NCBI GenBank assembly: GCA_032622095.1
Contig: CP136066.1
Location: 2,751,784-2,815,783, forward strand
From: Siphonodentalium dalli
Lineage: Eukaryota > Mollusca > Scaphopoda > Gadilida > Siphonodentaliidae
Direction: 5' to 3'
Length of the DNA stretch: 64,000 nt
Below the pieces are notes generated by a model. That model was not told where the DNA came from and ran no database searches. It saw only the letters and a program-made list of their open reading frames with translations. Position numbers and translations under genes: made by a program. Shown piece by piece: positions 1-64,000 of the stretch; the stretch's first letter is position 1, and the number at the start of each line of letters is the position of its first letter.

Positions 1-61
1 TTGACACTACACATACTGATGGTGATAATAATGATGATAACGATGACGGCGATGATGATGG

Positions 62-93
<32 letters not shown>

Positions 94-1540
94 GCGATGG
101 TTGTGTTGGTGGTAGTGATGTTATTGACCGTACTAATAATAGTGGTCATGATAATGATGACGATGATGGTGATGCTGACAATGGCGATGATGATGATGCA
201 GATATGGATGATGATTGTGCTGATGTTGGTTGTAATGCTGATGTTGATACTAATGGTGGTGATGATGATACCAATAAGTATGATGATAATGATGTTGATG
301 ATGATGGTGATGACGGCGATGGTGACTTGGTGATGCTGGCGATGACGATGGTGATAACGGTGGCGATGTTGGTGGTGGTAGTGATGATGCTGTTATAATA
401 CTAATGATGATGATGATGATATCGATGATGGTGATGATTATACTAATACTAATGGTGATAATACTAATGATGATGATGATGATACTAACAACGAAGAAGA
501 TAACGGTGATGGCGATGATGACGACTGTGATCATGGCGATTATAGGTGGTGATGTTGATGGTAGTGATGATGATGATGATGATCTTGATGGTACTAATAA
601 TAATGCTGACAGTGGTGGCGATGATGACGATGACGATAACACTGATGATGTCGATGGTCGTGATGTTGATTATGATGATGGCGATTATGATGATGATGAT
701 GGCGATGATGGTGATATTGATTATGATGATTATCATGATGACGATGTTGATGGCGATGGTGACGATAGTGGTGATGATGGCGGTGATGATAATGACGGTG
801 GTGATATGTTGGTAGCAGTGGTGATGGTGATGATGGTGATGATACTAATACTGATTATGTTAATAATGAAGATGACGATGATGAAGATGACGACGATAAT
901 GATGACGACGATGGTGATGATGCTGCTGAGGGTGATGATTGTGATTAAGTTGGTTGTAGTTATGATGATGACTAAATATATTATGATGATAATTATGATG
1001 ATGATGATGCTGATGATGGCGATGATGCGTATGAAGATGATGATTGTGTTGACGGTAGTGATGACGATGACGAGTATGACGATGACTATGATGATGACGA
1101 TGACAATGACGATGGTGATGGGTCGTTGATGATGGTGATTGTGATAATGGTGATGGTGATGATGATGTTGATGATGATGGTGATGATGATGATGGTGGAT
1201 ATGATGATGGTGATGATGATGGTTATGGTGATGATGATGATGCTGCTGGTGAAGATGATGATGGTGGTGATGGTGATGATGATGGTGATGGCTACGATGA
1301 TGGTGTGGTGCCAATGAGGATGATGACTGTGATAATGATGGTGATGGCGATGCTAATGGTGATGGTTGTGATGATGCTGATGGTAATGATGCTCGTGACT
1401 GAATATGATTACGCTGATAATTGTGATGAAGATGATTGGGGTGATGACGTATATGGTAATGATTATGTTGGTAGTGGTGATAATGGGATGGTGCTGGTGA
1501 ATATGATGCTGATTTTGACACAAGACATTATAATTATTTG
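1..1540. repeat. Imperfect GAT/ATG trinucleotide microsatellite
   Basis: Almost every triplet is GAT, GGT, GAC, AAT or GCT in one register, with point changes and small indels. The tract starts before the window and fades into ordinary sequence near 1540. Conceptual translations are runs of Met/Asp on one strand and Ser/His/Ile on the other, as expected of repeat translation rather than protein. It has long lost perfect periodicity, so it is an old expansion. No gene is supported here. Confidence 0.93.
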
Positions 1541-3820
1541 TATTCCTGTGGAACAACAAGGCTGCGTGCCAACCGATCGCCTATAAATAGTACGTACTGC
1601 CATGTATATCCCAGTATTTCCTCTTTCAGTCTGTGGTAGTGCATAGTCAATAATCAATATAATATCCAGTTCAGCATATGGCTATGTCGGTTATATTACC
1701 ATTCATTTACTATTGATTCATATCACTTATATTTTCTCACACCTGAATACCATATCAACTCAGATTAAATTCCATATCTCTACAATGTATAATGTTTCCA
1801 TCGGCTAGGGTAGCATGTTTCAGCGTATTCACCATCATAAACACTGAGTCATCTATTCAAACAAATTTAATATCCAGCCAGCTAGAGACTCGTGCCAACA
1901 TCAATACTCAGTATATCTGACATTCGTTGATGTTACATATATAATTTTGGGACTAGTCAGTCTAGTACCATAAACTCAACGAACATCTTTATTCACTATT
2001 CCACTCCAGGTATGTACATTCTTTCTCATGTCATTTATTTAAATTCATAACTTCAATTCTAAGTCCAGACTTGTGGCATCAATTGAGTAATTCCCATTCA
2101 CGTTGCAGTTAAATGCACACTTCTAATTTACTTCAACATTAATTTTATAGCAATGTGCAAATACGTTAATGCATTCTCTACAATAACTATTTCCGATAAT
2201 GCCATTTCCTGGATATTACTAAATAGCCACATTCAATGCTTTTAGTTATTACACATTACTGTAAACTTGCAATTGTGATAATTCTAAGTCTGCATGCGCA
2301 ATGTATAAATGTTGTTCAGACCAGTCCATATAGTACTATAAGCTGAAAGATCTTCTGTATGCAGTATTCAAGTCCTGCCCTCTGGTCGTAGCACGGTCAT
2401 ATACATAGTAACCTAATCCCAGAGTGACCGTTCCCACACATCTATCTGTTATATACTATCTTCATTAATATTTCGCAGTATCCATTTATGATCAGAGAAT
2501 AAAACAATAATTTTAAAAGTGTCAAATCCTAAGTTGAATACTATGTATATATGTCCCACTAATACAATATTTCAAAACTCACACTTTTATTTTTTAACAC
2601 TGGATGTTCATTGATAAAAAAAACTATTGATTGCATTTGGACAGCGAGATGTGCTCTTCTCGAGTGATCGCGTGTTTGTGTATCGAACCTATCAGGACAT
2701 CGGACATATGGATCCTCAAACAAAGACAACGATGCACTGATGTAACTTAAGTCATTGTATAGTCATTAATTGCATCACAAAACCTATTATCACCGGCTCT
2801 GTGGTAACACGTTTGTAACATGGATGGCCCCGGGGCAACACCCATGTAACACGGATGGCTTTGTGGCTACACGCCTGTAATTAAAACATGGTCATCGGAA
2901 GGGGGTAACATTCTTCGAATCATATAGCACTATGATATATCATCGGTACAATACAAATAATGTTTAGAATTGGGCCACATTGTCTGTTAGACAACCAATG
3001 TGGAGGGTTAGTGTTGGAACTTTTCTAATGACATCTCTATTCATAGCTCTGATATATCCCGCATACAAAGAAATGAAAAGTCAATATTCACAAACAGCAC
3101 GAATGAGTAACGTTGAAATTGGTTCATAATTATATCCCAATTGATTTAGGATATAACATGCCGATATTTGTCGCGTATAACTAAATGAAAAAGTTCACTA
3201 AACGATATTAAATAACATGTTAAACACCGATATAAGCAAACACCTCGTGGGATTCATGTTCGAATTAAATTTATTATACAATCGTCAAATCCCCGTGAAG
3301 TATGATAGTAGATAGCAGTCCGATTTATGTCACGTGAAAATAAACGAAAGATGTTCAAATAACAATGCAACAAAGAAGTGTAAAGAACACTACACACGCA
3401 TAGCGCGCAGCGCGCTAATCGTAAACGCGCGAATTCCAGTTATAATTAATCTCCTTGCACTTCTTGGCATCCGAATAACAAACCATGGGCCAATCAATCA
3501 TGTCTCGAGAGACGCCCACTGCATCAACTAATCATGTAAACGACAATAAACGAAATTGAAATTCACAACTATACCTTTTACCTGACTCGTCCTCGGGGTC
3601 GCAATACGACTTTTAATCCGTCCCAAAAATCCCAATTATATAAATAAAACCCCCATGCGCCCATATATTACCAATAAACTGTAGCATATAATACATCCGG
3701 AGGGCGAAATGAAAATAAATGTATGACTGTAGTCATAAATTAATTTTCATTATAGTTACCATGTTGTTTGCATCGATCATAGCGCACAAGAGTGTATTTT
3801 GTACTATTCTGACACCAACG
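1541..3820. other. AT-rich stretch without recognisable genes
   Basis: I see no conserved coding exon. Small local features only: a short imperfect repeat built on 'taacacg.atggct' at about 2805-2880, and a GC-rich palindrome (GCGCGCAGCGCGC core) at about 3402-3418. The only open frame there is 65 codons with no recognisable similarity. Confidence 0.6.
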
Positions 3821-3825
3821 GAAGT

Positions 3826-3955
3826 GTATACGGTGCTATATAAACACTCGCATATCTACGCTAATCCGGAATATAGAACGTATACTATACGGTGATATAT
3901 AAAAACTCGCATATCTACGCTAATCCGAAATATAAAACGTATACTTTGACTAAAT
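3826..3955. repeat. Two-copy tandem repeat, about 63 bp
   Basis: The motif 'actcgcatatctacgctaat' occurs twice, within two copies of a roughly 63-bp unit that begin with 'gtatac.atacggtg'. The two copies differ at only a few positions. The repeat abuts the start of the dispersed element at about 3940. Confidence 0.75.
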
Positions 3956-4990
3956 AATGGAGATTTGTATGAAAGAATTTACAACACCACAAGTGATCGA
4001 CTGTGTTAAATTTACAACACCAAAAGTGATCGACTGTGGTCGTACATAAGTTACATTTTCCTGTCGGGTGTGCGGGCTTTAAAAACACTTCTTCAAATAT
4101 ATCCGTTATTTTGTAAATACTAATCCTCGATTAATCCTGAGATCAATCGTAATATATATTGATTTAGTATAGTGATCCTGCACGTGTTACCCGAAAACTA
4201 TGTGCCAATGCATTATCTTATATATGCGAGTCGACCATAGGTCGTCTAGCATATATAAGAGAATGCATTGGACTAAAAAAATTATACTATTTTTTATAAT
4301 TGTTAAAAATGAAAGAAAAAATGAAAAAAAATTGTTAAAGAATGTGAGAAACACATCCGAGGCGACCTATATAAGATAATGCATATATGATATATTGCAT
4401 TGGCACAGGGTTTTTAATAGAACGTACTTTGACTAAATAACGGAGATCTTAATGAACTAATTTACAACATCAAAAGTGATCGACTACATAAGTTACATTT
4501 TCCTATAAAGAGAGTAGTTGGGCGCGAAGCGCCCAGGATGGTCGAAAAGATCGAGTGATCTTTTCCTTCATCCCACGATTTTTTTATTTGAGGATATCTG
4601 AACATAGAAAATTGTCTTGTCCGAACGCTGCAAACTTTGAATTGACTGTTGTATGGGGTAGAACCCACGAGCTTTATTAGGGGAGTGTGGTGTGTGCCCT
4701 TCGTGTCCCTTTAAGTTGGATGTTTGTGTAGCGGCTGAGCGAGTCGTATGGTTCGCTGAAATGAGGAACGGGCCCGTGTTATAAGGTTAAAATGGTGTTA
4801 GTAGTATTAGATATGTCTATCAGGTGTGCGGGCTTTAAACACACTTTTGTAAATACTAATCCTCGATTAATCCTAGGATAAATTTTCAATTAAAACACTT
4901 GTTCCTATACACTATTAATCCTCGATTAATCTGAATCTTGATATATCTTGATTTAATATAGTGATCATGAACGTGTGTCCCACGTGGTTT
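3940..4990. repeat. Dispersed repeat with palindromic module, two partial copies in tandem
   Basis: Copy one begins with 'tactttgactaaataatgg' near 3940. It runs through 'aaaagtgatcgactg', 'tgcgggcttt' and 'cctcgattaatcct' blocks and ends with a near-perfect palindrome at 4205-4271. Copy two restarts at about 4427 with the same opening. It is interrupted at about 4506-4826 by unrelated DNA containing the hairpin GGGCGCGAAGCGCCC, then resumes with the same 'tgcgggcttt' block. Related copies occur at 29.05-29.18 kb (inverted), 33.22-33.91 kb and 58.13-58.32 kb. No coding capacity is seen, so it is probably a non-autonomous transposon family. Exact ends were not determined. Confidence 0.65.
4205..4271. 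repeat. Palindromic module (67 bp)
   Basis: The sequence is nearly its own reverse complement. The arms begin CCAATGCATT and contain TTATATATGCGAG, and the centre is a GTCGACC/GGTCG core. The same module recurs at 9650, 9782, 12247, 12397, 33491 and 54554. It would fold as a long hairpin. Confidence 0.85.
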
Positions 4991-5149
4991 GGATTATATA
5001 ATAAACAATATATAATCACACCATTCGATTCAGAATTTATGTATATGTAATCCTACAAGAATAATGTTGACACCTTTCATGACTAAAATTGTATTTATAC
5101 GAGGTGCAAAATATTACTCACCATTTGTGTCGTGGATAGCGATGATCGA

Positions 5150-5350
5150 GTGGAATAGCAACTCCGTGTAAAGGCTACGCCGATGAGAACTCCGTCAAAT
5201 CGGGACAAAACACGTCCGTGTATTGGCGACGCACAAATGCAACAGCGATTCCGCTAAATCAGGACAAAATAACCCCGTGTAAAGGCGACACCAATGAGAA
5301 ACAGCGAATCTGTGAATTCAAAGCACAACAAGTCCGCGTGAAGGCAACGA
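5150..5350. repeat. Degenerate tandem repeat, about 50-59 bp
   Basis: The phrase 'ccgtgtaaaggc' or a one- or two-base variant recurs near 5164, 5214, 5273 and 5332, each time followed by a 'gatgaga'- or 'caaatg'-like stretch and a 'tcaggacaaaa'-like stretch. About four diverged copies. No coding signal is seen. Confidence 0.6.
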
Positions 5351-5779
5351 ACGAGACCAAGATTAAAGTCGTGTAGTGGCTGATGTTCATTACTACCTGA
5401 CATTAAACATATATTCAACACCCCCATGTGGTGTGAGGCATCTGTTTCTCATCATAGTTCTTTTGATTTTAATTATAATGTTTACAGACGACCACATGCG
5501 TCTGCATTTTCCTTCCAATTTCGTCCACGTCGCGCATTTGATGGCCATGACCCAGTCTGTGCGTTCGCATATACAATAATAACAGGTAATCCAGGGTATT
5601 CCAACACATTCCATATCACTTATACCCATGATAAGATGTCGCGCTTGTTCTGCAACCTGATGTAGACTATTTGACCATGAATTAGTACTTCTGGTTATTG
5701 AGCACCCTTGTCCTGGGTCCCCTGATCAAGTGACCCTACAAATTGTCTGCGAAGCTGGTGGTCTGAATTGTTATGCTGC

Positions 5780-8080
5780 TGTTGGGTCTGATTAGCCATG
5801 GTGTTGGTTGTTCCTGCTTAATTGCTATGATGCTGGTCATATTTTATTGCTAGGGTGCTGGTGTGTCCTTCCGAATTGCTTTGGTGTTGGTGGGTGCTGC
5901 TTAGTTGCTATGATGCTGGTCACATTTGATTGATATGGTGCTGGTGTGTCCTGCTGAATTGCTATGGTGCTGGTAGGTCCTGCTTAATTGCTATGATGCT
6001 GGTCATATTTGATTTCTATGGTGCTGGTGTGTCCTGCTGAATTGCTATGGTGCTGGTAGGTCCTGCTTAATTGCTATGATGCTGGTCATATTTGATTGCT
6101 ATGATGCTGGTGTGTCCTGCTGAATTGCTATGCTGCTGGTAGGTCCTGCTTAATTGTTATGATGCTGGTCATATTTTATTGCTATGGTGCTGGTGTGTCC
6201 TGCTGAATTGCTATGGTGCTGGTAGGTCCTGCTTAATTGCTATGATGCTGGTCATATTTTATTGCTATGGTGCTGGTGTGTCCTGCTGAATTGCTATGGT
6301 GCTGGTAGGTCCTGCTTAATTGCTATGATGCTGGTCATATTTGATTTCTATGGTGCTGGTGGGTCCTGCTAGATTTTTATGACGCTGGTGGGTCTTATTT
6401 GATTGCATTGATGCTGGTGGGCGATGTTGGCTTCCTATGGTGCTGGTGTGTCCTGGAGGAATGCTATGAATGATATGAAGCTGGCGAGTCCTGTTGAATT
6501 GCCATGACGCTGATGGGTCCTATTTGATTGTTATGATGCTGGTGTTTCCAGTTGGATTGCTAATAAGTTGGTGGGTCCTATTTTATTGTTATGATGCTGG
6601 TGGGTCCTATTTGATATATATGATGCTGATGTGTCCTATTTTATTGTTATGATGCTGGTGGGTCCTATTTGATATATATGATGCTGGTGTGTCCTATTTG
6701 ATTGGTATGATGCTGGTGGGTCCTATTTGATATATATGATGCTGGTGTGTCCTATTTGGTTGGTATGATGCTGGTGTGTCCTATTTGATTGGTATGATGC
6801 GGGTGTGTCCTATTTGATTGGTATGATGCTGGTGGGTCCTATTTGATATATATGATGCTGGTGTGTCCTATTTGATTGGTATGATGCTGGTGGGTCTTAT
6901 TTGATTGTTATGATGCTGGTTGGTCATATTTGATTGTTATGATGCTGGTATGTCCTATTTGATTGGTATGATGCTGGTGTGTCCTATTTGATTGGTATGA
7001 TGCTGGTGTGTCCTATTTGATTGTTATGATGCTGGTGTGTCCTATTTGATTGGTATGATGCTGGTGGGTCCTATTTGATTGTTATGATGCTGGTTGGTCA
7101 TATTTGATTGGTATGATGCTGGTGTGTCCTATTTGATTGGTATGATGCTGGTGGGTCCTATTTGATTGTTATGATGCTGGTGTGTCCTATTTGATTGGTA
7201 TGATGCTGGTGTGTGCTATTTGATTGGTATGATTCTGGTGGGTCCTATTTGATTGTTATGACGCGGTGGGTCCTATTTGATTGGTATGATGCTGGTGGGT
7301 CCTATTTGATTGGTATGATGCTGGTGGGTCCTATTTGATTGGTATAATGCTGGTGGGTCCTATTTGATTGTTATGATCCTGGTGGGCTCTGATTGATTGC
7401 TATGGTGCCGGTGGGTCCTGATGGAATGCTGTGAATGATATGAAGCTGTTGGGCCCTGATGGATTGCTACGATGCTGGTGGGTCCTGGTGGAATGAAATT
7501 AACTATTGCGGGTGGTTCCAGCTGGATTGGTATGACGCTGGTGGGTCCTATTTGATTGCTATTATACGGGTGGGTCATGTTGGATTGTTATTATGATGGT
7601 GGGTCCTGTCGGATCGTGTTGGAGCTAGTGGGTCCTCGTGGATCGCTATGATGCTGGTGTGTTCTTCTGGATTGCCATATTGCTGGTGAGTCCAGCTGGA
7701 TTGGTATTAAACTTGTGGGTCATTTTGATTGCTATGACGCTGGTGGGTCCTGTTTGGTTGCCATTATACTGGTGGGTCATGTTGGATTGTTATTATAATG
7801 GTGGGTCCTGTCGGATTGCGTTGAAGCTGGTGGGTCCTGAACGATTCCTATGTTGCTAGCGGTTCCTGTTGAATTCGTATGATGCAGGTGTGTTCTGCTG
7901 AACTGTTATATTACTGGTGGGTCATGGGTGAATGATATGATGCTTGTTGGTCCTGTTGTATTGCTATGGCCCTGGTGGGTGCTATTAATTTGATTTATAT
8001 TATGTTGGCGGTTCATTTTTGATTGTTATGATGTTGGTGGCTCCTATTTGATTTCTATGATGCTGGTACGGACAGACCAG
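5780..8080. repeat. 29-bp minisatellite (TATGATGCTGGTG...)
   Basis: The core unit is 29 bp, of the form TATGATGCTGGTGTGTCCTA plus TTTGATTGG. From about 5820 to 6360 the array is organised as an 83-bp higher-order unit (29+29+25 bp), seen for example in GGTCATATT phrases at 5918, 6001 and 6084. From 6500 to 7380 it becomes a simpler, more homogeneous 29-bp array, and then decays to diverged copies by 8080. Reverse-strand translation gives a His/Pro/Thr-rich repeat peptide that I do not regard as a gene. A small inverted fragment of the same repeat lies at about 32032-32090. Confidence 0.92.
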
Positions 8081-9495
8081 AATCAGTAAAACGAATAAAC
8101 TGTAATCGTAATCAATCGTTATTTCGTCGTAATCCAGATTCAGATTCTGATTCTGATATATGTTCCTTCTTATTCAAGAAGTAGTAGGATTATACGATAT
8201 CGATGGATTATTAGATACACGTATGCACTATCTAGTCTTATAGCAATTTCATATTTAAAATGTTTTGTTTCGTTAATGCAGTAGTTTTGCACAATAGTCT
8301 CTGTATAGTGCAGAAACACAGGCATTTTTTGGCCAAAGTGCTGTGCATTACTTGGAAAATAAAGCTTTGCCCATGAAGCCAATGTTGTGGTCTTGTGATG
8401 GCACGTGAACTGCATCTCCCAATCGCACAAACACAACTGTCAAGCGTATTCTAGGAGCTCATGACTATATAGTGGAAATGTCAGTCAATTTATTGATTAA
8501 GTACCCACACGTACAAGTTACAAGGACGTGGCTAGAGGATTCCCATGGGAGTGCTACATCAAATTTCTGACCAACTGCACCCCCTTGAACCAAACATCAA
8601 ACTCACAGGTTCGCAGAATTCCATTTGCACCCCCTTGAAAATATCCTACCTGACAGACCCTAAGATTGGAAAAGTACCAACCTTTACTGGTTGAAAAAAT
8701 CAAACAATGAGAACAATTCCAACCTATATAATTATTTATGGTGTCAAATTAATGTCCAACGAATGTTGTGTTATGCATGGAATTTTCAACTGCTGGAAAT
8801 GTACCAAGTTTAGTTTAAACTTATGTATTTGTCAAATTTAGATAACACATGATATATGACACATACATTTGTGTATACAGACAATGGGAGTGGATGACAA
8901 GTGCTGACTCACTTAATGGCACACTGAAAAATAAATAATTAGTAATGGCAAAGCAACATGACTACCAAAACAAGATGAACATATATACATATCACCCGTC
9001 ACCCCCTCCCCGAGTTAGTCATAAGTTTGTATAAGTGTTTATTTAAAATAGGGTTTGCTTGTAGCGTTTTCTGGCGTGTACGTATCACTATTTGAAACAG
9101 TTAGTCAAAATAATCCTGATTTGCCTTACGTATGCATGACTGTATAGCTAAGAAAATTGTACCAAAGTTTGGGGGAGGGGTTAGAGACACCACAGCCAAC
9201 CTCTGTCGCCACGTCCCTGTACAACTGACAGGTTTCGTGTGTTCTCCACAACGTCTTCGGAATTTGATTCAGGAGACCTAGAGCTGTTAGAAATGCTTGC
9301 CCTCATCAATAAACACACTTTAGCTTGAAAAAAGATGCGATTAGGTCGGATTGGCAGCTAATACGGTGCCATGTAATTATGTATATACACATAGAAGCAA
9401 AGCATGACTTTCACAACAAACATGAACTTTATATATATAAGATACAAATGATACTAGTGTCAAATACATGAGCCATGTTTGACGCTGGGAGAACA
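8081..9495. other. Unassigned non-coding stretch
   Basis: AT-rich sequence with short direct repeats such as 'caccccctt' near 8580 and 8630. No open frame has recognisable domains, and no structural RNA is seen. The longest reverse-strand frame (8170-8436) lacks any recognisable motif. Confidence 0.5.
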
Positions 9496-9879
9496 TTAAC
9501 CCTTTACCCAACAAATCGGCCAAAACCGGCCAAATAAAGCTTCAACAGCCTAAAATATCTTCGGTCTGTCTCAATAGAACCATACAAATATGGATATCAT
9601 TGGAACCGGCTCCTTGACCACATTGTGCTGGTTACAGTCATGCCCTGTGCCAATGCATTCTCTTATATATGCGAGTCGACCATAGGTCGCCTCGCATATA
9701 TAAGAGAATGAATTGGCCTAAACACTTTAAAAAAAAATTTCTTACATTCTTTAACAATTTTATAATTTTTAATGTGTTAAGCCAATGCATTCTCTTATAT
9801 ATGCGAGGCGACCCATGGTCGACTCGCATATATAAACGAATGCATTGGCACAGGGCCCTTCTGTTGGGTAAAGGGTTAA
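9496..9879. mobile_element. piggyBac-type MITE (TTAA-flanked), copy 1
   Basis: It is bounded by TTAA on both sides and has perfect inverted ends of the form TTAACCCTTTACCCAACA on the left with the reverse complement on the right. A TTAA target duplication followed directly by CCC is the hallmark of piggyBac-family insertions. The interior has no transposase. It carries two copies of the 67-bp palindromic module (9650-9716 and 9782-9848). It is nearly identical to the element at 12093-12494 apart from a short spacer indel, so both are probably recent. Short open frames inside it are by-products of the palindromes. Confidence 0.88.
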
Positions 9880-11231
9880 CAAAGTATCGGAGACCACGTG
9901 ATTTCAAAATCTGACCTCGAATCCGTGTAATCTCGATTTAGCCCCGCCCCGTAAATCGGTTTCGGATTCTCCCACCAAATAACAAATATGTATAGTGAAG
10001 TTTGAATGTCGTGCATGGTATGGTCTAAAATATGACACTATTGTTATAGTGTGGTTCTGACACAAGTAACGAAAACACACGATTTAAAGGCAAATACGTG
10101 CTGTTTTGGTATAAAATAATTCCACAAATGTCAATCTTTAAGCATTTAATAATTTTTTTACCTGGGAATTATACTGTAAACAGGTTACGCTAAAACGTGT
10201 GCACCGAGGCCTAGTGAAACATTTACACCAGTGTACACACCAGTGTAACCTATACATACACTTCTTTTCGTATCGATACGCATTATGCATAGCAAATTAT
10301 TGCGTTTGGTGTCATGATTTGACCCAGCAAGTTAGCAATGTAATATTTAATATTTTAATATTTAATATTTAAAATAAACAAGGATTTACATTATTCACAT
10401 TGAGAATGTAATTGCGTTACTAGACAAGGGATACACCTCCCATCATTGTGTTTTATTTCGCTTGGTCTTGTGAAACTGTTTGGTGCCAACCATTGAATCG
10501 TTCCTCATGATAGAGCTATGCCTCTTGTGTTGAGAGCGCCAGAGCCGACTCCTGACTTGTTCCTCGGGATAGAGTTATGCCTCTTGTGTTGAGAGGAGCC
10601 AGACCCGACGCGGTTATTTGGAATGCGAAAATTTTATATTTACAGCCGAGTATTCCCGAACGAATCTCTTCTCAGTAAACAGCCAGCACCGTCCTGTCCA
10701 GAATTACAGAACGCTTTATCCGGATCACATACTCAATTACATCTGATGTTGTGTAAACTGAAACATCATTCCTCATAAAGGTGAGTGCATTGACAGTTTA
10801 TCGTAACTACATGAATGACAGCGTAGGAACACCCATGTTCGTAAACAAAAACAACATTGTAAAGATGTATTCAGGGTTCCACATACAAGTGCACAGTGTA
10901 CTTTGTAAATACAACTAACATCAACATTAAAATTATTTTAAAATAGATTAACTTTCTGGTTAATACGTTCGTTAAGAATTATTAATGGATAATAATAGTT
11001 CACATGTTTAAAAATACTGTTTAAGTGCTTTTCATTTTATCCATAAGGAGTTGGTCTAAGTTGAATAAAATATTGAATTGAAGCATTTAGAAAGCCCAAC
11101 TTGAAAATGTTCCACAGCAGACAAAAACTAAAACAAAACAACAACTACACATTTCAACCTATATATTAATATATTAAATAGGATGTTTGTTGATCAAATG
11201 ACTGGCACAATCATATTTACGTAACACTTGC
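9880..11231. other. Stretch with a possible non-coding 5' exon
   Basis: A tandem duplication of about 60 bp built on 'tatgcctcttgtgttgagag' occurs at about 10505-10610. It is followed by a more GC-balanced segment ending in a good donor (AAAG|GTGAGT) at about 10779/10780. This could be a 5'-UTR exon of the NHL-propeller gene at 17.7 kb, but no sequence evidence links them. I see nothing else apart from a short run of 'aatatttaa' repeats near 10345. Confidence 0.3.
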
Positions 11232-11649
11232 TTAAGGGGGAGGTCAAGTGAACAACTTTTAATGGAGATTTCCATGCAAATCTGCGGAGCAAAAGTTACA
11301 GAGTTGCACATTCTTCTGAGTGTCACTTGATGTGGCATTGGAAACAACAGGTATTTATCTGGCGGGTCCGCTTGTTAAATTATAATATTTTGCAATAAAA
11401 TATATTTTTGATAAATTTTTTCAGGAAATACATCACTTGACCTACATTTTAAAAATCAATATAAAATTCAAAAATAAATACACGAACATTATAATGGAAC
11501 AAGTTCCAAGCGGACCCGCCAGATAAATACATGTTGTTTCCAATACCACATCAATTCACACTCAGAAGTATATGCAACTCTGTAACTTTTGCTCCGCAGA
11601 TTAGCATGGAAATCCCCATTCCAAATTGGTCACTTGACCTACCCCTTAA
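11232..11649. mobile_element. TTAA-flanked fold-back MITE
   Basis: TTAA flanks both ends. The left end GGGGGAGGTCAAGTGA is matched in inverted orientation on the right by TCACTTGACCTACCCC. The inverted arms extend about 140 bp each (11232-11375 and 11505-11649) and include GGCGGGTCCGCTTG and CAAGCGGACCCGCC. The short AT-rich middle has no coding capacity. It lies between the two piggyBac-type MITEs but is unrelated to them in sequence, apart from the shared TTAA preference. Confidence 0.85.
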
Positions 11650-12092
11650 TCGTTAATGGAGCATTATCAAAGCGCAAAGTACATCTATTTCTCAATGTTC
11701 TACATTACATTAATTCAACATGTACCCACTGAGGAGGCATGTATGTCCCTTTAATACGAAGTGAAATATGTTTAAGAAAATAAGACATTATTTGCACCCC
11801 TCCCCCTCCGGCGCTTTAACAATCGCGACAACGATGGTATATTTAGAGCTGTGTAAAACTGCATTCGAGATACAACACACAAAGCTCAAACACCAATTCA
11901 ATTTTATTAAGACGGTCGTTGTATATAAATAGTACACCCATGCATATCGAGGTATGAATCGTTTTTGTCATCTGAACTGTGGGCTTCACTGAATCCGGAA
12001 CAATGAGTGGGTATTGGGACTACCGTGGATTATGTACACGCGTTTAAATATCCCATCGGCTATTGCGTTGTCAATGCAAAGCATGTTCAGTG

Positions 12093-12494
12093 TTAACCCT
12101 TTACCCAACAAACCGGCCAAAACCGGCCAAATAAAGCTTCAACAGCCTAAAATATATTCGGTCTGTCTCAATAGAACCATACAAATATGGATATCATTGG
12201 AACCGGCTCCTTGACCACATTGTGATGGTTACAGTTATGCCCTGTGCCAATGCATTCTCTTATATATGCGAGTCGACCATATGTCGCCTCGCATATATAA
12301 GAGAATGCATTGGCCTAAAAACAAATCTTTTTTTAACACTTTTTACCATTTTTTTCTTACGTTCTTTAACAATTTTATAATTTTTAATGTGTTAAGCCAA
12401 TGCATTCTCTTATATATGCGAGGCGACCTATGGTCGACTCGCATATATAAGAGAATGCATTGGCACAGGGCCCTTCTGTTGGGTAAAGGGTTAA
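12093..12494. mobile_element. piggyBac-type MITE (TTAA-flanked), copy 2
   Basis: It has the same TTAA-bounded inverted ends as the copy at 9496 and nearly the same interior, including both palindromic modules (12247-12313 and 12397-12463). The spacer between the modules is about 18 bp longer here. No transposase is present, so mobilisation would have needed an autonomous relative elsewhere. Confidence 0.88.
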
Positions 12495-15400
12495 TGAATG
12501 CAATTATTAGAGGAGATTATTCGATTATTTATCAGTTGATCGCGCAGTCGCAGTTGTTATCCGATACCAACGCCCATCTGTATTACTTTTACTATTTTTA
12601 ATACTTTTAATAATTCTGTTTAACCCTTTCTTTCGACATCCATACAATTATGACAACCTTCATCACCCGCGTGTACGTGGTATCGCCAACCCGGAAGGTA
12701 TCACCAAACCGGACTGAATGGGAATGTCATTTTCACGTGTATGAATATGTGCGTTTCTCAACGTAAAGTATGTGTTCGTCCACACGAAGCAAGAGTATTT
12801 ATCTACCCGATCTCAGTCAGTTCTCCCAGATCAAACAATTTACCAATTTTTAGGGAATTATTTCGATAGTGCTTTTGCTTTTGCTCATTCAAATTTTCGA
12901 GACCATCTATCCACTACTAGAGCTCTTGGCCTTCCACTCTGCCAAAATAAACATGCCGGTATATAGCGGAATATGTCATCGAAGCATAGGATTGACCATA
13001 ATTAAAAACAATGGTGTTATTCTCAATATGCGCGCGATGTGGTATGACCTCTGTCAGTCCAGATAGATCTGATGTCAAATTATCGGACCAAGATGTCACT
13101 AAACCGGATCTTCTGTGCAATCAATATGAGACTGATCAGTTGGACTGCGAGTGTGATCTGAAATATGAATCCATAAGATGTTCGAAATATTGTGTACATA
13201 TCCATTATGAATGGATTTTAATTGAAATTTATTGAACACCCAACTCAGCAATCATATTTGCGATTTCAAAAAGGTGAGTGAAAGATAACGTAATGCCTTG
13301 ATTACACGCTCGTGAATGTTGTCGTTCGCATGCATGCAGCTAACCGGAATTCGTTTAATGTTAACATAATTGGGATTTGTATATACATCTAGACCCACAG
13401 GATGAAACGATACGAAGTATCCACGCTTTGTTATAAACATGATGTTTGAAAGACCAAGCTGCACTGCCACATATAAACATAATCAGACTCATAATTTAAT
13501 CTCCAATCGCCGGACGTGTTCGGTGTGGGACAGTATATATAATAATATAAAATACATGCATACATATATAAAACAAAATCGTGGCATATGAAACAAATAT
13601 ATATCAGACATCGTGTAAACGTGTACATGGGGGAGGATGTTTGTTGTGGGTTTGGTTTTCTGTTGTGGGGTATGGTGTGTGCATTTGACCTTTCCCTCGC
13701 ATGTTTCTCTGTAATATATATATATATTACGCACACGAAGACATTCTTCCCCAGACCTTAAAACAAAAGTCAGACGAGTCTGATTATCCGCTTAGGAACC
13801 AACACCGATTTGGATAGACCTTTCTAAACGCCAGACATATGAAATCACATCATTTGTACAACCAGTGATTAACAAATGAAACGATGGATTTAAGGCGACC
13901 ACATATATAGCGTCCAAAACAATTCGAACCAACGGACTATTGACGACATTCTTACCTATATGTATCGACAAATCCCCTCTCAACCCCTCCACCAAAACCA
14001 CCACCCTTTTATAATGCAGTTCAGAGAATAGTTACACTGAAGGTTGAGAAATAACTGCAGCGACTTAAACTTTGACAAACTTAAGAATTATATTGCCATA
14101 ACGCAATCATGTGCATGTGTACACCCGTGTGAGGATGCTAACCATTCTTGTTTTATTGGACTCTTTACAGCGAAGCCCGAACTAACATGATTTCTCAAAT
14201 TAATAACCAGAACATAAAAATTACTTCCATGAAGGACCTTCTTTTTGGCAAGGCCTGTTATAGCTACAATTTAGACACACGGCTGTTTGAACTAGTACAT
14301 GCGTACATTTCAAATTCATTCCGCTTCCTATGACCGAATATACAAATCGTTATTTTCCCAAAAGCAGCAAAAGGGACCACAGCGACATATGCCACATTAA
14401 TATTACTGACTATATTCTGAATAAGATTTTCGACATATTCAATAACCACGTCAGAGACGTGTGCAATATTCAATGAACAGGGAGATGAACTATTTTAAGT
14501 TAAATAAATTGTGCTCCAATCCCATGTACACACTCATTCAATATGTCTATATATATGCTGAAAGCGACTGCTATAATTCATATGTTTATTTTATATTATG
14601 TTGTAATAATTGGGTCACTACAAATATGTTCAATCAATTGTTATGTATGTTTAAAGATACGGACGTTTTTTGTGGTGGGTATTGCTGTTAAAATAGCCAC
14701 ATACGATGAAACCGCCATAAATAGAAAGAATATTATATAATAGATAGATTGTGTTTATATACCAATACTATATATTGCGTACATTGCATGTTATTGTCAC
14801 GTTTGTACTCTTTGTTATGTAGAGACACATCAACAAAGTCACAGAACGATTTGTTTATAGACAAACACTCGGAACTACTGGATCGTCCAATGAACATGTT
14901 CCGTTGCGCTGGGAAGGCGAAGATAAATTTATTGGCACCATCAATAATCGCAATCTAATCACACCGAATTGTATTTTAATCGACGCATACTACCCGCGGT
15001 CAGTTTAAAATTCAGCTAATCCACGTTACTTCATGATTGGGAAATGGTCAGACAAAAAGCGTGTACATAATATAATTGTTATTGCAAAGAGATAAATAAT
15101 GTGTCAATCCAATTAGTTTTTTCTCCTAACCTATGGGAACTACGTCACACACCAACTAAGGAATTTATTATGATATTATTGTGAGTTGTAGGTTGTAGAC
15201 TCACAAATTAGGTGTTTTACAACCGACGTATAATGAGTGCGAATCTAAATAAGGAAATGACGCAATATCGTGACTCTGCTAACAAACAGTTCATCGTGCT
15301 TTTTGGCGAGAAACTAACACCCGACCTGCATTTGCTCCGAACAAAAGCCTGTTTTGTTAATAATATCGCATCCATGTCATCGCTATGCTATACTATTAGT

Positions 15401-16779
15401 ATCGCTTCCATGTCATCGCTATGCTATACTATTAGTGTATTATTGAGGAAATTATCATAATACTATGCTAAATTATAACCTGCAACGAAGGCAATATTCT
15501 AAATATTCTGAATTATAACCTACAGCGAAGGACGCCCGTCCCTTCAACCGAATTAATCTTATCTTATCGTAATGATTTAATATATTATTGTGAGCCAATT
15601 ATTACAACATAATATAAAATTAACATATATATAAAACTGGTTCACATTTTTTTATTATTTAGCGTGAAAAGTGTTGTTTTCATATTTAGATAAACTAAAT
15701 AATTTCCGCTAAATTTGTGAGCTTAAATGGTCACCAGTAGAATACAATCCAAACTTCGGAGTTGTCATGTCCAACAACTGGAAGAACCAGATGTAAACTC
15801 GATGAAAACTCTAACCTAACAGGGGTGCCAATATCAGTTCCCGAAATGTGGTGCATTAAGAAACTCTAAGGTAAACACCACCGACAGGGACACTCTAACC
15901 ACGTCACTGCTCACTCGTGATTTACACTGATTTAATGTTTACATTCGTTGTACAGTTCCGGGCCTACAATATCGAATAGCGCAGAATAGCCTATTCTATT
16001 AATAGGACATTATAACATAAAATACAAACAAACATCCACGTACACTCCCATTATACAAGTAATTGACACTTCTATAAAACACATGAATACAACGAGGCCA
16101 AAAGACCCATGTGTCCCCACAGAGATAAAGGATATGTGGTGACATGCCGAAAATTTAGCAAATGTTCACTTCTGGCCGCCGTTTTTATCGCCATATTGAC
16201 TAATGTTTAAGGGTGGAATGTTAGCAAAATGAATCGAGTGGAAAACAAGACCGCATTGTATACTATCTCTTTACTATCGTTACTATAATGGCGATCAAAT
16301 ACCTGGTGCATATCAAGCAAATTGGCCGCCATGACGGGCGCCATCCTGTCTGGAGTCTCTGCGGCCACTAATTTATTTCGCGTTAACAACCGAAGAAACT
16401 TAGAGGAGACCACAAGGAAGAACATGAGTGGGGGAAAAGTTGAATTCTGGGTGGGTGCAAGGATCGACCAATATCCCCCTGCCTGGCTAATTAATACCTG
16501 TCCTGATGGACCCACCAGAGCTCACTACCACTAGTCTACTCGCGATTTGTAGCAATGTCCCATGGGTCACTGACCAATCAATATACATGTATGCATGTAC
16601 ATTACTTATATATATATATATTTGCTATGGCAGATCGACGGTGCGAATGTCAGGGGTTTGAACGCAGGGATGACAGAGGAGTGGAGCATAATACCATGGG
16701 GTATGAAGTAGTCAGGGTCTGGGGTTGTGCATGCTGCCCACTATCACAGTACATATTCCCAATTGTGGGTGTGTATAAC
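12495..16779. other. Unassigned AT-rich stretch
   Basis: No exon with recognisable protein similarity. A two-copy 37-bp tandem repeat based on 'tcgctatgctatactattag' lies at about 15365-15440. The region 16207-16534 is relatively GC-rich and open on both strands (about 100 and 70 codons), but neither translation shows a domain I recognise. It may be a decayed repeat or gene fragment. Confidence 0.45.
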
Positions 16780-17277
16780 CAGGGTTCGCGCTGCAACTTG
16801 CCAAATTTGCCAATGGCAAAAATAATTCACATTTGGCAAACAATATTTTCATTTGGTAAGTCACTTTTTAATTCTTCAAGAAAGTTGATACATATTGGTT
16901 AATCAATACCATGCATTTCAGGAAACTCTCACAATCGTATTAGTGGTGTTTTATAATGTCTAGGAAAAGTAAACACGTTTATTAAGATGCCGTTAATCTG
17001 ATAACATTAGTACCGGTGGGTGAAGGGGTTACCCGTATTTAGTGTGGTGGTGGTGTTTACATAGCTAATCCGCTTGTAATGTGCCCTTCTGGTGAAGCTA
17101 CTCTTCTACAATTGTATTGTTCGGTGATTGGTTTATTTTTGTGTGATAAACCACAAAATAAGTCTCAATGTTGCAGAAAATTATACTATCAGGGATAGCA
17201 TTTGGCAAATTCTAAAATAATTTGGCAAAAAATATTTGCATTTGGCAAAAGTAAATTTTGTTCCAGCGCGGACCCTG
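16780..17277. mobile_element. hAT-type MITE with 8-bp target duplication
   Basis: The terminal inverted repeats are CAGGGTTCGCGCTG on the left and CAGCGCGGACCCTG on the right, with one mismatch. The 498-bp element is flanked by perfect 8-bp duplications TGTATAAC at 16772-16779 and 17278-17285. Eight-base duplications and CAGGG-type ends are typical of hAT elements. Subterminal regions at both ends contain repeated TTTGGCAAA-like motifs, plausible transposase-binding repeats. No transposase is encoded. Confidence 0.9.
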
Positions 17278-17720
17278 TGTATAACTGAGTGTCTAACACA
17301 ACACAAATTCAGAACATGTTACAAAGCAATGCTTTTAAACCATGTTTATATCATACCAGGGCCACGCTGCAGTTTGTTTAAGATTGGAAACCTGATATTG
17401 AAACCTGTTGATGAAGCCATAGACGCACTCGGTGGACTCATACACCTCGCCGGATAGAGGTTTATGACCCACCTGGTTGAGCCATGGCCCTCACAACTAT
17501 TCGTGATTGGCAGCAATCTACCATGGAATATCTCACTGTTGACACATGCATGAGGTTTTACAACGACTGTCGTATCACTAGGCACCAAATTGTCTGATAT
17601 GCAAGTTGCAACGCTTATACCACTGTGGTGAGTACCAATGGGGCTTGTAATTTGCTGTATACATAATGTTGTAATTGGAGATTTAGAACCCTGAAATTAG
17701 TTCATCCGATTATATTCAAG

Positions 17721-18698
17721 GTGCCACAGATTAGCAAAGTGACGGATGCAGCAGATACGTTAATCGACGAAATGGAGAAGCTCCAGAATGGAATGAACTG
17801 CCTGCGGGTAGACGACAACGACGCCGCCACACTGGATGTTTGTGACAACAAAGTGGAATCAGCCGTGTCAACACAACAACAACAATGTTATTCCGATGGT
17901 GCTTCTGTCGAGCAATCCTGTGACTTGGTGAAGGACGCTGTGATCCGGGAGTTTGTTAAAACACGTGAGATTATCATCGAGGGTTCATATCCCGTGATGC
18001 GGTTTGTTGACAATACCGTCGCATCGCCGTTAATGGTGGCCACGTGCAGCCCTCACACACTGATGCTGATGAGCCAGAACGGCCACGTGACACGGCAAGT
18101 GAAGTTATCGATGTCGCCATGTGATTTGTGCGTCCAGTCGGGCAGGGTGTTTGTTACGCACGTGGCTGATGACGTGATAACCGTCTACAACTTACGCAGT
18201 CTCACAAAGTCATCAGAGTTCAAAACGTTGGAAGGATGCTGGGGTATTTGTGGCATCGATGATAATCTTGTTGTGAGCTTCTGTTATGACAAATGTGTCC
18301 GTCTGCTGACATATAACGGTGAAATTACCGCGAAATCCACTCACACGTTTTACTATCCCTGCTTCGTGGCTGTATCAGCGAGCAGCGACGTTATTTACGT
18401 CACGGAACGTGATTCATATTCTATCGTGGTTCTGTCGTCTGACCTATCAACATGCTTACAGACGATCATACACTCAGAGTTGAAGGACCCTTGCGGGATG
18501 TGTGTGTTTGGAGAGCAGATATATGTCGCTTCTTGGTCAGCGGGTAAGATGTTCCAGTTGGATGCCGATGGGTCACACTGTCGCGCCGTGATATCATTAG
18601 AAGATCAATGGGGCGTCGACTGGAACGCAAGCGAGAGACTGATGGCCATCAGCACCACCCTTAATAAGCAAATCGTTCTATACAAAGGTTCATTGTAA
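17721..18698 (+). CDS. NHL/TRIM-like beta-propeller protein, probable 3' coding exon
   Basis: An uninterrupted frame encodes about 325 residues ending in TAA at 18696-18698. The first 75 residues are acidic and helical-looking, like the end of a TRIM coiled coil. From about residue 90 the sequence shows propeller-blade patterns repeated about five or six times: a Pro-Cys-x-x-x-x-Val turn, a hydrophobic strand such as IYVA, YVTE or VFVT, then a strand ending in a charged loop. This resembles the NHL-repeat half of TRIM2/3/32-type proteins and their invertebrate relatives. No RING or B-box is present. The frame is already open before 17721, and 'tatattcaag' at 17711-17720 could be a splice acceptor. 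The first in-frame ATG is at 17772, giving 308 residues. A 14-A run at 18898-18911 leaves open a 5'-truncated retrocopy. Function, if intact, cannot be named beyond a protein-interaction propeller. Confidence 0.72.
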   Translation: MPQISKVTDAADTLIDEMEKLQNGMNCLRVDDNDAATLDVCDNKVESAVSTQQQQCYSDGASVEQSCDLVKDAVIREFVKTREIIIEGSYPVMRFVDNTVASPLMVATCSPHTLMLMSQNGHVTRQVKLSMSPCDLCVQSGRVFVTHVADDVITVYNLRSLTKSSEFKTLEGCWGICGIDDNLVVSFCYDKCVRLLTYNGEITAKSTHTFYYPCFVAVSASSDVIYVTERDSYSIVVLSSDLSTCLQTIIHSELKDPCGMCVFGEQIYVASWSAGKMFQLDADGSHCRAVISLEDQWGVDWNASERLMAISTTLNKQIVLYKGSL

Positions 18699-18929
18699 CG
18701 ATTCTTGTTTCTTCGTGTGTTTTAATTCGAACAAGGAGCCAATACCACACGAAAACAACATGTTCAAATTGTAATGTGACGGAACAAAATATAGACATCT
18801 TATGTAAATAATAACCGTTCAGTGTCCAAAATAGAAATATCATTATCTGCTTGCAGTTTGAGTAAAGAGCAACAAAAGTAGAGATTATTTATCATCCAAA
18901 AAAAAAAAAAATGCGTGCAAATTACATCG

Positions 18930-19690
18930 TGTTAAAATGAATTATAGCAGAGGGCGTTCGACATAATATCTAAATATTTACAAAGCCCTTCCGTGATACA
19001 CTGAATTATAGCAGAGGGCGTTCGACATAATATCTAAATATTTACAAAGCCCATCTGTGATACACTGAATTATAGCAGAGGGCGTTCGACATAATATCTA
19101 AATATTTACAAAGCCCTTCTGTGATACACCGAATTATAGCAGAGGGCGTTCGACATAATATCTAAATATTTACAAAGCCCTTCTGTGATACACTGAATTA
19201 TAGCAGAGGGCGTTCGACATAATATCTAAATATTTACAAAGCCCTTCTGTGATACACTGAATTATAGCAGAGAGCGTTCGACATAATCTCTATATAGTTA
19301 CAAAGCCCTTCTGTGATACACTGAATCCTGTTCACATCATCGTGTTAAAATGAATTATAGCAGAGGGCGTTCGACATAATATCTAAATATTTACAAAGCC
19401 CTTCTGTGATACACTGAATTATAGCAGAGGGCGTTCGACATAATATCTAAATATTTACAAAGCCCTTCTGTGATACACTGAATTATAGCAGAGGGCGTTC
19501 GACATAATATCTAAATATTTACAAAGCCCTTCTGTGATACACTGAATTATAGCAGAGGGCGTTCGACATAATATCTAAATATTTACAAAGCCCTTCTGTG
19601 ATACACTGAATTATAGCAGAGAGCGTTCGACATAATCTCTATATATTTACAAAGCCCTTCTGTGATAAACTGAATCCTGTTCGGTGATCG
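18930..19690. repeat. 64-bp satellite in two duplicated blocks
   Basis: The unit of 64 bp begins GAATTATAGCAGAGGGCG and includes CTAAATATTTACAAAGCCC. About 11 copies lie in two blocks (about 18926-19328 and 19337-19680). Each block opens with 'catcgtgttaaaatg' and ends with the same variant monomer (GAGAGCG, TCTCTATATA) followed by 'gaatcctgttc'. The two blocks are therefore a duplication of the whole short array rather than independent growth. It starts about 20 bp after the A-run following the propeller gene. Confidence 0.92.
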
Positions 19691-22010
19691 GTCAACTACC
19701 AATTGGGTCACGTTTCATATCTCAATAATACGCAGAACAAATGTTGACCTAATCTGACACTGTCACTAAAAGTGGGCGTGCTTTTCAAAGTTCAGCCGAA
19801 TTGCACCTGAAACCAGTTATTTATATCGACCACGTTATCGTCGCCAAGTGCTTGGAAATCTTATATCTGGCTGACTTTTGGCTGTGTGTGCTAGTTTCAA
19901 GTTATCGGCAGATTTTTTGATAATAAATAGGAATACATTCAACTGTTTTATGGAAATAAGTCATAAAAAAGCTATATAACTATACGAAATTAATGTAGTG
20001 GTGTGTATTATTGGTGGATACGGCTTGTGGACGTTGGGTGCACATTTAGTGAGAACAATGTCGCGGTTTACACAATGTTCCACAACGATCACATCGCGGT
20101 ATCCCACAATAACACAAACACCCACTACATTATTTTCTTATTTAAACGTCAACTCCACATATATATAGTGTCACCATCGCTATGTTAGAATTCCATTGAG
20201 TTGGAATAAATATGTGGAAGAAATACCCAGGTTAGGATTCCACTTAAACTTGAGTTGAAGTATATGCACCCAAATTCAAGATGGTGGCCAAAATGGCGAC
20301 CACAAATTTAAAGATCACCGAAATCGCTGATGTTCACATCAGTGTGCGTTATTGTCACGACAACTCCACCCATACTTACTGTGGTGAGCAGGAGACACTG
20401 ACACTTTATATTTGAGCTTGGTGGCCATGTTTGTGTCAATGTGCCTTATATATGTATTGTGTATTTATAAATATTAACTTGATATATAATAATTATAATC
20501 GTTGTATGATAAATTATTTATAAAGTATAAATGCCTTGACCGTACAATCCAGTGTGCTTCATGCTTCCAATTAAGTAAAAAAAGTAGTTTAAAAAGAACA
20601 CATTTGTTTTCGTGAGGTCGATAAACAATTTGATAGGAACTATTTAAACAAACAAAACCACTGCATTATCTTGACAATGAACCCAATTAGGGTATGCTCA
20701 CTGTCTACCATCATAATTCTGAGAGAAAATAACTACAACATTTTTCATTGCATATTTTAGTTTTTTGGCAGTAATTTGCAGGACTTTGTTTTCGGGTAAA
20801 GGACCAAAACAACACAAAACGATATAATAGTCAGCCACGTTTTCAATAATCTGGCAGATATAAATACTGATTCATCTTTTCAGACACAATGTAGTGTTTT
20901 AGTGATTTCTCAACAAAAAAAAAAGATTTATTTTATCGCAGAATGTCATGCTTTCAGATGGTAGACTGAGCGCATACCCTAGTTGGGTGCATAGTCTAGA
21001 TAATGCAGTGTGCGTTTTTGGAAATATTTCCTGTAAAACTGTCTAATAGTGTCTGTCGACCTACATGAACAAAACGGCTTAAAAAAAACTCTTTATGACT
21101 TAACTCGAACATATATTGCATATTGTGAGGACAAATACCTGTTGGTATAATACTATAGCATACATTGGTTATAAAGGATTATGATACATCCCTTCAAATT
21201 GGTTGTTTGAAATTCAGATTTAACGAAAATTAACGAATGGCGCTTCTTAACCGCTATCAAACATGCTCACTTTGGCTATACCAACAATTCGAATTCCTTA
21301 TCGAAAGGTTTCTCAATTGAACACTGCGATCTTTCTCAATTCAGATCAACACCACGGTCCCAATAATTTTGATCGGGTATTCGAATCAATGACAAGGCCA
21401 TATCTGAACCTCATAGTTGAATAACCAGTACATCTCGAATGGCTTCAAGATCTCCAATTATAGTTGGACATTTCCAACACGCACACACTGAGGTTTGAAC
21501 ATTTGTAACTGATGGCCATTTCAGTCCAATAATTTGGCCAGCTCACCGACATGGGCCGATTGAACATTCCGTATTTGATGTTTTTTTTCTTGACTTTTGT
21601 ATCTTGATTTACCAAAACACTGTCTCCTGGCCGTTACGCGAGTCGCCGAGAATCACTCTATCAAATCCACCACCGTGTTGAGCGTTTTGTTTATCGCACA
21701 CTATGTACATACTGTATGTAGCTGAACTAATCGATTGAGTTATTTGAACGGCGGTATTAATAGTTCGACAGTATACACACTGTTTGTTCTTTGTCCCGGT
21801 AAATTTAAATCGATGTTGTGATCAATTCCCTACACTAACGTCAACAAAACATTGTCGAATAATGCAGACAGTAGTCGCTCGCAGGTGGTCGACAAACAAA
21901 ATTAAAGTGTTGATATGTGCTAGCATGTGAATATATACCCTCATTCGTGCATTCGGATTACACCTTTAAATGCACATGTTCCTTAATTAGGATTACCCGT
22001 GGTCGCGTGG
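19691..22010. other. Non-coding stretch upstream of the arrestin gene
   Basis: No recognisable exon. It contains one fold-back repeat near 20.66-21.01 kb, listed separately. The remainder is unremarkable AT-rich sequence. Confidence 0.5.
20659..21010. repeat. Fold-back inverted repeat
   Basis: The left arm 20659-20713 (CACTGCATTATCTTG ... TGTCTACCAT) is mirrored by 20958-21010 (ATGGTAGAC ... GATAATGCAGTG) with a few mismatches. About 245 bp lies between the arms. It is probably a decayed MITE. Ends and target duplication could not be fixed by eye. Confidence 0.75.
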
Positions 22011-22017
22011 TTTTGAC

Positions 22018-22095
22018 GTCTGTTTCACACATTCTGATTTTGACTTCTGTTTCACACATTCTGATTTTGACTTCTGTTTCACACATTCTGATTAG
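22018..22095. repeat. Three-copy 26-bp direct repeat
   Basis: TTTCACACATTCTGATTTTG plus ACTTCTG is repeated three times in perfect or near-perfect register, about 850 bp upstream of the arrestin start codon. It lies next to the large inverted repeat. A promoter role is possible but not shown. Confidence 0.85.
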
Positions 22096-22143
22096 CAGTG
22101 AACGCATGTTCGGCTTGTTCGTGTAGGCGTGGTATTTCATAAT

Positions 22144-22441
22144 GATTATGTTATATAATGTACGTTCTAGCTCCTGTGTTCCCCAAATATGGATGATACA
22201 GGAATATCCATTCAGTAACTGGAGACGTGCAGAAATAAGTTATTGGTGCACGTCTCCTATAACTGTCATGACTGGCATATCGTAATTGTTCGTTAATTTA
22301 TTCACGGCGAAGTCAATAAGTACCACGGTTCAGATTTACCAAACGTTACACATCTGGTGTTCCAGTTACTGAATGGATATTCCTGTATCATCCATATTTG
22401 GGGAACACAGGAGCTAGAACGTACATTATATAACATAACCA
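22144..22441. repeat. Large near-perfect inverted repeat upstream of the arrestin gene
   Basis: An arm of about 80 bp (22144-22225) reading TTATATAATGTACGTTCTAG ... CCATTCAGTAACTGGA reappears as its reverse complement at 22357-22441. The interior of about 130 bp has its own small hairpin (GGAGACGTGCA/TGCACGTCTCC). The element sits about 500-800 bp upstream of the arrestin ATG. It is either a fold-back MITE or a promoter-proximal hairpin. No target duplication was identified. Confidence 0.88.
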
Positions 22442-22772
22442 TTAAAGACGACATGGCTGATAGAAAAAACGTAATCTTACTTTATATCTGAAATCATAAA
22501 GCTGAATTGACTATATTACGGACATGTACACTTAGCTTGTAACATGAAAGATGGAAAATATAAAGCGGAAAAAGATCATCGTAATATCTACCCCGGATTA
22601 CAAACCATAGCTGGATCGGGTAACTGTTTAACCTATAGTTATGGATTTGGTGATTACAATACATAGCTATATCGGTAACTGTTAAAGTTGGTGTAGTGTA
22701 TGTGTGGAAGACAATATAATTATGTAACACCGAAGCTCTAATCGATATCGGACAATAATTTCTGGAAAACGA

Positions 22773-22980
22773 GTGGGGAAAACACAACGAAGATCAAACT
22801 GACAGACTGAATTTAAATATGCCATAATACCATAATATTACGGCATTAAATTATCATGGGAAAATACAGCGAAGTTCAAACTGACAAACTGAAGCTGAAT
22901 ATGCCTTAATACCATAATATTACGGCAATAAATTAGCATGGGGAAAATACATCACACAGAAGTCAAATTGACAGACGACA
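22773..22980 (+). repeat. 82-bp tandem triplication spanning the arrestin start codon
   Basis: Three successive copies of about 82 bp begin at about 22773, 22856 and 22938. Each carries a 'gggaaaayac' start-codon-like block, a 'cgaag.tcaaactgacaga'-like block and 'accataatattacggcat'. Only the third copy continues into the arrestin reading frame. The second has an ATG that opens a 17-codon frame closed by TAA at 22907-22909. Confidence 0.8.
22856..22909 (+). other. Possible upstream ORF (17 codons)
   Basis: This ATG lies in the second copy of the 82-bp repeat, 82 bp before the true ATG and in a different frame. It opens a 17-residue peptide ending in TAA. If the transcript starts upstream of it, it would act as a uORF. 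The peptide begins MGK like the real protein because it is a decayed duplicate of the start region. Confidence 0.5.
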
Positions 22981-23058
22981 AGAACGGGACATATATGCCT
23001 GGGGAGTTCGTGTCCGGAATAGTGGTCGTGACACTCGACGAACAAATGCCAATCAAAG
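22938..23058 (+). CDS. Arrestin gene exon 1 (start codon)
   Basis: Encodes residues 1-40 plus one base. The ATG at 22938 was chosen because MGK followed within 20 residues by a Y-x-PGE-x-VSG motif is the usual alpha-arrestin N terminus. The donor AAAG|GTCAGT at 23058/23059 leaves phase 1. An additional 5' non-coding exon cannot be excluded, and no convincing TATA box was assigned. Confidence 0.88.
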
Positions 23059-26000
23059 GTCAGTCTCGTCCCGTCGTTTGTGAGTAAACCATGTATAAAC
23101 TAAATACTCATTGATGAGTAGTTATCCCTCAGTAAATGTGCAGATAATGATTTTATCCCTACCTATACTAAATACTCATTGGTGAGTAGTTATCCCTCAT
23201 TAAATGTTCAGATAATAAGTTTAACCCTACCTATACTAAATACTCATTGGTGAGTAGTTATCCCTCAGTAAATGTTCAGATAATAAGTTTAACCCTACCT
23301 ATACTAAATACTCATTGATGAGTAGTTATCCCTCGGTACATGTTCAGATAATAAGTTTAACCATACCTATACTAAACACTCATTGATGAGTAGTTATCCC
23401 TCAGTAAATGTTCAGATAATAAGTTTAACCCTACCTATACTAAACACTCATTGATGAGTACTTATCCCTCAGTAAATGTGCAGATACTACATTTAAACCT
23501 ACCTATACTAAATACTCATTGATGAGTAGTTATCCCTCAGTAAATGTTCAGATACTGATTTTATCCCTATACTAAATACTCATTCAAGATTAGTTATCCA
23601 TCAGTAAATGTTCAGATAATAAGTTTAACCATACCTATACTAAATACTCATTGATGAGTAGTTATCCCTCAGTAAATGTTCAGATAATAAGTTTAACCCT
23701 ACCTATACTAAACACTCATTGATGAGTACTTATCCCTCAGTAAATGTGCAGACAATACATTTAAACCTACCTATACTAAATACTCATTGATGAGTAGTTA
23801 TCCCTCAGGAGATGTTCAGATAATAAGTTTAACCCTAAGTATACTAAATAAGCATTGATTAGTAGTTATCCCTCATTAAATTTTCAGATAATGAGTGTAA
23901 AGGTACTCAATCCGATAAAACTCTTCTCAATTACTATTTCAATGGCTGCGGGGGTGAAAAATATTTGATTCGAGTCGAGGAAGTCACCCATCAAAGCTCA
24001 GATTTTTTAGATATCGATTTTAGAAATCTATTATTTTTCATTATCGGGAATACTTTCTGGCCCAGAACTCAGTCAAAATTGCGTTATTATTACCACTTGA
24101 TTTTAGAGTTATCCATCCTTGTCTGTTTGAATAGATTTTGGTGTACACATCCCGAGCAGATTACGGCAGTTGAAGGCAATTATTAGTATTCATCTCGAGT
24201 AAATAACAAATTTCAAAAATCAATATCTAATAACTCTGAGCTTTGTTTGATGGGTTCCTCGACTCGAATCAAATATTTGTTACCCCCAAAGCCAAAGAAA
24301 TAGTAATATAGGACCCTCTGTTCTGATTGAGTACCTTTAACCCTACCTATACTAAATACTCATTGATGAGTAGTTATCCCTCTGTAGATGTTCAGATAAT
24401 AAGTTTAACCCTACCTATACTAGGTAAGCATTGATGATTAGTTATCCCTCAGTAAATGTTCAGATAATAAGTTTAACCCTATATATATATTAAATAATCA
24501 TTGATGAGTAGTTATCCCTCTGTAAATATTGAGATAATAAGTTTAACCATACCTATACTAAATACTCATTGATGAGTACTTATCCCTCAGGAGATGTTCA
24601 GATAATAAGTTTAACCCTAAGTATACTAAATAAGCATTGATTAGTAGTTATTCCTCAGTAAATGTTCAGATAATAAGTTTAACCGTGTCCATACTAAATC
24701 AACATTGATGAGTAATTATAGCATAGGAAATGTTCAGATAATATGATTAACCCTCTCTATAATAAATCACTATTTGTGAGTAATTATACTATGGGAAATG
24801 TTCAGAGAATAAGTTTAACCCTGCCTATACTAAAGTATCGTTGATGAGTAGTTATACCATAGGAAAAGTTCAGATACTAAGTTTAACCCTGTCTATACTA
24901 AAGCATTATTGATGAGTAATTATACCATAGGAAATATTCAGATAATAAGTTTGACTCTTTCTATACTAAAGCATCACTGAGGAGTAGTCATCCCTCAGTA
25001 GATATTCACATACTACGTTTAACCCTATCTATACTAAATATTCATTGATGAATAATTATCCCTCATTAAATAAGTTAACCCTTTCAATACTAAATACTTA
25101 TTGGTGGATAGTTCCCTTATGAAATGTTCAGTTAATAAGTTCAACACACAAAAAAGGTCGTTTGTTGAACTTATTGTCCTATCATTTCCCACCAGTAATC
25201 TCTTGAATTGTCTGTGCTTCTGTCTGTCGTCTGCTGTAATACATGAATACCCCTCCAAATGAATAATATACGTTCTAATATACTCTTTAACAACTGAATG
25301 GGAGAATCGAAATAGTATAGCATGGGTTAACCGTATCGATCAGGCTTCATCGAACGTGAATTATACTACCATGGGTTAACCGTATCGACCAGGCTTCATC
25401 GAACGTGAACTATAATAACATATGGATGCATGAATACATTTACAATGTGGAATACTCGTGTATCAAGACCATGTTCGAGATGTACATAGTATGCTGTTAT
25501 GCGTAATTGCTGCACCAACCCATGGACGTATATTGACGGGCCAGCGTCGTAACCAAATTTACCCCATGTGGACCTCATTCTGCAGAGGGCTCAACTATTT
25601 GGTTGAAGTTTAGTTCTTTGCGATCCACAGTGAAGTTGTACTTGACATATAAGTCCATGCCTGCGGCTCAGCCATTTGACAATTCCGGCGGCGGAGATTT
25701 TTGTTATGTGGCTGGCCTAGAGATAATATGACTGGCGGCGGCTTGTGGCCAATATGGCTGACGGCGGCGGCGTGCGATGGCGGCTTCTGGCTCTATATTA
25801 GGTTGAAGATGAAGTTGGTGATGTTCACCCATTTATTTATTCACCTCGATTATGCATTGTATCTTATACAACATATGGGGATATAGAAACTGAACAGAAC
25901 GGGAAAAACAAACTAAAAACAATGTTAATTTAAGATACCTCCCATAATATGAGACCTAAACAGATTGATGTCTCCATATGGTGTCATTATCCTACTGTGC

Positions 26001-29000
26001 GGGGTATCGTAACCAATGTCACCCTCTATGTATCTCATTCTGCAGAAGACAGACACACAATTCCAAGGCGTGTCTGCTCATTTTGTTTATGATCGGAGTT
26101 TCCATATCGTCAAGCCATATCGCAATGTGAACGCAGTACATGCACTAGTAAGTAACAGTGTATGCAACAGTACTGCAGCTCATGCTGAGTTTTATTGGGG
26201 CAAGGGGCAATTCTGCATAGTTAAGTTAAGTTCGTGTTGCAGTTAAATATTGACGAGTATTTGTATAGATAATATGTTGTCTTTGTTTTATTGGCTATTG
26301 TTTTAATCAATTTTATGTTCGTGTTGCTGCTATCCAAACATTTCATTATGTCAGGGAAGATGTGATTAAGTAACATAATCAAGTGCAATTTAGGCTGCCA
26401 CCATGTCGGGTATTCCATATTAAACAATACGGGCGAGAGCGCCCCACATAGACTGCAGCAGACGATACTCTGTATTCTGCTAAAGCGTCATCTTCTGGGA
26501 GGTATCTTAAATTAACATTGGGAACATTCGGGAGAGGAGATCCATCTAAGTGGCTAGCACTTGTCCTCCAATCCCGTCACCATATCATTTTGGAAATAAA
26601 TATGTTTAAACCAACCAAACTCTGTAGTGATTGCATCGTCGTTCATGCCGGGAGCGCCTGGTGCAGCATTAAATATATTTTGCCAGTGTATTATCTTGTA
26701 TATGCGAGTCTCCCAAGCCTCGCATATATGTGACATATGTGACCCGTCATATAAAAACTAGTCGTAAGTCGACAGATATTTTATTTGAGTTACGTGCTGC
26801 ATATTATAGAGTGTGATAAGAGCTTTACCTAGGTCGCACACTTTATGTGTTGTTGTAGTCCAAAGTTTTAGGAATTTGAATGTCAGCATAAACCGATTCC
26901 AGAGATAATCAGAGATAATCGCATTTAAAGACAAACAAATTAGCTAAATTCTTAATAAATACACGCCACTATATGTCCAAATTACAAAAGCACATTAATA
27001 GATACAATCTTTACTTTATGCTACTTTATGTCGAGAGAGTAGAACTATATACAAATGTGTCAAAAACTCATATTTTTCGGATTGTTTGGCATTTGTCTTT
27101 ATATTTTATGTATTTACTCAGTATTAGAAATCACGACTTACGACTGGTTTTGATATGACGTGTCACATATAGCATACTAGTATTCAATGGCTTACACGGT
27201 CACGGGCAAAGTACATAATGTTAGGTCAATCTATTCTCTTATACACGCGAGGCTCCCTATATGTGAAAATCGCATAAGATAATACGTTGGCAGATGTTTT
27301 TTCTTAAAATATTTGAGGAAGCTACAGTTACGGAATGGTTGACAATAACGATTTTACAATTTGTTCAATAACAAAATAATTTTTTTGTAATATGTATATA
27401 GCGATACCAAATATAAACATAACCAGGCAACCAGCCTCTGGCTTTTTGTCTCGGGAAGTTACATATATGAAAGAAACTATTTTCGGATATTCTTTTTTGA
27501 ATTTTGTCCCTTATATTTGAGTTCACGTCCTTTGGTCCATGTGTAGTTAACGAAGACAAATTAGTTACATGATTCGTGTTATACATACCGTTCAGATATG
27601 TATAAACATCGCTAAGGTCATTATGTCATTGAATGAGCTGCCAACATTCTACACCGTGATGATCATATTATATAGAGATCACCCCTCTGAATGAATAATA
27701 CAATGTGATGCTCATATATATATATGGCCACCGACAGAATATCAACAACCACGACGATTTGCCTGTTTCGAACCATTTCTGCCTTCCGCGCCATTCTGTT
27801 AAGGACATTCGTGTCCAAGTGATACATGGAGGACTATCGGAACTTCACAGTCGCAGGATTACAGAGCAAAAATACATTTCATTGTTTGACAGTTTCAATT
27901 CCGGTATCAATAGAGATGCTGGATTCATGTCCGCGTGGTTGTAGTCTTATTTTGATATCTTATTGCAACTGACATGCAGCTATATACCTTTCAATTGTAC
28001 CTATACACTAGGTCCTAATTTATATCTACTAGAATTTGGTAACCATCGACTTGTTTACCTAGGATACAACGTCATCACGTCATCATCAACGCTCCATGTA
28101 GTTTTAACGTTTCTTGTCTCATTTCTCGTTTGTCTGTCACTTGATAAAGTATATGTTAGACCAAAGCGCGTGAGAAAAAATTATACAATAGGTCTTAAAG
28201 GTGTTACCATTTATTTCAACCAACTATCAATCAGACCTATACGGCTACACATATATATATGTATGTTATTGCATCGATATGTATGGATATTTCGGTACAC
28301 TGTGATGATCATATGATATGTTATTGCAGCGATATGTATGGAGATATCGGGGTCAAGTTATTTTAAACATCACGGAAGCAGTGACAATGACGAAGATTTT
28401 GACTTCAGTGAGACAGAAACGTATATCCAGACTAAAACTACGCTGTTTGGGAAAGGTAAGTCATTATATGTTATATGATAAAGCTCCCTGTAAAATCAAC
28501 CGCTAAATAACACGCACATTGGATGATGCCAACCCGCAGTTCAGTCTCTTTGACAAGGCGACGAAAATCGTATGAGATGTACGTCTCTAGATATGTGGTT
28601 TAAACAAAATTTCGGTATTGATGGAATTCTCTCCATTTCATTAACAGAGGCGCATAGGATATGTGAATTCAATGGATGTAACATATCATTTAAAGGCAGA
28701 ATCCAGTATATAAAAATCCAATCACAATGACAGATACTGCGTCGTGGTTGCTTATATTTAAATTTCGATATCAGAGGCAGATGACATGTTGATAATCAAA
28801 CACAACTACCATTGTAAAACTGAATGCATGCGATATAATTATCAGGCCATACGCACGGGTGTAGATATCAAACAATATGTGATCCTCCGCAGGATAGGGT
28901 ATCATATAATATGTTATCCTCGTCTCAGGAGTCACTCGTGGCTCAATGAAGGCAGGATCATATGTCAAAATGAGAGGATATGGTGATCCCATGAAAAGGG

Positions 29001-32000
29001 GATCACCATATCCTTTCATTTTGATATATGATCATAAAATAAGAAAATATGTTTATTAACTAAATAACGGACATATTTGAAGAAGTGTTTTGACGAAATA
29101 GTGTTTTAAAGAGCGTACCCCAAACCTCCCCCAAGCCCACCCACCCTATAGAATAATTATATTTCACCAGAGTCGATCTGCATGTATTGTGGTGTTGTAA
29201 TTTCTCATACAAATCGCCATTATTTAGTAAAGGGAAACTCTTTATAGAATTATTACCCTTCATATAAAATCACTAAAACAGATAAATATCGCATATCAAA
29301 ACCTATGTTATCCTCCGTAGGGTCAGATATCGTTTATAGTCTACACTCGGGCGCATTATGTGGATATATCCATAATTCAATTTTTCATCGCAATCTATAG
29401 GAGTCATCATTTTCGAGATTATATGAGTCAACTACTGAGTATTCTTTCGCATCTTGTTGTTTTTATAACTAATACTAAATACTACGATTCTCACAAACAT
29501 TTAATGCTCCAGGAATGCACTCCGTATTTGAAAAAGGTATATTATGTCATGTTGGGAATGCCGCGTCGTCGTATACAAGACACGTGATCGTGATATATAG
29601 AGACGTGCATCCGCTATGATTTTCGTCCGCTTTTCAAAGAGATGTTCCACCGTTATAAACAGTAAATATCTGTTACATTATCACTCATAAATATAATGTT
29701 TTAATTTGAGCGAAAAAGTAAATGCTTTGAAAAAGTCATTAACTGATGCTATTTCCCATTTCACTGGTGTAAACACACCGGCAATATAAGAATGGGACAA
29801 ACAGCACAACTTAACGGTGTTAACTATGAACTTTCGAATGTCTTAGGTTATCATCTTTTTAAAGACAATCTACTTTTAGCGATATGCAACAGTTGAATTT
29901 CTCAGAACACAACCTGCGGTATGCTCAGTTACGATTTATAAAGGCGGTGTTAAGTCCACGCATACATATTTCTATGGATATGGCACTGGTTTTAATTAGA
30001 CTGTCGGAATCATATGCACACTAAATCCACAGGCCCCTGGGGACCATTACTAAAATACCAATATAGACTAAACCAGTGACAAGGTCCAAATGATTGATTG
30101 TGGCTTAAACCACATAAACTGTCAAAGCCCAAATAAATTCTAGAAATCGATAAATGCAGCCACTGTATCACCAGATGTATTATTGGCAATAAAATTACCT
30201 TTCATTTGACATATTAACTCGACGAAATTGAGTCAAGCGAAGTCGAGATATCGTATCGTACCGAAGAAATCGGGTCGTCAATCTCCGTGTCCGTTCAGAG
30301 GCCTTTGACCTAGTTATAACACCAATATATTTGAGCAATAGTTTGTCGCAAACGTGTACTAAAACGCGATGACATAACCTATAAATGCTCATATATGTCC
30401 CGCAAGTCATTCCGAAGCCACCCATATCTTATTTATTTCACCAAATGTGTTTGCGACGATAACCATGGAAGAAACACGTATTGAATTAAAAATATTGCAT
30501 TAGCTTCCTAAGCAGTGAAACGTTGCCCCGTGGTATCGACTAATTATAAGAACAAATCGAATACTCCCGAGAATACAACAGTAACAATGAATTATGTTGT
30601 ATACCGTCTTATATTTACACTCCCACGTACATTCACATGAATGCAGTATGTACGTTGGTTTGTCGATATTGCGTCACATGACGTCGCACGCTGACCCCTA
30701 TCTGCGTCCAGGTTTGTGTAGACGGAACATGCAACGAACTATGCGAGAATAGTGTTCGATTTTGGCGCTTAATGATATTTTAATATGCTAGTTGACTCGG
30801 TTGAGTGCAAATACAAGTAATGGAAGTTTATTTTGTTGCGTTCCATGGATTATGGATGCCAGTTTGTCTGACATATGCATTGTTGGTCTGACAAAATGTC
30901 AGACCATTTTGCATCCACACTTTATGGAACGCAAGCAAATCAACATCCAGTTCGCAAGAAGTAAAGAGGTAGGTGGTAAATCTTCTTACAGTAAATATGC
31001 ACTATGCTGCGTAACTCCTTATTAGTTTATGATGGGTTTGTCAGCTTATGATGGAGAGCCAATGGGTTTGTCAGCTTATGATGGAGAGCCAATGGGTTTG
31101 TCAGCGTGTGCGTATGGATACAGCCATTTTCAGTTGAGATACAACGCTTTAAGAAATTGTAGTGGGTGTTTTTGTTTTGAGTGTCGATAATATTTTGATC
31201 GATGTCAAGCGCGCTATGCTCTCTGACTTAAGTGTGCATTTTCTATATTCAATGCCTTTGTCACAGGTAAGATCCATATGTTCATCAGATAATGGCAATC
31301 GAGAAGAGGCGTTGTCAACCGTTTCTAGTACCAATGACTCCTCTTCTATAGTTTACGCCTAAATCAATATTGGTGTACATGCACTCATAAAAAGCGCAGG
31401 TGTGCCATGGAGTACCTTCGTCGATACTATACTTGTCCCGTGGGGAGTACACAGTCATGTTGCTATTATGGAGTACCTCTCCGGGTACTATTATGGAGTA
31501 CCTCTCCGGGTACTAAATGCAGCACCAAATAGCCAGGTAATATGCGGAATACCTGTCCACGTAATCTGGAGTACGAAATATGCAGGTACTATGTGGAATA
31601 CCTGTCAACGTAATATGGAGTACGAAATATTCAGGTACTATGCGGAATACCTATCCACGTAATATGGAGTACGAAATATGCAGGTACTATGTGGAATACC
31701 TGTCCACGTAATCTGGAGTACGAAATATTCAGGTAATATGCGGAATACCTGTCCACGTAATCTGGAGTACGAAATATTCAGGTACTATGTGGAATACATG
31801 TCCACGTAATATGGAGTACGAAATATTCAGGTAATATGCGGAATACCTGTCCACGTAATCTGGAGTACGAAATATTCAGGTACTATGTGGAATACCTGTC
31901 CACGTAATCTGGAGTACGAAATATTCAGGTAATATCTTTTTTCTCAAATCGCTCGGATTAGCCAAACAGAGTGAAAATGATAACGTTAGAAACAATAACA

Positions 32001-35000
32001 GTAATCTTTCGTAACGGCATCAGTTTGCTCTACCAGCATCATAGCAATTCGACAGGACCACCAGCATCATAACATATTAGCAGGACCACTTGACCAGGGA
32101 TGAGTTTGCGTTTATGTCAGCTTGGCGTTCTGATGACGATGAGAGCGTCCATTATTCCGTCGAGTTCTCATGTGACCATTTGTGGATCATGTTCGATGTA
32201 TTCGATGTGTGGATTTGTCGCGATGCATCTGTGATACGGATGTCGCTAATTGCAAGTGTTTTGCATTTTCTTTTTGACTGGTAAGCGGGAAGTTATTTGG
32301 TGTCAAACTGGGCAGTATATCTTTAACAAATGGGGCATAACTTATTTTTCAGAACACAATCGGGAGGAGACATCACTGGAAGCGGGTACACATGAAATAC
32401 CGTTCCAGGTCCAGCTTCCGGAGAACATACCGTACTCATTCGACACAGGCATGGGTCACGTGAAGTATGTCCTGATTGCAACAGTTGAACGGTCTTGGAA
32501 GTTCAACAAATCCACAGAGCTACCGTTTAGAGTGACGACTTTCTATGATTTGGACACGAGTGGACATGACCTGTCGGTAAGTTCGCTGAAAACAAGAACT
32601 ATATGAATTCAAGTTTGACAATTTATATTATAAATGTATTCATTATCACAGGCAGTTAAAATTATACACCGGAATGGTCCATTATTCATTTGGAGGGGTA
32701 ATAAGTTGATGCAAACAGACGATAGATAATACAACTGTGATTTAACACTCTTCCTGTACTAATCGGAGTTTCCCAGTTAGTTAACAAGTGTACATCGGAA
32801 TAGTCAATTATTCATTTGGAAATGTTAACTTGATCCATATATATTCATAGGTAATAAGTTCAACGAACCACATATGGTCGAAATTTGAACTTATGATATG
32901 AACATCCCCTATTATCTGAACATTTCCTATGGGATAACAACTTATCAATGATGCATTAGAGTTAATGTTGTTATCTGAACATTTACTATGGGATAACTAC
33001 TCACCAATTATGCTTTAGCATAGAAAGGATTGCAGTTATTATCTGAACATTTCCTCCGGGATAACTACTCATCAATGATGCTTTAGTATAGATAGGGTTA
33101 AACGTATTGTCTGAACATTTCCTATGGGATAACTACTCACCAATTATGCTTCAGTATATATAGGGTTAAACTTATTATCTGAACATTTCCTATTGGTTAA
33201 CTGCTCATAAATGATGAGATTTGCATGACATAATTCACAACACCACTTATGGTGATCGACGCTGGTCGTTCATAGGCCACACATTCCAGGGGTGGGTGAG
33301 GTTGGTGGAGGTTTGGATAACATATTAATTTTGTGTAAATACGCTTCTTCAAATAGCTCCGTTATTTAGTCAATATTAATCCCCGATTAATCCTAAGATC
33401 AATCTTAAAAACACTTCTTAGCCAGTATTAATCATTAATGTAACTTTAATTTATATAGTGATCATGCACGTGTTACCGGAAAACCATGTGCCAATGCATT
33501 CTCTTATATATACGAGTCGCCATAGGTCGCCTCGCATATATAAGAGAATGCATTGGCCTAACAAATTTTATATTATTTTTTATAATTGTTAAAAATGAAA
33601 GAAAAAATGAAAACAAATATAAAAATTTGGTAAAGAATGTAAGAAATAATGATAAAAAAATCTAAAACTTGTTAAAGAATGTAAATAAAAATCAAAATTG
33701 ATAAAGAATGTGAGAAACACATGCGATGCGACCTATATAAGAGAATGAATATATACAATATTGCATTGGCAGAGGGTTTTTAATGTCGCGCCAGCGCAGC
33801 TCCCGTCATGAAAGGATTAAAAAAACTCTACAATTGAATATAGTGATCATGCACGTGTGTCCATGTGGTTGAGATTATATATTAAACAATATCTAATCAC
33901 ACATCCGATGAAGTATGTAATATTATAATAATGGGCTGGACATTTCCTCCACAGCATACGAAGCCTTGTGAGGCGACACAGCAGTACAGTGACTGCTGCA
34001 AGAAACTTGGGCCAATCTACGGGAGACTATCCATCGCTGGGAGATCTGGCTTCGTCCCAGGGGAGACAATTCCCGTCACACTGTACGTCTCCAACGGGAA
34101 AGGCAAAATAGTGGTTGTTACTATCTCGCTCTTCACGGTAAGTTATATTATAGGGTGAATGACGTTGAACTTTTCAATGTCACCCATTTCGTTCAGTTGG
34201 GTACCCAACGTTTTATTCGTGTTAAACATATTTGTGTCAACTTTAGAGCCCCTCCCCATCCATGAGTCGAACGCGCCACGTTTGTTCACGTTCATTAAGC
34301 TCCTGATATCATGGAGATTATGTATAAGTTTGGTGGTAATCGGCAACTTGCCAAATTCTTTTCAAATATAGTACCCGCCATCCCCTCATTTCTTACACAA
34401 ACGGCACCCAGTTGGCGTCTTTGAATGACACGATTAGATTGTTCGCACCATTAAGAAGATTAGGTATCAATAAGGATGAAATGGCGCTAACATTAATTGT
34501 TATGTCAATTTTATTTGTGCCCCTCTACCCCTTCGTGCACACCTGACACGAACGGTGCCATATCATGGAGATGATTATTTGGTAAAGAATCGGCGACAAA
34601 AATAGTCACGATTGTTGCTGCCCCTCGTTGTGTTCTTGTAAAAAGTTACCCCTGTTATAGAGACAACTTTGGTGCCATCTAGACGGTTCCCGTTATCTCC
34701 CAAATACAGACACAACATGTTTCATACACAAGATTTGATTCCTCATATCATTGGAGAATAACGTGTTTGAATAATGTGGACTGGCGCTAAACGTGTATTT
34801 GTTATCGTTTCAGTGACCTCCCTATCCCTGATTCAAGAGGTGCCACTTTTGACATATTTAATTCAGACAACTAGACCCACTATGAAGATGACTGTATACA
34901 AATTTGGTGTAAATCGGCGACTTAACACATTTGTATCCAATTTAGTGCCCCCTCTCTCACATACACGGCACCAATTTTGGCGTATTTAAACTACACGATT

Positions 35001-38000
35001 ATATTACTCGTATCCCGGAGAAGAATGTGTATCGATTTTGTGGAAATCTGCGCTAAAAATATGTGTTATCAATTGTGGTGTCCCTATTCCCTTCCATGCA
35101 CCCCTAATTCGATCGGCCCCTTTAAACTTTAAACCACATACTTATACTGCTGTTATCATGGAGACGATTATGTATAAGTTTGGTGGTAATGGCCGACCGA
35201 TTGAACAACTTCTTATCAAATTTTGTGCCCCGCCCATATTTCACCAAACGGCACCAAGTTGGCGTCTTTAAATAACGCGATTAGATTCATTATATCATGG
35301 ATAAGTATGTGTATCAATTTGGTGGAAATCGGCGCAAAAATAGTTTAATCAATGTGTGTGCCCGTCTCCCATTTCGTGCACACATGGAACGAATGGTGCT
35401 ATTATTTACATCTTTCAACTACACCATTATATTCCTCATACCAAGGAGATGTTTATCTATAAATTTGGTTGAAATCGGCTACACAAATGTGTTGCTGCAC
35501 ACCCCATTTTCTACCCCTGACAAGAACAGTGTTACTTCAGTCACTTTAGAATATTATAACCCGCACCAATATCTTCCTCGTGAAAAATAACCCCTGTTAG
35601 ACCCCGTTGGTGTCCTCTAGATGATCCCACATGAATTTCTACAGAGCCCAACTTAAAAAAAAATTTGGATACCGTACTCAGCTTTATAAAAAATCACACA
35701 GAGCTTGATTTAATTAGTGATTGTCGTTAGTTGTTTCCAAATGAACCTGTTCAATTTGCGAATACTTATTGTTTATCTAGATCTATATTTGCGAATGTTT
35801 CTAAAGTGACTGAAATGACGCTGTTTTTCAGGGGTAGACAAGGGGGAAAGCAGCACTAACATTTTGTCGCCGATTTCAACCAAACTTATACAAATTCACC
35901 TCCATTTTATTCATCTCTATTATCCATTCATATGGCCTCGACCGTCTGGCATACGAATACCCAATAGCTCGTCCTGATTCAGTATATACGTAGTTAAGAA
36001 TATAACTTTGATGTGCAGAACTGTCTACAAAATCATGGTAATGGAATTTGCACCGGCAAATTTAACTTCAATAGTTCAATAAAGCTATAACAAATCAATC
36101 CAGAATGTGTCTGAACTGATGTACAACATTAATTATATTCGGCATTCTAGTCTGACCTGGGGCCTGTACTATAGATTTACAATTGCCTTGTTTGAACATG
36201 TTTACAAGGTTATGGGATGTACACAGGAGGCGTGAAGTGCAATATACCACTGTATTGTAATAGAGTAGATTATACCCGTGTGCTCATTACCGATGGGCAA
36301 TTGGGTTTGATCAGAATGGTATTCAATATAATACTCCAGCGATTTTGCATGACAACCCAACTAGAAATTTAAATACATCTTAAAACTTGAATTGTTGGAA
36401 CAGACGATAACCATTGATGACATATAACACAATGCACGAACGATTGCGGCGTACTCACTGAGCGATTATTTAAAGGATACCGATTACCACTAATACAATT
36501 GAACACGGATTACCCATACACTAGCGATAACATATCAATGAGTGTCTCCGAGGAATATTTTGTTTCATTGGTCAATCAAGTCACATGTGGTAAACCTATT
36601 ATTGTATTGGTCACCATGCATGTAAACGAGGCGTTGCAAGAAGTCGCCTTTTCACTGTAAGAATAAGAGTGGAGGTCTATGGTAATCGACACCTTCTGTG
36701 TGCCCCACATAATCTTGTACATGTGGTTAAACACGGCAATTGTAAATCTATAGTACAGGCCCCAGGTGGACAACATTAATTATATTCGGCATTCTAGTCT
36801 GACCTGGTGGACAACATTAATTATATTCGGCATTCTAGTCTGACCTGGTGGACAACATTAATTATATTCGGCATTCTAGTCTGACCTGGTGTACAACATT
36901 AATTATATTCGGCATTCTAGTCTGACCTGTTGTACAACATTAATTATATTCGGCATTCTAGTCTGACCTGGTGGACAACATTAATTATATTCGGCATTCT
37001 AGTCTGACCTGGTGTACAACATTAATTATATTCGGCATTCTAGTCTGACCTGGTGTACAACATTAATTATATTCGGCATTCTATAGTCTGACTTGGTGGA
37101 CAACATTAATTATATTCGGCATTATAGTCTGACCTGGTGTACAACATTAATTATATTCGGCATTATAGTCTGACCTGGTGGACAACATTAATTATATTCG
37201 GCATTCTATAGTCTGACCTGGTGCACAACATTAATTATTTTCGGCATTCTATAGTCTGACCTGGTGTACAACATTAATTATATTCGGCATTCTAGTCTGA
37301 CCTGGTGGACAACATTAATTATATTCGGCATTCTATAGTCTGACCTGGTGTACAACATTAATTATATTCGGCATTATAGTCTGACCTGGTGTACAACATT
37401 AATTATATTCGGCATTCTAGTCTGACCTGGTGTACAACATACATTATATTCGGCATTCTATAGTCTGACCTGGTGGACAACATTAATTATATTCGGCATT
37501 CTATAGTCTGACCTAGTGTACAACATTAATTATATTCGGCATTCTAGTCTGACCTGTGTACAACATTAATTATATTCGGCATTCTGGTCTGACCTGGTGT
37601 ACAACATTAATTATATTCGGCATTCCAGTCTGACCTGGTGTACAACATTAATTATATTCGGCATTCTAGTCTGACCTGGTGTACAACATTAATTATATTC
37701 GGCATTCTGGTCTGACCTGGTGTACAACATTAATTATATTCGGCATTCCAGTCTGACCTGGTGGACAACATTAATTATATTCGGCATTCTGGTCTGACCT
37801 GGTGGACAACATTAATTATATTCGGCATTCTAGTCTGACCTGGTGGACAACATTAATTATATTCGGCATTCTAGTCTGACCTGGTGTACAACATTAATTA
37901 TATTCGGCATTCTAGTCTGACCTGGTGTACAACATTAATTATATTCGGCATTCTAGTCTGACCTGGTGTACAACATTAATTATATTCGGCATTCTAGTCT

Positions 38001-41000
38001 GACCTGGTGGACAACATTAATTATATTCGGCATTCCAGTCTGACCTGGTGTACAACATTAATTATATTCGGCATTCTAGTCTGACCTGGTGGACAACATT
38101 AATTATATTCGGCATTCCAGTCTGACCTGGTGTACAACATTAATTATATTCGGCATTCTAGTCTGACCTGGTGTACAACATTAATTATATTCGGCATTCT
38201 AGTCTGACCTGGTGGACAACATTAATTATATTCGGCATTCCAGTCTGACCTGGTGGACAACATTAATTATATTCGGCATTCTGGTCTGACCTGGTGGACA
38301 ACATTAATTATATTCGGCATTCTAGTCTGACCTGGTGGACAACATTAATTATATTCGGCATTCTAGTCTGACCTGGTGTACAACATTAATTATATTCGGC
38401 ATTCTGGTCTGACCTGGTGGACAACATTAATTATATTCGGCATTATAGTCTGACCTGGTGTACAACATTAATTATATTCGGCATTCCAGTCTGACCTGGT
38501 GTACAACATTAATTATATTCGGCATTCTAGTCTGACCTGGTGTACAACATACATTATATTCGGCATTCTAGTCTGACCTGGTGTACAGCATACATTATAT
38601 TCGGCATTCTAGTCTGACCTGGTGTACAGCATACATTATATTCGGCATTCTAGTCTGACCTGGTGGACAACATTAATTATATTCGGCATTCTAGTCTGAC
38701 CTGGTGTACAACATACATTATATTCGGCATTCTAGTCTGACCTGGTGTACAGCATACATTATATTCGGCATTCTAGTCTGACCTGGTGGACAACATTAAT
38801 TATATTCGGCATTCCAGTCTGACCTGGTGGACAACATTAATTATATTCGGCATTCTAGTCTGACCTGGTGTACAACATACATTATATTCTGCATTATAGT
38901 CTGACCTGGTGTACAACATTAATTATATTCGGCATTCTAGTCTGACCTGGTGTACAGCATACATTATATTCGGCATTCTAGTCTGACCTGGTGGACAACA
39001 TTAATTATATTCGGCATTCCAGTCTGACCTGGTGTACAGCATTAATTATATTCGGCATTATAGTCTGACCTGGTGTACAACATACATTATATTCGGCATT
39101 CTATAGTCTGACCTGGTGTACAACATTAATTATATTCGGCATTATAGTCTGACCTGGTGTACAACATACATTATATTCGGCATTCTAGTCTGACCTGGTG
39201 TACAACATTAATTATATTCGGCATTATAGTCTGACCTGGTGTACAACATACATTATATTCGGCATTCTAGTCTGACCTGGTGGACAACATTAATTATATT
39301 CGGCATTCTAGTCTGATCTGGTGGACAACATTAATTATATTCGGCATTCCAGTCTGACCTGGTGTACAACATACATTATATTCGGCATTCTATAGTCTGA
39401 CCTGGTGTACAACATTAATTATATTCGGCATTCTATAGTCTGAACTGGTGTACAAAATTAATTATATTCGGCATTCCAGTCTGTCCTGGTGTACAACATT
39501 AATTATATTCGGCATTCTAGTCTGACCTGGTGGACAACATTAATTATATTCGGCATTCTAGTCTGACCTGGTGTACAACATTAATTATATTCGGCATTCT
39601 AGTCTGACCTGGTGGACAACATTAATTATATTCGGCATTCTAGTCTGACCTGGTGTACAACATTAATTATATTCGGCATTCTAGTCTGACCTGGTGGACA
39701 ACATTAATTATATTCGGCATTCTAGTCTGACCTGGTGAACAACATACATTATATTCGGCATTCTAGTCTGACCTGGTGGACAACATTAATTATATTCGGC
39801 ATTCCATTCTGACCTGGTGTACAACATACATTATATTCGGCATTCTAGTCTGACCTGGTGTACAACATTAATTATATTCGGCATTCTAGTCTGACCTGGT
39901 GGACAACATTAATTATATTCGGCATTCTAGTCTGACCTGGTGTACAACATACATTATATTCGGCATTCTAGTCTGACCTGGTGGACAACATTAATTATAT
40001 TCGGCATTCTAGTCTGACCTGGTGTACAACATTAATTATATTCGGCATTCTAGTCTGACCTGGTGGACAACATTAATTATATTCGGCATTCTAGTCTGAC
40101 CTGGTGTACAACATACATTATATTCGGCATTCTAGTCTGACCTGGTGGACAACATTAATTATATTCGGCATTCCAGTCTGACCTGGTGTACAACATACAT
40201 TATATTCGGCATTCTAGTCTGACCTGGTGTACAACATTAATTATATTCGGCATTCTAGTCTGACCTGGTGTACAACATTAATTATATTCGGCATTATAGT
40301 CTGACCTGGTGTACAACATTAATTATATTCGGCATAATAGTCTGACTTGGTGGACAACATACATTATATTCGGCATTCTATAGTCTGACCTGGTGTACAA
40401 CATTAATTATATTCGGCATTATAGTCTGACTTGGTGGACAACATACATCATATTCGGCATTCTGATCTGACCTGGTGTACAACATTAGTTATATTCGGCA
40501 TTCTAATCTGACCTGGTGTACAACATACATCATATTCGGCATTCTAGTCTGACCTGGTGTACAACATACATCATATTCGGCATTCTAGTCTGACCTGGTG
40601 GACAACATTAATTATATTCGGCATTCCAGTCTGACCTGGTGTACAACATACATTATATTCGGCATTCTATAGTCTGACCTGGTGTACAACATTAATTATA
40701 TTCGGCATTATAGTCTGACTTGGTGGACAACATACATTATATTCGGCATTCTGATCTGAGCTGGTGGACAACATTAATTATATTCGGCATTCTAGTCTGA
40801 CCTGGTGGACAACATTAATTATATTCGGCATTCTAGTCTGACCTGGTGTACAGCATTAATTATATTCGGCATTCCAGTCTGACTTGGTGTACAACATTAA
40901 TTATATTCGGCATTCTAGTCTGACCTGGTGTACAACATACATCATATTCGGCATTCTAGTCTGACCTGGTGTACAACATACATCATATTCGGCATTCTAG

Positions 41001-44000
41001 TCTGACCTGGTGGACAACATTAATTATATTCGGCATTCTGGTCTGACCTGGTGGACAACATTAATTATATTCGGCATTCTAGTCTGACCTGGTGGACAAC
41101 ATTAATTATATTCGGCATTCTAGTCTGACCTGGTGTAAAACATTAATTATATTCGGCATTCTAGTCAGACCTGGTGTACAACATTAATTATATTCGGCAT
41201 TCTAGTCTGACCTGGTGTACAACATTAATTATATTCGGCATTCTAGTCTGACCTGGTGGACAACATTAATTATATTCGGCATTCCAGTCTGACCTGGTGT
41301 ACAACATTAATTATATTCGGCATTCTAGTCTGACCTGGTGGACAACATTAATTATATTCGGCATTCCAGTCTGACCTGGTGTACAACATTAATTATATTC
41401 GGCATTCTAGTCTGACCTGGTGTACAACATTAATTATATTCGGCATTCTAGTCTGACCTGGTGGACAACATTAATTATATTCGCATTCCAGTCTGACCTG
41501 GTGGACAACATTAATTATATTCGGCATTCTGGTCTGACCTGGTGGACAACATTAATTATATTCGGCATTCTAGTCTGACCTGGTGGACAACATTAATTAT
41601 ATTCGGCATTCTAGTCTGACCTGGTGTACAACATTAATTATATTCGGCATTCTGGTCTGACCTGGTGGACAACATTAATTATATTCGGCATTATAGTCTG
41701 ACCTGGTGTACAACATTAATTATATTCGGCATTCCAGTCTGACCTGGTGTACAACATTAATTATATTCGGCATTCTAGTCTGACCTGGTGTACAACATTA
41801 ATTATATTCGGCATTATAGTCTGACCTGGTGTACAGCATACATTATATTCGGCATTCTAGTCTGACCTGGTGTACAGCATACATTATATTCGGCATTCTA
41901 GTCTGACCTGGTGGACAACATTAATTATATTCGGCATTCTAGTCTGACCTGGTGTACAACATACATTATATTCGGCATTCTAGTCTGACCTGGTGGACAG
42001 CATAAATTATATTCGGCATTCTAGTCTGACCTGGTGGACAACATTAATTATGTTCGGCATTCCAGTCTGACCTGGTGGACAACATTAATTATATTCGGCA
42101 TTCTAGTCTGACCTGGTGTACAACATACATTATATTCTGCATTATAGTCTGACCTGGTGTACAACATTAATTATATTCGGCATTCTAGTCTGACCTGGTG
42201 TACAGCATACATTATATTCGGCATTCTAGTCTGACCTGGTGGACAACATTAATTATATTCGGCATTCCAGTCTGACCTGGTGTACAACATTAATTATATT
42301 CGGCATTATAGTCTGACCTGGTGTACAACATACATTATATTCGGCATTCTATAGTCTGACCTGGTGTACAACATTAATTATATTCGGCATTATAGTCTGA
42401 CCTGGTGTACAACATACATTATATTCGGCATTCTAGTCTGACCTGGTGTACAACATTAATTATATTCGGCATTATAGTCTGACCTGGTGTACAACATACA
42501 TTATATTCGGCATTCTAGTCTGACCTGGTGGACAACATTAATTATATTCGGCATTCTAGTCTGATCTGGTGGACAACATTAATTATATTAGGCATTCCAG
42601 TCTGACCTGGTGTACAACATACATTATATTCGGCATTCTATAGTCTGACCTGGTGTACAACATTAATTATACTTCCATGGTGCAACCAAGGAAGTATATT
42701 GTTTTTCTACTGCGGCCGTTTTCTGTTTAATTGGAAATACTCAGAAACTAATGGGAGGAGGACCGCGAAATCTCTAGCGAATGAAGGCATCTAAGGTCTA
42801 CTAAAAATAATGGTATCCGGATGTTGGTCCAATATCTTTTGACAGAGTCATGGCCCTTTTTCGATTATTTTTCATTATTATTATTATACTGGACACTTTT
42901 GCAACCCTTATTACTCGAAAAGTAACAGGAGTAGCACACTAAAACTTGGTACGTATCTTGGGATCAAAGAGTTGTATGCCATCGTCGCATAACGAATATT
43001 GTCCGCGTTTTCCCCGAGGAGTTATCTCCCTTTATCTGAAAAAAATGTCATTTGATTATCTCGGAAATTATTAGGAGCAGAGCATCGAAAATTGGACCGT
43101 ATGCACATCTCGATATGCCCTACTGCCCACGGGCATCAGAACTTGTGTCCGCGCTTTCCCTGAGGAGTTACCGCCCATAGTTGGCAAACCTCTATTTGAT
43201 TGTACTATGTTGTCCTCTTGTATCATTCCAGATAACTGCATGTGATTTTCATAGTCGTGTTGACCGTTGTCAGAGAAGGAAAATTTGACAGGGTCGGGCA
43301 TATATTTTGACACTGGGGTGGGGGGCAATTTTTTTGAAAAATAAAATTTTGATTGACATTCATATATTTAAGTTTATGTATTTCCCGAACGAATACAAAC
43401 TCATACCGGAAAGGATTTTTGAAATCCGAGAAGAAATGCAAGAGTTACGGGCCCTCAAAGTTTGCAATTTGGGCCCATGTGCTTGTGATCACATCTCCTC
43501 CGAAGATATCGAACATAGGATGTCATCTGATACGCCAATGTGTGCGGACGGAAGAGGGCACGCGGTGGGCTAAATTTTGCCAGTGTCGGTTCATTATTGT
43601 GGGTCTGGGGAGGGGTGGTCCGTGGTACCAATTTTTAATTCTTCTCGGAATCAGATGAAACTTGGAATCTAACATCTGCAACATCAGCCGATCTAGAAAG
43701 TGACAAAAATTTCGAAAATCCATCAAAAACTAAAAGAATTGCGGCCCCTCAAACTTTGCAATTTTGGGCCCGTGTGCTTGATAACACATCTCCTCCGAAG
43801 ATATCGAACATAGGATGTCATGTGATACGAAAATGCGTACGGACTGAAGACGGCACGCGGTGGGCCAATTTTTTTCAGTGTCGGTTCAGTATTGTGGGTC
43901 TGGGGAGGGGTAGTCCGTGGTACCATTTTTTAATTCTTCTTGGAATCGGATTAAACTTGGAATATAACATTTGCAACATCAGCCGATCTGGAAGCTGAAA

Positions 44001-47000
44001 ACAGATCGTAAATCCGTTGAAAAATGGCGGAGATTTTGGCCGTCCAAGTTTTAATTTGGGCCCATATGCTTTCCAATAATCAAAGTGTTATCCGTCTCCA
44101 AATCAGATGAAATTGATACTATGCAATCTATGTTAGCAGCAAATCACAAAAATGGAAACAATTTTAAAATCCGTTGGAAACTAACGGAGTTACGGGGCCT
44201 CAAACTTAGCATTTTGTGCCAGGGGTTGATGTTTTCCCAATCCCGTCACCCAATTTCGAGGCAGGGGTGGGGTCACGTCCAAACACTTGAGATCAACCTA
44301 CATATGTTAGGACAACATATAATCACCATACTTTATATTTTACGTCCATAAACTGCGATTCATTTCACTCATGATTGTTCCTATTATTATACTTCCATGG
44401 TGTAACCAAGGAAGTATATTGTTTTTCTGCTGCGGCCGTTTTCTGTTTAATTGGAAATACTCAGAAACTAATGGGAGGAGGACCGCGAAATCTCTAGCGA
44501 ATGAAGGCATCTAAGGTCTACTAAAAATAATGGTATCCGGATGTTGGTCCAATATCTTTTGACAGAGTCATGGCCCTTTTTCGATTATTTTTCATTATTA
44601 TTATTATACTGGACACTTTTGCAACCCTTATTACTCGAAAAGTAACAGGAGTAGCACACTAAAACTTGGTACGTATCTTGGGATCAAAGAGTTGTATGCC
44701 ATCGTCGCATAACGAATATTGTCCGCGTTTTCCCCGAGGAGTTATCTCCCTTTATCTGAAAAAAATGTCATTTGATTATCTCGGAAATTATAAGGAGCAG
44801 AGCATCGAAAATTGGACCGTATGCACATCTCGATATGCCCTACTGCCCACGGGCATCAGAACTTGTGTCCGCGCTTTCCCTGAGGAGTTACCGCCCATAG
44901 TTGGCAAACCTCTATTTGATTGTACTATGTTGTCCTCTTGTATCATTCCAGATAACTGCAAGTGATTTTCATAGTCGTGTTGACCGTTGTCAGAGAAGGA
45001 AAATTTGACAGGGTCGGACATATATTTTGACACTGGGGTGGGGGGCAAATTTTTTGAAAAATAAAATTTTGATTGACATTCATATATTTAAGTTTATGTA
45101 TTTCCCGAACGAAAACAAACTCATACCGGAAAGGATTTTTGAAATCCGAGAAGAAATGCAAGAGTTACGGGCCCTCAAAGTTTGCAATTTGGGCCCATGT
45201 GCTTGTGATCACATCTCCTCCGAAGATATCGAACATAGGATGTCATCTGATACGCCAATGTGTGCGGACTGAAGAGGGCACGCGGTGGGCTAAATTTTGC
45301 CAGTGTCGGTTCATTATTGTGGGTCTGGGGAGGGGTGGTCCGTGGTACCAATTTTTAATTCTTCTCGGAATCAGATGAAACTTGGAATCTAACATCTGCA
45401 ACATCAGCCGATCTAGAAAGTGAAAAAATTTCGAAAATCCATCAAAAACTAAAAGAATTGCGGCCCCTCAAACTTTGCAATTTTGGGCCCGTGTGCTTGA
45501 TAACACATCTCCTCCGAAGATATCGAACATAGGATGTCATGTGATACGAAAATGCGTACGGACTGAAGACGGCACGCGGTGGGCCAAATTTTTTCAGTGT
45601 CGGTTCAGTATTGTGGGTCTGGGGAGGGGTAGTCCGTGGTACCATTTTTTAATTCTTCTCGGAATCGGATTAAACTTGGAATATAACATTTGCAACATCA
45701 GCCGATCTGGAAGCTGAAAACAGATCGTAAATCCATTGAAAAATGGCGGAGATTTTGGCCGTCCAAGTTTTAATTTGGGCCCATATGCTTTCCAATAATC
45801 AAAGTGTTATCCGTCTCCAAATCAGATGAAATTGATACTATGCAATCTATGTTAGCAGCAAATCACAAAAATGGAAACAATTTTAAAATCCGTTGGAAAC
45901 TAACGGAGTTACGGGGCCTCAAACTTAGCATTTTGTGCCAGGGGTTGATGTTTTCCCAATCCCGTCACCCAATTTCGAGGCAGGGGTGGGGTCACGTCCA
46001 AACACTTGAGATCAACCTACATATGTTAGGACAACATATAATCACCATACTTTATATTTTACGTCCATAAACTGCGATTCATTTCACTCATGATTGTTCC
46101 TATTATTATACTTCCATGGTGTAACCAAGGAAGTATATTGTTTTTCTACTGCGGCCGTTTTCTGTTTAATTGGAAATACTCAGAAACTAATGGGAGGAGG
46201 ACCGCGAAATCTCTAGCGAATGAAGGCATCTAAGGTCTACTAAAAATAATGGTATCCGGATGTTGGTCCAATATCTTTTGACAGAGTCATTGCCCTTTTT
46301 CGATTATTTTTCATTATTATTATTATACTGGACACTTTTGCAACCCTTATTACTCGAAAAGTAACAGGAGTAGCACACTAAAACTTGGTACGTATCTTGG
46401 GATCAAAGAGTTGTATGCCATCGTTGCATAACGAATATTGTCCGCGTTTTCCCCGAGGAGTTATCTCCCTTTATCTGAAAAAAATGTCATTTGATTATCT
46501 CGAAAATTATAAGGAGCAGAGCATCGAAAATTGGACCGTATGCACATCTCGATATGCCCTACTGCCCACGGGCATCAGAACTTGTGTCCGCGCTTTCCCT
46601 GAGGAGTTACCGCCCATAGTTGGCAAACCTCTATTTGATTGTACTATGTTGTCCTCTTGTATCATTCCAGATAACTGCATGTGATTTTCATAGTCGTGTT
46701 GACCGTTGTCAGAGAAGGAAAATTTGACAGGGTCGGACATATATTTTGACACTGGGGTGGGGGGCAAATTTTTTGAAAAATAACATTTTGATTGACATTC
46801 ATATATTTAAGTTTATGTATTTCCCGAACGAAAACAAACTCATACCGGAAAGGATTTTTGAAATCCGAGAAGAAATGCAAGAGTTACGGGCCCTCAAAGT
46901 TTGCAATTTGGGCCCATGTGCTTGTGATCACATCTCCTCCGAAGATTCATATTATGCTACACGCGAAACGGAGATGACTTTTGGGAAATCCAGAGTCCAA

Positions 47001-50000
47001 AACGGATCCAAATCGACCTGTCCCAGAAAAGTCGTTCATTTTGTTTTCACTTTTTGAAAATGGCTCCAATATTTCAACAAAAACTTTTGGACATAGAACA
47101 TTATTTTTTTCTCAGTCAAGTGAAAAGAGCTCTTCAAAATAATTCCGCTTATATATATATAATATATTATATATATATACGCCAAAAATTTGTCACTCCC
47201 CTCTCCCCATCCCCCGTGGGATGGAACCTACCTCCGATTCGATTCACCCGTCTTGCCGCGGGCCAGTCTCAATCCTCTACCAGAGAACTGATAGAACGCC
47301 GTCGAATTCCAACAATCATTTCCAGAGTGGTATATTGGTATGAGTTCATATCGGAGCCGTTATAAAGCAAATAACTTGATTTTAATATAAAACCACCTAT
47401 TCGTAAATTGTGTAGCCCATGGTGTGTGGTAAATTATAATTTTATCGTGTATAGTGTGTCATGAGCTATCTGCGTGCGTGCATTTCACTTTTGTATTTTC
47501 TTTCGCATCTTCAACGCATTGCATATCATATACAACCAAACAAAATACAAACATTACATTAATTTGATCAAACAAACCTTCGTTGTACGGTGTATATTTC
47601 TACTAACGTAATGACGACGTATAGCCAATTATTCCATTTGCGATAACAACGATAAACACATAGAAACATGCAAACATCATCATTTTCGTAAGAACAATTT
47701 GTATATTGTTATAAACCGTAGTATACTGCTGATAGACATTCAATTCTTTCCGTGAGTATATGTCTGCCGAATTGGAAATGACTCCTTTTATACTTTCGCA
47801 AACTAAAACACCACTGATAGTTTCGTTCACCGTCATTTAAGTATTGTCAAAAAGCAAACGTGAAACAACCGCTCATTATTCCTACCATAAAGGAATCTAC
47901 TTATAGAGAACGCTCTTTTTTGTTTGATTACGTTCAAACTCTTTGTGTGTTGTTGTTAATCACTCATTATATTCTTCGGACCGAACGTTCATTAAGCGCG
48001 CTTCATGTTATATATGCGAAAACCGACCCACGTGTTTATTGTTTTATATCCGATTCAATAACACATCGATGTTTATATTCTAGTTATTTATCGAATATAA
48101 AAAGCATCTTTACATTATCTTTAGTTTGGTATTATTCGTATTTGATGATTAAAATACACCAAAGCATGTTAAAAAAAAAAAAAAAATAGTAGATACTTTG
48201 ACGGGATTCGAACTCACGTCGCAATAAAACACAAACTGAAGGTTTGACGCTCTCACCACTCGGCTACGCACTGCGCTGTTAATTTATAAGAAAATATATT
48301 AGTATTAAATATATAGGCATATAACTGTGTATATTTAAACTTTATATCCAAACTGATTGAAATGCGTGACTATATATACCCCTTTCCGGTATACGGGGAA
48401 CGGGAAAATGCACCTATTCTTCCCAACAAATCCAAACGGGCTAATTAAAGAGCAAGGTAATGCCGTAGCAGGTACATTTGGATATTCTAATCAAGCCACC
48501 CCCCCAAATCTTGACAGCTATACTTTAAAAGTAACCTACCCAACGGAGAATGCAAGATGGGGTGGGTTGAGACTTTTGGTAAATTCCACCGAAAATCTAA
48601 AGTGCCATTTCCGAATTTTCAGATGGATCGGTTTACGTGTGACATTGCTATCTACTACATATTTTGGGACTTCTGTCTGTTTGTCTGTTAGGTATGGCCA
48701 GGAAAACAGCCGGACGGATTTCGACGAAACTTGATATCTAGGGATACTTTTGTCCGGGGAGTGCTTTTGACCCCGACCTGGTCATGACTTTAAAAATGGT
48801 CAATTCAATGTCAAATCGTGTAAAACGGATGGATTTCCACGAAATTTGATACCTATGGGTACGTTTGTCCGGGGAGTGTTTTGGACCGGTAAAACTATGT
48901 CCCCGACCTGACCTTGACCTTTAAAATGGTCAAATCAAGGTCAAATCGCGCCTTTCGACGGGATTTTGATGAAATTGATACCTAGGGATAATTTTGTCGT
49001 GGGAATGTTTTACACGGGTCAAATCGAGTCCCCGACCTGACCTTGACCTTCAAAATTGTCAATAGGGAAAACAGCACGGACGAAGTCTGGTCACCCTGCT
49101 AGTATAATATAAATATTTATACTTAAGTAGTCTATCACTAACCTAATTGTAGCCCCAAATCCAAACGTGCTAATAAAGATCTAGTTTAATGCAGAAGCAT
49201 GTACGTCGGTATACTGTAGGTACGCCTCCAAGCTGTATGCTCAGCGGAGAGCTTGCGTCGGGTGGGTTCAGACTTGGCAAATTCCACCACAAACAAATGT
49301 GGAAAATTACTTAAAAAATAAAACTTTGAGACAACAATTTGTTGACGTGGTCAAAAGTATCCAGGTGCAACTTTCGAACGATTGTATAAGTTTTAGAGTG
49401 GACCGTTTAATCCTGGTAGCGCGTAACATTGTTAACGGGTGAAATATATTACTCAAATTAATATGATTTGCACCCTTTTGATATATATACAAGCCGATTA
49501 CTCTATAATCAGACACACCAAATTTCGTGACCGTTGAACAGGATTTGGGCATCCAGGGGAGCGGTTATAATTAGCCATAAAATGTGTCCCTACTGAATAC
49601 AAATGAACTAATTGGCTGGGTGAATGGTGACTCAGTTGGTCAGGACCATGATGCATTAGACAGTCATGACATAAACCTTTGGAGTATATTTAATATTTAG
49701 AAATGTCAATGCAAGTCCACCATCGGATCATTAAGCACCAATATGAATTCGAATTAAGAGGAATACACATATACGCATAACACTCACATGGGATGGGATG
49801 GGATACCATGGAAGTATATCTGATTCCATGGAATCTGACCTCTAGTTATATTCGGCATTCTATAGTCTGAACTGGTGTACAACATTAATTATATTCGGCA
49901 TTCCAGTCTGACCTGGTGTACAACATTAATTATATTCGGCATTCTAGTCTGACCTGGTGGACAACATTAATTATATTCGGCATTCTAGTCTGACCTGGTG

Positions 50001-53000
50001 TACAACATTAATTATATTCGGCATTCTAGTCTGACCTGGTGGACAACATTAATTATATTCGGCATTCTAGTCTGACCTGGTGTACAACATTAATTATATT
50101 CGGCATTCTAGTCTGACCTGGTGGACAACATTAATTATATTCGGCATTCTAGTCTGACCTGGTGTACAACATACATTATATTCGGCATTCTAGTCTGACC
50201 TGGTGGACAACATTAATTATATTCGGCATTCCATTCTGACCTGGTGTACAACATACATTATATTCGGCATTCTAGTCTGACCTGGTGTACAACATTAATT
50301 ATATTCGGCATTCTAGTCTGACCTGGTGGACAACATTAATTATATTCGGCATTCTAGTCTGACCTGGTGTACAACATACATTATATTCGGCATTCTAGTC
50401 TGACCTGGTGGACAACATTAATTATATTCGGCATTCCAGTCTGACCTGGTGTACAACATACATTATATTCGGCATTCTAGTCTGACCTGGTGTACAACAT
50501 TAATTATATTCGGCATTCTAGTCTGACCTGGTGTACAACATTAATTATATTCGGCATTATAGTCTGACCTGGTGTACAACATTAATTATATTCGGCATTA
50601 TAGTCTGACTTGGTGGACAACATACATTATATTCGGCATTCTATAGTCTGACCTGGTGTACAACATTAATTATATTCGGCATTATAGTCTGACTTGGTGG
50701 ACAACATACATCATATTCGGCAATCTGATCTGACCTGGTGTACAACATTAGTTATATTCGGCATTCTAATCTGACCTGGTGTACAACATACATCATATTC
50801 GGCATTCTAGTCTGACCTGGTGTACAACATACATCATATTCGGCATTCTAGTCTGACCTGGTGGACAACATTAATTATATTCGGCATTCCAGTCTGACCT
50901 GGTGTACAACATACATTATATTCGGCATTCTATAGTCTGACCTGGTGTACAACATTAATTATATTCGGCATTATAGTCTGACTTGGTGGACAACATACAT
51001 TATATTCGGCATTCTGATCTGACCTGGTGGACAACATTAATTATATTCGGCATTCTAGTCTGACCTGGTGGACAACATTAATTATATTCGGCATTCTAGT
51101 CTGACCTGGTGTACAGCATTAATTATATTCGGCATTCCAGTCTGACTTGGTGTACAACATTAATTATATTCGGCATTCTAGTCTGACCTGGTGTACAACA
51201 TACATCATATTCGGCATTATAGTCTGACCTGGTGTACAACATACATCATATTCGGCATTCTAGTCTGACCTGGTGGACAACATTAATTATATTCGGCATT
51301 CCAGTCTGACCTGGTGGACAACATTAATTATATTCGGCATTCTAGTCTGACCTGGTGTACAACATTAATTATATTCGGCATTCCAGTCTGACCTGGTGTA
51401 CAACATTAATTATATTCGGCATTATAGTCTGACCTGGTGGACAACATTAATTATATTCTGCATTCTAGTCTGACCTGGTGTACAACATTAATTATATTCG
51501 GCATTATAGTCTGACCTGGTGTACAACATTAATTATATTCGGCATTCTAGTCTGACCTGGTGTACAACATACATTATATTCGGCATTCTAGTCTGACCTG
51601 GTGTACAACATACATTATATTCGGCATTCTAGTCTGACCTGGTGTACAACATTAATTATATTCGGCATTCCAGTCTGACCTGGTGTACAACATTAATTAT
51701 ATTCGGTATTCTAGTCTGACCTGGTGTACAACATTAATTATATTCGGCATTCTAGTCTGACCTGGTGGACAACATTAATTATATTCGGCATTCTAGTCTG
51801 AACTGGTGTACAGCATACATTATATTCGGCATTCTAGTCTGACCTGGTGTACAACATTAATTATATTCGGCATTCCAGTCTGACCTGGTGTACAACATTA
51901 ATTATTTTCGGCATTCTAGTCTGACCTGGTGTACAACATTAATTATATTCGGCATTCTAGTCTGACCTGGTGGACAACATTAATTATATTCGGCATTCTA
52001 GTCTGACCTGGTGTACAGCATTAATTATATTCGGCATTCCAGTCTGACTTGGTGTACAACATTAATTATATTCGGCATTCTAGTCTGACCTGGTGTACAA
52101 CATACATCATATTCGGCATTCTAGTCTGACCTGGTGTACAACATACATCATATTCGGCATTCTAGTCTGACCTGGTGGACAACATTAATTATATTCGGCA
52201 TTCCAGTCTGACCTGGTGGACAACATTAATTATATTCGGCATTCTAGTCTGACCTGGTGTACAACATTAATTATATTCGGCATTCCAGTCTGACCTGGTG
52301 TACACCATTAATTATATTCGGCATTATAGTCTGACCTGGTGGACAACATTAATTATATTCGGCATTCTAGTCTGACCTGGTGTACAACATTAATTATATT
52401 CGGCATTCTAGTCTGACCTGGTGGACAACATTAATTATATTCGGCATTCTAGTCTGACCTGGTGTACAACATACATTATATTCGGCATTCTAGTCTGACC
52501 TGGTGTACAACATACATTATATTCGGCATTCTAGTCTGACCTGGTGTACAACATTAATTATATTCGGCATTCCAGTCTGACCTGGTGTACAACATTAATT
52601 ATATTCGGCATTCTAGTCTGACCTGGTGTACAACATTAATTATATTCGGCATTCTAGTCTGACCTGGTGGACAACATTAATTATATTCGGCATTCTAGTC
52701 TGACCTGGTGTACAACATACATTATATTCGGCATTCTAGTCTGACCTGGTGTACAACATTAATTATATTCGGCATTCTAGTCTGACCTGGTGTACAACAT
52801 TAATTATATTCGGCATTCCAGTCTGACCTGGTGTACAACATTAATTATTTTCGGCATTCTAGTCTGACCTGGTGTACAACATTAATTATATTCGGCATTC
52901 TAGTCTGACCTGGTGGACAACATTAATTATATTCGGCATTCTAGTCTGACCTGGTGTACAGCATTAATTATATTCGGCATTCCAGTCTGACTTGGTGTAC

Positions 53001-56000
53001 AACATTAATTATATTCGGCATTCTAGTCTGACCTGGTGTACAACATACATCATATTCGGCATTCTAGTCTGACCTGGTGTACAACATACATCATATTCGG
53101 CATTCTAGTCTGACCTGGTGGACAACATTAATTATATTCGGCATTCCAGTCTGACCTGGTGGACAACATTAATTATATTCGGCATTCTAGTCTGACCTGG
53201 TGTACAACATTAATTATATTCGGCATTCCAGTCTGACCTGGTGTACACCATTAATTATTTTCGGCATTATAGTCTGACCTGGTGGACAACATTAATTATA
53301 TTCGGCATTCTAGTCTGACCTGGTGTACAACATTAATTATATTCGGCATTCTAGTCTGACCTGGTGGACAACATTAATTATATTCGGCATTCTAGTCTGA
53401 CCTGGTGTACAACATACATTATATTCGGCATTCTAGTCTGACCTGGTGTACAACATACATTATATTCGGCATTCTAGTCTGACCTGGTGTACAACATTAA
53501 TTATATTCGGCATTCCAGTCTGACCTGGTGTACAACATTAATTATATTCGGCATTCTAGTCTGACCTGGTGTACAACATTAATTATATTCGGCATTCTAG
53601 TCTGACCTGGTGGACAACATTAATTATATTCGGCATTCTAGTCTGACCTGGTGTACAACATACATTATATTCGGCATTCTAGTCTGACCTGGTGTACAAC
53701 ATTAATTATATTCGGCATTCTAGTCTGACCTGGTGTACAACATTAATTATATTCGGCATTCTAGTCTGACCTGGTGTACAACATACATTATATTCGGCAT
53801 TCTAGTCTGACCTGGTGTACAACATTAATTATATTCGGCATTCTAGTCTGACCTGGTGTACAACATTAATTATATTCGGCATTCCAGTCTGACCTGGTGT
53901 ACAACATTAATTATTTTCGGCATTCTAGTCTGACCTGGTGTACAACATTAATTATATTCGGCATTCTAGTCTGACCTGGTGGACAACATTAATTATATTC
54001 GGCATTCCAGTCTGACCTGGTGTACAACATACATTATATTCGGCATTCTAGTCTGACCTGGTGTACAACATTAATTATATTCGGCATTCCAGTCTGACTT
54101 GGTGTACAACATTAATTATATTCGGCATTCTAGTCTGACCTGGTGTACACCATTAATTATATTCGGCATTATAGTCTGACCTGGTGGACAACATTAATTA
54201 TTTTCGGCATTCTAGGGTGTAAGCTACAGTTGCCATAGAAAACAACGGTATACATCAAGCCGTTACCCCGTGCGACAGTTCTACAAGGGAGAGGTGCTTC
54301 CGGAGAAAGACAATACCTTCACGGAGCACATCAAAGTGCCACAAACACCACCGAACGATCTTCTGTACTGCAATATAATGGAGGTCAACTACTTCGTCAA
54401 GGTATACTAACCCTGCAGGGAGCCCCACACATATATAGAAGCATGTGTACTGAGTGTCGTCTGCTCGGTTTGTCTGGGGCTCTGTGCGGGTGAAATTATG
54501 AAATTGTTAAAGAATACAATAACAAATTATTAAAATTGTAAAAAATTGTTAGGCCAATGCATTCTCTTATATATGCGAGGCGACCTATGGTCGACTCACA
54601 TATATAAGAGAATGCATTGGCACAGGGTAAAACAATCCCAATATAATGGAGGTCAACTACATCGTCAAGGCAACGAGCGTCTTGAAACATAACATGGGGT
54701 CAATACAATGCAATACAGTTATTTTAATATCAGCGTCCCTGTACGAATAATTTTACGTTTATTACGTCAGCCTGTGTTTATTAGGTTAATACTATATTAA
54801 TTATATGATGCCATAGTATATGCGTTGGAGAGAACACCTACTGACCTTGCACACTTATTGTGCGATCCACAAATGAGATATTAAGCATAATTTTGCTGTC
54901 GCTAAAATATGGCATATCTCTTCCCGGAACGTGTTGTACATTATTCCGTCGCCTATACGGAAAAGAATATATCAACAAATATAAATTGTATTTAGTATAT
55001 CGTATCACCTCCACCGGACAGTTGTATAATGTATGAGATGTTTAGATCACAAATATGTACGAACACGTCCATGGCAACCAAAAGTCAAATACAATATCAT
55101 TTTATTTCACTTAAGTGAAATAAAGTGTCATTTTATATTACTTAAGTAACATTAATATTAAATAGCGGTTTGGCTTGCCATACACGTCCGGATCGTACGA
55201 ACAGCGCTCCAGGTGGGATACTTATATCTCGTTACCAACTTCAATCACGGGAAATTGCGATTTGACAATATGGAGCCTCGCATAGACCCATACAGACGAC
55301 AGTCATCAGTGTATCGTTCTCTCTGCCTGGTGCCCCATAAAGGGTTAATATTCAAATCTGATTTTAACACGATCTCACGATCTCTATATACGACTTTAAA
55401 AAACAAAACATCACGAAACCAGTATTGGTACGAAACATCTTTCAACTCAGAGTCCAATCTGGCTACATTTATTACAATTGGGGGGGGGGGATATTACATC
55501 TGCAACAGCTTGTCTGGAGACACATACCTGTTAGTGGTACACATGCTGTCAATAAATGTATATTGTTGTGTAATGAATATGTATACAGCATTCGACTGAC
55601 TCATTTAGTTCCACCAAACCACATTATTTCAACTTGATGATAACGAAATGATCAGCCATTTTTACTTTGTTGTTACAATATTTGCAACTCCCAAATTTAG
55701 CTACAATAGTTATATGCTATTGTAGCTACATTTGCTATCGTAAAACAATATTTTACCAATTCCCATTGCATGCAAGCATTACCTGTATATATAACATTTC
55801 GGTTGCACCAGTTTGCGGAATATCCGAGAATCATAGCTAAGCACATGCATATATTATGAAGTTGGTAATGCTATGTGAGCTGGGACTCAGATCCATCCGT
55901 ATATGATCTATTTTTCTTCTATTTAGGTACATTTGTCAGGAAAAAGTAACAATGTTGGAATATTGTTGTTAATAATATATGCAAATGGCAAACAATATAA

Positions 56001-57292
56001 CTAAGAGTATAATCAAATCACGTTCTTATATATTTAAATTGTTGTTTGTTGGATTGGGTTACCTCTCTTCGACCAGATTCACCCATCATCAGTAGCCATA
56101 TGTAGCTATGGCAGCTGCATATGGCTCACCATACCTGGTTAAATCATTGGTCCGATTGGTATCACGTGAGTTTTACTATATACGCAGTGAACACGTGAAC
56201 GAATTTTACCGCACAGCCTATATCTGATTAACCCAATGTATGGTGTACTATCACTATATAGTGGGTACACAGTAATAAACACATTTTACTAAACTGCCCA
56301 ACACCCGATTAATATGATGTTGGGTTAAGAACTATCCAACGGATATGTATAGTGTATCGGTTCATTGTGACGTGCTGTGTGGGAGATTTGGTGACAATGT
56401 CAGATGTGCCAATTCATCAGACACCAAGGCAGATAATTCTAGTGTTTACCTGTACAACATACAATAAAAACATTTATTATTACAGGCGGACATCAATACG
56501 GTGGACGACGATGCTACGATGGAACTTAAATGTAGAGTCTACATTGGGTCAGCATTGTGTGAACCTGAACCTGACCATCCACATGAACCCCAAGTTGACA
56601 CCACACCGGTTAACACCGCAGCATCGTATCAACCGCCCACGTCTGAATTTATGAATCAATATAACCAAGCGCAAAACACGCAAATACCTCAACCAGACAA
56701 GGGGTATCCATCCCAAGCTCAAATACAGCCCGGATCGACAGGGTCGTATAAACCACCGACGGCTGAATTCGTGCAGCAATGGAACAAGGAACAAGGCGTG
56801 CGGATGTCTCCAGAAAGACAGTCACTACCAAACCAAACTCAACTACAGACTGAGTTCGATCCGCAATACATCGATCAGTTAAACGTAAATAACGTGAGAT
56901 CGGTTCAGGCAGGACAATCTGGGTTTATATCGCAACCGATATCTCAAAACAATATGGGCCCAACCATACCTGGACCAGGATATGGCGTGCATTCTGTTCA
57001 AACGGGACAATCTGGGTTTACATCGCAACATATATCTCAAAACAATATTGGCCCAACTACACCTGGACCAGGATATGGCGTGCATTCTGTTCAAACGGGA
57101 CAATCTGGGTTCATAACACAATCAAACTCTCATAACAAAATGGGCACAGCTACAACTGGATCAGGATATGGCGTGAATTCCGTTCAAACGGGGAATACTG
57201 GGTTCATTACACAATCAAACGCTCAACAAAATACACCATCAACACATCAGGTGAATTCAGGTCAGCAGAGCCAACCTGGAATTATACGTTGA
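22938..57292 (+). CDS. Arrestin domain-containing protein (alpha-arrestin/ARRDC family), six coding exons
   Basis: Joined exons: 22938-23058, 28330-28455, 32353-32576, 33955-34137, 54216-54401 and 56486-57292. Total 1647 nt, 548 residues, with compatible phases at all five GT-AG junctions. Residues 1 to about 160 form an arrestin N domain (MGK start, YMPGEFVSG strand, TLFGK, a PF-QLPENIPYSF block, then GHVKYVL). Residues about 165-312 form the arrestin C domain (GPI, GFVPGETIPVTLYV, LPEKDN, KVPQTPPNDL, NYFVKADI, VYIGSAL). The tail, about 235 residues, is Gln/Asn/Gly-rich. Family members are cytosolic adaptors for membrane-protein endocytosis and ubiquitination, often recruiting NEDD4-type ligases through PPxY. 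No PPxY is visible here, although SY(Q/K)PPT(S/A)EF occurs twice. Function is inferred from the family. The gene symbol is left empty because orthology to a specific ARRDC cannot be decided. Confidence 0.93.
23095..25130. repeat. 68-bp minisatellite in arrestin intron 1
   Basis: The unit of 68 bp includes TACTAAATACTCATTGATGA, GTAGTTATCCCTCAGTAAAT and GTTCAGATAATAAGTTTAAC. Copies begin near 23101, 23169 and 23237 with exact 68-bp spacing and become more diverged after about 24650. The array starts about 40 bp after the exon 1 donor. A 438-bp MITE interrupts it at 23900. A reversed version of the same repeat is found in intron 3 (32.9-33.2 kb). Confidence 0.93.
23900..24337. mobile_element. 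TA-flanked MITE nested in the 68-bp array
   Basis: The ends AAGGTACTCAATC and GATTGAGTACCTT are inverted, and longer inverted arms of about 100 bp follow (including TTGATTCGAGTCGAGGAAGT and its mirror). It is flanked by TA at 23898-23899 and 24338-24339. Removing it restores an ordinary 68-bp monomer, which confirms the boundaries. TA duplication suggests a Tc1/mariner-type non-autonomous element. No transposase is present. Confidence 0.87.
25140..28329. other. Remainder of arrestin intron 1
   Basis: Two-copy repeat of about 58 bp ('catgggttaaccgtatcga') at about 25318-25410. Decayed copies of the palindromic module occur at about 26682-26740 and 27224-27293. A purine/GC patch with GGCGGCGG repeats lies near 25690-25790. 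No further exon is recognised. The last 70 bp contains a duplicated, non-functional copy of the exon 2 acceptor region (28263-28295). Confidence 0.6.
28330..28455 (+). CDS. Arrestin gene exon 2
   Basis: Acceptor TTATTGCAG at 28321-28329 and donor GGGAAAG|GTAAGT at 28455/28456, phase 1 to phase 1. Encodes about 42 residues, including an acidic insert (SDNDEDFDFSETE) and the TLFGK segment that aligns with the conserved E-x-Y-...-LFG strand of the arrestin N domain. Joining to exon 1 replaces the usual VxG with IKA at the junction. Confidence 0.88.
28963..29030. repeat. Strong hairpin in intron 2
   Basis: Arms of about 26 bp (TCAAAATG..AGGATATGGTGATCCC and its mirror GGGATCACCATATCCT..CATTTTGA) are separated by a loop of about 9 bases. 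Only one or two mismatches interrupt the stem. There is no promoter or terminator context, so it is probably the remnant of a small inverted-repeat element. Confidence 0.75.
29055..29185 (-). repeat. Fragment of the dispersed repeat, inverted
   Basis: Reverse complement of the block found at 58.2 kb and 33.3 kb: 'aacacttcttcaaat', 'acgctctttaaaacac', and a GGTGGGTGGGCTT-like run. It lies in intron 2 of the arrestin gene. Confidence 0.6.
29190..31020. other. Intron 2 middle section
   Basis: AT-rich with no recognised exon, repeat array or RNA. A short inverted pair (TGTCTGACA / TGTCAGACC) lies near 30865-30905, within a self-complementary stretch whose outer parts read TGCGTTCCATGGATTATGGA and its mirror around 30837-30935. 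Confidence 0.45.
31025..31110. repeat. Three-copy 30-bp direct repeat
   Basis: GTTTGTCAGCTTATGATGGA plus GAGCCAATGG is repeated almost exactly, with the third copy truncated. It lies in intron 2 of the arrestin gene. Confidence 0.85.
31400..31935. repeat. 49-bp minisatellite in arrestin intron 2
   Basis: The unit of 49 bp includes GGTACTATGTGGAATACCTG, TCCACGTAAT and GGAGTACGAAATATTCA. About nine copies alternate between ACTATGTGG and AATATGCGG variants, hinting at a two-monomer higher-order pattern. The first 100 bp consists of shorter 'ggagtacctctccgggtact' copies. Confidence 0.9.
32032..32090. repeat. Inverted fragment of the 5.8-8.1 kb minisatellite
   Basis: ACCAGCATCATAGCAATTCG and a following ACCAGCATCATAACA are the reverse complement of the 29-bp unit that dominates 5.8-8.1 kb. 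Only about two monomers are present. It lies about 260 bp upstream of exon 3. Confidence 0.75.
32353..32576 (+). CDS. Arrestin gene exon 3
   Basis: Acceptor CTTATTTTTCAG at 32341-32352 has a good pyrimidine tract. The donor is CTGTCG|GTAAGT at 32576/32577. Phase 1 in, phase 0 out, about 75 residues. It carries the most diagnostic arrestin N segment: GTHEIPFQVQLPENIPYSFD, then GHVKYVLIATVERSWKF and the closing FRV-x-x-FYDLD strand. Confidence 0.95.
32900..33235. repeat. 68-bp minisatellite, inverted, in arrestin intron 3
   Basis: About five copies of the reverse complement of the intron 1 repeat. TCTGAACATTTCC phrases lie at about 32915, 32974, 33042, 33110 and 33178, spacing 68 bp after the first interval. 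The orientation is opposite to the much larger array at 23.1-25.1 kb in the same transcription unit. Confidence 0.9.
33220..33910. repeat. Dispersed repeat copy with palindromic module, intron 3
   Basis: It matches the 3.94-4.99 kb repeat in order: a 'gatcgacgctggtcg' block, 'cttcttcaaatagctccgtt', 'cccgattaatcctaagatc', 'gatcatgcacgtgttacc', then the palindrome at 33491-33556. An A/T-rich spacer and a half-palindrome ending in 'tattgcattggca' follow at about 33736-33770. No coding capacity is seen. Its end lies within 60 bp of the exon 4 acceptor. Confidence 0.7.
33955..34137 (+). CDS. Arrestin gene exon 4
   Basis: Acceptor TTTCCTCCACAG at 33943-33954 and donor ACG|GTAAGT at 34137/34138, phase 0 to 0, 61 residues. 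It begins the arrestin C domain: a Cys-containing linker (EATQQYSDCCKKLGPI), then the GFVPGETIPVTLYVSN motif typical of the first C-domain strands, and KIVVVTISL. Confidence 0.94.
34300..35540. repeat. Diverged tandem repeat of about 130-145 bp, intron 4
   Basis: Variants of ATCATGGAGATGATTATGTA followed by TAAGTTTGGTGGTAATCGGC recur at about 34308, 34563, 34752, 34880, 35013, 35155, 35293 and 35439. Each is followed by a 'tgccccctctcc..' and a 'cacacggcaccaagttggcg' block. The copies are old and indel-rich. Short open frames across the units are not conserved between copies. Confidence 0.8.
35470..35880. repeat. Inverted repeat closing the 34.3-35.5 kb array
   Basis: The left arm 35470-35552 (GAAATCGGC ... 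TCAGTCACTTTAGAA) is mirrored by 35797-35880 (TTCTAAAGTGACTGAAAT ... GCCGATTTC). The arm sequence is a copy of the tandem unit, so the last monomer is present in both orientations. Confidence 0.75.
36105..42670. repeat. 41-bp satellite array, block 1 (arrestin intron 4)
   Basis: The monomer of 41 bp reads TCTAGTCTGACCTGGTGTAC followed by AACATTAATTATATTCGGCA and T. Variants include CTATAG insertions, GGTGGAC, CAGCATACATT and CATCATATT. Length implies roughly 145 copies. About 1.3 monomers lie before a 0.6-kb insertion at 36156-36765. Variant monomers recur with a 3248-bp offset (TCTGCATTATAG at 38891 and 42139; GTCTGATCTG at 39311 and 42559), showing large-block duplication inside the array. 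It ends sharply at the 7.2-kb insertion. Confidence 0.97.
36156..36765. mobile_element. Inverted-repeat element inserted in the satellite
   Basis: The ends CCTGGGGCCTGTACTATAG and CTATAGTACAGGCCCCAGG are perfect inverted copies. The arms continue as ATTTACAATTGCC and its mirror, then diverge over about 80-100 bp. Satellite monomers flank both sides, and the monomer is continuous if the element is removed. No transposase is visible, so it is a MITE of unassigned superfamily. Confidence 0.82.
42671..46946. repeat. 1.72-kb tandem repeat, two and a half near-identical copies
   Basis: Units begin with ACTTCCATGGTG at 42671, 44391 and 46110. The third stops at about 46946 after 'ctccgaagat'. Units differ by only a few substitutions or single-base indels per kilobase, indicating recent duplication or homogenisation. 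Each opens with a hairpin (ATACTTCC...GGAAGTAT) and contains an internal direct repeat of about 295 bp (CGAAGATATCGAACATAGGA at 43501 and again at about 43796). Open frames up to 103 codons are repeated because the DNA is repeated, and none has a recognisable domain. Confidence 0.93.
46947..48190. other. Unique part of the 7.2-kb insertion
   Basis: AT-rich DNA with a (TA)n patch at about 47150-47180. The longest frames are 47860-48189 (plus) and 47603-47836 (minus, with one hydrophobic stretch near its C terminus). Neither resembles a known protein. A 14-16-base A-run lies near 48171-48186, next to the tRNA-like sequence. Confidence 0.45.
48190..48275 (-). ncRNA. tRNA-like pol III promoter sequence (SINE head or decayed tRNA)
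   Basis: On the minus strand an A-box-like TAGCCGAGTGGTGAGAGCG (48248-48266) precedes a B-box-like GAGTTCGAATCCC (48203-48215) at tRNA spacing, and the T arm is readable. The 5' and 3' acceptor strands do not pair, and a T-run follows at about 48171-48186 (A-run on plus). This suggests a tRNA-derived SINE or a decayed tRNA rather than a functional tRNA gene. The anticodon cannot be assigned with confidence. Confidence 0.6.
48651..49102 (+). mobile_element. Non-autonomous Helitron
   Basis: It starts with TCTACTACATATTTTGGGAC after an A (48650). It ends with a GGAC..AAGTCTGG hairpin, 'tcaccctg', then CTAG (49099-49102) followed by T. A 5' TC, a 3' hairpin followed within about 10 bases by CTRR, and insertion between A and T are Helitron hallmarks. 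The body has TGACCTTGACCTT-type repeats like the element at 59808. No Rep/helicase is encoded. Confidence 0.8.
49103..49845. other. Right part of the 7.2-kb insertion
   Basis: No gene is recognised. It contains an approximate repeat of the sequence at 48420-48600 ('ccccaaatccaaacg', 'taatgcagaagcatgtac', 'ggtgggttcagacttggcaa' resemble blocks before the Helitron), which suggests a duplicated unit split by the Helitron. GGGATGGGATGGGATACCAT lies near the right end. Confidence 0.45.
49846..54215. repeat. 41-bp satellite array, block 2, ending at the exon 5 acceptor
   Basis: Same monomer as block 1, roughly 106 copies by length. The first 1.5 kb is a duplicate of block 1 from about 39.43 kb (offset 10427 bp, then 10263 bp after loss of four monomers). 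From about 51.1 kb a 943-bp higher-order unit (23 monomers) is visible: TACACC variants at 52301 and 53244, and TCTGACTTGG variants at 52042 and 52986. The final monomer ends exactly at TTCTAG (54210-54215), the splice acceptor of exon 5. Confidence 0.97.
54216..54401 (+). CDS. Arrestin gene exon 5
   Basis: Phase 0 to 0, 62 residues. The acceptor is CGGCATTCTAG, which is part of the last satellite monomer, and the donor is GTCAAG|GTATAC. The frame encodes VSYSC, FYKGEVLPEKDNTFTEHIKV, PPNDLLYC and MEVNYFVK, which match the arrestin C-domain order (the K-V-P-x-x-PP-x-x-L block and the closing YxVKV strand). The residue series continues directly into exon 6. Confidence 0.94.
54554..54620. repeat. 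Palindromic module, intron 5
   Basis: The same 67-bp CCAATGCATT...AATGCATTGG palindrome as in the piggyBac-type MITEs, here with only a short 'cacaggg' neighbour and an AT-rich left flank. It sits between exon 5 and a duplicated fragment of the exon 5 end. Confidence 0.85.
54639..54670 (+). repeat. Duplicated fragment of exon 5 3' end
   Basis: CAATATAATGGAGGTCAACT plus ACATCGTCAAGG repeats exon 5 positions 54371-54402 with a single T-to-A difference. The copy is followed by CAACG rather than TATAC, so it lacks a GT donor. It lies 268 bp downstream, just after the palindromic module. Confidence 0.85.
54680..56485. other. Arrestin intron 5
   Basis: Contains a MITE-like repeat (55690-56125, listed separately), a mirrored pair of TTTTATTTCACTTAAGTGAA-type palindromes at about 55100-55145 and an 11-G run near 55481-55491. 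A 128-codon frame at 55213-55599 has no recognisable domain and is not needed for a continuous arrestin reading frame. Confidence 0.5.
55690..56125. mobile_element. MITE-like element, uninterrupted copy
   Basis: Bounded by short palindromes built on TAGCTACAATAG and TAGCCATATGTAGCTA. Its full length reappears in inverted orientation at 58974-61220, where it is split by three Helitrons. The shared blocks include CGGTTGCACCAG, CGGAATATCCGAGAA, GATCCATCCGTATAT and AACAATGTTGGA..ATTGT. No coding potential is seen, and the exact ends and target duplication are uncertain. Confidence 0.75.
56486..57292 (+). CDS. Arrestin gene exon 6, last strand plus repetitive tail
   Basis: Acceptor TTATTATTACAG at 56474-56485, phase 0; stop TGA at 57290-57292. 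The first 33 codons complete the arrestin C domain (ADI...MELKCRVYIGSAL). The rest is a low-complexity Gln/Asn/Ser/Gly/Pro tail. SYQPPTSEF (residues 327-335) and SYKPPTAEF (367-375) are 40 residues apart. Residues about 417-535 are nearly four copies of a 31-residue repeat with consensus GYGVHSVQTGQSGF, in exact 93-bp spacing (56915, 57008, 57101, 57194). No PPxY, transmembrane segment or signal peptide is present. Confidence 0.92.
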   Translation, partial: ADINTVDDDATMELKCRVYIGSALCEPEPDHPHEPQVDTTPVNTAASYQPPTSEFMNQYNQAQNTQIPQPDKGYPSQAQIQPGSTGSYKPPTAEFVQQWNKEQGVRMSPERQSLPNQTQLQTEFDPQYIDQLNVNNVRSVQAGQSGFISQPISQNNMGPTIPGPGYGVHSVQTGQSGFTSQHISQNNIGPTTPGPGYGVHSVQTGQSGFITQSNSHNKMGTATTGSGYGVNSVQTGNTGFITQSNAQQNTPSTHQVNSGQQSQPGIIR

Positions 57293-57441
57293 GCCAACGA
57301 CAAACACACCAGCACAGGTTGCTGGAAACCCTATATTGTTAATTCAACCTCATGTGTTGTGTCCAGGCGCACGTGTTACAGTACATCATGTTCGGTGATT
57401 GCTCAATTGCCAATTTGGTCATTCATTTATGTTTATGTCAC

Positions 57442-57447
57442 AATAAA
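57442..57447 (+). promoter_or_regulatory. Candidate polyadenylation signal of the arrestin gene
   Basis: AATAAA lies 150 bp after the stop codon, in 'gtcacaataaaacacacc'. It is the first canonical hexamer downstream of the stop. Cleavage would be expected about 10-30 bases later. Confidence 0.6.
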
Positions 57448-57449
57448 AC

Positions 57450-58970
57450 ACACCATAATGTGAATATCAAAGGCGTTGACCAAGGCGACTGAATACTGTT
57501 GATAGAATAGCTGCACGGCCATATACTAATCGATCCATCAATCATTCGCATGCAGCTTGTTGGGCTCCCTGAGACTTACTGTGCTGCATGGTAATATCCA
57601 TACTGTAAGACATACTTAAGAACGAAATAGGTGTGTTAGTTGAGGCATGTGTATGGCGCTGTGGGCATCGTAACACATTTAGGGTGCTAAGTGGTTCACC
57701 CTATGTGCTCCACGCCGACATTTCCTCCAATGCAACACACCATATACATGTACATACATAAGAGTCAGTAACTAAATTGGGGTTTACGATTCGTTAAATT
57801 TAATTTGGATTCATTTAATACCACTCCCACTTTTGTTTCAGACATTCTTAACTCTTAGCTAGACTATGCACACGTTCCATCGTGCTCACCCGGTCAATAT
57901 AACTTATTAAAAGGCACATCCTAACTATATTTGTATCAGGTACAAAATGCAGGCCCTGGCACTGTTTTGTCGTAAATGCGGTCAGTTTTAAGTATAAGTG
58001 TGTTGTCATTTCAATAGTATGAACAGATTATCTATGCAATACTAGAATACGTACACAATTAGATAGGGATTTCGTCGAGATCACGATTAGATAGCGATTC
58101 ATTTTCACCTGAAGTTGTGAGCATATTTCGGAATGCGTATACGGGTGATAACTCTATATAGAACATACTTTTACGAAGTAACGGATTATGTATATGAACT
58201 AATTTACAGCACTAAAAGTGATCAACTTTGGTCGGGCATAAGTAAACTTAACTTGTTAGGTGGGTGGGCTTTGGTGTGTTTAGGAGAACGCTCTTTAAAA
58301 CACTTCTTCAAATAGAGCACAATCTGCTGCGCCAGCGTCCTTCGTGGCATCAACCCAAACTCCAATCAGGGTTTAACCTCCCTTTGTGACTCGGTAAGAC
58401 GGCTGCTATCGGCGACATTTTACTCACATTTGGTGGACTTCGCGATATTAAGATAAATATTAAGCGAGGAAAATGCTGCCTTTATTGAGCACACAAAATA
58501 TCGGAAAAATGTGTGTGGTTTCGTACCTTAGGTTTGGAATGTCCCACTAGAACCAAACACCTATATGGCGAAAAGGTGTGCTTTGGTTACCCGATTACGT
58601 TCCGACAACACGCATGGTAAGTCAGCCACAAGAGTTCTAATTTACTCCAATGTTGACGAGTTACTTGCGAAAATCGTCAACAAAACTACAGCTCTGATCC
58701 TACATTCTGTCAGTAAGTTGTTAGTGTGGAAATTGTTCTCAAAGCACATACGAAAATTGACTTTGGGGCGATCGGTTTTCGCCATTTTGTTTGGAAAACC
58801 CCGCGCTAAACATAGAAACGGCAGACTAGTACCCAGTCAGTGACACGGTCAGAATGGAAGTGTGACGGGTGCGCCCTGGTAGAGATTGACATCGACCATG
58901 GCAATGCTACATCGTCGTCACACAGACTATTTTCTTTTGAAAAAAAAGTCTGGATTATTGTATCAATTCC
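57450..58970. other. Intergenic stretch after the arrestin gene
   Basis: Includes a copy of the dispersed repeat at about 58130-58320 (AAAAGTGATCAACTTTGGTCG, GGGTGGGCTT, CACTTCTTCAAATAGAGC). The 58320-58960 part is less AT-rich and contains a 92-codon frame (58565-58843) with no recognisable domain. It could be a promoter or exon of an unseen neighbouring gene, but nothing decisive was found. Confidence 0.45.
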
Positions 58971-59187
58971 CAAATATAGCTACAATAGCTACATATGGCT
59001 ATTGGTGATGGGTGAACATGGTTGAAGAGGGATAAGCCAATCCAACAAACAATCATTTAAATATACAGGAACATGATTTGATTATACTCTTAGTAAATTA
59101 TATTGTTTGTCATTTCCATGTATAATTAACACAATACTCCAACATTGTTACCTTTTCTTGACACATGTACGCAAATAGAACAATATA

Positions 59188-59807
59188 TCTCATATATATT
59201 TTGAAGACCTCTGTTTGTTTGTTTGTTTGTCTGTCATTGATACAAATCTACGATTCTCGACCGATCGGGACGAAACTTGGTACGTGTGTGTAGTTTGACC
59301 AGGCGGTGAACGTTGTCGTATTGGCGAGCACGTGCGGTGCCCGTGCAGCGCATGCGCAGACGAGATCTCGGAAACGGGTGGAGCTATCGACTTCAAATTT
59401 GCTATGTGAATGTATCTTGCCCCGGATGCGAATTTTATCGGGTCGTCGTGCCCGTGCGACGCCAGCTTCGCGCATGCGCAGACGAGATATCGGAAACGGG
59501 TGGAGCTATCGACTTCAAATTTGCTATGTGAATGTATCTTGCCCCGGATACGAATGTTATCGGGTTGCCGAGCCCGTGCGACGCCAGCTTCGCGCATGCG
59601 CAGACGAGATCTCGGAAACGGGTGGAGCTATCGACTTGAAATTTGGTATGTGAATGTATCTTGCCCCGGATACGAAGTTTATCGGGTCGCCGAGCCCGTG
59701 CGACACCAGCTTCGCGCATGCGCAGACCAGATCTCGGAAACGGGTGGAGCTATCGACTTGAAATTTGGTTTTTGAATAGCCCGGACAACGTCGGGCTCAT
59801 CGGCTAG
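59188..59807 (+). mobile_element. Non-autonomous Helitron 1 of a tandem triplet
   Basis: Starts TCTCATATATATTTTGAAGA after A. Ends with the hairpin GCCCGGACAACGTCGGGC, 'tcatcgg', then CTAG at 59804-59807. The interior has four copies of a 122-bp unit carrying GCGCATGCGCAGA (at 59349, 59471, 59593 and 59715), followed by CGGAAACGGGTGGAGCTATC. No Rep/helicase is encoded. Confidence 0.85.
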
Positions 59808-60407
59808 TCTATTATATATTTTGGAAGATCTGTGTGTCTGTGTGTTTGATCGCGATGAACTCAAAAACGGCTAAGCCAATTTCGATGAAATTTGGTATAT
59901 GGGGGTATTTTCGGCCGGGGACGAACATAGGCATATTTGTTTGTCCGTGCGACGTGACCTTGACCTTGAAATCGGGTAATTTCAAGGTCAAACGCCCGAA
60001 TATCACGGGATTTCGATGAAACTTGGTACGTGTGGGTATCTTCGGCCGGGGAGTCTCATAATCATATTCATTTGCCCGTGTGACGTGACCTTGACCTTGA
60101 AATCGGGTCAATTCAAGGTCAAATCGCCAATTTTGATGGGATTTCGACGAAATTTGATACATGGGTGTACTTTTGTCAACTGAGTGTTTTGGACAGGTCA
60201 AATCGTGACCCCGACCTGACCTTGACCTTCAAGATAATAAATTCAAGGTCAAATCGGGTAAAACCGGATGTATTTCGACGGGCACGTTTGTCGGGTACTT
60301 TTGTCCGCGCAGTGTTTTGGACGGGCAAATCGTTACCTCAACTGACCTTGACCTTCAAAATGGTCAATTCAAGGTCAAAGCCCGGACGAAGTCGGGTCAC
60401 CTTCTAG
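59808..60407 (+). mobile_element. Non-autonomous Helitron 2 of a tandem triplet
   Basis: Begins TCTATTATATATTTTGGAAG immediately after the CTAG of Helitron 1. Ends with the hairpin CCCGGACGAAGTCGGG, 'tcacctt', CTAG at 60404-60407. The interior is four imperfect units with TGACCTTGACCTT and TTCAAGGTCAAA, each preceded by a 'tttcgatgaaa(c/t)ttgg' block. It belongs to a different subfamily from Helitrons 1 and 3 but shares their ends, and it resembles the element at 48651. Confidence 0.85.
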
Positions 60408-60966
60408 TCTCATATATATTTTGATGACCTCTGTCTGTTTGTCAGTAAGTTTGTATGTTTGTCTGTCATTAATACAAATCTACGATTCTCGACCGATCGG
60501 GACGAAACTTGGTACGTGTGTGTAGTTTGACCAGGCGGTCGTCGTTGTCGTATTGGCGAGCCCGTGCGACGCCCGCTTCGCGCATGCGCATACGAGATCT
60601 CGGAAACGGGTGGAGCTATCGACTTGAAATTTGCTATGTGAATGTTTCTTGCCCCGGATACGAATCTTATCGGGTCGCCGAGTCGGTGCGACACCAGCTT
60701 CGCGCATGCGCAGACGAGATCTCGGAAACGGGTGGAGCTATCGACTTGAAATTTGCTATGTGAATGTATCTTGCCCCGGATACGAATTTTATCGGGTCGC
60801 CGAGCCCGTTCGACGCCAACTTCGCGCATGCGCAGACCCGATCTCGGAAACGGGTAGAGCTATCGACTTGAAATTTGTTTTTTGACCAGATCTCGGAAAC
60901 GGGTGAATCTATCGATTTGAAATTTGGTTTTTGAATAGCCCGGACAACGTCGGGCTCATCGGCTAG
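60408..60966 (+). mobile_element. Non-autonomous Helitron 3 of a tandem triplet
   Basis: Begins TCTCATATATATTTTGATGA directly after the CTAG of Helitron 2 and ends CTAG at 60963-60966, followed by T. Same subfamily as Helitron 1, with three 122-bp units (GCGCATGCGCA at 60581, 60703 and 60825) plus a truncated unit. The same GCCCGGACAACGTCGGGC 3' hairpin precedes the end. Confidence 0.85.
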
Positions 60967-61220
60967 TATATATATACGGATGGATCCGAGTCCCATATCT
61001 CATCGCATAAACAAGTTGTTAACAGATACATGTGCCTAGCTATGCTTCTCGGATATTCCGCAAGCTGGTGCAACCGAAATGTCAGAGGTAATGATTTCAT
61101 ATGTAGTAAAACAACAATACCATCACCATTAGTTGCAACACCTCGCGGTAATGCTTGCATGCAAATTGGTAAAATATTGTTTTGCGATAGATATACATGT
61201 AGCTATTGTAGCTATACTTG

Positions 61221-62028
61221 AAAATTGCCATGCTTGAACATGTCGCTGATACAAATGATACCATCTTCTGCATAATGAACTAGTCACAACTAGATTACTA
61301 GGCACACAAATAACACAATATGCTGCGCCAGCCTCCTTCCGGCATCGAGCATCAAACTGACACATCGTCGTTACATCTACTCACTTATTTTGAAGAATGC
61401 CACTTGCGTCTGGGTTAAAGTACGTCAATATGCGTGGTTCATTGTATTCGACTTTGTTATTCTAGCTGACTTACTATTTTGATGTGGATATGCGGATACC
61501 TGGAGTGTAGGATATTGTTCAACAGAAGTCAAAGTACCCTCTCCATAATCTCATCAGCGCTTGAAATTCATAACATACTAACATCTACATGATCAATGGC
61601 TAATATTCCACTATACATTTAACAATATTAACCAGTTTGAACATTTTAGCTTACACAGACAACACATGTTTTGGTATAAATGCCATCATCGCGGGGGGGG
61701 GGGGGGGGGTCTACACATTTGTTCCAGACACAAGGGGTGGTCGAATATGTCGACATAATAAATAATGCAAATATATTCCACAATAAAATTTGATCACGTC
61801 CACTAATATTAAATAGACTCCTATCTACATGAATAGATCATTTAGAATGTACTGAAATCAATGTAGGGGGTTTATATATGGTTCGAGGTTCCCATAGTGG
61901 AACAAAGGCAGGCATGCTGGCAAACATAATGTGTGCTTGCTAAATAACTTGATAAAGTGCGTTTGGCTATACTTGTAATTTTACAAAACTCCCGAAACAA
62001 TGACTTGACATGTTTGCATTATTTCGTT
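61221..62028. other. Non-coding stretch before the LINE
   Basis: Contains TATGCTGCGCCAGCCTCCTTC at about 61319, resembling a block at 58325, and a 17-base G run at 61693-61709. No exon is recognised. Confidence 0.5.
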
Positions 62029-64000
62029 AGATAAGATAAGATAAGTTTAATTGGCAAAACATCCTTATAAGGACAGTATGCATACATAATACCATATAAT
62101 TGTACATTGTGTATTGAACAGTATAATAAATTATATTAATATAAGGTCAAGCTGAATGTGCAATGGATCATCTATTCTGTATTTGTTCATTGATTTATGA
62201 TACGATGGTCATCACGTGCGCAGAATAATCTTCGGATCATATGACAAATTGAATTGCATGTATTTGACACATTGTTGGTTAAGATTTTGACAAGCTGTTC
62301 AGTTTTGGTCATGTTTTCACAGTCTGAGAACTGTGTCTTCATAAGGTGTGTGAGCTCGAGACGTTGTGTGCGGTAAGCGCTGCACTCTAAAAGAAAATGT
62401 TTTTCGTCTTCAATAGCATTATCGGAACAAATTATACAAAACCTTTGTTCCACTGCCGTCGGCGGTTGTGTGTGGCGTCCCTTTCCAATAGCCAATTTAT
62501 GATTACTTATTCGCAGTCTAGTGAAAACGATTATATTTTCTATTGATGTTGTGTGAAGAAGATAAGGTTCTATTTCGTACTTAAGTTTGAAAAGTCGGTA
62601 TGTTCGTAACTTATTACTTCCCTTTTTTGAACATTCGTCAATGAGACTCTGTCTAAAATATATATAATAATCTTCAATAAGATTTATTTTGAATTGACAC
62701 AGTACAGGACCAGCGTTTTGGAGGTCTGCAATATTCCACCCCAGTGATTCTGCCGTTTTAAAGATTGATTTCTTAACCGATGCCATCTGTTGTTCCAACG
62801 CAGCACTGCGGAGAAGATTACAGTCCGACCGTGACATTAACTTAATTACATATGATGAAAGTCTGCATGCCACATCAATGAATAGTGGGTGGCTCCCTAA
62901 CTCGGCGCGGACAGCGTTGTTTGAAGAAAATTTACCGACTCCGAGTAACCTTTTACAGTATTTTTAGGGTACCTTTTCACACGGCAGGCGGTCGTGATTT
63001 TTAGTGGTTATTTCAACGCCCCATAATTCGCTTCCATATAATAGTATCGGCTTAATTAATCTATCGAAGAGTTTTAAAGACGTCGATATTGGAATCGGTG
63101 CGTATTTTGTACATGCATTAATTAGTGAATGCATTGCTTTGAGACCTTTAGCACTTAACTCTTCCACTGCATGTATGAATTTACCAGTATTACTAAATTT
63201 AATTCCAAGATAGTTGTATTTAGTGACATTTTCCAAATTTTGATTTCCAATGTGAAAGTCTGGTGAAGTTTTAGCTTTCCTAGATCTAAACACCATACAT
63301 TTAGTTTTATCAGTGTTCACGGTGAGTTTGTTGGTCTCCGTGTATCTGTTTAGTCGGTTTAGACACCGCTGAAGCCCATTTGTAGTATCCGAAAGTAAAA
63401 CTAGGTCGTCAGCGAATGAAATGTGATTAAGTGAATCATTGCCTATACGGACAGAATCGCAAGGACTGTCAAACACATTTTTAATGTCATCAATAAAGAT
63501 TTTGAACAAATTTGGTGACATTATGCACCCTTCTCTGACACCTATCGTGGACAAGCACGAAGGCCCCAACCTTTTGTTTGTTTTGGTGATATAATAGCTA
63601 TTGTCATATAGTGACTGAATTACCCGCATTATGTGTCCCTTAATCCCCACGCATTTCAATTTTGTTAAAAGTATTTGCCTGTTAACTGTGTCGAACGCCT
63701 TTCTGAAATCTATGAACGCAGCATATAGCGGCTTGCCCAATCCTTTGTATTTGTGTATGGCCGCGTGTAGAACGAACGCTCCATCAACGGTGCTCTTCCC
63801 TTTCGAAAAACCAAATTGGTTTTCGCTAATAATATTGTTTACATCCAAGAACGCGATTAATCGACGATTAATTATTTTATTAAACAATTTACCGACCGAC
63901 GATGATACTGCTATTGCCCGGTAGTTATTGGGATCACTTTTGTCTCCTTTTTTATGAATTAAAGTGAGGGTATATTCACTCCACTCACTCGGATACTGTC
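62029..64000 (-). mobile_element. LINE (non-LTR retrotransposon), 3' part, 5' end outside window
   Basis: The minus-strand 3' end is a short tandem (CTTAT)n tail (AGATAAGATAAGATAAG on plus, 62029-62045), a common form of LINE 3' terminus. Upstream on the minus strand lie about 140 bp of 3' UTR and the reverse-transcriptase ORF, open to the window edge. The clade cannot be assigned by eye. Confidence 0.88.
62187..64000 (-). pseudogene. LINE ORF2 reverse transcriptase, one in-frame stop, 5' partial
   Basis: About 604 codons are in one frame, broken by a single TAA at 62964-62966. From the window edge: the NNYRAIAV motif, NQFGFSKGKST, an FIDFRKAFDTVN palm segment, a GVREGCIMSP block, the FADDLVLLS catalytic motif (FADD at 63405-63416), a NTDKTKCMVF segment, YNYLGI and an LLYGSELWG segment. 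After the stop the same frame continues with CKRLLGV and AELGSHPLFID, then a C-x2-C-x9-H-x4-C zinc-like motif (62392-62438) and the terminal TAA at 62187-62189. These are standard non-LTR reverse-transcriptase features. The enzyme would reverse-transcribe its own RNA at a nicked target, but the stop removes the C-terminal region. The endonuclease domain would lie beyond the window. Confidence 0.92.

Follow-up and report, generated by a model that had tools for sequence, protein, structure and literature searches.

How can an intron end in a long tandem repeat and still be spliced to the correct base? The question is raised by an arrestin-domain gene of Siphonodentalium dalli, in which a 41-bp tandem array runs up to the first base of a C-domain exon. 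A first-pass annotation of the 64,000-nucleotide stretch of DNA analyzed here (the window) had suggested that the array itself supplies the 3' splice site. The reading that we favor, and consider fairly probable, is that the last 41 bp of intron 4 were duplicated in place to about 250 copies and that the last of these copies is the acceptor of exon 5.

Arrestin-domain exons flanking the array

The gene was traced through the following features.

32353 to 32576, + strand: arrestin exon 3 (N-domain); acceptor TTTTTCAG, donor TCG/GTAAGT, boundaries placed by reading
33955 to 34137, + strand: arrestin exon 4; acceptor CCTCCACAG, donor ACG/GTAAGT, phase 0; gives Arrestin_C when joined with exon 5
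34138 to 54215, + strand: intron 4, 20.1 kb, as inferred from the flanking exon boundaries
54216 to 54401, + strand: arrestin exon 5 (C-domain); donor AAG/GTATAC; Arrestin_C at 1.1e-12 when joined to exon 4

The peptide of 32280 to 32603 matched the Pfam profile Arrestin_N with 57.4 bits (cut-off, 24.9; profile positions 79 to 147 of 148; 2.1e-15). Against Arrestin_C, exons 4 and 5 scored 20.2 and 20.0 bits when taken alone and 48.1 bits when joined (cut-off, 27.7; profile positions 13 to 110 of 137). With both domains above their Pfam cut-offs, the gene is classed as alpha-arrestin-like. A phmmer search of the joined exons against solved structures returned nothing at E values up to 10, and an approximate ARRDC3 protein sequence gave weak matches to exons 3 and 4 but none to exon 5; outside the Pfam profile, exon 5 thus has weak support.

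No exons before exon 3 or after exon 5 were located among the ORFs of the window and with the patterns that were tried, and the gene may thus not be whole. The Pfam scan for the missing exons covered 102 + strand ORFs, comprising 101 picked by hand from 153 qualifying ORFs plus the ORF at 17667 to 18695. It gave one weak Arrestin_N match (E, 0.034) that was not traced to an ORF among the 48 of the 102 that were rescanned singly, together with two - strand ORFs; exons 1 and 2 are therefore without placement. A pattern search of 54402 to 64000 found no C-terminal arrestin motif. The ORF at 17667 to 18695 (343 amino acids) had weak, subthreshold matches to NHL-repeat and Glu_cyclase_2 profiles.

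Extent and variation of the 41-bp array

The array occupies 36110 to 54215 on the + strand, with the unit consensus TCTGACCTGGTGTACAACATTAATTATATTCGGCATTCTAG. A scan of the whole window that allowed up to 14 mismatches per 41 bases found 251 units on the + strand, none on the - strand, and none outside 36110 to 54215. Complete monomers number 249; the 2 further monomers are split by insertions, so that the array is discontinuous, interrupted by a 606-bp inverted-repeat element and a 7.2-kb insertion. Its parts are as follows.

36110 to 36150, + strand: first, exon-distal monomer, beginning exactly at unit base 1
36161 to 36766, + strand: 606-bp element with inverted ends (82 to 84% over 73 to 75 bp) inside the second monomer; exact ends approximate
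36767 to 42671, + strand: left array block, with 142 complete monomers between the remainder of the split second monomer and the opening part of another split one
42672 to 49845, no strand assigned: 7.2-kb insertion in one monomer, which is split at 42671/49846, with TTATA on both flanks
49846 to 54215, + strand: right array block, with 106 complete monomers, including a 23-monomer segmental duplication
54175 to 54215, + strand: last monomer, with CTGAC, TTAAT, and the TTCTAG acceptor and without any other AG

The 249 complete monomers fall into 51 haplotypes and differ from the consensus at a mean of 1.5 positions per 41-mer. The statement that every monomer carries the same elements proved too strong. 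The C of CTGAC at unit base 6 is retained in 242 of 249 monomers, whereas the TTAAT bases T21 and A22 are found in 187 and 188 of 249, respectively, with A at base 21 in 62. Among 248 segments scored for their endings (two of which hold two monomers each, and two of which are partial or overlong), the full TTCTAG ends 149, CCAG 40, ATAG 28, and CTATAG 14. In the last monomer, unit bases 13 and 28 depart from the consensus. An exact search of a viral contig collection with a 26-base core of the monomer found no match, and neither Rfam at its gathering thresholds nor ARAGORN gave a match in the window. Within the 7.2-kb insertion, 42672 to 46946 consists of about 2.5 tandem copies of a 1.72-kb unit that are about 99% identical.

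The end of the array as the likely acceptor of exon 5

The array ends at 54215 and exon 5 starts at 54216 (GGT GTA AGC). The last monomer reads TCTGACCTGGTGGACAACATTAATTATTTTCGGCATTCTAG and is followed directly by GGTGTAAGC, in agreement with the first-pass annotation that this monomer is intact through TTCTAG and that the exon begins at once. The in-frame codon immediately before the exon is TAG, and therefore exon 5 cannot extend in frame into the array. The claim that a phase-0 junction fits exon 4 was also borne out: exon 4 ends in ACG/GTAAGT at 34137 in phase 0, and the frame remains open across the join. Among the 580 AGs tried as acceptors in 36101 to 54215, only the one at 54215 keeps the frame open from exon 4 through exon 5. 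The three decoys nearest the exon run into stops 15, 34, and 28 residues past the junction.

The arrestin C-domain continues across this junction, as had been proposed. A second run, in which the exon-4 lead was shorter, gave the observed join 48.8 bits against Arrestin_C, compared with 45.4, 46.8, 44.7, and 41.8 bits for joins shifted by -1, -2, -4, and -8 codons and 46.0 and 40.7 bits for joins shifted by +2 and +4 codons. None of the other six joins scores as high as the observed register, which leads the runner-up by 2 bits. The single open AG among 580, the best Arrestin_C join, and the in-frame TAG just upstream together make it likely that the end of the array is the acceptor of the arrestin C-domain exon.

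Monomers as potential acceptors and choice of the splice site

The first-pass annotation had estimated about 250 decoy acceptors in intron 4. Of the 249 complete monomers, 233 end in AG, but the decoys are not strong: scored with splice-site weights that are rough and not species-specific, the array acceptors have a median at the 53rd percentile of 2,260 AGs outside the array. The decoys are thus average AGs for the local DNA, and to speak of 250 competing acceptors overstates the problem. By the same rough weights, the real site lies at the 88th percentile. When the +1 base is counted, it ranks 2nd of 233 array AGs because it is the sole monomer end followed by G (AG/G); leaving that base out of these rough weights puts the site below 102 of the 232 other array AGs. 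Within the gene, the acceptors of exons 3, 5, and 4 scored -0.94, -0.07, and 2.60, respectively, with the rough weights, and the exon-4 acceptor has no motif of the branch-point consensus yTnAy (likewise rough and not species-specific) at branch distance.

The last monomer contains CTGAC, with its A 36 nt before the exon, and TTAAT, with its A 18 nt before the exon, and has an AG-free stretch of 39 nt. In post hoc tests on the 2,260 outside AGs, a yTnAy motif at branch distance proved common, with one or more in 43.7%. AG-free runs of 38 nt or longer precede 17.8% of them, CTRAY lies at the right distance in 8.2%, and these last two features coincide in 2.3%; the further requirement of a second branch-like motif lowers this to 0.8%. 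The pyrimidine tract of the array unit is poor.

If the array has supplied the acceptor, the copy adjoining exon 5 would be the working splice site and the other copies would be intronic, their use adding 41 nt or more and a premature stop. From established exon definition and acceptor recognition, the spliceosome would be expected to pick the last copy, which lies closest to the donor of exon 5 and, alone among monomer ends, has a G after it. Use of upstream copies would yield stop-containing transcripts, which are expected to be degraded. The realistic competitors are the few copies nearest the exon, not all 250, because exons made from the first decoys (227 nt, 268 nt, and so on) would still be of ordinary size. 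The locus may serve as a natural test of spliceosome choice among many near-identical acceptors, most of which end in AG and, at the upstream AGs tried, lead to premature stops. The donor-like GTAAGC at 54219 to 54224, separated from the acceptor by just the first three bases of exon 5, would permit recursive splicing if it were used; we leave it as chance.

Origin of the array

The array is in integer register, with homology starting at unit base 1 on the left and ending at unit base 41 on the right; the 41 nt flanking it on either side match the unit at 9/41 and 12/41 positions, against a background mean of 10.7. In-place duplication must give an integral array, whereas insertion with random ends would give one about 1 time in 41, by simple arithmetic for random breakpoints. 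The register therefore favors a history in which one 41-bp intron end multiplied where it stood over one in which an existing satellite was inserted. The first-pass annotation had left open whether the array was seeded from the native 3' end of the intron or replaced the native acceptor; of these, seeding is favored by the register at both ends. At other intron ends, too, integer register could offer a simple way to tell inserted arrays from those that grew in place.

In the favored reading, the last 41 bp of intron 4 would have formed a complete acceptor, with branch-point-like motifs, an AG-free stretch, and the AG. Tandem duplication of this segment where it lay, with a unit that stopped at the intron-exon border, would have started the array, which would then have grown to about 250 copies, partly as blocks of tens of monomers were duplicated segmentally. 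At the presumed first duplication, microhomology amounts to a single base at most. In-place duplication does not explain why the unit should stop precisely at the splice junction, which has to be taken as a coincidence.

We think it unlikely that the array instead came from outside, through recombination or the insertion of a satellite, and took the place of the native acceptor. In that case the former acceptor could be CCAG/AATGTG, which lies shortly before the first monomer, and exon 5 would once have had two more codons: this CCAG joins exon 5 in frame (+2 codons), and Arrestin_C still scores 46.0 bits. It is, however, a poor site, scoring -5.58 versus -0.07 for the present acceptor and having a single branch-like motif at 38 nt. 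The first six bases of exon 5, GGTGTA, also occur inside the monomer, and this possible recombination point (about 1% by chance, an arithmetic and post hoc figure) is the only sequence shared by the exon-5 start and the unit, where it lies at a different place; it may reflect chance or be a trace of recombination. An outside source would also have to account for the integer register at both ends, which is about a 1-in-41 outcome for random breakpoints, and has no further copy of the unit in the window to point to.

The other explanations concern the junction rather than the source of the repeat. The gene copy may have decayed or exon 5 may be unused, so that the array merely abuts a dead exon. 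The lack of exons before exon 3 and after exon 5 among the ORFs and patterns tried would fit this, as would the duplication of a 32-bp piece of the exon-5 end downstream and the lack of a match between the approximate ARRDC3 sequence and exon 5. We nevertheless judge a dead exon improbable, given that exons 3 to 5 are open, have GT-AG borders, and significantly match Arrestin_N and, across the junction, Arrestin_C. Still more improbable is an assembly error at 54.2 kb that joined the array to the exon. Tandem arrays are generally prone to misassembly, but an error here would have had to place the junction right behind an AG and at unit base 41 while also matching the reading frame and the domain register.

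Because the unit reads TC...CTAG, we considered a Helitron origin and rejected it. Elements of this type have a 5' TC and a 3' CTRR and insert between A and T, but here a G borders the array on each side. A lariat tail, which would extend as the unit does from the branch-like motif to the AG, was likewise set aside as a source, with nothing in its favor beyond the limits of the unit.

Growth and possible turnover of the array

Block duplications are evident in both parts of the array. At a lag of 79, 54% of monomers in the left block are identical (expected, 8%), and at a lag of 23, 33% of those in the right block are (expected, 11%). Near the exon, 22 of 23 monomers (52781 to 53683) are identical to their counterparts 943 bp upstream. 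In the last two monomers of the array, the variants are 17C,38A and 13G,28T. Variant 13G is present in 84 of 249 monomers and 28T in 6 of 249, five of these six within the last 2.4 kb. Because the variants of the exon-side monomers are also found in the array, the exon-side copy lies within the local variant pool. The full haplotype of the last monomer is unique in the array, and exchange reaching this monomer is therefore deduced rather than directly seen. Judged from these sequence variants, repeat turnover may reach the working acceptor. It is conceivable, though we lean against it, that the working acceptor evolves in concert with the satellite, exchange among about 250 3' splice modules rewriting the copy that is used. 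If this were true, the acceptor sequence would be set by repeat turnover as well as by selection, which raises the question of whether an essential splice signal can come under the control of molecular drive acting in a repeat.

We considered, and rejected, the idea that selection has removed decoys close to the exon. All 16 losses of AG among the 249 monomers lie upstream of 51018 to 54215, and the last 78 monomers keep their AG, which is the opposite of purging. The hypergeometric probability of this absence is 0.0019 if monomers are independent, a condition that their common ancestry spoils.

Comparison with known systems

A minisatellite is reported to supply splice donors in a gene that we take to be human IFI6. 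It resembles the arrestin array in being a tandem repeat that supplies splice sites, but the sites are donors there and acceptors here. Closer in kind are the mirages of amphioxus, which the available portions of the reports describe as tandemly duplicated intron-exon boundaries in Adh3, the globins BflGb6 and BflGb9, TnC, and PGBD5, with minisatellite-like copies, many of which have splice signals, and with regular splicing reportedly undisturbed (PMC3087553; PMC3902484). According to the same portions, the globin and Adh3 units span the border and include exon sequence, and the PGBD5 repeats coincide with or overlap splice sites, all including the boundary (PMC3087553; PMC3902484). The BflGb6 mirage is described there as having 6 and 3 copies in two haplotypes, with the boundary copies reportedly excluded from homogenization (PMC3087553; PMC3902484).

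Like these mirages, as far as they are described in those portions, the arrestin array places tandem repeats at an intron-exon border, here a border inferred from sequence. Unlike them, its unit stops at the AG and includes no exon sequence (over its initial 41 nt, exon 5 agrees with the unit at 12/41 positions; background mean, 10.7). It also differs from the BflGb6 mirage as reported in having about 250 copies of 41 bp rather than a few copies and in that its exon-side copy carries variants found in the array, whereas the BflGb6 boundary copies are excluded from homogenization. By this partial account, the array works like a mirage but lacks the exon sequence and is a variant of one. The first-pass annotation held that either origin would be unusual, but with the amphioxus mirages as described in part (PMC3087553; PMC3902484), the situation is not wholly unprecedented.

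In Drosophila, kl-3 and kl-5 have gigantic, megabase-sized introns that contain satellite, according to the part of the source available (PMC6508621). The likeness lies in satellite DNA within an intron that must be spliced out; unlike in the arrestin array, a satellite that acts as a splice site is not mentioned in that part (PMC6508621). In the available portions of open-license papers, no tandem acceptor array of this kind was found beyond the mirages and the donor minisatellite.

Other repeats in the window

A family of short palindromic elements (GCCAATGCATTCTCTTATATA...) is found at 4204, 9649, 12246, 33490, 54553, and nearby, with one member in intron 3 and one just 3' of exon 5. Past the latter, 54639 to 54670 is a 32-bp copy (31/32) of the end of exon 5 (54371 to 54402), 268 bp downstream of the original and without the GT donor. 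On the minus strand, a reverse transcriptase ORF at 62190 to 63998 extends up to the window end; its 62967 to 63998 portion matches RVT_1 (1.1e-37), and the adjoining ORF at 62190 to 62963 had no Pfam match. A 68-bp tandem array lies at 23099 to 25065, and about 8 kb farther on, at 32957 to 33216, is a short copy of it that appears to be inverted when the consensus units are compared by eye.
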